A stretch of DNA of 64,000 nucleotides from Tetraselmis striata (taxonomy: Eukaryota > Chlorophyta > Chlorodendrophyceae > Chlorodendrales > Chlorodendraceae): contig VCJN01001595.1 of NCBI GenBank assembly GCA_006384855.1, positions 124,001 to 188,000 of the forward strand, given 5' to 3'. The notes below the pieces were generated by a model. That model saw only the letters and a program-made list of their open reading frames with translations. It had not been told where the DNA came from and searched no databases. This document shows, piece by piece, positions 1 to 64,000 of the stretch (within the stretch, counting starts at the first letter, position 1; the number at the start of each line of letters is the position of its first letter). Made by a program: the position numbers and the translations under genes.

Positions 1-458
1 TGTCTGTGCCTTGTGTCTGTGTCTTGCTCATTGTAAAGACTTGTGCTGGCGCTGTGGTGGCCCATAGCAACGCAACAGAACTAACAATGCACGCTTTTAC
101 CACTTATTTTCACTAAGAATACCTGAGCCGATATCTCGGTTTCAACAGTGCTGCAGCATCAGGAATAAAAGTTGAAATTCGGCATGCGCCCTAAGCCAGT
201 GCCAAATTGCGCCCCCTTTGGCATGTCTTGGTATGAGGCTGACTTGTTGCCAGACAAGCCCATCCTCTTTGCCATCTTATGGGTCGCGCGCTTGAATACA
301 TTCGGAGTTGACGCGGCTCTGTTTTGAGAGCGGGAACACTCATTGTCCTTGCTGCTGTACTGCCCTCCCTTGACACCTGACACACGTAGCACAAAGTACC
401 CGCCGGTGTCAACCACTTTGCACAGCAGTAAGGGCTGCGCAGCATTGATTCAGCAGAT
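1..458. other. no gene recognised
   Basis: Downstream flank of the coiled-coil gene. Short open frames here overlap one another on both strands and match nothing I recognise. Confidence 0.5.
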
Positions 459-1485
459 TCACATGGCAGCACCTGTTGATTCACTCTGCTGTCCGGCGGA
501 GCTCCACCAGTAATCGTCCTCCTCTACCTCCTTGAAATTTGCGGGCATGGCCTCATGATGAATGGCATCACTCAAGAGGCAGCTGGGCGCTGACCTGCTC
601 CGATGGTACGCCACCCCAGGTGTTGCCTCCTGAAAGTCACACCGGATGCTAAATAAATGCGTGACGTTAAACAATCTACTGAGATCAAGCTGCGCTTCCT
701 TCAGATAAACTCTCACCTGCGGTATTTCAGTGACCTGCGGAGGTGCAGGAAGCTTCGCCGGCGTCGGTGGATTGAAGGGCATCCCAGTCGCCGCTTCAAG
801 CGCGCCCCCTAGGATGCGGTCCCGCAGCAGAAGACCCTCTAGCAGTGCCGCCAATTCATGAGCCCCTGCCTTGTGGAGCGCTGCTGCATGTGCCAGCAGT
901 TGCCCCTCACTCTTCAGCAGGCAGCTGTCCTTGAAATGCTCCGCGATTTCCGTGAGAGCCTGCTTGTTGTTCTTGATTTGTACCCTGCGATCGGCAGACA
1001 CGCGATGCCCCGTCACCGAAGACACCGCCGCCAGCCATCCCGTGTTTCATTAGGCGCGACGCCAGGCGGTAAGGAGACTATAAAACAAACGCACAGCGAA
1101 AAAATCTAGGTGAAAGTTGCGAGGTGTCACGTCGGCGAGTTTTATCGTCAGCCACGGGAGCAGGCACCAACCCTGCGAGCCAACCGTCAAGCCGGGAAAT
1201 TGGCGAGTCTTACCGCAGCTCATCGTTCTTTGCTCTCTCGCACTGCAGCTGTTGCTCCACAGAAGCCGTTCGGGCATTGGCGTCATGTACTGCCTGGCGA
1301 AACTGCTCCACTCGTTCAGTAGCGGTACGCAGCTGGAAGGCGGCCCCCTTGTCGTCCAGCTCGGCCCCGGTCGCGACTTCCGCGCCCGTTTGAGTCCAAC
1401 CGACTGCGCCCTTCATCGGACTCACGCGATGGCGACCAGCGCCCCTGCTGGGGCTGTTCGCGACGAAGGGGTTGTAAAAATCCAT
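459..1485 (-). CDS. coiled-coil protein of unknown function (2 exons)
   Basis: Two exons join in frame: 1485-1214 and 984-459 (266 codons including stop). The donor is a clean GTAAGA after 1214 and the acceptor a CAG before 984; the split codon gives Arg. The ATG at 1485 is the first after an in-frame stop. Residues 1-40 are low complexity. About 45-115 are charged and heptad-like (E-x-F-R-Q, E-Q-Q-L-Q, K-N-D-E-L), predicting a coiled coil that continues smoothly across the exon junction, which supports the splice. A helical Ala/Leu-rich stretch and a proline-rich hinge follow, then an acidic Trp-containing end. No catalytic motif or targeting signal is evident. I do not recognise the family; it could be a structural or adaptor protein. 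Function is not inferred. Confidence 0.5.
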
Positions 1486-1656
1486 TCCCCTGCGTCTCTA
1501 TCCGCCTGCAAATAGGTGAACGGCACCAGCTGCAGGCCCCAGGCTTGAGGACTGCGGCTACAGGCGGCGCCGAGAGCAGGCCTTCGAGCGGCGGAGGCAA
1601 TTGCCGAGGCTGTGTGTCACTTACGAACGCGACCGCCAAAACCGCGAGTAATCGGC

Positions 1657-1903
1657 GTAAAGTAAAGTTCAGTTCGCCCCGGGACATCGGCCGAAGCCGC
1701 CCCAGCACTTGACCTCGTGCGCCAACTGCAGTCGTAGGTCTGGCATAGCCCATAGACCATTGCCTCATTCGAACCCCGAAGGGCAAATGCATCAACCGAG
1801 TAAACCCGGGACACGCCGGGCCGATATTGCCGACATACATCGGCCAGGAATCGAACCCGGTACCTCTCGCACACGAGACGACCGCTCTACCGAGCGGACA
1901 AGG
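1657..1903 (-). repeat. tRNA-derived SINE, copy 1
   Basis: Read on the minus strand the element starts with a tRNA-like head: an A-box-like GCTCGGTAGAGCGG, then about 30 nt later a B-box GGTTCGATTCC. A body of roughly 170 bp follows and it ends in ACTTTACTTTAC. The body is nearly identical to the copy at 25497-25745, which has the same head, order and tail. It matches the plan of a tRNA-headed SINE with an internal pol III promoter and a short simple-sequence tail. It is not a functional tRNA gene, because the acceptor stem is not completed. Confidence 0.75.
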
Positions 1904-3126
1904 GATGTACCTTGTAAAGGTTTCGCCGGTATTACGGGTACAGGTACTCGTAATCCGGACAGACGGCCTAGGCGAGCTGGGACCAGCCCGCCTATCCGCA
2001 CGTTGGCCCATTTTTCAGGTCCTCATTCAATTCGGCGTATTAGTCCAAACGGACGATGGGAGGGGCGCCGCGGGCGTACGAGGTAGTCAGCAACTCAACT
2101 CAACGACATAGTACAATATGTCTACTAGTACTGGGATCAAGGTACAGTGTACTCATGATCTGGGTTCGCGACGGTTCACGTCAGCATCGTCACCAGCGCA
2201 GTAGCAGCAAGAAAATACGCTGGTACCGGGTACCGTAGTGTAGTCCCAGTAGTCGCTGGTGACCGTCCCGCAGCCCCCCCCCCCCCCCCTTCTCCCCCCC
2301 CCGCAACCTCCTTGCAAATGGGGGCAGTAGTTCCTACCCGTACTCGTACATGAGTACGAGTACGATCACGTAATCGCAGGGGTTATACAGTAAATACCCC
2401 TGGTAATAGTGATGAGGGTTGTGTGCTGGTTAAGAGCGTCCATACTGCGTGGAGCGGCTGCTGGTGGGTGGCGATGCCTGGTCGGTGGCTGCCATGACGG
2501 TTCCCGCCTCTGGTGGCCCATAGCTGTATTTCCTGCTGGTTATAACTCTATGGATTTCTTGATGTTTCATCTAGCACATGTAATCAATATGAGGGTTGTG
2601 CTGCTCATAGGCGTATGCAGTACCTGTACCTGTGACATTCGATAGATCGCGCATCGTCGTATGTCAGCGCAGCACTGGTCTGACCAGTACTGCTTAGCAC
2701 GCGCTAGCCACTCGTACGAGTACCGAACCACTGCTGAGCTGCTGCTATCAACTGCAGCTGCTGCCAGCATCATTCTCACACTATATTGATGTCCTCCTAG
2801 CGCAGGCAGTCGTCACTGGCGGAGAGCACGGAGGTGAGTACTCCACGACTGGCGGTGTACCTTGTGAGCAGAAAGTACAAAGTAATGACTGCCCCGAGTT
2901 GACGCGGGTTGGCAAATGTGCAAGGGTACATGCAGGAATTTTTACACACTCTACGCTTGGCGCCATTGGGGTCCTAAGGGGTCAAGCTACTACGTACACA
3001 GGCCTCACTCTGGACTGCGTAAGCTCCCCCTGCACTTCACGCTATATCATCTATGTGGACATACAGGCAGCCCAGGTCGCAACAAGATCCAGCCAGTGAC
3101 CCGCTGTGTCAACAGCAGATGGCTTT
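1904..3126. other. intergenic, no gene recognised
   Basis: Contains a poly-C run near 2273-2300, words rich in GTAC (for example around 2340-2370) and short overlapping frames without family resemblance. Confidence 0.5.
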
Positions 3127-6026
3127 TCATTTCTGCAGCAGCTCATTCATGGCCTCGCGCATCCCAACCTTGTGGATGCGCTCGTACTCGGCGGTCACCA
3201 TAGCGCGCCACTCCTTGTGGAAGAGCATCTCGTGGAACAGCGGCTCCATGTCCAGCAGGAAGCCAAGTGTCTCGGCAGGAGACTCCTTAGTGTCCGCCGG
3301 GGTCAGCGCGGCCTGGCCAGGCGATCGGCACAAGCAAAAAACGTCAGCTACATGAGCCGCGGCACCTATAAGGCACAGCAGAAATATGCCAGCCAGGTGA
3401 AGTACCTCGATCATGCGGGCCTTCTCATCGCGGATGGCGCTGCCATTCTCGACACATCTGACAAGGTAGTGTGCCCACGCAGCCACAGAGAGTGCCATCA
3501 TTTGGCCATTGAGGCCCTTTGCCTCGGCTTCCACAATGGCAGGAAGCACCTGCAATCCAACGACAGAAATGCCGAATACGGTGCTTGTTTAGAGACATGC
3601 GATTGGACATCAGCCCGGTAGGCAGGGGGCAACAGTGTCCGCACCTGCTCAGTGAACCTCACACTGGCGTCAATGATGACTCGGTTCAGGCTGCTGGCCA
3701 CAGCCGTGTTCATCAGCCGCTCAATGGCTTTGTCAATGCATTTCTCAAAGTCAAACGAGGCAAGCTCTGGCTTGCTCTGAAGGATCGGGACGGTGTAGGT
3801 CGTCAAAAGCCTGTCAATGACACGATGTCATGCTCAGCTACCCACGCTTGTGCCATCCAACAGGCTAAATCTATGTGCAGACATGCATTGCACCGGAGCA
3901 CAAGCAAGGGGGGGGAAAGGGGGGGGGGAGGGGACTTACGAATGCACAAACTTGATGAGGACAGGATTGTGCATAGCCTCGTACAGGTTCTCCAATCCCA
4001 TGAGAAGTGCAGGGAAGGCAGCGGCGAATTGGAGCTGCAGAGCACAGTACCACAAAATCAAAAACATGCAAACAAAAATACAGATGCTACAACTGCTCTG
4101 CTTCATGTCGGGTGCGGTGGATGCCATTCCCACCTCTGTGTACAAGCGGGTCGTTGCAGCGCTGTATTCCAACAAGGAATCTTCGACAATGTGCACGCCG
4201 ACGTCCTCCCACTTCGGGCGACCGCGCTCACCATCCTGGAACTTGTTCTGTGGACCAAACCAAGCAGCGTTAGCGTGCCGCCAGCGCTCAGGGCGCCGAC
4301 TTGCTCACTCTGCACGGCACTGCATGCAAAGCAGGCGCGCGCTGTTGGCACTTGCCTCAATGAGCCATTCCGAGAACATCTCACACACAATAGGAAACCT
4401 GTCTGCAATTCCGTGGCTGACAGCGAGATCCGTAATCGTCTGCGGCACATTTCACATAGCCGTCAGAAAACACATTTATCTCTCGCGCCTTCCTTGAAAT
4501 ATGAACACAGCGCGTCATTTCCCGTCGTTGCGCACCGTCTTGTCAGTGGCGGCAGACATGCGGTCTAGATAAGTGTTGGGAAACTTGCAGTTGAACTCGA
4601 TCCATTCCTTCAGAGCGTCACTGGAAGAGGCAGCGCGCTCCAGAACCTTGGACTTCAGAAGATCCCCTACATGTCGGCAACGTCCGCACAGAGCGCTCTC
4701 AATCCAGTGCATATTGGAGTCCACACCAATACTGAGAGTTGTGGATGGCATTGCCGACATGCCTTTAGGGGCGCACACTTACCGTTACCGACAATCGAGT
4801 CGGACGACATCACCGTGGCACCGCCAGACATGGAAGCACGCCTGGCAGCCAGACCGGCAACGATGATACCCACGCCAGTGGCTCCCAGGTAGCTGCTGAC
4901 ATCCACATCTGCTTCATCCCAAGAGGGGTCGGAAGAGCCTTTGCTGGCTAGCTCAATGAGGGCGGTATCAGCATGGCTGGTCATGTCCTGGTACCTGCAG
5001 GATGGAAATAACGCATGCCCCTTGTCAGCACTCAGGCAGCGGATACTTGGCCGGGGGATGCACACAGCATGGCTCTAGCTGACGCACCCGAGCTCGCCGA
5101 TGGAGATGCTGAAGATCTTTGCAGTCTCGCTCGCGAGGACCTTTAGCATCTGACATGCACAGAGGGACAAAGGAGTGTTATTCTCGGGTGCATCTGGGTC
5201 ACTGCGAGGCGTGTTGCATGCCCTGCTCATCGTAGTATAGTTGGTTCCAATGCAGCTTGTGGACTGTACCTTCCCCGGCGTCTCAAATGCAAGCAGGATC
5301 TCCTTCAGCGATCCAATCACGCGGACATTCTCTTCCATGTCGGGGTCCGGCTTATGCAGCTTCTTCGAGTTCTTGGAAATCACAGTGTACATGAAGTTCT
5401 GCGTTTGCAAGGACGAGCAACTGTGTTGGCAAGTGCAGCGCCAAGGGAGTTCCGCCAGGCAGACTGCGATGTGTGCTGTCACAGGTGTTCAACTTGGAAC
5501 GGCGGGGACTGCGGAGTTGATCATACAGTACCTGTTTTTGGAGCACATCACGCAGCTCAGCGTTGCCTGGCAGGATCCCGATGGCGGTGTAACCCCACTT
5601 GTAGTTCTCCTCGGGGTTTGCCCTCAGCAGACTATCCATGTATACCAGCTGCACGAAGCATAGCACACAGCGGTATGTCAGGTTCGACCGAAACCTTCCA
5701 AGAAAGCTCGCGTAAGTGCAAGCACGCATCCAGCACAAGGGTGTGCACGTGCACGAGGACGGACAAGACAGGGGGGGTGGTACGTTGTGGGCTTCCAGGC
5801 CCATTGCGTCGCCGCGAGCGAGGCCGATGTGCACAATACCAGTCTGCAGCTTGGAGCGGTCGTACGTCGGCAGCTCAACCAGCGAGTCGGGCAGGCCTTG
5901 CTCGACGGCATCCCGCAGGGTGACTGAGGTGTTTTCCTTCGTCACCTCCTTGATGGCTGCCACCATTTCATCGGTCAAGGCTGTCGGCACGACATGCGAC
6001 AGTTCGAGGGTCTCTCCGGCCAACAT
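3127..6026 (-). CDS. mannitol dehydrogenase-family paralogue, probably a pseudoenzyme (12 exons)
   Basis: Exons: 6026-5784, 5648-5532, 5398-5270, 5149-5088, 4994-4783, 4666-4536, 4439-4356, 4247-4134, 4034-3940, 3810-3645, 3549-3406, 3312-3127. They sum to 561 codons with no stop. The family is the polyol-specific long-chain dehydrogenases (mannitol 2-dehydrogenase/fructuronate reductase): LPTYDRSKLQTGIVH, LRANPEENYKWGYT, SYLGATGVGIIVAGLAARR and FPALLMGLENLYEA all match the copy at 18.85 kb. Key residues are gone. The NAD motif GxGGFHRxHQ reads GLARGDAMGLEAHN. The Asn of SCDN is Ser (SSDS). The catalytic Lys, Asn and His (K-x4-N-x2-H in the sister copy) are Thr, Thr and Gln. Intron 7 has a GC donor (GAG|GCAAGT). 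Start: the ATG at 6026 is chosen over an upstream TTG. The open frame argues for a conserved non-catalytic role; a young pseudogene is the alternative. Confidence 0.8.
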
Positions 6027-8889
6027 AGTGACGACGCAAAACTTCAACTGCGGATCGCGAAACTTCCGGTATTGTACGTTTTATGGGGAACCTTTTGGCG
6101 AAGCGGCGGGGGTCACTTCAAAACCCACGCAAGGTGTTCAAGTCGCCAAGCAGTCGCTAGTTTGCTTCTTCAATCACGGGCTGTGACAATGAGGTGGCGG
6201 CTTCTGATTCCCGTGCGTTGCGACGAGTAACTGGCTGAAGGCGATCTGGTTCCTGGCGGGGTGGGTGCAAGGGTTGTCACTAGGGAGGATGACTCGATTT
6301 CGAGCGGCTGCAGGGGGGGATTGCCACCCATATACGTACACGCGCTACCCGAAGGCGCGCGAATACCCCCTGCTCACCTGCTTGCTCGGTTGGCCTGCTG
6401 CTGCGCGTGTTTAAACGATGTAAACAGTATTCGTGATATGTGCGTAGCGAAATCAGTGATACTGCGTCAGCCTCTGGAGGGAGGGAGCAGGCCGGAAAGC
6501 AGAATTAGCCGCCGCGCCCGGGGGCGGGAAAAAAAGCCGCCGCGTCCATCATCATTGTCGTACTGATACCCGTACAGCATCAGCACTGTTGTACTACAGT
6601 AAGTACAATTTTGCACTGAACTGGCCCGTCTGGCCCCGGTACAGCTCATCGTCATTTCCCCCGCAAAGTACATCGCGTGCGGCGCGCAACAGCAAAGCAG
6701 CACCACACTACGGTACGGGTACAGGTAAACGTACAGGCCCTGCCAGCGCAGCAACATATATTAACAGCAGCGCGCAGGCGCGGCGCGCGCGAAGGATCAT
6801 CGACGGGCGCGGTATACTGATACGAGTACGATTACGCAATTTTCGACATAAAGTAAAATATGCAATCGAGTCTGCCTTTGCCAAAAAGGGTGCGGAGGCT
6901 GTGCATCACTGAAAAGCGCCATTTATGGCTAGTAGCAAGGTTCATCAGCGAAAGGGGGGGGGTGGCGGGGGGGGGGGGGGGGGGAGTCGGAGGAGGAGCC
7001 CGCAGAGCGGAGGCGGAAACGGGAGGGCGCTGCCGAAGGCAGCTAGCTGGAAGATGGCAGGCGAGCTGGTGGTGGCTGTCCTAAGTAGCTCCCCGGCCGG
7101 GAGCACATGGCTCGCAGGCGAAGGGACAACCCGTATTGAAACCCGATGTATGGTACATGTAACCAATTAAACCGGTTAAAACCGCCAAGAAACCGTACGG
7201 GTCGCACTAGGACAGTTAGATTTCTGGGAAAGCCCATAAACACGTTGAGATCATTTCAACATGCGATGGAGTCTGGTTTTGCCATTGTACACGCGGTTTG
7301 TTTACGATAGCGAGCGTCGTTACGTACGAAGGCGAAGATGTCTTGAGTGGTAAAAGGGGTCTCGCGCCGAGAGGTTATAGGAACCTCCATCGGGGCGCAG
7401 GCTCAGAATAGACGCGGACGGGAGATGTTGACGGCGCGAACGCCTGCGCGACATATGCCGGACATGTCGCGGAATTAAGGCGCCGTCTCCCGGCGGCGCC
7501 CTACACCATTTGCCGCGCGCCGTGACGGCGTGCCGCACAAGCCGGAATAATTGCATGCCAGTAGGAGCGGCCAAGTTGGCTACGAGTGCCCGGCAGAGCA
7601 ACGGCACAGACACCAGTAGGACGAGTACAGGTGCGCGCACGGGCGCGCGAGCGCGCCGCGTACAGCCAGGTCAAGTGCAAGTCCATTGTACGCGACGCGA
7701 TGTTAACTCTGCACATGTACTGGCGATTCACATTACGAGGGGTGTAATAATGCCGCAAAACGATACCCCGCAACCCCGCGCGATGAGATCGGTGTAAGGC
7801 CGCTGCCATCACCAGCGGCGGTCGTCTCGCCGCCTCGCGTGAAGGGCGGCGCAGGAAACGCACAACGCTTTGGTGCGCGGGCACGCGGGACCCAGTGTGG
7901 CCGAGCCGTACCTGCTCTTAAGTATGTCCGGGTCGGTTGTCGGCGACGTCGCAGACAAAGACCCCCCGACTCTGTAAGCTGTCGCCGCGGGTCTTTTTTC
8001 GCGGAGTGCGGTGAGGCAGCCGCCGCTGCTGCACCAGCGACGGCTGCCGACCACCGCACAAGTCGCATGCCGATGTTGACGCCACGAAATGCAAAAGTCG
8101 CGCTAGGTGGCGGAGTTGTCCCCCGGCGCGGGCAGCAGCTCGTGTTGTCACAGATGAGATGTCGTGACGTCGGGCGGAGCGGGTTTGTTGGCGTAGAGGC
8201 CCTTGCAGCCTACGCCGGCATGTAGCGATGCCAATGATGTCGGGGCGACGGTGACAGCGAGGCGGCCGCCGGTGTTGCACCAACGACGGTCGCCGAGGTT
8301 CCAAACCCGGAGTCGGACATGGGTCGTAGTTACGACCACCACGAGACGTCAAGCACGCCAGGTGGTAGATAGAGCTGCCCCCGTCGGGCAGTTTTTGCAG
8401 GTTGTCGTGTTCCTTGTGACGACGACGTTGCATATTAGGAGCCGTCGGAGACGCGCCGGGATGAGCCGCGCAAACGCCGCCCACTACGACCACGACAAAC
8501 GATGATGCAACACGAATAGGGCGAGGGCAACGAGCCCTCTCAAAACACCGGTGCATGAGCGGCGCCACCCCCCGTAACGGATCAATCACGCGGGTAGTTA
8601 CGAAAAACCACAGCGTGTAACGACGCTGATGCTGCGAGGACACGCGGACCGGGTTGAAGTGTTTTGCGGGACAGCGAGTGGCCGCCCCGAAGACACGGAC
8701 GTCCTCCTCCGTCCGCGCCGATTTGTTGCGGTAGGCGTAGTTCTCATCGTTGACAACCGTGATGAGCAGCCGCCATGGTGCCTAGTGCGTCCATGGCACC
8801 TAACCTCAAGAGTTGACTACTGCGAGAGGGTGCTCCACTACTGCGGGAGCCCACGAAGGCTTGTACTGCGACTCGACTTCGGGTGTTGA
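6027..8889. other. intergenic, repeats only
   Basis: No convincing gene. There is a poly-G run near 6960-6985. Two diverged copies of a segment of about 45 bp lie 247 bp apart (8011-8055 and 8258-8302), which is why the minus-strand frame there repeats a PSLVQ-RR motif. Much of the rest is GTAC-rich low-order sequence. Confidence 0.5.
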
Positions 8890-10870
8890 GGTTTAAACCC
8901 CCCAAAAAACGGGCACCCCCCAGCTCCAATTCCTTATTACCGTGCGCATCGCTACCCGAAAACGTCCTAGCTGCCAAGCCAGGGGTGGCCGCCCGGAAGT
9001 TAGTCTCGGCCAAGGCAACATGGGCCATGGGGGCGATGAAGTGGTGCGGGAGACGTATGGGCGACACGAGAGTGCTCCGGCACGGGAACGAGCAATACGC
9101 GTAGGTCGTCGAGGACACACCGGCCGGCACGGCCCTTCTCGAGGTACACATGCAGGATATATCCGATAATGTTGTAGGAGTCAACGTGCACGTCCCGCAC
9201 TCGCTCGGCGGGACACACCAGTGACCGCCCCCCGGCAAAGAACATCAAGTTGACTACCGCGGCCATGAGGTCCCGAAAGTCGTACTTGTACTCAGGGGAA
9301 GGAGCATAAATAATAGAGTATGCACGCTCAATTAAAAAGTGAGCGACATCGGCACGCAAAGAGACGCGCAAATGAACGGCCTCCATTCGCGTTGCCAAAG
9401 TAGCGGGCCACAACGCGCGGCATTTGAGGTGCGCGATGTCCTTATCGATGGGGTGCAGCTCGAAGAACGTGTTAGTTGCCGACAGATAGGGTTGCAACGA
9501 CTTAGCCCCAATGTGGCCGCGCTTATACCGATCCAAGCGACGTACCGAACGACGGTATAGTTTGCAAGGACAAGCCTTCAGCGAGCTGATGCTCTCCGAG
9601 CGGTCGTAGCAAACTACCTCAGCGAATTGCGACAGCTTGCCGGCGTATCTTCGTAGAGTCCGGAAGGTGAGGGAGCTAGACAGGAGATCGAGTGTGCGCT
9701 GCCCCAACTCGTCCGAGCCGAACGCACGCCTCTTGTAGACGGGTCCGAAGCGAAGCCGCCCAAGGGGCGAAAGCCTCGGGCTCGTCAACCACGGAAATGC
9801 GACGTTTGACCGACGGGATAGTAAAATGACTCCGGGCCATTCCAAAAAATTAATCGGCCAAGGCCGTGAAGTTGCCGGGCGATTGGACAGTGAATATTGG
9901 ACGGGTTAGTCATGGTACCATTATGGGTTTTCGGGGCAATGTTTGGGTAGGCGGGCCACCCCGCCCGCCCGTCGCGCTCGTAGCGCCTGTCGCGCGTAAC
10001 GCACACGTGCGACGAATGAAGGTCGTTGCGAACCAGTTGTAGCCCGTAGAGTGACAACCGACGGACACATTTGTGAAATTGTACGAGACGGGTTATTGTT
10101 GAACCATCATGTGCAGGCGTGCGAATGGTTAAACCGCCCTCGGCTGTAGCTTTAAAAAGCACCGCACCAAGGAAGGTCTTAATGAAGTCTGCATGGTAGA
10201 AAGGGTATGGTCTTGGCACGGGGCGCTCATCCGCCCGTCGCTGAGCTGCCATGGCTCGCCGTGCAGCGGCCACCGAAAGGTGGCCTCGCAAAGCGCTAAC
10301 AGCTCCGACGGAAGGCGCCCCACGCCATCACTCGTGCTCACCTTCGCGGCCACGCCCCCGACCGCCATCGCGTCCGCGTCCACGCCCGAGATATGCGAGC
10401 GTCGTTGCTACACGAGCAGTGGCGGTGGCCTTTGCATAGCTGGCGACTGTCGCCTCTAAGACTCGACGCTCGTAGTTGCGCATCAAGTCGCCAAGAATCG
10501 CAGAGCTCAAATGCTTCGATGCGGGCTGCGAATGTTGAGCCCTCAGAACCACCAGCACCCCTTGGTAACCGAGCACTCGCTTGATCTCGTTGAGCCTCCG
10601 CAAGAAGGCTAGACGAAAGCGAAACGCCTTGTCGATGGCCTCGGCGTGGTTCCGAGCGCGCGTGCGAGTTAATGGGTTACGTCTTAATTAGCAATTGGGA
10701 CGTAATAAGAGAGCAGCTCATCGAGAGCCACGTAGAGAACGGTTGTGTGCGCCCCAAAACACGTCATCCGCCAAATGTACTCCTCATGGGCCGGTAGACA
10801 CTGGTCATCATGCTTGAGGCAGTCGTCCGTCAGGTCGATACGCAAAAGGTAAAAACCCATGTACTCGGCT
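8890..10870 (-). mobile_element. fossil DIRS-like (tyrosine-recombinase) retrotransposon, broken
   Basis: Read on the minus strand, the 5' part (about 10.70-10.87 kb) resembles the reverse-transcriptase block around the first catalytic Asp (IDLTD, then WRMTCFGAHTT). The 3' part (about 9.0-9.8 kb) resembles a tyrosine recombinase: a helical N-terminal region followed by a core block around an FFAGGR motif. Reverse transcriptase before tyrosine recombinase is the known order of DIRS-type elements. The copy is clearly broken, with several interruptions, and no intact terminal repeats were recognised, so it is an old insertion. The family call is tentative; a cryptic LTR-class relative is the alternative. 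Confidence 0.4.
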
Positions 10871-11788
10871 GACCGGACGAAGGTTCTCGTAACCAGGCTT
10901 TGCTATTTGCATTAGCTCTGGCACCGCGAGGTAGTCGTCCTCGCCACTCGCGGATTTTGCTCCGACACGGCGGCCGCTCTCGGCTATAGCAATAAGTTGT
11001 GGCGCGTTGCGGCTTCCCCGTTGCCTGCTGTCGGCTATTCCACGACGCGCTGCCCGGTTCCATAGCCATGTGCTCCGGCTCCATCCACACCACGCCCACG
11101 AGCCGGCAGTTGGTCCAACGACAATGTGATCTCGAGCAGCAATGTAGACTGGGCATGCATGACTGTCAGCTTTAAGCGTTTCGAGCGTCGGCTTGGCGAC
11201 GGGGTCGTCTTCTCCATCTAGTATTTCTCACGAGGGTTTTTCGCGGGTGTCGGCCGAACGGGTCGGCCGAATGGTGCCGCCGCACAACACCGTTGTACTA
11301 GGCCGCGATTCGAGTGATTCACAGGTGGAACACATACGACGGGTGGGGCGGTACGCCAAATCTTCTGCATGTCGGTCGCGGGTCGTGCCCAGGGTACGAG
11401 CACGATTTTTTTTTCGAACAGCCCTCGCGAGTATTAGGCTGCCCCCGTCCGAGTCGAACACCCCCCCTCCTCACGCGTAGGCGGATCTCGGAGAGACCGA
11501 CGTGCAAGGCTGAGGTCGTGCATGAATTATTTGTTGCATCCCCCCATACCGGGCTTCTGCGGCAGCGCCAGCAGGCGCTACCGGGACTACGAGTAGTATT
11601 TGAAAACTCCCCCGTAGGACTCCCCGGTTGTCGCATGATCCAAGGACCCGCCACAACCGGTCACCCCGCTCAGCCCCCTGCCGCACCCAGCCTGGCACGG
11701 GTCGTTTTAGGGGTTACCAGAGCCCAACACATGGAGGGGGTACGTGATGCCGCCGGGTATGCCGCACCCATGATCCTCCGATCCTATA
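10871..11788. other. spacer between two mobile elements, nothing recognised
   Basis: Overlapping short frames on both strands, none with family resemblance. It may include more of the decayed element to its left. Confidence 0.4.
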
Positions 11789-11878
11789 GATGATTTCCAC
11801 GATAAGGTGCTAGTACACAAATACGGTGTTTAGGATTCGTACCCGTACTGGCCCCGGGCAGTAGCTCTTCCCGGGCGC
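11789..11878. repeat. left terminal inverted repeat
   Basis: Reverse complement of 15368-15457 with five mismatches in 90 positions. It is preceded directly by TA, matching the TA that follows the right end. Confidence 0.9.
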
Positions 11879-11996
11879 TCCTGAAACGTGCTGCTGGCGC
11901 GACTGCGCCGCTGCGACGTCGTCATCACCAACTCTCGCCATCGCCACACAACGGCCGCTTTCAGCTTGACCACCCGCCACTCGCTCGCTTGCCACC

Positions 11997-13911
11997 ATGC
12001 TAGACCCTGTAGACCAACGACGCGCTAAGGGCAACGCAAGATACTGCGTGTGCAACCACCGAGGTTGTGGCAAGTCGGTGGACCGGGATGGGCATGGCAT
12101 GAACATCTTCGCGCATGACCGCGCCCGCCTCGAAAAGGTGCTGGACATCCTGGTGCTCAACGACAAAGAGCTGCGCGACCGGGTCTCGAAGGCGCCGAAG
12201 AGCTACCGTGTGCACACCTCTCACTTCAAGGAAGAAGATAAGCGTATGGTTACGGTGGGACAAAGCAAGGTGAAGACGCTGACCAAGACCGCGTTACCTC
12301 TCCCGTTCTCGCACGTTGACCAGCGGCGCGTACCACCCACGCCTACACCCGCGCAAGTCAGCAACGGCAACAGCCGTCCCGCCTCCCCTCGACCAGCTTC
12401 TGCATCCATTCCTCCGCGGCCTCCCTCCCGTGGGGCTGCCATGGTCAGCGCGGTGCTTGGAGCTGGAGTGCGACAGTTTGGAGACCCGCGTGCTGCGTTC
12501 CGGTCACCTCTCAGCAACATCACTAACCAACGGTCAGCATTCAGCCGTGCGGCGCCCCCGCTTCCCTTCTCACGGTCTCCAGCAAGAAAACACTCCGCCG
12601 GCCAACCGCCACCCCAGCAGGTCATCATCAGCATGCGGACAGCAACATGGGCAGCAGTCTCCCCGGCGTGCTGCAAACCCCCAGCCAGCGGACCCTCTTG
12701 TTGTTGCGCACATGCAGCAGCGAATTCGGACGCTGGAATCTCAGTTGCACGACAGCAAAAGCATGTACCATGCAGCCAAGTCAGAGGCAGACAGGCTGAA
12801 GGAGTCCATGCAGCAGTCCTTGAGGGAGAAAGATGTCTTGCATGAACAAGTGGAACAGCTCCGCGTGGAGCTCGCTGAGCAGCGACAGACAACCAGCACT
12901 TTGCTAACGCATGCCATGGCTGAATTGCAGCGCAAGAACCAAGAAATAGATAGAATGCTTGACTCCGCTGTGGATTGCTTGACATGGGATAATGTGATGC
13001 GCGACGGCTCGGCGTGGAACCAATGTGTCAATCATATTACTGGTTTTCCGACTGCGCAATCTCTGCAAGCATTTTTTGACTGGGTTAACACGGATGGTGT
13101 GGCTGAGCGGCTGCGGTACTGGAACGGCCAGCAATCTATTGAGAGGATGGAGGCAGCAGCAAATGGTACGGCGCAACGCCGCTCCGCTGGCAAACCGGAG
13201 CAGAGGAATTTCAGCACCCATGACGCCTGTCTGGTCACCCTGGTGAAGCTCCGCACTGGCATGACGACACGCGTCATCAACGCTTGGACTGGTATCAAGG
13301 TAGCCAGCCTCACCCGCATCTTTCCCACCAGGATATCATATTTGAATACCTTTTTCAATGCGGAGTTCCCTGTGCCCACCACGGACCAAATGCGCGACCG
13401 TGTTGGCCCTGAGTGGAAGGAGGTATTTGGTGCGGTGGTCCGCATGATTTGGGACTGCACAGATTTCAGATTCCAGGCTCCGTGCAGCAGGAAAGCTGCT
13501 CGCACATGTTGGTGCGATTACAAGCAGGGGCACACTGCCAAGCTGCTGGCCGCCATCCTGCCTGTAGGCGCCTACTGTGGCACATCCCAGGCGTACCCTG
13601 GCCGAATCACAGACACATAGATTCTACATGTATCTCACTGGTTGCAGATTCTGGAGAGGGGCGACTGCATCCCGCTGGACAAGGGGTTTGCCCAGTGCGC
13701 ACCCATGCTGCATGCGATTGGCTGCCAGATGATCGCGCCGGCACGCCGTTGGCAGAACGTGCGGCACTACACCGCTGATGAGAGGGAGGGCAATGGCGAA
13801 AAGTCTAATCTACGTATTCACGCAAAGCGTCACTTTTGCAGGATGCAACAATGGAGGTTCTTTGCAGCCAAAAAAATTCCATGCCGCGTGCGGCACCAGC
13901 GCCGTAGTTGA
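11997..13911 (+). CDS. THAP-like / DDE_Tnp_4 transposase of the 11.8-15.5 kb transposon (damaged)
   Basis: Starts at ATG 11997 in one frame and continues from about 12.65 kb in another; a GT at 12621 could open a short intron, or this is a frameshift. Residues about 15-85 resemble a THAP finger (C-x4-C ... VHTSHFKEED, with His where the third Cys usually sits). A Ser/Pro/Arg-rich linker follows, then a coiled coil (about 12.72-12.89 kb). Next comes a helix-turn-helix (LVTLVKLRTGM ... ASLTRIF) and the DDE core: first Asp in WDCTDFRF (about 13.45 kb), second Asp in GRITDT (about 13.61 kb), then GDCIPLDKGF. A TAG at 13618 interrupts the frame, yet the residues on both sides align to the family without a gap, so it is a single nonsense change. 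The third acidic residue, expected as Glu in RIHVER, is Lys (RIHAKR, codon 13825). Both changes predict an inactive enzyme. Confidence 0.75.
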
Positions 13912-15263
13912 GGAACGGTTGGGTGGAAGTTTGTATCCACCCACTCACCTTGGGCATCCAGCGCAGGAAACTTTGCGCCGTCAATCATTTCCTCTGCCAG
14001 ATGCCACGCGATTGCTGGCGTGCGAATCTCAGACACAGCCGGCGGCAGCTGCTCGGACATGCCCGTCGGGCTGAGCATCCCCAGCGCCCGCTTTTCTGCA
14101 TCATCATCATCGATGCTGGTACCAAGAAAAGGCCATTGTTCTAAGGCAGAACTGATATGAATGCGGTCTGTTGTCTCCACTTTCTTTGTTTCAGGGTTGT
14201 ATGCGAGGGCATGCTGGTCGGAACGTATCCACTGCATTATGGGCTGTGGAGATCCATGCCGAAGCATCAAAATCTGCAAACGGGAGCATGTACGCATGTC
14301 ATATAAATAAGGATGCCTTGCCAGGGTGCCCAGGCCCAGCCACACACACCCAACCCATGACCAGCCATGGCCACCCATGCCCAGCCACATATGCAGCGCG
14401 CACCTGAGTTGTTGCTCAGCCTTGCAGGTATTTCCATCGCCATCAAGGGTACAGCTCCAGCCGGATCAAGGAAAACAGCCGGACCATGTTGATTAGCCAG
14501 TTCTTGGCAAATGTCAAGTGCCTTTTTCTGCCCCATGCCCTTTACCTTGGTGCCGCAGTCACAACCAACAAGGAAGCCCAAAACACAGAACGAAAGCCAA
14601 GCCTGTAGCCCCAGTTTCAGAAATTGGGATCTGAACTTTGTCGGTGTCCGGCCACCTTGCAGGGTCAGTGAGAATGTGTTTAGAGTATTTGACACACCGG
14701 CCAGTGCGAATGTTGACTTTGAAAAATATGTGAGGCAGGCCATGTATTATGAAGTCGCTGTCCACTGTAACAACCGCCCAAATCTTCCCCTCGCGGGCAA
14801 GGACCGCGAGTTGGGCGTCGGCCTCAAAGGGCGCGACGATGTAGGGTATACCTGCGCGCCGCAGCTCCGAGATAGCAGCCTTGACGGCTGGCCACCCAAG
14901 TGTGACTGCGGCGCGCAACATCTTAGGATCCGCTTCGGCTCCATCGTACTGCACCTCAGCGAAGGCCTTGGCGCGGTTGACTTGGCGCACCGCATCCGTC
15001 TGTCGCTTTGCAGGCATGGGCGCGCCATCGAACACGAAAAGAAGGTCTACTCCCCGCCCCAGTACGGTCTGAGCCGGTTGTAAGAAGTGCTTCGCGAGCG
15101 GCTCGTAATCGTTGTCCAGCACAAGTGACTGCGCGTGATGGTACCCTAACTGGTGCAACCAGACGTGCCCATCGATGCCCAAGCGGCGCCCACGTGCGAG
15201 CGCATACAAGTTTGTCTTCTCACATATGGGGTTGAAAAGCTTCAGTAGGCTGGGAATTTCCAT
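13830..15263 (-). CDS. XPG/FEN1-family structure-specific nuclease encoded by the transposon
   Basis: Starts at ATG 15263 (MEIPSLLKLF). The XPG N-domain shows IDGHVWLHQ and FVFDGAPMPAK. The XPG I-domain shows APFEADAQLA and VTVDSDFIIHG. The helix-3-turn-helix is GCDCGTKVKGMGQKKALD. The acidic metal-binding residues of the family (D in IDG, D in FDG, E and D in EADAQ, both D in DSD, D in GCD) all appear present. A FEN/EXO1-like tail follows (HALAYNPETKKV), then an acidic stretch and PTVPQLRRWCRTRHG, which looks like the start of a SAP-type DNA-binding helix. The frame changes near 14.65 kb (a 25-nt gap with GT...AG ends, too short to be a confident intron) and at about 14.40/14.28 kb (ordinary GT-AG intron). 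It lies wholly between the TIRs and ends inside the transposase 3' end. Likely role: flap or nick processing during transposition (inference). Confidence 0.75.
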
Positions 15264-15367
15264 GGTGTTTGGTCTGGTGTGCTGTGCTGGCGTGAGGGTG
15301 GCGACATTGACTGACGAGCATCGGACAGGCCAGCAGTCAAACGCCTCCGCGAGTGCGCGGGGCGGCC

Positions 15368-15457
15368 GCGCCTGGGAAGAACTACTGCCCGGGGCCAATA
15401 CGGGTACGAATCCTTAACACCGGATTTGTGTACTAGCACCTTATCGTGGAAATCATC
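15368..15457. repeat. right terminal inverted repeat
   Basis: Pairs with 11789-11878. Its last base is followed by TAT, matching the TATA that precedes the left end. Confidence 0.9.
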
Positions 15458-16394
15458 TATTGGGCCGGTGCCTGGCGGCGGGCGCCGCCGCGCCGACATC
15501 TCCGGGTGCGGCTACTCCACCTGCTAGACAGCCACCGCACCAGGTTGTGGCGCCCGCATCGGGCGAGACGCCACGAGACGCCGCGACGATCTTTCAGCGA
15601 CCCGCAGAAAGATACCGAGCGTTGAGAAGCCCGGACCACAAGTGCCGGGGCTAGTATACTAGCATATAGCTAGCACAGAAACGTCCCCCACGCCCAACAC
15701 CCTCCGCACGTCGGGCCGGGCGCCTCGGCTGCCTCAGCCCGAGTGCGGAGGCTCTGCTAGTGGGGAAGGGCGGGGTAGGCGGGGAGGGGGCGTCCGTGGG
15801 CGGGGCGCCCTAGCTGCACCCGCTGGGATAGTGGGCGACAACTATCGATAGGACGAGGGAGGTTTGATGGGTTAGTATGGGGCGCTGCTAAGAAGCACGA
15901 TGAATACCCGGCCAAGGTGAACGACCAGGGTACGAGTAGGGACGGGAAGGGTGTTTACAAGAAATAAAAAATGAAAATACGAAGGAGACGGGCGGGATAT
16001 GCCCGCTAGCTAAGTAGGGAACTTGCCTTGAGAGGGTTGCACGCGCTACGCACAGTTAACATAGTGGACCTTCTGCGGGTTCATACCGCCGTACCGTAAG
16101 ACAACTGGCCCGTTTAGTATCAAAGCCTAAGCGGGCATAAGTCGTATCCGCCATACATGCCCATCGGAGAATTGCACCGCATGCTCCGACCGCATTTAGG
16201 TTCGTGGCGTTCCCGGGCGGACTTGTATGGATAACTCACGGTCGATACAAGCCTCCCGGTCGGTGTCCGGGCGCAAACAAGCCTTCCGGCGATCGGCCGC
16301 GCTTCTTGCGCCCTCCCAATTGGTGGCTTGTATGCCCCCGGAAACACCTCCGCCAGGCGATCGGAGTAGTCGAGACTGCTGGACGATACAAGTA

Positions 16395-16585
16395 TATACT
16401 TATGCATAGTTACATGAGCTAGCTGCAAAAGGTGATTAGGAAACCACCCGAATAGGCAATAGAAAACGTCCACTACAGCAGTTGCGAGGTGGAAGCAGCA
16501 CCAGAAGAGGGTGCGGAATGAGCATGGGCAAACGCATCAGACTTGGCCGTTTGAACTCCGGCAGAGAGAATGCCGCCCTATTATA
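16395..16585 (-). repeat. dispersed repeat with GCTAGCTCATGTAA end, copy 1
   Basis: On the minus strand this matches 38412-38590: both have GGCGGCATTCTCTCTGCCGG, then GGCCAAGTCTGATGCGT, a TGCTTCCACC block, and end with a gcTAGCTCATGTAA terminus. Similarity is clear though diverged. The shared 3' terminus also occurs alone at 34103, 35922 and 36595. Confidence 0.7.
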
Positions 16586-16591
16586 TACTGG

Positions 16592-16670
16592 TGTGTGTGT
16601 GTGTGTGTGTATATTATATATATACATATCGGCGGGGATATATATACATATACATATACACACATGTATA
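16592..16670. repeat. GT/TA microsatellite
   Basis: A (GT)n run followed by TATATA/CATATA tracts. Confidence 0.85.
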
Positions 16671-16992
16671 TGTGCGGGCATATCTGTTTTGAAATTGCAC
16701 TAGACCGGGCCCAGACGTCCAGAGTTCCAGACCAAGCCGCGCACATCCATGAGATACGAGTAGCGACTAAGGATTAGTCGCTACTGTATAAGGATTATGA
16801 CTTTTTTGATTGTACACGCACGAGAATATATGGTCCTCCTGCTGGACGGGTGTATCCGGACTGCCGCTTTCTCAGCATGACAATCCGGATACGACCCGTC
16901 GTAACACTCCGCTTATTCGTCGTACGACCTGTACCTGGTACCGGTCGGTACCCTGCAGCTTTATTAAAGGCGTTTTGAAGGTATTATTAGAC

Positions 16993-17080
16993 GTAAGGCG
17001 GCTTGCTGTGTTGATTTTTTAGTACTGTACTACTTTTAGTAGTAGGTGGATTTGCTACTGCCCTTTTTGTAATTCACACC
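16993..17080 (-). repeat. short dispersed repeat related to 63668-63730
   Basis: The two ends (GGCGGCTTGCTGTGTTGATT and CCTTTTTGTAATTCACACC) are the reverse complement of those at 63668-63730, with a different middle. Related ends also lie within the elements at 36.2 and 38.7 kb. Confidence 0.6.
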
Positions 17081-18849
17081 AGTACTGGTAGGTACTCGCG
17101 CGGTGTGCTGTGTGCTACGTGCCAGCGTTGCTTGGGATCCAGCGTCTTTCAGTATGTTATGGACTTATGGCGGTGTCGCATTTTGTGGTTACAGTATTGG
17201 CTATATTATGCACATGATGCCGCCTGCCAACCGGCCTGCCTGAAAATAATTCTGTGATTCTGTTTACCGGTCCTAGGCTAGTTACCGATACAGTGCCTAC
17301 GACCAACTTTCCCCGTGGGTAGTGCCGCGAAAATGGGAATAGATTAATGCTCAAAAAGAAAAATGATGTTTCATGGTTCAACTTCGTACCTACTCCTCGC
17401 ATTTGCGATATCGTAAATTGACTGCCCGAAGACGACGACAAGCGGGCTGCCGAGTGTAGAAATTACTACCTGTATTAGTTAGCTAATAATTTTTACGAGT
17501 ATTATTACACTCACAACTAAGGCGGATTGGTCGTTCGGGACAAATCCGTAGCGATAACTAGCGATGAAAAAACGCGACCGCCGTGTGACGATCGTTCTAC
17601 CTGTCACATGGCGTCGTCACCGTCATACTAAAATGACTCGTTCGAATGAATTACGTACTACTCGTTGCCCTCGTACTAAAATTTGCATGTAGCCTACCAG
17701 TTGAATACTACTGCTACAAATACTCGTATTCGAGGACGATCAGTATGTAATATATGTACATGAACAATTGTACGAAGAGCCCGGACCTACAGCCCGTACT
17801 CGTACAGGTAGCATCTACGTGTATAGTATTACAAGCGACGACTAACTACAGGAAAAAAACATTATCAACAATAAATACTGTACAGGTACCAGTAGCGACT
17901 ACTGGTAAAAGTAAAAATAGCGACTTGCGACTCATATATATTGCACGTTATTTTCAGGCGGTGTATTTTCATCAATAGATACGCGAGCAGGCATTTCCGA
18001 GTAATCTAGAAATATTTATACAGGCCCTCGTACCGGTAGTAAGGATTATCTGTAGTTCCGCCATCGTAATGTGTCGGTTGGTCAGGGATTAATCTTTAAA
18101 ATTATCTCGCACGGCGGCGAGATATTTGAACGATCAAACGCTCATACACGTCATCTCAGCATGCAGCGACAAGTCGATCAATTCGCTTATACACGCGGTA
18201 AAAATCCAATAAAGATTGTGATGAATTGTTAGTTAAATCCATGTTGCGAAATAATTATGCCCCCCAGGTAGATTATGAGGCCGCCCGCCGCCGCCGGACG
18301 ACCCGACGCCCTACGACGACATACGCGAGGCTACGAGTTTTAGCGCGGCGGTTGCTCGAATACCCCGTACTGCCAGGGGTACTAGCACCGCCGGCGGTAC
18401 TCGCCGCATATAGAAAACGAACCTGTACGAATACGGATTACGACCGCCACAGGCAGCGCAACACCTGCCGGCTCTGCCGCCAGCGCAAACGGAGCTATGA
18501 GAGGTTGCGGCGGAATTGCCGGCCGGAGCGAGGCCCTAACTCACTATGTATGAGCGAGTAATAACAGCTCCGCGAACTCGCGCGTTCAACCTGCCTGCCG
18601 CCCCACTTTCCGACGCCGCCCAGTCGAAGATCCTATCCTCTCCTGACCAACACAGTCTGCACTACGGTTTCAACATCCCTCGTGCAGCCTCCAAGAGCTC
18701 GTCTGCGGTGCTTCTTTGAGCGACTGCACGCTGTGAGCGTGTATCGTCCGCTGCAAACACCTTGCTTGCTTGTCGCTGGTCGTGCAACCGGCCGGTGACG
18801 CCGATCCGGTGGCAGTGCCGTCTCGGGAGACCAACTCGCCGCTCGCAAG

Positions 18850-21800
18850 ATGTCGGTATCAGATATGGCGATGGCCGCGCGGCGGCAGAGCTCGGACACT
18901 CTGTTCCTGGCTGCAGAAGAGGCGGGTGCCGTCGCGGTGCCGATCCAACTGGCCAAGCCTCAGAACGTGATAGGCGACGTTGAGCTTCCAAACTACGACC
19001 GCAGCCAGCTCAAAACCGGTATTATGCACTTCGGCGTGGGCGGTTTCCACCGCTCGCACCAGGTACGCAACGACGCCTTTCGTTAAACCCCCGATCGACT
19101 ACTGCCACGCGTGCGACATGTAGCCCGCCGTTGCGATCCCTGCGCGTGGGCACAGATCCTAACGACGGCGCCTGCGAGGCCAAACGACGCTGCTATTTTT
19201 TTTTGTTCCTGGCAGCGTTACCCGAAGCCGAGCCCAACAGCCCATCATGGGTCCCGAGGCTCCCAAGGAATTCACTATTGATTTGTTGTGCTGGTTATGT
19301 TGGGTGCAGCTCTGGTACATCGACCAGCTGCTGCGTTTGAACCCGGAGGAGAACTACAAGTGGGCGTACACCGGTGTGGGGGTTCTCCCCCACGATGCCG
19401 GGATGCGAGATGCCCTCAAGGCGCAGGTAGGCGGCCGCAAACAGTAATCTCCTACCCATCATGAGCAGGAACTCCTGCCTTGTGGCAGTTTCCCATGTGT
19501 GAAATGTGCCCTTGCAACTACCTCTGATGGTTGCTTTGTGGGCCGAGCACACAATGGCTAAACATGTGTGCTGCCTCTTGTCATTGCAGGACTACCTGTA
19601 CACAATCGTGAGCAAGTCGAAGGTGGAAGGCGTGTACCAGGAGCGCGTGTCGGTCGCCGGCCCCATCAAGGACATGGTTCTGGCTCCTGAAGCCCCTGGC
19701 GAGGTAAACGGCGGATGATGCATGAATGCCAAAACCCATCTGGCTTGCTCAGGGCTGCAACTAACAGCTGCGAGTGCTGTGTGTAGGTCATGAAGCGCCT
19801 GTGTGCCCACAGCACGAAGATTTACAGCCTTACCATCACAGAATTCGGGTGAGATTCGCCCCAGCCTCTTCACCTCTGCCTGTCCAGGTCGTGTGTGTTG
19901 CTACATTCATAGCACACGTAACCTGACGGACACTTTTGTGCGTATGCAGGTACACTGTACCCACTAGCCAGGCTGACATTGCCCTGCTAGAGCTTGCAAT
20001 CCGTGCTCCCGAGGACCCCTGGGCCGAGGCCGATGCTGATCCGGACACGTACCTGGGCGCCACAGCCCTTGGATACATCGTTGCCGGCCTGGCTGCCAGG
20101 AGAGCCACCATGGCTGGCGGCGCCACCATCCTGTCGTGTGACAACATCCCAGGGAACGGTGGGTCTGATCCCTGCATGCTCTCGAGGTCTCGCTTTGCCT
20201 TCACTTTTGCTCTACGTCTCACGGCCGTTTGCCAACTTGCCCATGATGTGTGATCCCATGATCATCCAGGTGACAATGCCCGGGAAAAGATCATCAAGCG
20301 TGTGGAAGAGTACAGCCATGAGCTGAAGGAGTGGGTGGAGTTCAATTGCACCTTCCCCAACTGCATGGTGGACAGAATCACCCCCATGACGCCTAACGAG
20401 GTGCTGCGCCCAGCGATGCAACGCTAGTTGTGCCTTGGCTTGCATCTGCACCTTGTGGTTCATCTGTGCACATCTGCTGACGTTTGTGCTCTGGTAATCA
20501 GCTGATCGGGGAGCTCGCGGAGAAGCATGGCATGAAGGACAACTGGCCGGTCAACTGTGAGACATTTACGCAGTGGGTTGTGGAGGTGAGCCGCATGTCA
20601 AGTGACAAAGAGTAGACAAACGAAATGGCTGAATTGATGTCCTTCGTACGTGAACTTCCATACGTAAAACGAGACGTCTCGGGTGGGAAAACGCAGTCAG
20701 GAAATCTAGCGAAGCCAAAGCGAACTAAAACAGATATCTTAATTACACAAACGCTGATTATTTAGCGCTTATTGAGCACACCCTTCCTGGCGAGCTTCCA
20801 GCCTGCTCGATGGATCCCGTCATATTCGTCCCATCGCTGCTGCCCCGCTATTCTTGCCGTTTAGGGTTTTGGGTTAATAGAAAAACCCGCTCCCCGTTTT
20901 CCTGCTTCTCATCCATCTCACCTTGTCATCCCGTTTTCCTGCTTTGAGCCACAGTTGTGTGCGATGGAATCGAATATGTCGTCCTTAGTCATCAGAGCGT
21001 CCAGAAGAACCTCGAATACAAACTCGCACCGAAATGATGGCAGATCCATAGGGCCACTCGAGCGCACGTTTGCATTTGTTCAGTTTTCGACTCTCTGCGC
21101 AGTCACACACAGTACACACAGGTATCATGTTTTCAGTTACGAAGATATGGAGGGAAGGGGGGAGGGCGGGCAGGGGCTCCAGTTGCGCGGCGCAACCGAG
21201 GCTCACACAAGCGTGCGTGGCCGGCCTTGCAGGATAAGTTTGTGGACGGTATCAATGGCCGCCCGCTGTGGGAGAACGTCGGCGTGCAGCTGGTGAAGGA
21301 TGTGGAGCCCTATGAGCTCACGAAAATCCGCCTGCTGAACGTGGTAAGTCGCGCGATCCGGATGTGCATTTTTATGTGCTCGTGCCGCTCAGTGACCCCT
21401 CTGGGAAGGCTGTGCGAATCTGAGCCCATGTGGCTGCCTGCTGGCGCGCAGATTCACACCACAATGGTGTTCCCAGCGCTGCTCATGGGGCTCGAGTACA
21501 TTCACGAGGCGGCCCAGCACCCTCTGGTCAAGAAGTACTACACCACGTGAGGCCCATACCGCATGCCTTTGTACAGCTGGTGAATGTCCCTTGGATTGCA
21601 GGGGGGAAGGGGGGCTGTCCTGAGCATACGCCTGATGATGCGGTGATCGGCTCGCAGTATCATGGGCAAGGAGCTCCGGCCAACCCTGGAAGTCATTGAG
21701 GGCATCGAGAACATCGATCTGGATAAGTACCAGGAGGTGTTGATCGGCCGCTTCTCCAACGAGGTCATTGCGGACACATTGCTGCGAGTCGCCATGGACA

Positions 21801-22345
21801 CCAGCGACAAGCTCAGCGTACAGGTGAGGCAGGTGTCTGGGACGCGAATGCCTGTTTCCGTGCCGTACCGTAGCAGGTGCTGATTTCCGCATCGCTGTGG
21901 TGTCGCCAGGGCGTTCCGGCCACCCTGGATGGCTTCCAAGTTGGCGCAAACATGAAGGGCATGGCGTTCTGTGTGGCATCCTGGGGTCACTTCATCCATC
22001 GGAGTGTGGAGGCTGGCCATGTGCTGCGCGACCAGAAAGCTCGTATCGTAGAGGTCCGGACCCCCCCCCCCCCCCCCCCCCCCCCTCCCTCCCCCCTGTC
22101 ATTATTGCCTTGACTACATCCCCAAGTTGTGGTTCATCATGGCTGACATTGCCAAATTCCGGCAGGCTGCCATGGAAGGGAAGGACATCAACGCCCTGCT
22201 GGACATCGAGTTTATCTTCCATGAGCTCATCTTCCACGAGAAGTGGCGCGAGATGATTGTGCATTACTACGAGAGCATCCACAAGCTTGGCATCACTGTA
22301 GCCCTGGAGAAGATGCTGGCGGACTATGACTCCGACTCTCTGTAG
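18850..22345 (+). CDS. mannitol 2-dehydrogenase-family oxidoreductase (12 exons)
   Basis: Exons: 18850-19062, 19310-19426, 19590-19703, 19787-19848, 19950-20158, 20270-20400, 20502-20585, 21233-21343, 21452-21546, 21658-21823, 21910-22053, 22127-22345. These give 554 residues with no stop. Likely reaction: NAD(P)-linked interconversion of D-mannitol and D-fructose (or a related uronate) in the cytosol; no clear targeting peptide. Family hallmarks: the dinucleotide motif MHFGVGGFHRSHQ; TITEFGYTVP; LSCDNIPGNG with the polyol-binding Asn; NCTFPNCMVDRITPMTP; WPVNCETFTQWVVED; and PYELTKIRLLNVIH with catalytic Lys, Asn and His correctly spaced. Intron phases and positions equal those of the 3.1-6.0 kb copy. 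Intron 11 begins with a long poly-C run. A TGTAA near 22450 could be an algal poly(A) signal. Exact polyol specificity cannot be read from sequence. Confidence 0.9.
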
Positions 22346-23838
22346 GTGGCAAAATATAAAATACGCTCTGCCCTGGCATATAGCTTCATAGTACAATTAC
22401 CCGCACCTCGGTGGTTTATGGCGGAAGCCGTTGCCAACTTTGCATACTGTCTGTAATGTGGCGGGTCCGAATTCATCACATGTGCACACAAAACTTCTGG
22501 ATTTTAGTGCTCTTCAGCTTGTCTGCACAGTCGAGTGAGATATATATCTTCTTGCGGGACGGCTGTCGCCTGATGCGCCTGGTGCTGAAGTTACTAAAAT
22601 AACGCAAGTTCCGCAATGGCGATAGAGGAGGGCACCTATTACCCGTCCCTGATGCGTGTTTCTTGCTACGCTCCTAGGCGATGTTCTCATTGTTTTTTAC
22701 TGTGGCCTCCTGTAACTAAGGAGAAATGCATCAGCAACTCAGCATTTGATTTCTAATGCCATGATAGCAGCCTGCGAATCAAGCTTGCTGTCATCACCTC
22801 GTCCGCCTAGCGGGTGAGAAATACACCCTGGGCAAGGCAATCATTGTCCAACGCAAGCAGGCGCCACTATTATAGGTACAGCGCAGTCGCGGCCGCTAAT
22901 AGCTTAGGCAAATGCTGATACGGCGGCGGCCTGCGGTCATTGCACCGCGGCGGTGCGCTGCGCTTATTCGTCGAGGCGCGCGCGACGATCCGGGTGCCGG
23001 GTAGCCGAGGCGGCGCCGCCGACTGTCAGCGGCAACAGCCAGCAGCACTTGGGATTACTTCGTAAAATGCATGGTTTCGGAGCTCTGACACCGGTACGGG
23101 TGTCGACGAGCAGTCACCACGGCACGGTTCGAGACATCCCGACTGGTACCTGTAGCGACTACCTTACTGGTAGGTTGAATTCTTCTGGTAAGGATTGCCA
23201 GCAGTTGGTTGGTGCATGCCAGGATAGGCTGGGAGATGATCGCTCGCTCAACTGCATTTTTTCATTCTCTGCCAGTCCAGGCCGAGGGCCAGTCTGTGCT
23301 ATGAACTTTACAGCTTAAAAAAGGACGGTCTGACAGTTTGATCATATTTATATAGAATTATTTATTATGGATTATGTACCGGCGACGACCGACCGCCGCC
23401 GCCACTCTGCCACCAGTACTGTACTGTAGCAGAGGGACTCCCCTGTACGGTAGCCGCTACTCTTGATGGGCGCGTGCAGGTAGGTAGTGGTAGCGACTGG
23501 CGACGGGTAGGTTGCCATATAAGGATCCTTAGCGCCAGCGAACTTTGGTGACCACCTGTACGACGACGGTGTCCTTACCCTTTTGGTGCTAGCATCCTCA
23601 CACGCGCGGCGTGACGCGTGAAGTTACCGTACGCCACTCCACGCTGGCGGCTACCCGCGCCATAATAAGAAACTGCCGCAGCGCTACAGCGCTCGCCCCC
23701 CCCCCCCCCCCCCCCCCCCCCACCCCCACCCCCCGGTCTCGCTACAATGACAGAGCCGCTCGCGTTCGACGCGCCGTCGCGGATTCGGCCAGGTGGGTGG
23801 CGGGCCGCGCAGTACCTGAGGGTGAGAGCGTCAGCCGT
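22346..23838. other. intergenic, no gene recognised
   Basis: Contains a poly-C run near 23697-23725. Whether an untranslated first exon of the next gene lies here cannot be told. Confidence 0.5.
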
Positions 23839-26800
23839 ATGCGTCGCTGCTCCCATCCCTTTAGCAGCATCACAGCATCAGCAAGACGTCCTGCTGCCGC
23901 AGGGCTGTACCTGGGAGCCCTCGAGTCGCTGACGCACGCCGCTGCTGTCAACGCCACGCACATCCTGGTGGGCGTCCTGCGCCGCGATCTGTGCCCTGAA
24001 CGGCTGTCCGCGTGAAGGGTCACCCTCCGCTGCCATCAGCTTGCCGCTGACGGCTCGGCGCTGCTGCGTGCGCGTGGCAGAGCTTGGGACCCGCCCCGGA
24101 CGAGGAGGGGCACCGCCTGTCCGGCGTGAAACACCTCCACATCGACATCCAGGACACCGAGAACGCCAACCTGCTGCAGCATCTGGACAAATGCTGCGCG
24201 CACATTGGGTCGGCGCTGGGGGGCGGCGAGGCGGGCTGCGTGCTGGTCCATTGCCACGCCGGGATGTCGCGCAGCGCGGCGGTGCGCTCCCTGGGCCGCA
24301 GTGGCTCGTCCGGGAGGCTTGGGATCGCTGCCGCTGGGCAATCTACTGGGTGTTTGGTGTGTGTGGGGGGGGGGGGGGGGGGGGGTGGCGGTGCTGAGGA
24401 TGGCGACACGGTGCTGCCCGCGTGGCAGGCGGTGGTTGCGTACCTGGGGCGGTCGGAGGGGCTGACGGTGGACGAGGCGCTGGCGAGCGTGAGGGCGGCG
24501 CATCCCTCTGCCAACCCAAACTACGGCTTCATGCAGCAGCTGCAGCTCTACCAGGAGATGGGGTGCGCGCCCTCACGCCCCCCCCCCACCCCCCCCATCC
24601 CGCGCCTTGATCCTCCCCGCTTGCACGACGCAGAGCATGCCCACGCTTTGGCGACTGTTTTGGACCCCCTCGCAATACAGACGAAAACTACATCATCTGG
24701 AGACGGATCAGAATACGGCAGAAATGCTACACGGATGTCCCGACTCGGTGCTGCGAACCCGGTCACATGATACGGGGTATTTGCGTGGCATGGGCCGCCG
24801 GCGCTGTCCAGCCATGACCCCGTGCATCGGCTGCGCCCGCAGGTACGCGCTGGACCCCACCAACGCGGCGTACAAGCGGTTCGCGCTGCAGCAGCTGGGC
24901 CAACGGTGGGAGGACGAGGGCTGCGTGGAGGCCGCAGACCTGGGGGAGGTGGTGGACGGCCAGCAGGTGGGCGCCCCCGGCGACGCGCACAGCTCAGGGC
25001 GGCCAGGCCGCTGACCGCCTAGCGGGCTCCAATTGTGATGGATCCAGGGCGGCCTGTCGGTCATGCTGGGACTCTGTGTCTGGGTCGGGGGCTCCGTTGG
25101 GCCGGAGCCGTTGGGTCAGTGCGTTGTTCAAATGGGTATTTGAACGGTTAGTCATTGAAGGTGAATCTGTGGCTGAGAACTGTGAAGAGTTGTGGGCGCT
25201 GCATTTGATCGAGGCGGAGTTCCTCTGGACATTGAGATTGTGTGTATTGCATTGTGTTGTTACAGAGTACCGTGCAGATGTACAGGTGCCGACGCGGTGC
25301 TAAGAACTCGGCGGATGGGAAGTACCCGCCCTGTCTTGCCCGAGTTCAAATGTGGACGAAACTGCAGCGGAACTGAAGGCGGATGTCCTTATATAGGTTG
25401 CACGTATGCAAGCCCAATTTGAGGTTTTTTTGTAGTAAGGGTTCTTATAGGTGCGGCGGCACCCGTAAAAGGCCGCGTTGTCTCGGTCCTCCTCGTCTGT
25501 TCGCTCGGTAGAGCGGTGGTCTCCTACCCAGGAGGTCCCCGGATCGATTCCCGGCTCTGTCATTTCAGGGCAATATCGTCCGGGCCAGTGTCCCGGGCTT
25601 CCCCGGTTGATGCACTAGCCCTTCGGGGTTTGAATGAGGCAACAGTCTATGGGCTATGCCAGACCTACGACTGCAGTTGGCGCACGAGGTCAAGTGCTGG
25701 GGCGGCTTCGGCCGATGTCCCGGGGCGGACTTTACTTTACCTTTAACCGTAATATTTCAACCACATGACAGCGTGCATGCGCCGCTTAGCCCGGAGTCAT
25801 GACAATAGGCGGAAGAAGGCGCATGCTGGCGACCGGACATGATGACTGTCCGCTGTACTTGTGGACGAAACTGCAGCAGAGTTATAGCGGCTCTTTTTAT
25901 ATAGGTTGCGTGCAAGCCCCGTTCGAGGCTATTGGTAAGACGATTCCTATAAGGCTTTATATAGGGCGGATAGGCTAGGCACGTAGCGGATCTGTTGACC
26001 CCCCCCCCCCCCCCCCCCTTGGGGCTTGCCTTTGGTGTGCGCTTTGGAGGAAATAGCCCTGTCTTCCCCGGGCTCTGAGGCAGATACGATTGCCTACCGG
26101 ACATCCTTTAGCTCTTTCCACCCTACGTTTATGTTTTCAGCCATACCTGGGGGTGTGCTAATGTGCATTTAGAACGCATCTTCCCGCATGCCAAACAGGT
26201 GAAAACACGGGCCATTCTGCGCACGAATCAGCATGTTTTATGCGCGGCCAATCCAACTCGGCCGCATATTCTGGATGTGGGAGCAGTGACACCTTGGTCG
26301 TCGCTGCGTGTTCGTATGCCGGTACTGTCTTATCCAGTAGTAAAGACGCAGTGATTCGGTGCCGGGGTACGCCACTCTGCCGTAGGTGGGTATGAACAAT
26401 TGCCCGCAATGCGCGGCAGCTGCCCCCCCCCCCCCCCCCTGCTAGTTGAATGTATCATCATGTTGGTAGTAAAGTATGATATATCATACATATATATATA
26501 TATATGTACATATATATGTATTATTGATATCGCTTTATAACCACTACAATTCATCAAACCTTTTCACTGTTGCCGGTCCTGTCCCGGGAGCGGAAAAATA
26601 ATCATGGATGTGGTGGCAAGAATACACGTTGCCCCCCTCCCCTCCTCCCCCCCCCCCCCCCCCTGTGGGCCGCAGGAGGAGGCGTACCGGTGCCGCACGT
26701 GCCGCGCCCTGGTGGCCACCTCCACGCACGCCGTGCCCGTGGAGCCGGGCGCAGGGGGCAGCGCCTTCTCCTTCAGCAAGCGCGCCAAGCAGGTGGGCGC

Positions 26801-29800
26801 CCACACGGGGCGGGAGACCTCCCTGTTTGTGCAGCCGCTGCGGTGGATGGACGGCGCGATCGGCCAAGTGAACGGCAAGCTGTACTGCCCAAAGTACGCA
26901 GGCACTGCCGCCTCGCCGCCGCATGCCCAGCCGCCTGCGCCACTGCTTACTGCCCCATCCTTGCTTGCCAGACGCCAGCGCGGCACTATAAGAATGTACA
27001 CTGTGCAATTAAATTCGGTTCGCGGGGCCACCGAAGATGAATTGTTTTGCACCTTCGCGTCGGAAGATTCGTGATGTATTCGTGTTTTATTCTAATATAT
27101 TTCTCGGTTTGTATAGCTTTCCCTCTTCGCAGGGCAGGGAGGAGGAGGGGGGGGGGGGGGGGGGGGGGACAAAACATTGTTCCTGCAGATCATATGTGTT
27201 TGTATGGTGATAGCGCACTTAGCTTGATAAACAGGGGTCGAAAACCAGTGGCCGCTCAGTGTTCGCTGCTCAAAATATAACCAATTGCCACTGTTGGTGC
27301 GATATATATGGGACGGGTGCCGACGCGCCCATACGAACCCTTATTCTTGTATGGCGCAGATAGGGCTCGCACGCAACTTATCCAAGCCCCTATAGCTCCG
27401 CTACAGTTTCCTGCCATCATGTCAGGTCGCCAGCATGTGCCTGCCTTCTTACGCCTTGGGGGTCGATGGCACTGACCCCGGGCTAAGCGGCTCACGCATG
27501 CTGCCCTGTGGTTAACCTTTTACTGGTGCCGCGCCTTAAAGAACATTTGCTACTAAAAAGCATCAGATAGGTCATGCGTGCAACCTATATAAGGACAGCC
27601 GCTACAGTTTTGTCTACATCTGACCTATGACAGGTACGGCAGGTAGTTCCTATTATTTGCCGTGTTGTTTGTACCGCGCCGGCACCCGCAGGTGCCGGGC
27701 CTGCGTGCGTCTTGTCGGAGGTTATCAGCACACAGGACTGGGCAGGTGATGCGCTTACCGCAATGGCACTTTGGGTTCCCTATGCAATACTGTTTCGGAC
27801 CCCCTCCCCCTTTCCCCAATGAGAGAGGAGAGCTACACTCATCTGCTGGAAACCTGTCAAAATGCACCGTGCATATGTAGCACCGACCATCCCACGACAT
27901 TGCGCAATACAATTCGTCGTTTCTGTGAGCCGCAGTCCCAACGGAACGGTGCGGAATGGGAAGGGCATCCTCCCTCACCCAACCGGGGCAGCCCGGAATC
28001 GCTGCCTCCGGGGCCCTGCCCAAGCGTGACACGAGCGCTCCTGTGGGCGTGGGCCGCAGGTGCAGCGAGCGCCTGGGGTCCTACAACTGGGCGGGCATCC
28101 AGAGCAACAGCGGCACCTGGGTCACGCCCGCCTTCCAGCTGCACATGTCCAAGCTGGACACCATCTCGCCCCGCCTGGACAGCCAGCTCGCGGGGCGCAT
28201 CGCGCGGCCGCGCCAGGCGGCGCCCGAGGCGGGGGATGCCGCGGCGCGCCTGCGCCGCTGCGGCTACCTCGTCTTTGACTGCGACGGTGTGCTTGTCGAC
28301 TCTGAGCCCGCGTCGTGCGAGGCACTGCACCAAGCCGTGCTGGAAGTCACGGGTCAACCCCCCCCCCCCCCCCCATATGGGACGCCTTTTGGGGGTAGGT
28401 TGAATAATAATGATAATAACAATAATAACCATCATCATCATGATAATAATAATAATGATGATAATGATTTATAGCAGTGTGTATTCAATGGATGCAGTTT
28501 TGAGATTGTAGGTGAATTCCTTCTGAATAATAATGAAGGATTTATTATTCATTATTCCTTCTTAAAATAATGATGATAACAATAATAACCATCATCATCA
28601 TGATAATAATAATAATGATGATAATGATTTATAGCAGTGTGTAATCAATGGATGCAGTTTTGAGATTGTAGGTGAATTCCTTCTGAATAATAATGAAGGA
28701 TTTATTATTCCTTCTTAAAATAATGATGATAACAATAATAATAATCATCATAATGATAATAATAATAATGATGATAATGATTAATAGCAGTGTGAATTCA
28801 ATGGATGCAGTTCTGAGATTGTAGGTGAATTCCTTCTGAATATATGTTTGTTGAATTGTGAAGCGCCACCAAGATGCTCTGTGGATGCATATGGAATACA
28901 TACAGCGCAAAGAAGCCACCCTTGAGTTGCTATCGATCAAAGGCTATTACCCCCCTCCCACCCCCCCCCCCCCCCCCCCCCCCGCCGGACACCTTTTGGG
29001 GGTAGGTTGAATAATAATAATAATAATAATAACCATCATCATAACGATAATAATAATGATAATGATTTATGGCAGTGTGTTTTCAATGGATGCAGTTGTG
29101 AGATTGTAGGTGAATTCCCTCTGAAAATAAGTTTGTTGAACTGTGAAGCGCCACCAAGATGCTCTGTGGATGCATATGGAATACATACAGCGCAAAGAAG
29201 CCACCCTTGAGTTGCAATCGATCAAAGGCTATTACCCCCCTCCCACCCCCCCCCCCCCCCCCCCCGCCGGACACCTATTAGGGGTAGGTTGAATAATAAT
29301 AATAATAATAATAACCATCATCGTAGTGATAATAAGAATGATAAGGATTTATAGCAGTGTGTTTTCAACGGGTACAGTTGTGAGATTGTAGGTGAATTCC
29401 CTCTGAAAATAAGTTTGTTGAACTGTGAAGCGCCACCAAGATGCTCTGTGGATGCATATGGAATACATACAGCGCAAAGAAGCCACCCGTGAGTTGAAAT
29501 CTATCGAAGGCTTGGTGAAGACTATTGGTGGCGCCCGACGCGTCTTCGGGGTTTGCTGATACGGATGCCGCCATTGCAGGGGTGGACATCCCGCACGCCT
29601 TCCCGCAGGACTACTACCCCCTTTTCGGCATGGACGTTCGGTCTTCCTGCCGACACTATGCGGACACCATGAACACGTAACCCCCCCCCCCCCCCCCCCC
29701 GCCCCCCCCCCTTCCTTCTCCCAGCAGCCCCCATGAAGGTGGCCAGGGCGGGCGCTGAGCTCCGAGTGCGCCGCCGGCCGCAGCGGATGGGACGTGGAGG

Positions 29801-29969
29801 CGGTGGCGGCGCAGGTGACCGAGGCCAAGGAGCGGCACTACAAGGCGCTGACGGCGGCGGGCATCGTCGCGTTCTCCCACGTCCACGAGCTGGTGGCGCG
29901 TGCCAAGGACCGCGGGATGGTTGTCGGCGTTGGATCCTCAGGTGCGCACGTGCACACACAGAGGGAGAG

Positions 29970-30013
<44 letters not shown>

Positions 30014-30056
30014 TGGGTGTGTGTGTGAGAGTGATATATATATAGAGAGAGAGCGC

Positions 30057-30093
<37 letters not shown>

Positions 30094-30144
30094 CGAGAGA
30101 GACAGAGAGACAGAGACAGAGAGACAGAGACAGAGACAGAGGGA

Positions 30145-30175
<31 letters not shown>

Positions 30176-31761
30176 TGAAAGAGAGCGCGGGAGAGACAGA
30201 CAGAGAGACAGAGAGTGTGTGAGAGAGAGAGTGCGTGAGAGAGAGAGAGAGGAGAGAGAGCGCGCGAGAGAGAGAGAGAGAGGGAGAGAGAGACAGAGAG
30301 TGTTTGTGAGAGAGAGAGTGTGTGTGCGTGACAGAGAGAGTGCGTGAGAGAGCGCGCGAGAGAGGGGGGGAGAGAGAAGCGTTGCATGGAGACGTTGTAG
30401 TTGAAGGGCATCACGGCAATCAGGCCACATGTACGTAATGGTTTTGGCCGCTGTCACATCATCTTTAGTGCGCAGTTGGCCGAGGCAGCAGAGCCCCGAT
30501 GAGTGAACCGCACAGGCATCCGCCTGACGCTCGAGGCCATCGCCGGTGCCACCTGCACAGGTTCCCCGGAGAAGATCGCGCACAACTTGGCCAGCGCCGG
30601 CCTGGCGGGTCTGTTCCCCGGCGACCTGGTCGTGAGCGCCAAGGCGGTGGCGCGCGGCAAGCCCGCGCCCGACGTGTACCAGGAGGTGATGCGCCGCATG
30701 GAGTGCGCGCAACCGGATAGGTGCGGCGACCCCCCGCCGCATGCCTGCAGATCCCATGGCATGTAGACAGAGACTGCCTGAATTTCAGGGTTTTGCGTGT
30801 GACAGTGAAGGAATATTCATATTCATTTACAACCAGTATATACCCGTTCCCCCCCAATCTGCCATCGGGCAGCGCTTATTCGCGAAACGCGGTTTCGCCG
30901 GAATGTCGGCCTTATGCCATCATCCCACACTTAATTACCCCAAACCCCCCCAAAATGGTTTTCCGCCCACTGCGAGAAGTGGGCGAACATGGCATGCAGG
31001 TTATCGAACGAGCCTGTGAGACCAACAGCGTCGTCCGCGTATAACTGACCCGGCAGCACCCGTAGTGGTTGCCTTGCCGCTAATAAATGTGTCGGTGCAC
31101 CCTGGTACGTCACACCCTGGATGTTCTCCCCCATCGAATATATCGTTAATAATTATGTTAAGTCGGACGGGGGAAGCGGGGCAGCCACCACTGCCGGAGG
31201 CCACGCTCTATGGGTATGGGGTATGACAGTGTTCCCGGCGCCACCCCTATCTTGACCCGTACCATGCTGTCCCTGTATGAAGTTTTAAGGAAGGTAAGCA
31301 TATGACCCGTGACCCCTATGGCTTGTAGTTTCAGGAATAAAAGCTCTCGAGGTACGGTGTTAGGACGTGTGGATGGCGTTGAAGCAATCGCAGGGTTTGA
31401 GGCTGTTGTTAATAGGGTATTCATGGGTTTGGTAGCCCTATGTTGCGGCAGGGTAGCGTCTCAAGACGCTGGATATTCCAGAGTCGATGTTGTCCCGGCC
31501 CTACTCTAGGACGGGCCGAGTGCTCTGGGGATGTTGATATGCGAGCAAAGGCGCTCCATGATGCCCTCGCTGACAATGGCGGCGCTGCCTTGTTCCGGCA
31601 GAGTCGCCATAATTGAGGACGCCGTCAACGGGCTGAAGGCCGCTCGGGCGGCAGGCGCGCTGGCGGTCGGTATCACCAACACGCTGCCGCGGGTCACCCT
31701 GGCGCCGCATGCGGACCTGGTGGTGGGGTCGCTTGCGGAGCTGGCGGCGATGCTGTTGTGA
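23839..31761 (+). CDS. DUSP12/YVH1-type phosphatase fused to a HAD-family phosphatase (10 exons)
   Basis: Exons: 23839-23967, 24081-24281, 24429-24562, 24843-24948, 26676-26893, 28060-28352, 29580-29676, 29784-29941, 30561-30720, 31602-31761; 551 residues, all phases matching. N-terminal dual-specificity phosphatase: LYLGALESL, THIL, then the P-loop VLVHCHAGMSRSAAV with the HCx5R Cys and Arg. The YVH1 link follows (YALDPTNAAYKRFAL). The C-terminal zinc domain has YRCRTCRALV, SLFVQPLRWMDG, GKLYCPKC and RLGSYNWAGIQ. Within the same exon 6, with no stop, a HAD subfamily-I domain begins: FDCDGVLVDSEP (nucleophile Asp), then VDIPHAFPQDYYPLFGMDV, VVGVGSSGSPEK (motif II), ARGKPAPDVY (motif III Lys) and IIEDAVNGLKAA (motif IV). 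Known: YVH1 acts in 60S ribosome maturation; HAD-I enzymes often dephosphorylate small metabolites. The fused role is unknown. Start ATG 23839 is the nearest upstream of the domain; an earlier exon is possible. Confidence 0.85.
25351..25450 (+). repeat. intronic dispersed repeat (GTGGACGAAACTGCAG family), copy a
   Basis: Shares TGTGGACGAAACTGCAGC, TATATAGGTTGC, GCAAGCCC and TTCTTATAG blocks with copies at 25861-25955 (+), 27337-27412 (-) and 27528-27620 (-). All lie in introns 4 and 5 of the DUSP-HAD gene. Confidence 0.65.
25497..25745 (+). repeat. tRNA-derived SINE, copy 2 (in intron 4)
   Basis: Same plan as the copy at 1657-1903: A-box GCTCGGTAGAGCGG, B-box GGATCGATTCC, shared body including GGGCTATGCCAGACCTACGA, and terminal CTTTACTTTAC. 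It sits in sense orientation within intron 4 of the phosphatase fusion gene. Confidence 0.75.
25861..25955 (+). repeat. intronic dispersed repeat, copy b
   Basis: Second sense copy of the family at 25351-25450; the two sense copies flank the SINE. Confidence 0.6.
27337..27412 (-). repeat. intronic dispersed repeat, copy d (diverged)
   Basis: On the minus strand GAAACTGTAGCGGAGCTATA followed by a GTTGCGTGCGAGCCC block aligns with copy b. Confidence 0.5.
27528..27620 (-). repeat. intronic dispersed repeat, copy c
   Basis: Inverted relative to copies a and b: on the minus strand AAACTGTAGCGGCTGTCC, TATATAGGTTGCACGCATG and TTTTTAGTAGCAA match copy a. Confidence 0.6.
28380..29520. repeat. complex tandem array in intron 6
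   Basis: Five modules begin with an (AAT/GAT)n simple stretch followed by GCAGTGTG-T-TTCAA-GG-T and GAGATTGTAGGTGAATTCC. Three of them continue into a block of about 130 bp (TTGTGAAGCGCCACCAAGATG ... CAGCGCAAAGAAGCCACCC). Two of those end in a poly-C run and the GCCGGACACC junction; the full unit repeats at about 287 bp (28985 versus 29272). The array fills most of the intron between HAD exons. Confidence 0.85.
29960..30376. repeat. long GA/GT microsatellite in intron 8
   Basis: About 410 bp almost wholly of GAGA, GTGT and GCGC dinucleotide tracts. The long Ser/Leu minus-strand frame across it is an artefact of the repeat. Confidence 0.95.
30931..31424 (-). mobile_element. LINE (non-LTR) reverse transcriptase fragment in intron 9
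   Basis: On the minus strand, inside and antisense to the DUSP-HAD gene. Recognisable blocks in order: VPRELLFLKLQAIGVTGHML, YRDSMVRVKIG, ERGLRQ, then GGCPASPVRLNIIINDI in another frame, then LPGQLYADDAVGLTGSF in a third. These are the palm-domain steps of non-LTR reverse transcriptases, including the catalytic YADD. At least two frame changes show it is dead. No endonuclease or tail was found, so it is a 5'- and 3'-truncated relic of about 500 bp. Confidence 0.8.
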
Positions 31762-32203
31762 GGGTTCGAGCGGCTGGCAACAAGCACGGTTCGCGTTTAA
31801 CGGGGAGGGCGGGCTTTGCAAAGGGGGAGGGGCGGTATGCGTACAAGTGGCGGGCGTGTGGGGACAGCCCTTGTTGTTATTATCGGCGCCGGCAAGAGGC
31901 CCGTGGCGTGGCGTGTGGCATTGCAAGTGCGCTTGTGGAGGGGGGAGGCCCTTCTCCCCCTTGGAAGAGTTGCATCGGACATGTCTCGGCTTTTTTTCCC
32001 GCCGCACTTGTTGGAATTGGAACGGACATCGACGCGGCATTGGCTGGCCGACAGTCAGCGAATAGCAAGTCGCCAGGTGCGGCGAATTGGCCGAGGGGCA
32101 GCGTGGCTCGGCTTTAGCGTGGGCAGCGGGAAGTCGGTGTGCTGTGTTTCGATGTTGGCGTGTTGTGTTGGCGGTGAAGGCCACGGGAGCGCCTCGTAGA
32201 TGC
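31762..32203. other. convergent spacer between DUSP-HAD and oxygenase genes
   Basis: 3' ends of two converging genes face each other across about 440 bp. No further gene is seen. Confidence 0.5.
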
Positions 32204-33895
32204 TCATAGCTTGAAGTTGGTCGAGGTTTTGGCGAGCAAGTGGTCGCCGTACACGATGGGTTGGAAGCGCGGCGGCGTCCCTGTGGCCGCGCAGCACGAG
32301 GGTAGCGGGGCGATCTCCGCGCGGTAGCTGGGCTCGAAGAAGAAGGGGATGGAGGTGCGGGAGGCGCCCGCGGGGCGCAGCACCCGGTGCGGTGTGGACT
32401 TGTACAGCCCGTTGGTCCAGCGGCTCAGCATGTCCCCGATGTTGCAGGTGAGCGCGCCGGGCACGGGGTCCACCGTCACCCAGGTCCCCGCCGTGCTGCG
32501 CGCCTGCAGGCAGCCGGGCGTGCCGTCCGTGTGGATCATGGTGAGGCAGCCGTAGTCCGTGTGCGTGCCGCAGCCGACATCCTCTGCGCCGCCGCTTGAC
32601 AGGCGGCCGGTGTCTGGGTAGTGGATGACGCGGAACACCCAGAACGGGTCGTCGTAGAAGGGGGCGAAGTGGTCCTCCGGCAGGTCCAGCCCCAGCGCGA
32701 TGCCGCCCATCACTTGACTCCCCAGCCTGCGCACCGCCACCGCCAGCCCCCTCAGCTCACCTCCCGCGTGCGCGCCGCACCCCCTTCGCGCGTGCCCCCC
32801 TTCCCCGCTCACCGGTTCATAGCTTCGATGTATTCCTCGAAGACAGGGCGAAAGGTCGCGGGCGCGGCTGGCCACTGGTTCGTGCCGTGGTTGGACGGCC
32901 CGATGCCGCCTCGAGCCGCCTGTTCCGACTCCGAGTAGAAGTCGACGGCCTCATGGAAGTCGCCTCGGCCGTTGGTAACGTTCTCCTGCACGCGCTGGTA
33001 GCCGCGGAAGGAGCTGGGGGAGGGGTTGGTGGCGGAATCTCGTCAGCGGGCTGGTGCGGTTTGGGAGAGCTCGCGCGGGAAGGTGCGGGACGGGGGGGGG
33101 GGGGGGGGGGGTGCGGAGGAGGCTGTTGTGTCCTGGGATAGGAAGAAAAACAAACTACTGCCCGCCATCCAGCTGTCCAGCACCTGCTGTTGCCGATCCA
33201 GATGCTGTCCTTCTCCTCGCTGCGCAACGCAAAAAACTGCTCCGCGTTCGCGAGCGCCGCGTCCAGCAGGCTGGTGTCCACTCCGTGACCTGCCAGATGA
33301 AAGAAGCCCACCTGGAGCGCGGTGCCGTTCGCATATCGATGTTCGTGAATTGCTCTATCGTCGTTACGGGCGACGAGGGGATTATTACAGGTGCTGTTTC
33401 GGAATAAGCGCAGGGCCGCCGGTTTTTTGGGCTGTTGATTCACGTGCGCGCGGGGTGGGGAGGGTGGGGGCGTTGGGGTGGCGGGTGAACGCAGATAGGG
33501 CGGCGCGGGGCCGTGAGGGTGCGTCTCCCCCTCACCTCCAGGCACGCCGTGTGGAGCTGTGCGGCGGCCTTGCGCCGGTCGCTCAGGCAGCTGCCCTCGG
33601 TCGTCAGCGCGGTGACGTCGACAACTGGGACGGCGGGGGACGCGGCGGTCGGTCTCGTGCGGGACGAGGACACGGCGCACGTCACGCCGGCATGCCGGTG
33701 AGGAGAGCCCGTCGGGCGGTCTGATAAGGCGCGCCTCCGGTTCGTCGGGCGCGCGTCCCGCCCGGCGGTGGCAGCGGCGCCGGGAGGTGCGATGAGGCCC
33801 AGCGGGCGCTGCGGGCCGTACAGGCGACGTTGCATCCTAGAAGCGAGCGTGCAGTTGATGCTACGCCGCGGCTGGTGGTGGACACAGCCGCTCAT
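32204..33895 (-). CDS. 2-oxoglutarate/Fe(II)-dependent dioxygenase, isopenicillin-N-synthase type (4 exons)
   Basis: Exons 33895-33536, 33311-33184, 33013-32813, 32750-32204, about 411 residues, phases consistent. The N-terminal non-haem dioxygenase domain reads PVVDVTALTTEG ... VGFFHLAGHGVDTSLLD ... FFALRSEEK ... FRGYQRVQENV. The catalytic domain has the iron ligands H and D in CGTHTDYGCLTMIH, the distal His in KSTPHRVL, and the 2-oxoglutarate-binding Arg/Ser in SRTSIPFFF. The family oxidises small molecules (hormones, flavonoids, alkaloids, antibiotics); the substrate here is unknown. About 80 Arg/Ala/Pro-rich residues precede the domain and could be an organelle transit peptide; ATGs at 33895 and 33835 are both possible. 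The intron between exons 2 and 3 carries a poly-C run in sense. Confidence 0.85.
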
Positions 33896-35087
33896 ATCGT
33901 GACGACGGGCACGGGCGGTACTGGTAGTGCCGGAACCTCTACCCTGTACCCTCCCCTGCTGCTCCAGCAAAGGACCCACAGGCTGACGCTGCTGCTGCGA
34001 TGACGGTCTGATGAGCGCAGGGCGCGGGATGACGACACGGCGGGCGCAGGCGCGGGGCTGCTGCTACTTGACGAATGCCGCCGACATTAGTATTAATATA
34101 ATTACATGAGCTAGCAGCAGAAGGCGATATCGATAAGGCGATATATTACATTAGTATTAATAATATACTTCGTTGGTATCTAATTGAAAATAATATATAC
34201 CAGTATGCTGCGCTTTGCTGAGGGGCTGTACTTGTATGGGTACTGCTACGAGCGCTATATCATGACCTACTTGTCGGTGATATTTGGAGCTTGTGAGAGC
34301 GGAATTTGCATATTTATTCATCCGCCCTGCATCCGGCGAGCTCATTATATATCATGTTAGCCTTTAGTGTACAGGCTATGAATACACAAGATATATATTT
34401 ATATGATACGCTCAGGTCGCCATGCGAAGCATCCGAAAGCTTCCGTCTGCCTTGGTGTCCATCCTGACAGCTGATACTGCTATCCTCTCACTAGCGAATA
34501 CTTGCCATGCAGTTGTGCATCCGCACAAATAAGAGAGCGCACAAATTCATTTACTGAGGATGCTGTCATTCGTATCCCTCTAGCCCTGGAGTTGTGCCTG
34601 GATAGCCTCTCACAGATGCGCAGAGAGGGGGTGGACTAATGGCACACTGACGGATGACGTATCTGGGTGAAACGAGAGCTCCCCTTTTGACTCTGTACTA
34701 CTCAGAACCAGTCACGGCAAAGAGAAATCACAATGGCAACGGATGGAACATGAAAAACATACCTGTAGTCTGTAGATGGGCGCTCAGAATCGGGGTGGGG
34801 GGGGGGGGGGGGGGGGGTTAAAATATCAACATCAAGATGACAACTCCAGAGAGGGAACGGGTTGCAGCCGGGGAGCGACGTACTGATGCCTGCTTACATT
34901 ACAGGAACGCAGCTCGCATGCGGGCTCGGCCAGGACAGGCCCAATGGCCGCCTGCGTAAGCGTTTCGATGAGGACATGGCCCACTTGACAGGGGGCACCT
35001 AAGTGACCACTCTGGCGCAGGCCCTGTGCATGGTTCTTGGCGCTACCCGGTGAGGCCGCTGCGCCCGATTCCTGGCCCAGACGCGCC
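33896..35087. other. intergenic, no gene recognised
   Basis: AT-rich from 34.08 to 34.4 kb, with an isolated copy of the TACATGAGCTAGCAGCAGAA repeat end at 34103 and a 22-nt poly-G run near 34797-34818. Nothing coding is supported. Confidence 0.5.
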
Positions 35088-35721
35088 TCACTTGCCCAGC
35101 TTCTGCGACGCCTCGGAGGGCCCACGGCCGTCGCCTTTGCCGGTGCACTTGGGCGCAGCCGGCGCGGAGGGGTCGGCTCCCCATTGCGCCGGCGTCTTGG
35201 TGGTGAGCCGCAGCGAGTGGAAGGGCAGCTGGCCGCTATCGTCTGTGAGCAGGCCCTGCACGACGCGGTGCCGCTTGATGGGGGTCATCCCCTCAAACGT
35301 TTCGCTCACCTGCGCAGAGACACACCACAGTCCAGGTCAGGCCAGCCCCATCCCAGCACGCAGCCTGTTAGCCATCGGAGGAGCCCCCCCCCCCCCCCCC
35401 CCCCACTCCTTCGGGCCCCATGCCCGGGTGGCGCACCACCAGCACGTGGAAGTGGCTCTCGTCCTCGTGCCGCCCGTGGCTCTCGTTCTCCACCTCGAGG
35501 TGAACCGGCTTAAGGTCGCTTGCCGCCACGGTGGCCTCGATGTGCTGTTGCACCGGGCCAGCGGGTCCGCCCGCCATCGCCACCGCCACCTGCCGCAGGC
35601 TGCGGCGACCCGGCGCGGCGCTGCCGAGGCCGGCGAAGGGCGCCGCTGCGGGGGAGTGCCGGCCGCGCAGGGACAGCGCCTGGCGAGTCGCCGCGGACGC
35701 GACGCGGGCGGCGCGGAGCAT
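35088..35721 (-). CDS. BolA-family protein, probably organelle-targeted (2 exons)
   Basis: Exons 35721-35437 and 35309-35088 (168 residues). After about 55 residues rich in Arg, Ala and Ser (likely plastid or mitochondrial presequence) comes the BolA fold: HLEVENESHGRHEDESHFHV, LVVSETFEGMTPIKRHRVV and LPFHSLRLTTKTPAQW. The ESH pair, the hydrophobic VVS-x-FEG strand and the His of RHR, which in BolA-glutaredoxin complexes ligates the Fe-S cluster, are present. The C-terminus adds about 25 charged, low-complexity residues. BolA proteins work with monothiol glutaredoxins in iron-sulphur trafficking. The donor GTG|GTGCGC just after HVLV was chosen because it restores the family motif across the intron; that intron contains a poly-G run in sense. 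ATG 35721 is chosen over a later internal Met. Confidence 0.85.
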
Positions 35722-36024
35722 CAAGCGTTCACGTGGGCCTCGGGGGAGCGAAGAGGTCGCAGCGGAGTGAATGTGGGCGGAGGAGTCGTCGCTTGTGTCG
35801 ACGTGGGGCGGGTCTGATGAGAGCGCCTTCTTGCGCCAAGCTGCATCACGCGGCCGCGTCAATCAGCAATATATTGGTTTATATTTTATGGTAATCCTTA
35901 ATCCTTAGTGGTATTTATTTACATGAGCTAGCAGCAGAAGGCGATATCGGGAATCACCATTGGTTTATATTCATAGTATGGATTATTACTAAGCGGCGCT
36001 TCGCGCCGGGGATTTTTGGAGGTG
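35722..36024. repeat. flank with isolated repeat end and a 44-bp hairpin module
   Basis: 35922 starts another isolated ACATGAGCTAGCAGCAGAAG repeat end. The module at about 35981-36024 (containing CGGCGC-TTC-GCGCCG, a perfect 6-bp hairpin) recurs at 38157-38200, just before the second inverted-repeat element. Confidence 0.6.
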
Positions 36025-38156
36025 CCCCTACCTCTTGGGTTGAGCCTGGTGCGGGATGCGGGCCGCTTTTAGCCGGCTTGTACAGTAGTGTTGATCTTGT
36101 ATTAATACTGTTGTTTCCGGGTAATAATGCTTTTTGCTTTTAGCGTTAGATTTGTCAGTAATTTATTTTGTAAAACAGATTAAATCTGCAAGCCGCGTAA
36201 AAGCGGGCCGCTGACCACTGGTGTGCATTACAAAAAGGCCGGTACACAACCCACCGCTAAAAGTGGTATTACCCAAAAAAAAAAAAGGCAGCACTACAAG
36301 ATCAGCAATACAGTACAAGCCGCCCACGGGCGGCCCGCATCCCGCACGAGGCCGCGCAAGTCGGGCCGGTCGTCAGGTCTACGGGGCGGGCACGGCGCGA
36401 ATCGCCACGCCCGCCGCCTGTACCGGCACCGGACGCCGGACGCCGCCGTTCGACCGTCGCCCGTCCGTCGACGGACGCCGGGCCCCGGGTCGGCGGACTG
36501 CCCCCGCACCGCGGCGACCCCTTTTTACAGCATCATGTTAATACAGCACATATCCTCGGACCACCGTGTATATGTATATAGTTTTTTTTTATTACATGAG
36601 CTAGACGCAACATTCAAGAAATCCACACAGAAATCCAGAAGGAAATCCAGAAGGAAATCCAGCTACGGGCCAACAGAGGCAGGAACCGCCATGGTAGCCT
36701 CCGACCAGGCATCGCCACCAGCCAGCCGCCGCTCCACGCAGTAGGGACGCTCTCCCCAGCACACAATCCCGGGCCACTCCAATAGCGGCACTAGGCCGAA
36801 TGTAATGTGAAGGCGCCGACAGGAAAGGAGCTTCGAAGTTGAGGTCTCGCAGCAAGGAGCGGAAGTGGGGGGTTCCAACCCAGAACGGGGCGCCACGGGC
36901 GTGCAACAGACGCAGGCCACCCAACGCCAGATGCGCCGCCAGCTCGGTCGCGTCCTTTTCCGCCAAACGTAGAACGCCTTCCCCAGCACAACATCCCGGG
37001 CCACTCCAATAGCGGCACTAGGCCGAATGTAATGTGGAGGCGCCGACAGGACAGGAAGGGAGAAAGTGCTCAACGAGTAGGGAATGCAGAGCCGACCGGG
37101 CCAGCAACGACGTAAGACGCCGGTGTCCAGCGCGCGTTGTTCCGCCCAGCGCCAGATCCGCCGCCAGCTCGATCGCGTCCCCTTCCGCCGAACGTGGAAC
37201 TCCCTTCCCAGCACAACATCCCGGGCCACTCCAATAGCGGCACTAGGCCGAATGTAATGTGGAGGCGCCGACAGGACAGGAAGGGAGAGGGTGCTCAAAG
37301 AACAACGAACAGGGACTTGACCGGACCAGCAACGACGTAAGACGCCGGTGTCCAGCGCACGTTGTTCCGCCCAGCGCCAGATCCGCCGCCAGCTCGGTCG
37401 CGTCCCCTTCCGCCGAACGTAGAACTCCCTTCCCAGCACAACATCCCGGGCCACTCCAATAGCGGCACTAGGCCGAATGTAATGTGGAGGCGCCGACAGG
37501 ACAGGAAGGGAGAGGGTGCTCAAAGAACAGCGAACATGGACTTGACCGGACCAGCAACGACGTAAGACGCCGGTGTCCAGCTCACACTGCTCCTCCGCGG
37601 CAGTGGCAGCACGGGCGGGGCCAAGGCAACCAAGGCGCCACCCGTGCACGATCCCCGCCCCCATCCCCAGCCGGGGGTGGAGGCGGAGGAAGGGCCCGCG
37701 ATTCCGAGGGCCGAGGACGGTCGTCGGGCCCGCCCAGGAGGCGGAGGGTGGGTGGGTGGGTGTGGGTGTATACTGGTGTGAATTATAAAATATATATAGT
37801 CGCTGTATAAATATAGAGGGCGAGTCTCGCTTGCTGATTCAGCAGTAAAAACGCGCTGCGGTACCGCGTTATTTTGGCGTTTCAGACGAATACATGACGT
37901 GCCTGGGCTAGAATACACGCGCATCCATTCAGAATCTTGCCGTCTTCGGAGGTGTGCCTAGAAATCAAACGAGCACAGATCGAACGTATGACGGTTCATA
38001 CGCGAAGACGCAGCACTGGAGGACGGAGGACGGACGGAGGACGGACGCCTAAAAATCCGTGATAAAACCGTATTGCTACCGGTATCGATTCTCGCGTATT
38101 CCAGGCGATTTCGGACGCGGCTCTCCTTTTCCTCCGCTCAACCCAAGAGGTAGGGG
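36025..38156. mobile_element. inverted-repeat DNA element, copy 1 (enlarged by inserted repeats)
   Basis: Begins with CCCCTACCTCTTGGGTTGAG and ends with its reverse complement (38136-38156). The left about 520 bp and right about 340 bp are near-identical to the matching parts of 38201-39576. The middle (about 36.6-37.78 kb) is a different insertion containing the 225-bp minisatellite. There is no transposase, so it would be non-autonomous. No clear target duplication is seen, so the true ends could lie elsewhere. Confidence 0.7.
36720..37600 (-). repeat. 225-bp minisatellite (about 4 units) with an open frame
   Basis: The landmark CACTCCAATAGCGGCACTAG occurs near 36775, 37002, 37227 and 37452, so units are 225-227 bp. 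The last three are almost identical. Because 225 is a multiple of 3 a minus-strand frame stays open for 333 codons, each unit giving about 75 residues with the core HYIRPSAAIGVARDVVLG. It has no recognised domain; treated as repeat rather than gene. Confidence 0.85.
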
Positions 38157-38200
38157 AATTATTACTAAGCGGCGCTTCGCGCCGGGGATTTGTGGAGGTG

Positions 38201-39576
38201 CCCCTACCTCTTGGGTTGAGCGTGGTTGTGCGGGATGCGGGCCGCTTTTAGCCGGCTTGTACTGTTGATCTTGTAATATTGTTGTTTCCGGGTAATAATG
38301 CTTTTAGAAACATTGTCGCCGGCCAACCTGCTGAGTTCCGCCGTCACCTGTCGCGCACACGGCGGGGGCTGTTGCAGCGGGTCTTGGCTTGCGTGCATGG
38401 TACCCTGGGCGGCATTCTCTCTGCCGGTGTGCAGATGGCCAAGTCTGATGCGTGTGCTCGTGCCCACTCTGCGTCTTCTCATGTTCCTGCTTCCACCCCG
38501 CAGTCGATGTAGAGGACCTTTCTGATTGCCTTTTATTTTGGTGATTTCCGATATCGCCTTCTGCTGCTAGCTCATGTAATTATATAATAATGCTTTTAGC
38601 GTTAGATTTGTCAGTCATTTATTGTTTTTCAAAAGAGACGTATTATTTTGTAAAACAGATTAAATCTGCAAGCCGCGCAAAAGCGGGCCGCTGACTACTG
38701 GTGTGCATTACAAAAAGGCCGGTACCCAACCCACCGCTAAAAGTTGTATTACCCCCCCCCCCCCCAAAAAAAAGCAGCACTACAAGATCAGCAATACAGT
38801 ACAAGCCGCCCACAGGCGGCCCGCATCCCGCACGGGGCCGCGCAGGTCGGGCCGGTCGTCAGGTCTACGGGGCGGGCACGGCGCGAATCGCCACGCCCGC
38901 CGCCTGTACCGGCACCGGACGCCGGAGGCCGTCGTTCGACCGTCGCCCGTCCGTCGACGGACGCCGGGCCCCGGGTCGGCGGACTGCCCCCGCACCGCGG
39001 CGACCCCTTTTTACAGCATCATACTTGGACTACCGTGTAGGTAAGGAATAGTCGCTGAATAGTCTCGCTTGCTGATTCAGCAATAAAAACGCGCTGCGGT
39101 ACCGCGTTATTTTGGCGTTTCAGACGAATATATGACGTGCCTGGGCTAGAATACACGCGCATCCATTCAGAATCTTGCCGTCTTCGGACCAGTGCCTAGA
39201 AATCAAACGAGCGAACACTGAACGTATGACGGTTCATTCACGAAGACGCAGCACAGGAGGACGGAAGACGGACATTCGTGATTTTTGCAGTATGTTTCCG
39301 GTATAATTCACGATAGATCCGTCTTAGTCGCAGGATTTTTACGGACTGTGGTAGGAGTGCCTAGAAATCAAACGAGCACAGATCGAACGTATGACGGTTC
39401 ATTCACGAAGACGCAGCACACGAGGACGGAGGACGGAGGACGGAGGACGGAGGACGGAGGACGGACGCCTAAAAATCCGTGATGAAACCGTATTGTAACC
39501 GGTATCAATTCTCACATATTCCAGGCGATTTCGGACGCGGCTCTCCTTTTCCTCCGCTCAACCCAAGAGGTAGGGG
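38201..39576. mobile_element. inverted-repeat DNA element, copy 2
   Basis: 1,376 bp between CCCCTACCTCTTGGGTTGAG and its inverse at 39556-39576, in the same orientation as copy 1 and 44 bp from it. Inside is a second, nested pair of inverted repeats (about 38228-38283 and 38777-38838: GCGGGATGCGGGCCGC ... GGCTTGTACTGT...GATCTTGTA). Also inside are a copy of the 16.4-kb dispersed repeat (38412-38590) and a (GGAGGAC)n stretch near 39420-39465. No coding capacity is supported. Confidence 0.7.
38412..38590 (+). repeat. dispersed repeat with GCTAGCTCATGTAA end, copy 2
   Basis: Partner of 16395-16585. It interrupts the AATGCTTTTAG region that is continuous in copy 1 of the surrounding element, so it inserted after that element formed. 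Confidence 0.7.
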
Positions 39577-40335
39577 AATGACGGATGGCCGAGATCGTTA
39601 CGCAAGCTTACGTCATCATCGTCGCCCTGCGTTACTGCTGCTTGCCACGAAGGAAAAATAATATAATCGAATTTGTTCCGATAATTACGCAAGGGATGCC
39701 GGACCAGTATGCAGTACGAGTACCTGTACTTTAATTACCTTCAGATGACCCCCGGATTAGTAGTGTACCAGTACCTGGAGTAGCGACGACTGGTGCTTTG
39801 GCTGGTGGTTTAGGAGCAGCAGATCCGGGTTACAGTACTTTATTCGATTGATGCCTGCAGCCCCGCGCCGGCCGCCGCCGCACCTGGTATTCAACACAGC
39901 AGCTCGAGCCCGGGCGCCTGGCTGGATAGGCCGGATCGGAGAGACGATGGACAAAGAGACATGCCGAGAGGTCTACAACCTCGAGTAACCGCCACAGCGG
40001 AGAGCCTTGCCATAGCCTGGCGATCCACCTGAGACCAAGGCGCGGTAGGTCGGGGCGAGGAAGCGTACGTCCTGGGCGACAGGCCGGTGCAGGATGAGGG
40101 GAGAGCAGGGCGGTGGCGTCAGCGAGGCGACAAGTAGCGGCGCAGAGCCTGGGCAGGGGAGACCCCGCAAGCTCAGGTTCTGGATGAAAGGCGTCACTGC
40201 GCACCACCGCGGGCCGAACGGCAAGCTTAAGGTACTTCGGACCTGACCAGCCCAGCGCCCACGCCACATCCCACTCTTCCAGCTTACCCACCCCCCTCTC
40301 GTGGTCTCTCGTCACTGGGAGAGCTGAAAGATAGA
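39577..40335. other. no confident gene
   Basis: A 161-codon minus-strand frame (39830-40315) is open, but a competing frame overlaps it and no domain is recognised. Exons of the small membrane protein that follows could lie here. Confidence 0.4.
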
Positions 40336-40593
40336 GTGCCGCAGGTGTATCCCGGAGTGCCGCGAGCGACGGGTCCCGAGGGGTACTTTGGCTCCAAGGA
40401 GCCGCGGCGCAGCTCTAAACGGGTGGCCAGGGAGCGGCGAAAGGGGAGTGGCCGCAGCACGGCACCGCCGGCCGTCCCTTTCCAGTCATCGTCAACACCG
40501 GCTGCATGGGCCGTAGCGGCGATCCTGCTGCTGCTACTGTTGTTGCTGCTGCTGCTGCCAGTTCTGGTCCGGATGTCGAAGCGCTCGCGCTAG
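40336..40593 (+). CDS. possible C-terminal exon of a tail-anchored membrane protein
   Basis: The frame is open from about 40282, with a splice-like TTCCAG just upstream and no ATG, so this would be a last exon. It encodes a basic, Ser/Arg-rich segment (SSKRVARERRKGSGRS), a Pro/Ser linker, and then AAWAVAAI followed by a run of Leu and PVLVRMSKRSR. That is one strongly hydrophobic helix with a basic tail, typical of tail-anchored proteins facing the cytosol. The Leu run is encoded by a CTG-rich repeat, so it could instead be a chance product of a microsatellite. Family unknown. Confidence 0.3.
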   Translation: MPQVYPGVPRATGPEGYFGSKEPRRSSKRVARERRKGSGRSTAPPAVPFQSSSTPAAWAVAAILLLLLLLLLLLPVLVRMSKRSR

Positions 40594-40734
40594 AAAGGCG
40601 CTCCTAGCAGCATGTCCCCTGCTGGCACCGCCTGCCACCGAGGCTCGGGCAGCTCCAGCCTTTGTCCAGCCTACCTAGCATTCACCTAGTATAGCCGCCC
40701 CACCTAGGCGCTTCCGTGACCAAAGCTCCGTCCA

Positions 40735-41922
40735 TCAGCTGCTCGGCGGAGCAGCGTACGCCAGCACGAAGCCCCCAGCGCGAGGGTCTGCCCCGTCGAT
40801 GACAGGAAGCACCGCTACCCGGATCATGTCCTGCAGGAGGGTGTCATATATGCCTCGCGGCACGTGCTGCATTGTGCCGGAAGCGATGGCCGGGTTGGCG
40901 TTGATCTCCAGCAGCACCAGCTCGCCGGTGGCGTCCACTGCGAAATCGCACCCAAACAGGTAGTAGGGGTGCACGTTGCGCGCGGCGCCTCCCTCGCCAA
41001 AGACCTCCGCTGCGACGTGGTCCCTCACGCATGCGTGCACCCGCCGCACCGCAGCGAGCGCCTGCGGCCACACGCCGGCGTAGAGCTCCGGCGCGCTGGC
41101 GGCGAGGAGGGACGGCGCGGGTGACGCCTTGCCGGCGGAGCTGACATGCGCTGCCCGGGGTGAGGACGGCAGGCAGTGGTCCGCGCCGTGAGCCACGGCG
41201 ATGCAGTCCTTGTGCAGGTGCACGGCCTCAGTTCGGCCGCCCGGGCCAAACGTCCAGAGCATGTGCATCCTGAGAGTGAAGGCGCGCCGAGTGCCGGGTA
41301 GGAGCAGCGGCCGCACGCCCATCTGGCAGACGAAGCTCTCCCGGGCGGGGGCGTCCAGCGCGCGGAGCCACTCCTGGGCGCCAGCCACGTCGTCGAAGAC
41401 ATGCACCGCCTTGCCCTTGACACCTCGGCAGTGTTTAATGAACAGCAGGCCGCTGTGACGCGCCGGCGTGAAGCTGCGAGCGCGCCACTCCCGAGCCAGC
41501 TCCGCGTCCAGCAGCTGCGCGCCGGCCAGGGAAGGAGGCATGCAGGCATCGTGGCCCGCGTCGACAAGGTGGCGCCACAGCGCTAGCTTGCAATCCAGGT
41601 GCGCCGTGCTCTTGATGGGGAACTGCGCCACGACGGGCGCAGCCGCGGCGTCGGACGGCAAGCTGCAGTACTTCCCGCCCTTGCGCGAGAGAAAGGAAAA
41701 CGCCGGCACCCACCCCTGCCTCGCGGCCTCGTCAGGCTTCACTTCCCTCCATCCGTGCTCGGCGCAGAGCCACCGCAGCACGGCGGGCGTCACTCTCGAC
41801 AGCGGGCTGAACAGGGCAGCGCCTTCGGGGTCGCGCGCTGTGGGGTGCCGCCCCACCCAAAACACCTTCGCCGCCGACGGTGGGGCCGCAGCCCGCATCC
41901 CCCCGCCTGCCGCTGTCGACAT
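40735..41922 (-). CDS. tubulin-tyrosine-ligase-like (TTL domain) protein, single exon
   Basis: One uninterrupted frame of 395 residues. ATG 41922 (MSTAAGGGMR) is preferred to upstream non-ATG codons. The N-terminal third matches no domain I know. From about residue 160 it follows the ATP-grasp plan of TTL proteins: LLFIKHCRGVKGKAVHVFDD (nucleotide-binding Lys and Gly loop), SFVCQMGVRPLLLPGTRRAF then TLRMHMLW (counterpart of the family's PLLI-G-KFD-R), and YYLFGCDFAVDATGELVLLEINANPAI, whose E-x-N is the metal-binding pair. Such enzymes add Tyr, Glu or Gly to tubulin tails or other proteins; which of these applies is unclear. Lack of introns is unusual for this window and could mean retroposition or simply a compact gene. 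It is relatively short and diverged compared with flagellar polyglutamylases. Confidence 0.8.
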   Translation of the reverse strand: MSTAAGGGMRAAAPPSAAKVFWVGRHPTARDPEGAALFSPLSRVTPAVLRWLCAEHGWREVKPDEAARQGWVPAFSFLSRKGGKYCSLPSDAAAAPVVAQFPIKSTAHLDCKLALWRHLVDAGHDACMPPSLAGAQLLDAELAREWRARSFTPARHSGLLFIKHCRGVKGKAVHVFDDVAGAQEWLRALDAPARESFVCQMGVRPLLLPGTRRAFTLRMHMLWTFGPGGRTEAVHLHKDCIAVAHGADHCLPSSPRAAHVSSAGKASPAPSLLAASAPELYAGVWPQALAAVRRVHACVRDHVAAEVFGEGGAARNVHPYYLFGCDFAVDATGELVLLEINANPAIASGTMQHVPRGIYDTLLQDMIRVAVLPVIDGADPRAGGFVLAYAAPPSS

Positions 41923-43652
41923 CAACCACAGCAAACGACTGGTGGCGTACTGGCTGCAGGGTACCCTTGGCGCGAGTACGAACTGAGCACGAGTAGACCT
42001 GCACTAGCGGGGCGGCGAAACGCTGCTTCCTTCGGCGCGTCGTGGCCGCTAGCGACTAATCCTTATACATCCCGTGGAGAGGGCGGCGGCGAGCCGTTTT
42101 ATTTTGTCTTGCAACGAATACTTCTCCTCTCCACGATGTTCTTGAGCGCAGTCTCGGCAAGCCCGCTGCGAAGCACCCGCGACAGCAACACGAGCTGCGT
42201 GAATGGTCGACCAGCGTGTTGCTGTGCTCCTCCCCCGTTTCTCTGGCATCGCCATCAACACCCGAGCAGCAGGATAAGCGGTGCTGGTTGAGGACGCACC
42301 TAACGCACGGACGCACGTTAGGTGATCATGTCTGCCCGCGTAGCTACTAGTTGTCCTTAGATAAATAGATAAATAAAACATGTATTATATCTCTTCATGC
42401 ACAGCTACCGGGTATCTCCGTACTGCTGCCTGACGCCGTGGCGCGCGCCGGCTTAAATGATAGTACTAATCCGTATTAATATCAGTAGATAATTTCATAT
42501 AGTGTGGTAGTATCTACTCAAGTCATTATATTAGATAATAATCCTGCTATACCGGCGGTTCCTGTAGCATCCACATATAGATAGTTCTTTATTCATAGCA
42601 GTTATAAGTAAGTTCGGGCGGTATACGGAAGAGTTTATCCGCCGCCGGGAATAGGAAAAATGAAGTTTTCATCGAGGCGGTTTGCGCGCGTGAGGTGACG
42701 CAAAATCTATATCATCAATATAGTCTATGCGGCGCGAGAAGCGCGCTGGTTTTTTACAAGCTGTTCACCGGGTCAATTAGGTTATTACGGTTCGCAATTT
42801 CGACCGTAGGGATAATACATCTGTGTTTTTCTATCCTGGGGGAACTCCTCGTACTCGACTCAATATCGTCCACCGCCGCGGCGAGCCGCGCCGCACCGTG
42901 CGCACCCCGCGGGTTCGAGCAGCGCAGTATGCAAACCGCATCCACGACTTGATGCCCTCAGCAGTTAGTACGACGCGCCAACCAGCACAGCAGGCCAGGA
43001 GAACACAAGCTCGCGGAAAAAAATGGCCAGCAGACTGTGCTGCGCAGGCTCTGTGAGCGACTGATTGCTCCACGTGCAAGGGGCAGGAAGTGCAGCAGGT
43101 TCGCCCACGCGCGAGCAGCGGCTGATCGGCATGCGGCCATGCGCTTGCGTCGCGAGTATGATATTAAAGGGCGCGCTCGTCGGCCCTGCAATACTCTGCA
43201 CCTGTACGCGTCCGGGTGGCCGCGGATATTTTATTTCCATCGGGTGGGGGGGGGGGGGGGGGGGGGGGGGGAGGGGGGGTTAACCAACCCATGTGGCAGC
43301 GCTTGTGGTTCCCCCTGGCAAAACGGGACACTTGGTGGCGCGTCATGCGCTCGAGTGGCAGCGTGGCACGTCGAAGTGACGGAGTATCCACCGTCACGGA
43401 GAACACGGGGAACCAACATGAGGCGCTGCTCTGGCGTCCATTAGCATTCGTTATGCAGATCGATGGAGCGGCATGTATGGCTGAATTGCGCACTGTGTTG
43501 TGGCAGGCCTTGCCCTGACCAGCTGCGCACCGGGCAGTGTTTGACGCCTGGAAGTGGCATGACGCAGCCTCCTCATTACACGCCGGGCTCTCTTCCGCAG
43601 GCGTCTGTTCCTCCGGTCAGAATTCCGCACAGGAGCATGTGGAGCCATCGGT
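41923..43652. other. intergenic, no gene recognised
   Basis: AT-rich between 42.35 and 42.6 kb, and a 35-nt poly-G run near 43243-43280. Open frames at 42.05-42.38 and 42.8-43.1 kb compete on both strands and show no family match. An upstream exon of the next gene probably lies in its last few hundred bases. Confidence 0.45.
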
Positions 43653-45164
43653 TTGCGGCGCCGGCATGCGCTAGCAAACGCGCTGCTGCTGTTGCTGTTG
43701 GTCAGCGGTGTATCTGTGTCGTCTACGGTGGGGGTCAGAGGAACCCGGCAGGCCCCACCGGCCACCGCCGGGGGGCTTGGCCGCGGCTGCCTGTGCCCAC
43801 TAGGCTCTGATCCCCAGCTCGGGGGCGCCGGGCCAGGAGAGCTGCGGCTGGCACCCAGCGCCAAGGCCGCCACCGACTTTCTGGCGCAGCGCACCGTGGG
43901 GAAGCACACCGTGCTGCTGGTGATGGCCAACCGCGGCAACAGCGAGCTCGTCGACAACCTGCTGTGCTCCCTCAAGGCCGTGCACATCAAACACTACGTG
44001 CTGTTTGCATCGGACCCGGAGTCCTACAGGTACTACCACGGGCACGGCTACGCGGGCGCTTTCTACGACGTCAGCGTGTTCCAGCACGAGCTGCCCGCCG
44101 AGGCGCTGGAGATCCAAGACGGCCCCGAGAAGGCCGCCGCTTGGGCGGACCTCCTCCGGAGCCGCGTGAGCGCGGTCGCCTACGTCCTCAACAAGGGCTT
44201 CGACGTGCTCTTCTCCGACGCAGACGTGGTGTTCCAGCGCGACGTGACGCGAGCATTGGACGCGCAGGCGCGAAACCTGGACGCTCTCTTCATGTGGGAC
44301 GGCCCGACCAGCGGCAAGCAGTACCCGGCATGGGGTAAGGCCCACACCCCCCTACCCCCTCCCCCCTAACCTGCATCGCTCCTCAGCAAGCTGTGCTCTG
44401 TCGGGACGTTGTAGCTTGAAAGCATCAAGGCTTACCACCCGCGGCGCTCGCGCTCTTTGTAGTGGCTACGGCAGGAGATATCTATGTCTTCATGTTTTCC
44501 CTGTCTCTATCTCCCGCGGATGCATGTATACGTGTACGCACTTATTCATCAACACAACAACAACGACAATCATGGTTTGCCCCTAACCAGCACAAGTCAG
44601 CTACACATCCCTGGCACCCAGCCTGTTGTATATATGAGGGTCGACGCTTCATTATTCGGACCCGGCTGTGACATCGGTTGTTGGCGCGCAGCCAACGCCG
44701 GGTTCTACTTCCTGCGCGCCACCTCCGCCAGCCGGCAGTTTCTGGAGGCTGTGCTGCGACGCCTGGCGGAGGTGCCGCCGGGCTCGGAAGAGGACGATCA
44801 GACGGTGATGAATAAAGTGCTCGCCGAGGCGCCGCCCAAGCTGGCTTTCCGGCTGCTGGACAACAGCACTTTTCTGTGCGGCCACACGCTGAAGACGCAC
44901 GTGGCATGGCCTGGCCACAAGCTCAAGGCCAGCAAAGGCCCGGCGACGGTGTCGCAGACCGAGGCCGTGAACGTGGTGCATGTCAACTGGACCGGCAGCC
45001 TGGCGGAGAAGAAGCGGCTCCTGTTGCGCGCAGGCTTTTGGCACATGTGCCACGGCATGGGCTCGGCCGGCTTTGAGCAGCACCTGCGAGACAATCGGCA
45101 GTGGTTTGACGCTGAAGGGCTGGCCGCCCGTAAAGGCAAACGGCAGGGCCGTGGCCGCAGGTGA
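43653..45164 (+). CDS. nucleotide-diphospho-sugar transferase (GT77/DUF-type), type II membrane protein
   Basis: Exons about 43653-44334 and 44692-45164, joined at a phase-1 intron (GCATGGG|GTAAGG ... GCGCAG|CCAACG) to give GANAGFYFLRAT, the family motif. A hydrophobic Leu-run near the start (ALANALLLLLLVSG) suggests a signal anchor and Golgi lumenal orientation. The catalytic domain has TVLLVMANRGNSELVDNLL, a DxD-type metal site in FDVLFSDADVVFQRD, DDQTVMNK (conserved late acidic motif) and VVHVNWT. This matches the nucleotide-diphospho-sugar transferase family (plant GT77 and relatives), which glycosylates wall or Hyp-rich proteins; donor and acceptor are unknown. The frame has no ATG between an upstream stop near 43559 and the domain, so the true start is in an unrecognised upstream exon. 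An AATAAA lies 48 bp past the stop. Confidence 0.75.
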
Positions 45165-48100
45165 TAAGCGCGGAATGGTAGTCGTTTGTTCGTCCGCCGT
45201 CAATATACGGAAATAAAGCTGTGATTTAATGTGGATTATTAAATGTCAAGCACACTCATTCAAAGTATTGCATTCAAAAGCTTGTGCATATTTTTCGGAT
45301 ATATCGTTTTCCAATAAGCAGCATCGTCTGCATGTAATACACCGCTCCACACAAGCATGTCTTGCACTCATTATTTGATATTTAACACACGCATAAGCAG
45401 CGGTATTGGGGCCGTGCGCGCGTGTGTGCATGTTACCCAGGTTGGGCTCCTGTTGTGTTGTATTCAAGACATGTTATTTATAAGTGCTGATGCTTATTAT
45501 CAAATGCTGGCGCATGTATAGCGTTGCACCGCGTTTGCAATACGGACCGTGAACTTCCAAGAGCAGCAGCCAATGTGCTGCACCAATATACATGTTTATG
45601 TATAATGAGAATAAGGCCACTGCAGCAAGTGCAAGCATGATGAGCTTCGAAGCCTACTACATGCAATATTAACATATAAATACATCATGCAATGGGGGGG
45701 GGGGGGGGGGGGGGTGGGGAGCGTTGAACTTCAGCGGTGGGCGCACATTTCCCCTCTCCCATCTCCCCGCCCCCCCAATGCGACGTTTAGAGCGGTGCTC
45801 CGAAACCATATCAACCGCGTGTGTTTTATTGCTGGGGGTGGGGGGGGGGGGGGGGGGGGTATTGTGCGCCCACCACCGCGCATAGCGTATCATTAATGTA
45901 GTTGCGTATCATCGTCGTTATATCGCAAGCAGAAATTCGAAATCACAACTACCATGGTCGTTAGTAGTAGTTAGTGCAGTTTTAATCCAGCAATTGTAAT
46001 TCATTCAACCGGCAATGAATAAATATTCAATGAACTGCTTGCTAAGGCTTTTACGAATAGTAAGTGTCCTAGTTTAGATAATCCCCCCGCCCGCGACTTT
46101 TCGCTTTCCGCACTTTCTTGCAAGGAATGTCAACCACTTCGGAATATACTGATGTGGGTCACGTTCACGGCTAACCATGCCCTATATTGTGCAGCTTCAT
46201 GCTGCGCAGCTATGCAAGTCCCATGGCGGTCCAAGACACTTGCAGAAGAGCATGTCGTGGCGCTAGAGCGCATTGCAACGTCAGAGCACGAGCAAAGGGA
46301 GTAGTATTGACACAATTATGGTTAACCGCAATATTCACAGGTTGATATGTGGCTACGCCCCCGAGCCCCCGACCCTCCCAGCCTCACGGTCGGCCTACCC
46401 TCTACTTGCCGCCATCACTAGCGAGATAGGTAACTACTCTGCAGAATCCATCTGAGCGTCGAAGTCTGCCTCCTCCAGCAGCATCTATGCCTGGCGCTCC
46501 AGCGTCGTCACGTCCAGGTGCCCCTCCCTACGGGTGTCCTCCGCACCGTCCCTCGGGACGATCACGAGTACCTCCTCGCGGGATCAGCGGGCGTCGCCGC
46601 GGCCTGCCCATCGAATCTAGCCGCAGACAAGACGCCCGCGGATCAATGAGGGGTTGTTACATACGTTAATGTATAGGTACAGTTCCTGATGAATTTGTTT
46701 CCCGAATAAAACAATTCCCCCCTCCACGCACTATTTTCCAGGAAATTGTTGCCAACACCAGAGAATTGATTCGTGACAGCCTAATGCAATTCGGTAGAGT
46801 GTCATATTATTATATTCATTATTATAAACATATTATATGATACATACGTACCGTGATAATAATAACTACCAAGCGCAGGACACATATTGCGCGTCTGTGT
46901 TGGTTTGTGCTACAACTTTGCACGTTGCTGCTTGCTGACATCATATGCGAGTTCGTCATCGGCGCCAATCGTGATGACGAAGATTTAACGTACCATGTTG
47001 CAGCCTCCAAGAATGTTGCATGCGATACAAAATTATCCTTACACTACTGTGATACTGTCTTGCCGCGCTGCCGCATAGGCAGTGGCGGACGCTGCCGGCT
47101 TGCCGGCGAGTAAGTGGCATATATTCCGTGTGATCATGCCATCACGGCGGCAGGTGACAGCTCCATTCTCGTCATTGCGACGTGACGCGGGAAGAACGAC
47201 TCTGATCCAGTGAGGCTTGTAACGGCCCACCACTTACGCGATATGCGTCATGTGCCCTTGTTACGGGCCGCGCACGGTTGTTGCAGTCGTACCGCGTCTT
47301 CCTGCTATAAATCCTGGACTCGTGGTCCTCGACACGACCTACGCTGCAGACACGTCGCGTTATTCATGGGACACTTGTCCTTCACAATGTGCTGCTCAAA
47401 AAACGTGGCGATGTCTATACTACAGCTTGTCGATGCCCAGGCGCGCGGTGGGCTTCATCATCAACTGATGGTGGCCTGAGGATAATATATTTCGCCTACG
47501 GGCAGGATGCCAAAGTGTGAAACCGCTCAGCACCTCGGCCTGCTCGGTTCCATCATGTATAGTCGCGGCATGAGTAGGGTGCCCGCGTGCTGCCGCAAAA
47601 AATATCTAAATTGCCCTACTTTCTGGAGTGTTGTTCTATAAAAAGTAGAACGAGCACGGGACGGTTATGAAACTACTACGTACCACAGTAATGAAGTGAT
47701 GAGCAGCACAGTAGGTACAATTATGGCGCCTCTGCATTATCCCGCTTATTAACAAGTATATGTAGCACTGCACGCAGCCAGCACGCTGCTCCTTGATAAT
47801 CCTTATAGGTGGTATTAAAGCATCCCGCGACTTGCATGCAGTAATTCAGAACAGCGGCAAAAATTCACTGGCATACACGATAACATCATCGTCCATAAAT
47901 ATATAATAATGAAATATAATAAAAGTATATAATGGCTGCTGCTTACACCAGTCCACATAAGTCTTTGAACATGGAAATCCGCGTATATCCTCGCCTTGGG
48001 GCCCAAGCCATGGGGCTGCGGGGCCATTGAGCATTGTATCACAGTGTATGGACGCCCCCTACGCCAAGGAGGCAGCCGTGTCGTCCGGTGACAACGCACG

Positions 48101-49637
48101 TGTTACATCTCATTATTTTTTTCCGGAATGGCGGCATGTTTGGCACAGGGCTGGAACCATCAATACGCGGGCAATGCAAAGGGGAGCAGCATGTTGATGA
48201 TGTAGCCACGATTCACCATTCGTCGCACTTGCATGCGCGCTCCAGGTGATGGGCGGACCTATGCATGGCATGTATGACGCGCAAGTCTGAGCCCAACCAA
48301 TGCATGCCACATTGCAATGCATGGGCATTTCCATGACAGTGTGCCAATAATACGGACAATTCTCCACAATACCCAATCCCACAATTTTCCACGCTGCACT
48401 AGTAGCGCCGTGAGCTGCGCCTCCCTGAGTCAAAGTAGTACACATAAAGTGCTTTCGAGTTCACAGGGGCATGCTCCCACCGCCCGCACGGTGGGCTAAG
48501 CGCGCGCCCACCCCCCCCCCCCCCCTCAACAACTATTTCATGACTAATCGTGGACAGGTCCGCGCGCATGTTGTGACACATATCACCCAGGATCCAAGGG
48601 GAGGAGCCGACATGACTATTGGTTCGACACGACGTGGAAACCCATCCAAGAGGTCCTCGCGCCTGCCTGGGGGGCTTGCGTGGAAGGGCGCATTACATGC
48701 CGCCATCATGCGCCCCCACAGATAACGAGTTGGCTGGCTGGCATGTCGGAGTAAGGGGGGGGGGGGGGGGGGGAGGAGGGGTATCTTTGACATGCCATAG
48801 AATTTCGCCGTTTTATCGGCTTAAGGTGCCATTGAGTGATCTAGAAAGTGCTGCTCGCGGCCTTTCGAGTCCGCTATCCAGATCTAAATTATGCAAACAC
48901 GGCGGAATGTACTGAATTTACTCCGCGTAATTGCAGGACTATGACTCTGCGCAGAGCAAACAGCCAATTTGCGAATGCCGCATGCAGCCCGCTAGCTGAC
49001 CATAGACGCTAAACCATGCTTCGCCGAGCAGGGTGGGGTAGTAGGTGGCTTACACATGTATTGCGACAGCTATGGGAGAAAAACGCGCCTCTCAGTAGTG
49101 TTCAAATGCCGCCGTGCCGTGCGCTCAAACTGGCCACAGCCCCGTTTTCCAGCACATGTTGCACTGATATTGCCACATGACGGGTGCCGAACACCGTCGC
49201 ATTGACCCTGGCGCACCATGTGCAAGTCCTTTCTTGACTTCCCCCGCAGTGAGCGTAACGTGGTTTTATCCACTAGAAGCGGCCCAAGTGAAATCACAGC
49301 CGTAAAAACATGCGGAGACTTTTGTGGCCTGCTGTATCATCCAGTAGGCGATAGCAGTACTGGTAGCATCATCAGTAAGCAGTGCCGCGGCGACGAGTTG
49401 CAGCAGCAGCCGCTGGCCCAGGTGCATGATGCTTCTGATCGCTTACAGAACTGGCAGTGCCGGAGCTCAACGATGGCGATGGCTGCAACGGTGGGGCTGC
49501 CTTAAGGGGGGTGGAATTGGAAGGGGGGTGAAGATGGTCTGGTCTGCTGAGAGGATATGTGTTAAAGAGGTGGGGGGGGGGGGGGGGGGGGGGGCATGAA
49601 TCGGAGCGCTATTCTTGATCGCCGTGTCATCATGCGC
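45165..49637. other. 4.5-kb intergenic stretch, no gene recognised
   Basis: Mixed AT-rich and simple sequence, with poly-G/C runs near 45692, 45840, 48510, 48757 and 49571. All open frames are short and lack conserved motifs; several were checked for transposase motifs without a convincing match. Confidence 0.5.
45212..45217 (+). promoter_or_regulatory. candidate polyadenylation signal of the sugar transferase gene
   Basis: AATAAA 48 bp after the TGA. Green algae often use TGTAA instead, so this is only suggestive. Confidence 0.3.
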
Positions 49638-52600
49638 TCAGAAGGAGGAGATGGAGCCGCGGCCGGCGGAGAAGGTGAGCAGCAGGGGGCTGACGCCCGA
49701 CCCGCCGCGTCCGCCGTAGAACAGCGCCTGGCCGTCCGCGACCGCCATCGCAACCTCCGAGAGGGTGGGGATGGTCTCGAAGCCGGAGAGTGATAGGCGC
49801 GGGATCATGCGGAACCAGCGGTTGTTCGCGACCTCGTACGCCCAGATGTCGCCATACTCGTTGAACTCGGTCGAGCCCTCGGAGCCGCCGACGATGTACA
49901 TCACGCCGTCGTCGAGCGACGCCGCGTGCGCCATGCGGGCGAGCGGCACGCTCTCGCCGGTCGCCTGGCGCGGCACGATGGTCGACCACACCAGCGTGGC
50001 CAGGTCGAGAGACAGCAGCGAGTTGGGCGCGAGCTCCTCGCCGGTGTGGCCACCGAACACGAGCATCTTGCCGTTCTCCACCACGGCGGTGTGGCCGAAG
50101 CGCGCGAGCGCGATGTCGGTGCTGGACGCGGCGGCGTGGGCCGAGAGGTCGTACCACTCGCCGGCCTCAGGGTCGAACTCCCAGAGGTCGGCGAATGCGG
50201 CGCTCTGGGCGCCGGGCGCTTTGCCGCCGTACACGTACAGCTTGCCGCCGGCGGAAACCATGCTGGTCTGGTAGCGCGGGGCCGGGGCGCCCGCGCCCGC
50301 GGTGTGGAAGGTCCAGCCAGCGCCGGGGGTGTAGCTCCACAGGTCGTTGAGCGCGCTGGCGCCGCGCATGCCTCCAAACAGGAAGAGCGCCTCGTCGGCG
50401 CCGCCCTCCGCGCCGTGTCGAACCATCGACGCGCCGCGGCGTCCGGGTGGCCCGTAGCCGGCGGCGCTGTCCGCGGTCAGCTGCCAGGCGGCGCCGTCGC
50501 TGTACAGCGCGTCGCCCGCGCCGCCCGCCTCGGACGGGCCGATGAGCACGGGCAGCGGGCGCGCGGGGTCGGTGGCGCCGATCGCGCGGAAGCGGTCCCA
50601 CAGCGCAGGCCCGTCGGAGGACTCCTTGAGCACGCGCACGCTGGTTGGCGCGATCACCACGCCCGGGATCTGGCGCACGCCCAGCTCGTCGACAAAGACG
50701 CCGACGCTGCCGTCCGCGTAAGCGACGAGCTCCACGCTGTGCCAGCCGCGGCTACGGCCGCTGCCGATGGTGAACGGCCTCTCGTCGCCCAGCTGGAAGA
50801 TGTACTGGTCGGTGTAGAGCCCCTCGCGCGCGAGCGTGTCGACGCCGATGCGCACCGTCGCGTTGCCGTCCGACAGCTCCAGCAGCTGCCGCCCCGCGCC
50901 GCCGAGGTCGTAAAACGCAAACTGGGCGTAGAAGGACGACGGCAGCGACAGCGGCAGCCACTCGCCGATCTTGTTGGCGGGCTGCAGGTGGCCGGGCTCC
51001 GCGAGGCCGGCCCAGTAGCCGCTGGCGTTGAAGGGGAAGCCATGCGGGGCGTCCATCGCGTCGCCGCCGGCCTGGTCGCCGGTGATGAGGTCACCCGGGA
51101 GCGCCCCGCCGCCGCCGAGATTGATGCCCGGGCCGCCGGCCTCCATGCCGTCGCCGTTGGGGGCGGGCGCGGCGGTGCGATCGCGCCCGCCGAGTGGCAC
51201 GACAGTGTCGAAAAACTGGGAGGGGCGCACCGGCGGCTGTCGCGGCGCGGCGGCGTTGCCGAAGTGCATTCGCACCTCGCGGCTGGCGGGCGTGCCGCGC
51301 AGCAGGAACACGGTGACGGGGGAGCCGCAGCCCGGGACGGGCAGCATGATGGCGGGGATAAGCGCGCTGGTGGCGGAGTCGGTGAAGCGGACGTCGGAGC
51401 AGTCGGGGCGGATGCGCGGGTCGGTGGTGTCCACCGTCGCGCGCACCAGCTCCGCCGCCTGCCCGGCCGGCATCGTCAGGTTCACGTAGTGCCCCGACCA
51501 GCCGGGCGCGGGGCGCTCCAGCCGCCACATCTGGGTGCCAAACGCGCGGCCGTCGCCCTCGACGCCGCCAAAGAGGTACCAGTCGCCGCCCAGCGATGCG
51601 GCCGACGCGCCGTATAGCGAGCCGGGCGAGCCGGCGGTGGCGTCAAGCATGGCGCGCCCCACGACGGGGCGGCCGATCGCGAGGGTGATGCCGCCCGAGG
51701 TGGACGGCTCGCCGTTGACGGTCCAGTCGATGAGCAGCTCGGGCGTCTCGCGGTCGGGCGTGAAGAGCAGCGTGTACGTGCCGTCGCCGTGGTCGGCGAG
51801 GCGGTGGAACAAGAACGACTCGTCGCTCTCCGCCGCGAACGCCACCGCGCGCGCGTCGCCGCCGGTGAGCAGCGCGTTGCCGTACTCGTCGCGCGCGGTG
51901 AAGGGGACGCCCGCGAGGGTGCCCGCGACGGGGTCGCCCAGCACGGCGAGGCTGTCCACGGTGGAGGCGGCGCTGATGTTGCCGGGCAGCACGCGCAGCA
52001 GGTGCGTGAGCAGCGCCTCCGAGCGCGCGCCCGAGAAGTCGAGCGCGTACCAGCCCGCCGTCGTCATCGTGAAGTTGGCCAGCAGCGGGCCGGTGCCGCA
52101 GACGGGGCTGCTGCGCCGCCACTCGTACGTTATCAGCCCGACGGGCTCGCCGCCGTAGCTCCAGTCGCCAAAAGCGGCCTCCGCGTGCGCCAGCGCGCCA
52201 GGGCCTGGCGGAAAGTCGTCCCATGTGAGCGGGCGGGGACCGCCGGTGCTCATGGACGTCGGCAGGTCGTCGCCCACGTACCAAAAGCCGCACTGGTCGC
52301 GGACGCCCAGCTCAACGGTGGCCACCTGCGTTGCATCAAACATCACAGAGGCGCGGGGGGGGGGGGGGGGGGGGGGGGGTCAGTTCATATCCTACACGAG
52401 TTGAGGCCACTGGAGCGGATGAATACACACAGTCACAATGGGGGGCTCATACAAATTCATACTATTACGGTATATTACAGATTATATCATAGGAACAGCC
52501 GTGCTATTATGATACCCGAGGTAGTAATAAGCAATATAAAATCGTAGCGACAGCCGTGCTATGATATATTAGTTATCTTTAAGACCAGCAAACATGCAAT

Positions 52601-55600
52601 AATAACGGTACACTCTTCTCTTCTGACACTGTGGCATTCATTTAACATATATCCCTTTGAACGTCGGGATATATGTTCACAGGGACATATGTTAACAATT
52701 GACGAATAACGATTATATGTTAACTCTTATGTTATACGTTATTATGATTATGATTATATGTTATGATTATATTATTATGTTGTTATGATTATGATGATGA
52801 CTATTGTGATTATGTTGTATGTTAACGATTATGTTAACAATTAATTGCAGCAATTAACGCAATTAATTGTCGGTGCGGGCGGGTTACCTGGCCGGCGATC
52901 TTGACGGGGGTGAGGTCCTCCGCGGCCGTGAAGCGCATGTCGGGCGACAGCCCCAGCAGGCTGGGCGCAAAGTTGGCGCCCCACGCGACGCGCGGCGCGT
53001 CGCCCTCGCGCGGCACGTTGGTCAGCTCGAGGCCGCCCAGGTCGAGCAGGCCCTCCTCGCGGCTGCCGTCGCCGCGGATGAGGTCGGTGGTGTTGCCCGA
53101 GCCCTCTGAGAAGGGGATGTACGCGACGAGCGCGGCGCCGAGCCCGGCGCCGAGGCGCTCAAAGTTGGACGCGCCCACGGGGCACGCGCCCAGGCCGGCC
53201 CTCGAGCGCCGCGGGCGCGAGCGCCGCCGACAGCAGCACCACCTGGTCGATCTGGCCCTGGAAACCGTAGCCGACGCTGAGCGGGTGGCGGTACGGGTTA
53301 GCCTTGGGGTACGCGGCGTCGTTCCACTCGGAGCGGCCCGCCTCCGCGCCGTCGACGTACAGCACCATCGCGCGCCCGTCGTACGTGACGGCGACGTGGC
53401 CCCAGCCGGCGCTGGTCTCGGGGTTGCAGCGGTCGTCGGTGCCAAACGGCACGCCGTCGGTCCACAGCCCGGGCGGGCAGTCCATGCCGGCCCAGCCGAG
53501 AGCGTCGGTGGGCGCGACGACGCGGCGGAAGACGCCCGCGCCACGCGGGTGCGGCCCGGGCACGTACACCCCCGCCTCCAGCTCGGCCCAGTCGGGGCTG
53601 ACCTTGAGGTAGTAGCCCTTGTGGTTCTCGCCGATCTGCTTCCAGTCGCCCTTGAACAGGATGTAGCGCCCCGCGCCGGTGCCCGTCTCGGTCCACTGCC
53701 CCAGGTCGTTGTCCTGCAGCAGGCTGCGGCGCACGTTGGGCAGCACGCGCGGCGGTGCGGCGGGCGCGGGCGGCGCCACCGGCATCGGCGGCGGCGTGAT
53801 GCCTGGGCCGTTGCGCTTCACCCACGCGCTCATCGTCAGCGGGCCGCCCGCGAGGTCCAGCGGCGAGAAGTCCACGTTGGCCTCGTAAAACTCGGCGCTG
53901 CCCCAGCCGTCAAAGCGCAGGCTGTACCCGGGGCAGAAGGTGTGGCACAGCGGGGCGCCGCCCAGCAGCGGGCCGCCCGGGCCGCCCAGCGAAACGGCCA
54001 CCTCGTAGCGCCCGCCCGCGTCGACGGTGAGCGGCGCCTCCCACACGCCAGCGCCCACGTACGCCAGCGCCAGCTCGCCCAGCATGTGCGGGCCCGCCAC
54101 GCTCGCGGCCGGCGCCGCGGTGGGGTCGTCCACCACGCAGCCGGCGGCATCGCGCAGCGTCACGCGCAGCGTGTTGGGCACCTCGGCGCAGCCGTCGGGG
54201 TCGGCCACCTCCACGAGGCTATTCCCCGCGTCCACCGGGCCCGGCACGACGTGGAGCGGGCGCGCGGGCAGCGGCACGCCGTTGACCTCCACCACTGCGT
54301 CGTACACGCCGCACACGGGGTTGCGGAAGCAAAACAGGTGGTTGCCGTTGCCGAGGTCGCGGCTGTCGAGCACCTCAAAGTCGGTGCCGTTGAGCAGCAG
54401 GCTGATGCTGTCGCCGCCCACGAGGCGCTTGCGGCCGCACGCGTCGCGCGCAGCAAAGACAAAGCACGAGTCCACGCCGCCGACGGCGGTGAGCTCACCC
54501 GTGAGCGGGTCCTCGCCGGCGTCGGCCGTGGTGGCGGGCGGCGCCGCGGCGTCGTCAAAGCTGGCGTTCACCCAGCGGGAGGGCATCACCGCCGTGACCG
54601 ACAGGACGCCGGCGTCGCCCACCATCACCGGCGCAGCCGGGAAGGGGCGCACGGCGAGGATCGCGTCAGAGGGGGCGTCGAGGTGCGCGGCGCATGCGGC
54701 CTCGCCTGCGCCGTCGTTGAGGCCGAAGTAGAGCGCGCCGGGGCCCGAGGCGCCCGGGGAGCAGCACGAGGCGTCGCCGTACATCGGCAGCCCAGGCGCC
54801 CCGAGCTCAAAGGCGAGGTCAAAGACGAGGCCGTCGAAGGGGCGCAGGCCGGGGCGCGGGCCGTGGGCGCTGCCGCCCATGTCGCCGCCCAGCAGCAGCG
54901 GCTGGCTCGACGGCGGCGGGAAGGCCGGCGCCGTCACGCCGCCCGGCAGGGGCACGACGTCGGTGACAATGCCGTCGACCGCAAACGTGGCGGCCTCGCC
55001 GGTGAAGTGCAGCGCGACGTGGTGCCAGCGGCTGGCGTGCAGGCGCGAGTTGGTGGCGGTGAGGACGGCCTCCGTGGAGCAGGGCTCCGGCGCGCAGGGC
55101 GGCAGCGCAAAGCGCAGCTGCAGCCGGCCCTCGTCGATCGCGAGCGCCATGGCGACGGGCGCCGCGGCGGGGTCGCCGTCCGGGAGCTGGCCCAGAACGC
55201 CGGCGACGTGGTCCACGGTGTGAGGGTACACCCAGGCCGCCGCCGCAAACGGCTGCTGCAACCCGGCCGGGAGAGGCAGCGCCGCCGCGGGCTGCGGCCC
55301 CGCCAAGCGCAGCGCGTACTCGTTGGTGGTGTACAGGGCCGCCACCTCTGCGGCGCTCAGCGCGCGGTCGTACACGCGCACGTCGTCCACCAGCCCGGCG
55401 GCGCCGCCCCAGGTGCCGTTGAAGGAAAACTCGGACATCAGGCCGGCCACGCCAAAGGGGGAGGCCGGTGCCCCGTCCGCGTACAGCGTCACATTGTCGG
55501 TGGTCACCGCAAGGCACACCTGGCTCCAGCCGCCCAGGTAGCGCAGCGTTGAGGGCAGCAGGCCGGCGCCCATCGGGCTGCCCTCCGGCTGCACCATATC

Positions 55601-58600
55601 CAGCTTCACCCAGGCGCAGGCGCTCATAGCGCCGTCCTCGCCCGCGGCGGCCTCCGCGGCCGTCACGTCGTACGTCGCGTTGGCCATGCTGATCGCCAGG
55701 TTGGGCATGCCGTTGCGGTCGGCAGCGTCGGCCATGGCGGCCGCCGACGGCGGCACGCCCTTTACGTAGTGCTGCACCAGGCCGCGCTGCAGGTCAGGCA
55801 CCGTGACCTGGAAATCGTAGGGCAGGCCCGGGGCCGAGTGGGCGCCGCCGTTGGTGGCCGTCACGGGGCGCTCGCCCGCGGTGCCGTCCGGGCTTGACGC
55901 CGTCAGCAGCGCGACGTTGGGCGACAGCAGCTCGCAGGGCTGCGCCGCGCCGTCGACCGCGCAGCCGAAGAAGGGCGACTGGGCAAAGTTGGCGCCGATG
56001 AGCGGCACGACGCTGGGGCCCAGCGGGCCGCCCGCCCAGGGCGCGAGCGCCGAGACGGTGGGCGGGTACAGCGGCGAGGCGGAGAGAACCCAGTAGGCGC
56101 CCTCGAGGCGCGCGGGCGCGCTGTGGTTGGTTGCGCTCTCCGTGAACAGGGTCGGGTTGACCAGGCCGCTCTCCTCGAACTTGTAGTACGCCTGCAGGTT
56201 GGGCGTCAGCGGGCCGGGGTCGCCAAAGCGGCCGCCCACGGGGTCCGCCAGCACGCTGTCGTAGATGCGCACGCTCTCCAGGCGGCCCGCGAAGAAGTCG
56301 CCCTGCGGAGGAGTATTCATTTGTGTCAACCCCACATGCCAGTCAAAGCACAAGGAAGGAAACTCCGATAACACACCATGTAATGTGAGCACAGTAGCCT
56401 CTCTCATTCAAAATAGCTTGTATAATAAGATACATATCAAAGTTGAAGCTAAAATAAAGTGCAAACGATATAAGGTGTGGAAGCACATACTTAAAATAAA
56501 TGTAAATATAAAAGACTCAAACGAGATAATCTAATTCAAGTATAGAATATATTCATAATAAGATCATGTACAAAATCACAACCCTATAATAGTGAAATAC
56601 ATCAGTATATCAGTATATAAATATAAGTATACAAGTTATTTGCGGTGCAATTATATCATCATCAAGTGATACATGTACGGGATGACTTGGGGCAGGGGGC
56701 AGCGCACCTTGAGGCCCGTCTCGGGGACGATGTCGGCGCACAGGGTGAGCTTGCTGTCGACCACGGGGCGGGAGGTGGTGGTGAAGTGCGCGGGGGCGCC
56801 ATCGTCCACGTACAGGTAGCCCTGCCCGTCGGCGTCCACGGTGACGGCGACGTAGTGCCACTGGTCAGGCGGCGAGGCCACGGAGGCCGCGATGGCGTCC
56901 TTGATGTGGTCGTCATAGTAGTAGAAGCGGTCGCCCGAGTAGAGCAGCAGGCCGCGGTTGGACTCGCCGCCGAGCGTCTCAAAGGCCAGCACGGTGGTGA
57001 AGTTCACCGCGACGGGGCCCAGGCTGCGCAGCAGACGGCGCTTGAGGCCCTCGTCCGCGTCCAGCGTCTGGCCAAAGGCGTCACGCGCGCTACCGTAGCC
57101 GACGCCGTCCTGCTGCGGGTACGCCCCCTCCATCGATGCCAGGCGGCGGCCGGGGTTGATGGGCGGCGGCGGCGGGCTGGCGGGCGTGGGAGGGCTGGGC
57201 GGGCTGGCCGGGGCGGGCGGGCTGGGGGGGCTGGGCGGGGGCGGCGGGCTCGGCACAAACTCCTCGCGCTGGATGCGCACGCTGTACGGCTGCACCCACA
57301 GCGCAAACGAGTACTCGCCCCAGGAGCCGGGCAGGCTGCGCTGCACCACGCCGTCCACGCCGGGGCCGTCCAGGCTGGTCATGAGCGCCGCGCTCGCGTC
57401 CACGTAGTCGTCCACGCCGTCGCACTCCAGCGCCGCGTTCTTGTACTCAAACATGAGCGAGTCCCAGACGGCGGCGCGCGTGGACGGCGGCGCGTTGCTG
57501 ACAGTGACGCGCACCATGCCGGGCGCAGCCACGCCGTCGACGTCCACCTTGGGCGGCACCTGGCACGTGACCTGCCCCTCGCTCACAAACGTGGCCGGCA
57601 CCGCCACGCCCGTGGCGGTCCAGGCCTCCTCGACGCGCGCCATCGGGGTCTTGCCGTCGGGGCGCTCGGCGCCGCCCACGACCGTGGCGTCGTCGGGGCG
57701 CACGACGTCGCCAAAGATGCAGGACAGAAAAGCCGACGGCGCAAAGTTGGCGCCGGTGAGCGTGATGGTGGCGCCGCCGCCGAGGGTGGACACGAGGTCC
57801 AGCGGGCCGTGCGCCTGGTCGCGGGTGCGGGCGAGGTCGGCGTCGGGCTGGCCAGGCTGAGGCAAGCTGCAGGCGCGGAAGATGAAGCCCTCCAGGCCCT
57901 CGTCGCAGTTGCGCGAGCCTCCGGTGAGGTAAGTCGGCATCCAGGGCGCCGCCACGGAGACGTACGAGGGGCCGAGGGTGGAGGGCGCGGTGGCCCAGTT
58001 GATCACGGCCTCGCCGCTGAGCTGGCTGCCGACCAGGAAGATGGAGTCCTCCTCAACGACACCGGCGCTGCTGCGCACCCACCACTGCCCAAAGGCGCCG
58101 CGGCTGAAGGGGGCGGTGGGCTCGTTGAAGCGCAGGTAGGCCACGATGTCGTCCTCCGCCAGGCTGCCGACCAGCAGGTCCTTGGGTGCGGAAAACGCGA
58201 GCGCCAAGACCTCCTCGGCGGTCAGCGCTTTGGAGTGCACGAGCACCTCGTCCACGAGGCCCATGAAGTTGGTGTTCACGTCCGGGCCGCTGGAGTAGCC
58301 GCCCACAAAAAACTGCGCAAACACAGCGTCTGGGTCCTTCGGCAGGTCGTCCGCCTCCTCCTCCGCCACCAGGGCGCCGTCCAGGTAAAAGCGGCCCACG
58401 GTGGGGGTGGCCACGCCGCCGGTGTACGTGACGGTGAGCGCCACGTGGTGCCAGGCGTCCGTGCCTGCGGGCGCGCTGTCGGGCAGGTCACGCGAGTCCT
58501 TCAGGAAGCTCAAGGTGGAGGACTCGGTGTTCCAGAAGAGCGCGGTGTCCACGCTGGTCTGCCCGTTGCCGGCGTCGGTGGTGAAGGCAAACACCGAGGC

Positions 58601-61600
58601 GACGTAGTTGAGGCTGGTGGCGTAGGGGCGGATCCACGCGGAGACGCTGTATTCGCTGGCGTCGCTGGTGCCGGTGACCACCGTGGTCACCACGCTGGCG
58701 TCCACATAGGCGCGGCCGTCCAGCGACAGGCTGGCGTCGACGGGGCGGCCTTGCTGCGCGCTGGGCCCCCGGCTCATGCCACCGTCGTTGGAGAGGCCGT
58801 AGGTGTAGACGGGGCCGTCGGTGTCCAGCGGCACGCGGCAGCTGGCTGCGCCAGCGGTCCAGACGCCAAAGGGGAGGCGCGCCTCGCCCGCCGGGACGCC
58901 CGAGATGCCAAAGGGGTGCAGCTGCTCCAGCATCTTGGGCAGCCCCTCGTCGCCGTGCGTCTCGGGGAGCATCACGGTCGCGGGGGAGGTGCGGTAGGAG
59001 AAGGTGTAGTCCACGTCAGAGGTGTACAAATCCGCAGAGTCGGTGTACGAAGGGTCCCACGCGGTGTAGGTGCCAGGCTCCGCACGCGGCTCGGCCGGGT
59101 GCGGGCCGTCGGGGCCCTTGTCAAGCGTGCAGCGCGCCCAACGGCTGGGCGCGATGCCCACGCCGCGCAGTGTAATCTCCACTGAGTCGGACGGCGGGTA
59201 GGTGACCGAGTACGACTTGTAGGCGGCGCTTGTCACGGACGGCGGCTCAAACGGCACGGCCGCAAACACGAAGGGCGCAGCGTTGACGAGGTGCGCGTAG
59301 CCGCTGCCGACAACGATGCCGTCATTGCCAGCCGGGCCGGCATCATGCATCGTGTACTGCACGTAGCCAGACTCGTGCTGCAGGTAGTCGTTGGCCAGCA
59401 GGAGCTTGCGCGACGACGCGGCTGGCGGCGGCGGCGGCGGCGCAAAGATGGCCTTTGCCATCGGCGCCTCGCAGGTGTCCGCATTGAAGCGGTACCAGCC
59501 GAGCAGGTCCGCCGTGAAGTCAGTCTCCTGGCCACGGCAGGCCTCCAGCCGGCGCACCGGCCGGCGGGAGGGCATCTTCCACATGGCCGCCGCCAAAAAG
59601 TCGGCCGGCTTGCTGTCCTTCCAGACGACAACCTCGTCCACAATGCCGCGGAAGGTCGCAAACTCGCCGATCTGATGGCCGCAGCCGCTGCCCACGCGGA
59701 ACGAGCACGAGCACGTGGAGCAGTCGCCAGAGGGGCACACGCCGTGGGCGCCCGCAGGCGCCTGGCTGAGCGAGCGCCGGGCACGGGTCTCCACCTCCTC
59801 CTCCTCCTCCTCCAGGAGCCGGCGGCCAGCACTGATGCCAGGGGGCAACGGTGGCGGCGGCGGGGGCGGCGGAGCCGACGCCTCACTGCAGTCGTGCGGG
59901 CCGTAGACCGTGTCAAACGTTGCCTCCACGGCGCCATCCACGTACAGGGTGCCAGGGCAAGCCTCGCTGCCACACTCGACCAGGCTGACGTAGACGTGGT
60001 GCCACTCCGCGGTCACGTAGGTCGTGTCGGAGCACACAGTGTCGACGGTCGCCTCCAGGTCAAGGTCCGTCTCCTTGTCAAAGAAGCAGAACTGGCCGCT
60101 GGCGGCGCCGCTGGCGTCGAGGGCGGGCTTCCAGAGCACGCCCGCGTGGCAGCCAAAGCGCAGGACGACCTGCTCCGGGCGGATGGCGAGCGGCGGGATG
60201 TAGAGCTCCACGCAGTGCATGTAGGGGCCAGCGGCCTCGTAAGTGTCGAGCGCCTGGAAGCAGACCGTCTGCGGCGTGCCGGGGCGGTCGTCCAGCTTGG
60301 GGTCGACGCTGGGGGAGGGCCAGCGGAAGGTGGCGCGCCTGCTGTAGCCGCCCCCGGCCGCAGCGGTGTAGCTGCTGGTGTAGTTGGAGACCTCCAGGGT
60401 GGCGCCCACCGGGGCGTGCACCATCTCGAGGCGCAGCTGCGTGCAGGTGTCGGTGTCCTCCGCGACGATTTCAAACTCAATGTCCTCGCCACGCAGGTTG
60501 TCCTGCCCCTCCACCGTCTGGAAGACGAAGCGCCCGGGGTAGGGCGGGCTGGCCTGCTGCGTGTTCTCCGCGATGCCCGGAGTGGGGAAGAGGAAGCGCG
60601 GCGCGCGGTTGCGTTTGCAGTCGTTGGGGCTGACCTCGATGCCATACAGGGGGGAGATGGCCTGCAGCAGGCGGCGCCCGGGGTTCAAGATGACCTGGTT
60701 CTCCGGCGTCGGCGACGGCGTGGTCGGCGGCGGGCTGGGCGGCGGCGGGGGGTTGGGCGGCGGCGGGCTGGGCGGGGTCGCCGGGGGCGGGCTGGGCGGC
60801 GGCGGCGGCGGCGGGCTGGGCGGCGGCGGCGGCGGCCCGGGCAGAGGCTGACCAGGGCAGCCGCTGGGCTCGCAGTCGGTGGCGCCCGGGAAGCTCTCGC
60901 AGCCTGGCACGCCAGTGATGGTGTTGACGTACTTGGGCTGGCAGTTCTGCTCAACCGCCGCGCCGGCGTAGGAGCAGATGGAGCACCGGTTGCCGGTCTC
61001 GTCAAAGTCGCCATACCAGCCGTCGGGGTTGGCGGGCGTCACGAGGCCGCTGCTGTTGCGGTAGCAGTCGGCGTGGCAAAAGTAGAGCTGGTGGTAGAGG
61101 TAGAGGCTGACGTCAGCGCTCACGACCGCGCGGCCGTCGCTGACCTGCACCACCATGGAGTGCATGCCGGGCGCCAGCAGCTGCGGGTTGGACATCGTGA
61201 ACAGCCCCGTGAGCGCGTCCACCGACAGGAAGCCGGGGGTGGCTGCGCCCGGCTGCGCCGGCGCGGCGGTGGCAGCCAGCGTGGTGTCGCCCGCCAGCAG
61301 CGCGGCGTGGTAGTTGGTCACGCCGCCCAGCAGGCGCGCGGCGCTGGGGCCGGTCGGCAGGCTGAAGGTGATACCGTCGCCGTCGGGGTCAAACGCCGCG
61401 ACATGGAACTGCATCTGCGTCGTCAGCCGGCTCGTGTCGCGCGCCAGATCGATGATGGGGATGGGGATCACGGGGCGCGCCACGATGACGGGCGAGTAGT
61501 TGTCCACCGTCAGCAGCACGCGCGCCTCCAGCCGGAAGCGGCCGCCCGGCACGTTGTGCACATAGTCCGGCGAGGCGGGGTCGCCCGCGCGCTCGCCGCC

Positions 61601-63258
61601 GGTGAAGTAGGCGGTGTGCGGGCCCGCGCTCGCGTATTGATGGTCAAAGGAGCCAACGAGCGTGAGGAAGTTGGCGCTCGGCTCGTCGTCGCCGCTGCTG
61701 TAGTCCACCATGGCATCGATGTCCATGGAGGTGCCGTCGCCAAGGTACATACCGTACTGCTCCACAGCGGGCGTGCATGTGGTGGAGTTCAGCACCAGCT
61801 GGTCACTGCAGGTGGCTAGGCTGGCGTTTCCCGCGCGGAAGCGGATGGTCGTGCCCTCCACCGCCGGCGTGTACATCGCCTTGTCGCCCAGCTCGCAGCC
61901 GGCCTGCCCAAACGCGGGGTGGTCCACAGGCGGCAGCGGTGCCACCTCCGACAGCCAGTAGAACAGGCAGCCGGAGGAGGTGGTGCCGATGTCCGTGGCG
62001 CCTGCCTGGTACTCGGACAGGATGTCGCGGAAGCCGGACTCGCCGGGCCGCTGGTACGCCGTGAACGTCTCACTGTTCAAGATGTCGGGCGCAAACATGT
62101 AGGAGGGGTCGCCGCCCCAGTAGTAGTCCTTGCGGAAGGCGAGCTGTGGCAGGAGCAGAGCCGAGTGTGGGAATTAGAGGCAGGCAGCCAAGATCGAGGG
62201 AGGGGGGTGATAGGCGCGGCCAGCGGAGTGGAGGGGGCACCCACCCTAATGTGGAACTTCACGCCAAAGACGGAGTACGCTCGGCTGGTGATCTCCGGGT
62301 TGGGCTCATAGTACATTGTACCATAGCGGAAGCCGGACAGGGCTGCACGGACAGGGACGCAGGGGGTTGTCATTCACTGGCGACGGCTGGCGTCAGCCGC
62401 GCAGGACCAGAGGGGCAGCAGCGGCACGCCATCATAATGACATGTTTCCCCAAATACAAGAGGCCACGGACGCTTGTGTCCAGCCTGGCCGCCTCGTCCT
62501 TAGACTATCTCCGAGCCCCTCTGTCCGGCCCGGTGCACCGCTGCTGTCCCAGCCATCCAGCTGACCGGAAAAAACACGTTACGCAGCGGGCCTGCGCCCA
62601 ATGCGAGTGGTCCCCTCCGGGCACCCCCCACCCCCGGGGGGGCTTCCCCCATAAGGAGGCGGGAGGACGTGCGCCGCCGCTCTGCCGGCTCAGGTGCACC
62701 CATCCGCGCGACTCTGCGCAGCATTCCCGCCGTACTCCGCCTCCTGCGTGCTTCGGGCGCTTCGGTGGCGCGCGCTTGGAATGGGGGGCGGGCGGGGGGG
62801 GGGGGGGAGGAGGTCGCGCCCACAGCAGCCCGGGGGCCCGGGGGAGCAGCTCGGCGCATGTTGGCCGCGCCGCCCTGCGTTCGGCCAGACCCCATCGCGA
62901 GTACTGCTCTAACTACTGCTCGTAAAATGCTGATGACTACAATAATAAAAATATTTTCGTCGCTGCTGCCGCAACTGCAACCGGGCGTACTGGCACTGTA
63001 CTCGTACATAAAGTACGTGGGAACTACTGCTGCGATGAGATGCGCCCCGCCTGGATGCGGCCAGTTCGGTTCCGCTGCCGCTGCCGCTCGAGCACGCGGC
63101 AGGGCGCGGGGGCGGGGGGGGGGGGGGGGGGGGAGGGGCGTAGAGGGACGGTGAAGAAGGGGGGGGTTACCTTGAGCGGCTTGGAGCGAGGCCAGGGCCA
63201 GCAGCGTCAGCAGCGCAGCTTGGGCAGCAGCGCCCATCGCGGGGCTTAACCGCGACAT
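49638..63258 (-). CDS. giant secreted LamG/TIG/filamin/Kelch multidomain protein (5 exons)
   Basis: Exons 63258-63171, 62342-62245, 62143-56687, 56302-52888, 52325-49638; about 3,915 codons. Exon 1 is a signal peptide (AALLTLLALASLQAA). Next comes a conserved-looking N-terminal region (RKDYYWGGDPSY) and cadherin-like SPVIVARPVIPIP...FDPDGDGITFSLP. Then come about six or seven concanavalin/LamG-like modules (signature WHHVxVxVT...YVDG...GxVDEVxV), TIG domains (ITLTGANFAPSAFLSC, VPLIGANFAQSPFFGC), and filamin-like repeats (VPFTARDEYGNALLTGG). The protein ends in Kelch repeats (LYVYGG, MLVFGGHTGE, MYIVGGSEG). Five proline-rich insertions are each followed by R[RK]xL. A hydroxyproline-rich glycoprotein of the wall, scales or flagellar coat is inferred. 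Exon 4 holds one surplus base: reading is perfect if one G of the GGG at 53199-53201 (minus sense) is dropped; otherwise it stops at 53159. Introns are AT-rich with poly-C. Confidence 0.85.
52340..52880. repeat. intron 4 of the giant gene: poly-C tract and TTATGATTA-type array
   Basis: A 23-nt poly-C (sense) ends about 30 bp upstream of the acceptor. The middle (about 52.62-52.85 kb) is a degenerate array of GTTATGATTA/TATGTTAAC words. Confidence 0.8.
53199..53201 (-). other. single-base frame break in the giant gene
   Basis: Minus-sense CTCGAGGGCCGGCC breaks the frame; with GAGGCC it reads LEAGLGACPVGASNFER and continues for about 310 bases to the next donor. The exon-length arithmetic also leaves exactly one extra base. 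Assembly error or a real indel cannot be told apart here. Confidence 0.8.
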
Positions 63259-64000
63259 GCGGCCGCGGGCAGCGCCGGAACACGTCTACCAGAACCGAAA
63301 TATATATCCCAGCCGCGTATGTACGGGTGTGCAGGGCCCTCAGGCCCTGGCCGCAAAGGGGGGAGCGCAACTAGCGGCGCCCCACCACCCCAGTACGCCT
63401 CGGTGTAGCTGCTCCGTCTCGATGGAGGGAGGCTGACGCACGCGGTTGCACTGAGTGTTGGCGATGCCGGTTGTTCGCGGTCGGGACTATGCCAGAAGAA
63501 GCAGTGATGCACACCCCCCCCCCCCCCCCGCCTTCGTCTAGCGGCGGAGACAACCCGTACAGGTACAGTGCAAGGTACCCTGTAGTAGTCGCTGCGCCAT
63601 CGTGCTGATGTGATGTGCCGGGGCGCGGGCTGCGCTGGCCTGCTGCTGGGTACTACAGGTCTACAGGTGTGAATTACAAAAAGGACAGTTCCCCAGAATT
63701 AGAAAATCAACACAGCAAGCCGCCTAAAAGCGGCCCGCATCCCGCATGAGGCGGGATGGATGAGTGATACGCGCACGGTTCAGAGTCCGGGCCACGCGAG
63801 CACGTGTGTGTGTGGGTGATCCTCGGACGTGCTGTGCAGCTTCAGCAACGGGATGGCAGACGAATCTGCGCCGTCTGATGAGGCAGCGAGCGCGCTCTCG
63901 AGCGGCCACCAAGCTCAGGACCCCGAGGAAATCTCTTGCGAGCAAGGCCTCCTGGTGAGCCCGGGTGATGCACCGAGTGCCCCGCGATGAGAGGGCACCC
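63259..64000. other. upstream flank of the giant gene
   Basis: Promoter region of the giant gene presumably lies here; a TATATAT at about 63300 is 40-50 bp upstream of the ATG and could be a TATA box. Poly-C near 63513-63530. 63668-63745 is a repeat fragment (GTGTGAATTACAAAAAGG ... AAGCCGCCTAAAAGCGGC) related to the ends in the 36-39 kb elements and at 16993-17080. Confidence 0.5.

Follow-up and report, generated by a model that had tools for sequence, protein, structure and literature searches.

A two-gene DNA transposon of Tetraselmis striata pairs a DDE transposase with a convergent XPG-family nuclease

Introduction

An extra nuclease is present in several groups of DNA transposons, and we know of no such group in which the job of this accessory nuclease is proven. 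In a stretch of 64,000 nucleotides from the green alga Tetraselmis striata (the window), a transposase gene and a nuclease gene lie between the same inverted repeats, which raises the question of whether the nuclease belongs to the element and, if so, what it does there. The nuclease is a member of a well-studied repair family whose catalytic residues are known.

Results

The segment 11788-15458 of the window is almost certainly a DNA transposon that encodes a transposase of DDE_Tnp_4/HTH_Tnp_4 type and, convergent with it, an XPG-family nuclease. Its features are as follows:

11788-15458: whole element, a TIR-bounded DNA transposon, flanked by AT at 11786-11787 and 15459-15460
11786-11787, no strand: AT target-site duplication, left copy (AT at all 17 left ends listed and at the empty sites)
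11788-11878, plus strand: left TIR, first letters AGATGATTTCC (from inverted-repeat search and copy comparison)
11997-13876, plus strand: transposase gene, broken, with ATG at 11997, a THAP-like N-terminus, a coiled coil, HTH_Tnp_4 and DDE_Tnp_4
13876-13877, no strand: site at which 1,280 bp present in copies L010 and L009 are missing
13877-14390, minus strand: remaining, frame-shifted central part of the nuclease gene (exon limits approximate in this copy)
14391-15263, minus strand: first exon and part of the intron of the nuclease gene (limit approximate), with XPG_N and XPG_I and ATG at 15263
15368-15458, minus strand: right TIR (from inverted-repeat search and copy comparison)
15459-15460, no strand: AT target-site duplication, right copy (of the 17 right ends listed, 16 have AT and one has GT)

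The inverted-repeat arms (11778-11878 and 15368-15468) are 101 nt long and 92% complementary, and they enclose both the transposase and the nuclease, as the first-pass annotation had reported; the analysis of 6.5 kb listed just two others, of 23 and 20 nt, with 74-80% complementarity. The same annotation had proposed a TA duplication. However, the empty sites of copies L010 and L016 are 2 bp shorter than the TA model predicts, which rules it out in favour of an AT duplication, and the bounds of the element are therefore 11788-15458. The count of 17 left and 17 right ends omits four aberrant ends (right ends of L009, L015 and L027, left end of L011) and includes two placed by eye (left end of L019, right end of L028). 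Within it, the duplication is flanked by T on its 5' side in 13 of 17 cases and by A on its 3' side in 12 of 17, so that the target is mostly T-AT-A, and the first letters of the TIR are AGA.

Neither gene is functional in the window copy. The transposase matches DDE_Tnp_4 in Pfam (E 1e-7), with HTH_Tnp_4 (E 0.0043) and a downstream DDE piece (E 5.7e-4) under the cut-offs. It had been described as damaged, and it carries an 11-bp deletion near 12551, a TAG at 13618-13620 and a Lys in place of the third catalytic Glu, its 3' end being removed by the 1,280-bp deletion. The nuclease matches XPG_I (E 2.1e-13) and XPG_N (E 1.5e-8). It had been considered intact, but three frameshifts (at about 14629, 14611 and 14575) break its frame ahead of the last metal-binding acid and the H3TH motif, it starts with MEIP where copy L010 has MGIP, and its C-terminal, SWIM-like part is lost in the deletion at about 13876. 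In family C (see below), both transposase domains are recognized in Pfam (PF13359, DDE, E 1.5e-24; PF13613, HTH, E 7.6e-9). The Pfam THAP domain had no match in the transposases of the window copy or of the other copies searched. The motif CxCx4C is present in B_L019, C_L058 and P0004, and RVHTxHF in C_L058, P0003, P0004 and P0006; we take both to resemble THAP, with His replacing the third Cys. Searched against the PDB as a profile, the transposase had no match under E 0.29.

We read 15 elements with both ends, which fall into three families (A, B and C). Both genes lie inside the ends in all 14 full-size elements, and the fifteenth, of 785 bp, retains the 5' parts of both; full-size copies other than that of the window measure 4.3-5.9 kb. 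Of the 45 transposase loci found across the genome, 36 lie within 7 kb of a nuclease that is convergent with them, against a random expectation of 0.05, and simulations that scored points within 8.5 kb gave at most 2 pairs in 2,000 runs. One locus scored as unpaired, C1199, does have part of a nuclease (residues 312-755), which is convergent with the transposase there. Conversely, no transposase match lies within 7 kb of 19 of the 55 nuclease loci. A transposase (P0005) and a nuclease (P0012) also come from the same 8,284-bp ENA contig, which suggests that the two genes are linked there as well. In L058 and L059 the transposase is open and the nuclease gene model is incomplete, while in L016 the nuclease is open and the transposase contains a TGA; among the copies read, none was shown with both genes open.

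The nuclease core is 46-77% identical between families. Between A and B, amino-acid identity is 77.6% for the first exon of the nuclease, 68.7% for its C-terminal part and 64.0% for the transposase; dN/dS is about 0.05 for the nuclease first exon and 0.15 for the transposase, both rough values with saturated dS (1.6 to infinite). Moreover, the ORF of an MMETSP transcript (P0007) corresponds to residues 61-757 of the spliced family B nuclease and spans the intron, so that this nuclease is transcribed and spliced. The initial proposal that the nuclease belongs to the element is thus borne out by its position between the ends of every full-size copy, its conservation across families and its transcription in family B. 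The first condition named as refuting it, TIR-bounded copies that never carry the nuclease, is contradicted by these copies. Since the other copies keep both genes, the nuclease probably aids the movement or copying of the element.

The full nuclease has about 760 residues. A profile of it (A2) matches EXO1 in the PDB with E 3.6e-41 over EXO1 residues 1-334, FEN1 being next best (1e-23); the bit scores are 144.6 for EXO1, 86.9 for FEN1, 68.5 for RAD2 and 27.9 for GEN1. The seven metal-binding acids, at positions that we assume from EXO1 numbering, are complete in 11 of 12 such nucleases (A_L010, B_L016 and C_L058, one for each family, and the eight database relatives P0008-P0015), the exception being C1619, with Gly at the second position. 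The acids follow an E-x-D pattern, like those of EXO1; the host GEN1 and XPG fragments have E-x-E. Identity of families A-C to human EXO1 is only 24-27% over 232-237 residues, and the element nucleases further differ from EXO1 in being transposon-encoded and in having a C-terminal half with a SWIM-like zinc-finger motif. The identity of families A-C to a 55-residue host XPG fragment (42-47%) is above that to host EXO1 and does not favour the EXO1 label, though different stretches are compared. On balance of profile and residues, the nuclease appears to resemble EXO1 more than FEN1, XPG or GEN1. Of the original FEN1/XPG-type assignment, the XPG family therefore stands, with both XPG_N and XPG_I, while the FEN1 type gives way to the higher-scoring EXO1.

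SWIM itself matches in Pfam only under the cut-off (E 0.21-0.28, in three of nine nuclease proteins). The C-terminal half, used as a query, recovered P0008, P0009, P0010, P0018 and P0019, five proteins of this same kind, and no named domain. A PHROGs search with the nuclease gave no match, and a viral source gained no support from P0003 and P0009 as IMG/VR queries, in scans that reach close relatives only. The host genome has its own EXO1, XPG and GEN1 genes, and a FEN1 gene recognized by eye. Because host EXO1, XPG and GEN1 are separately present, the nuclease did not arise by recent copying of the host EXO1 gene. Identity to host EXO1, at 27-30% for families A and B and 23% for C (82 residues), likewise argues against the recent capture that had been named as a possible refutation, whereas host EXO1 shares 38-40% identity with the human and fungal enzymes.

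Discussion

Among described groups, the element resembles ISL2EU, in the PHIS superfamily. According to a survey (PMC4482050), these elements have an AT duplication, an HTH and DDE transposase with a THAP domain, an average autonomous length of about 4.8 kb, a TIR that usually starts with GG and the target A-AT-T, and are found in animals only. By this description, the element of this green alga is alike in its duplication, in its HTH and DDE transposase, whose start may be THAP-like, and in its size, and unlike in its TIR and its mostly T-AT-A target. In both, the second gene encodes a nuclease with a DNA-binding part; in ISL2EU it is a YqaJ exonuclease, whereas here it has XPG_N and XPG_I and is of XPG/EXO1 type. 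The genome has two YqaJ matches, neither on a contig in which this transposase was detected, and one of these loci, inspected over 5.6 kb, had no match to these transposases.

The opinion that no described group has an XPG partner may be wrong, since we take the nuclease of AcademX (Academ superfamily) to be of XPG type. By description, AcademX is alike in encoding a nuclease beside the transposase and unlike in its 3-4 bp duplications, where we find a 2-bp AT (PMC10045372). PIF/Harbinger elements share the two genes and the HTH and DDE motifs of the transposase but have a TWA duplication and a Myb/SANT second protein (PMC4482050); Myb/SANT had no match in nine nuclease proteins or in five non-transposase pieces of family C. 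The KolobokE, KolobokD and KolobokP lineages likewise combine a DDD/E transposase with an accessory nuclease, on the complementary strand in KolobokP, but these nucleases have lambda-exonuclease-like, DEDDh and His-Me finger folds and the transposase is of another superfamily (PMC9587614). In a search of papers, as distinct from Repbase entries, none of the titles and abstract openings ranked at the top concerned a transposon that has TIRs and carries an XPG nuclease.

We infer that the likeliest role of the nuclease is DNA-end processing in excision and repair. The transposase would excise the element and join it to AT targets, and the nuclease would digest 5' strands at the excision-broken ends, or 5' flaps at the joints; the donor break would thereby be resected and then repaired from a sister copy, with the element kept or multiplied. 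The nuclease would fill the slot held by the non-homologous YqaJ exonuclease in animal ISL2EU elements. We give this explanation as a whole a probability of roughly 0.55. Activity and direction of digestion are presumed to be those of EXO1, and a use at the donor break in particular is credible, at somewhat less than even odds. More tentatively still, an ISL2EU-like green algal lineage, perhaps extending to other eukaryotes, may have swapped YqaJ for an unrelated EXO1-type nuclease. If so, two non-homologous exonucleases would have occupied one slot, implying that end resection encoded by the element is required for its multiplication. Tetraselmis striata can be cultured, and with copies whose transposase (L058) or nuclease (L016) is open and catalytic residues that are known, the question is testable.

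Resection at the donor break has to be weighed against a FEN1-like role, in which the nuclease would trim 5' flaps or help to close short gaps at the ends of new insertions. XPG-family enzymes cut 5' flaps, a 2-bp staggered insertion would leave short gaps, and FEN1 is the second-best PDB match; the large lead of EXO1 in that search and the E-x-D acids, shared with EXO1 as opposed to the E-x-E of the host GEN1 and XPG fragments, make this role rather unlikely. We consider it less probable again that the protein mainly binds DNA and brings the transposase to ends or targets, with its nuclease part secondary. Conservation extends through the long C-terminal half, with P0013 aligning along 99% of the whole protein with 27% identity, and the second ORF of PIF/Harbinger is a DNA-binding protein, its Myb-like partner being thought to recruit the transposase; yet conservation is stronger in the nuclease half (pN between A and B of 0.151, against 0.187 for the C-terminal half), and all but one of the nucleases tested retain the seven acids. 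Finally, a captured host EXO1 gene that hitch-hikes with no help to transposition is very improbable: the nuclease has the catalytic core of a host repair enzyme and many copies have decayed, but the nuclease is more conserved than the transposase, is kept in every full-size copy read, seems linked to a transposase on the ENA contig and is further from host EXO1 than host EXO1 is from its human and fungal counterparts.

Structure of the transposon

The two genes lie between inverted-repeat ends, as the first-pass annotation had proposed, and are convergent; the element is a DNA transposon. Its ends match over 101 nt at 92%, or over 90 nt at 94% in a second comparison.

11788-15458: DNA transposon, inverted-repeat ends and two convergent genes
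Between these ends, + strand: transposase, converging on the nuclease
Between these ends, - strand: nuclease with XPG_N and XPG_I domains, converging on the transposase

Both genes of this copy are dead. The transposase, already regarded as damaged, carries a stop codon, a catalytic Glu to Lys change and an 11-bp deletion. The nuclease had been read as intact, but the residues seen were scattered across two frames, and the gene contains frameshifts, a 1,280-bp deletion and an altered Gly2.

Conservation of the two genes in other copies

The 224-Mb host genome was searched with the 90-bp end of the element and with both proteins, as had been advised. The end search gave at least 30 matches in two families, A (at least 10 at 94-100%) and B (at least 20 at 81-86% over 51-59 bp), all 30 covered by the window or by the stretches examined. 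Both ends were present within one stretch in 13 cases (the window, L009, L010, L015-L020, L024, L025, L027 and L028), and 12 of these elements contain a convergent nuclease and transposase. A third family, C, was discovered through the nuclease search; its copies L058 and L059 are 98.7% identical across the 5.95-kb element, with no match between their flanks as far as these were read, and have ends, an open 677-codon frame containing the transposase, and parts of the nuclease. Over 429 aa, the JGI Tetstr1 gene model P0001 and the family C transposase do not differ. In total, 14 of the 15 two-ended elements of the three families keep both genes. The 785-bp copy L020 (contig C2631:43898-44682) still has its two ends and the beginning of each gene, with coding remnants limited to nuclease residues 1-93 and a portion of the transposase N-terminus; it appears to derive from a two-gene element by internal deletion. 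End pairs spaced 18.6 and 9.8 kb on contigs C2846 and C2768, with fragments of both genes, are probably interrupted elements and were left out of this count. Among the single-ended matches, no gene was detected in L013 and L014, L023 (at a contig end) has the transposase only and L026 the nuclease only. None of the copies read was shown with both genes open.

Genome-wide, at least 83 nuclease matches merged into at least 55 loci, and at least 75 transposase matches into at least 45 loci, the latter being lower bounds because 67 of 128 candidates were scored. A convergent nuclease lies within 7 kb of 36 of the 45 transposase loci, where random points within 8.5 kb gave a mean of 0.05 and a maximum of 2 in 2,000 runs. 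Nine loci were counted as unpaired (C1199, C2170, C1842, C2519, C941, C7, C2759 and two on C2470). The first of these is in fact paired, since nuclease residues 312-755 (38% against family B) were found there, convergent with the transposase (L060, C1199:2000-8900). No XPG part was detected in L060, whose transposase best matches the database protein P0004 and family B; it is a further, more distant element. The C2170 locus has the same match scores, the C2759 locus and both C2470 loci are close to contig starts, and on C7 a nuclease lies about 11 kb away. Conversely, 19 of the 55 nuclease loci had no transposase match within 7 kb. A lone nuclease relative at C1619:337617-338171 (L050), likewise with no transposase match within 7 kb, has an open 313-aa frame in which Gly replaces the second metal-binding Asp.

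Target-site duplication

The joined flanks of nine copies were used as queries against the host genome. Copy L010 is inserted in a repeat having many unoccupied copies; the three aligned all read GGATCGTTATTCC, and the occupied site reads GGATCGTTAT-[AGATG...CATCT]-ATTCC. The one empty site of L016 agrees save for one substitution, and unoccupied matches to the L018 flanks, read from match rows only, are likewise 2 bp short in nearly all rows. The duplication is AT, instead of the TA first reported, and the inverted repeat starts with A. A 3-bp TAT duplication would suit L010, but it does not agree with the left ends of L018, L019 and L025, which are GAT or AAT. All 17 left ends counted carry AT, as do 16 of the 17 right ends (the other reads GT), in a count that omits four aberrant ends (right of L009, L015 and L027, left of L011) and in which the limits of L019 left and L028 right were placed by eye. 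The base flanking the duplication is T at 13 of 17 left ends and A at 12 of 17 right ends.

The insertion-site repeats of L010 and L018 recur in the genome (L062-L068; C2405, C1399, C1231, C498), some spaced about 2.9-3.1 kb and 1.52 kb on one contig. At the insertion sites of L019 (family B) and L059 (family C), the same repeat, GGTTACAGGGAGAGCG, lies nearby.

Nature and origin of the nuclease

In the family B copy L016, the nuclease gene has one 152-bp intron (GTAACC...GTGCAG) and encodes 757 aa. Two splice models stay open, and we chose the one borne out by transcript: P0007, an ORF from an MMETSP transcript, is identical to residues 61-757 and spans the junction, which shows that the gene is transcribed and that its splicing follows the model. 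Among 8,000 candidates scored, relatives include P0008-P0010 and P0012 from ENA contigs (45-55%), P0011 from Prasinocladus malaysianus (52%) and P0013 (27% over 99%). P0012 and the transposase P0005 are each from a contig 8,284 bp long, a hint that they lie together. The seven metal-binding acids, whose positions we take from human EXO1 numbering, are all present in family copies A_L010, B_L016 and C_L058 and in P0008-P0015. Of the 13 nuclease-type database proteins P0007-P0019, six (P0007, P0008, P0009, P0013, P0018 and P0019) have a SWIM-like CxCx(n)CxH motif in their C-terminal half, and several of the other seven are truncated; the Pfam SWIM match is under the Pfam cut-off.

The nuclease had been assigned to the FEN1/XPG type. 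However, with a profile built from nine relatives the match to EXO1 (E 3.6e-41) is better than those to FEN1 (1e-23), RAD2 (3.7e-18) and GEN1 (6.8e-6). Separate host genes have I-regions with a best match to GEN1 (L029) or RAD2/XPG (L030), or a match to EXO1 alone (L054); L031 looks like FEN1 by eye. A recent copy of host EXO1, one of the origins that by the first-pass annotation would refute its reading, is rejected: over 82 residues, the identity of host EXO1 is 30% with family A, 27% with B and 23% with C, against 38% with human EXO1 (69 residues) and 40% with a fungal EXO1 (70 residues). The 42-47% identity of the three families to the host XPG fragment over 55 residues counts against the EXO1 label, but greater weight is given here to the full-length profile search.

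In the nuclease tree, from which three partial host rows were left out, human and fungal EXO1 cluster (100/99) separately from the transposon nucleases; the distant P0015, whose branch is long, groups with them at weak support (84/86). The midpoint-rooted transposase tree (P0006 left out) agrees with it in placing A and B as sisters, with P0005/P0012 nearer to them than C.

Selection was compared using one copy per family. Between A and B, the first nuclease exon gave pN 0.151 and pS 0.743 (dN/dS ~0.05), the C-terminal part of the nuclease 0.11 and the transposase 0.15. Against family C, values were 0.16 to 0.31 where finite for the nuclease (dS infinite for one pair) and 0.21 and 0.22 for the transposase. 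Because dS is saturated, these ratios are trustworthy in direction only; every family comparison has more third-position than second-position changes.

Proposed role and classification

Transposases of the PHIS superfamily, to which ISL2EU belongs, act by cut-and-paste, and EXO1 is established to degrade 5' strands starting at DNA ends and nicks. The simplest role of the nuclease would be to process the DNA ends left by excision; such processing may favour repair from the sister copy, by which the element would be retained at the donor site. The YqaJ fold is lambda-exonuclease-like, and hence presumably also 5'-to-3'. The second gene of ISL2EU encodes a YqaJ exonuclease (PMC4482050) and KolobokE carries a lambda-exonuclease-like enzyme (PMC9587614). 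The presence of unrelated enzymes with similar activities at corresponding places would argue for function, a parallel drawn partly from general biochemistry.

The element shares the AT duplication and domain order with ISL2EU. It differs from ISL2EU, as defined in PMC4482050, in YqaJ, TIR start and target flank, and in occurring outside animals, whereas ISL2EU is an animal group there. We describe it as a PHIS lineage similar to ISL2EU whose partner gene is of EXO1 type; filing under ISL2EU would need a tree (see also PMC10045372, PMC12730594 and PMC9179366). The literature matches listed, which did not cover Repbase, contain no description of a TIR transposon with this gene pair.

Other observations

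A YqaJ-domain gene amid long open frames was found at C2605:158200-163800 (L069), in DNA that may be an integrated virus, and the transposases described above have no match within this 5.6 kb. In the window, tandem repeats at 28406-29512, 29960-30377 and 36920-37585 comprise AATAATGATG-rich units of 153 and 282 bp, an array of the AG dinucleotide and a 225-bp unit in three copies, and 40735-41934 is an open frame with a partial tubulin-tyrosine ligase domain. Three long open frames occupy the - strand at 49638-62098, in DNA of 64-75% GC with overlapping long open frames on the + strand:

49638-52346, - strand: open frame with Kelch repeats
53159-56407, - strand: open frame with Laminin_G_3 domains
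56651-62098, - strand: open frame with Laminin_G_3 and TIG
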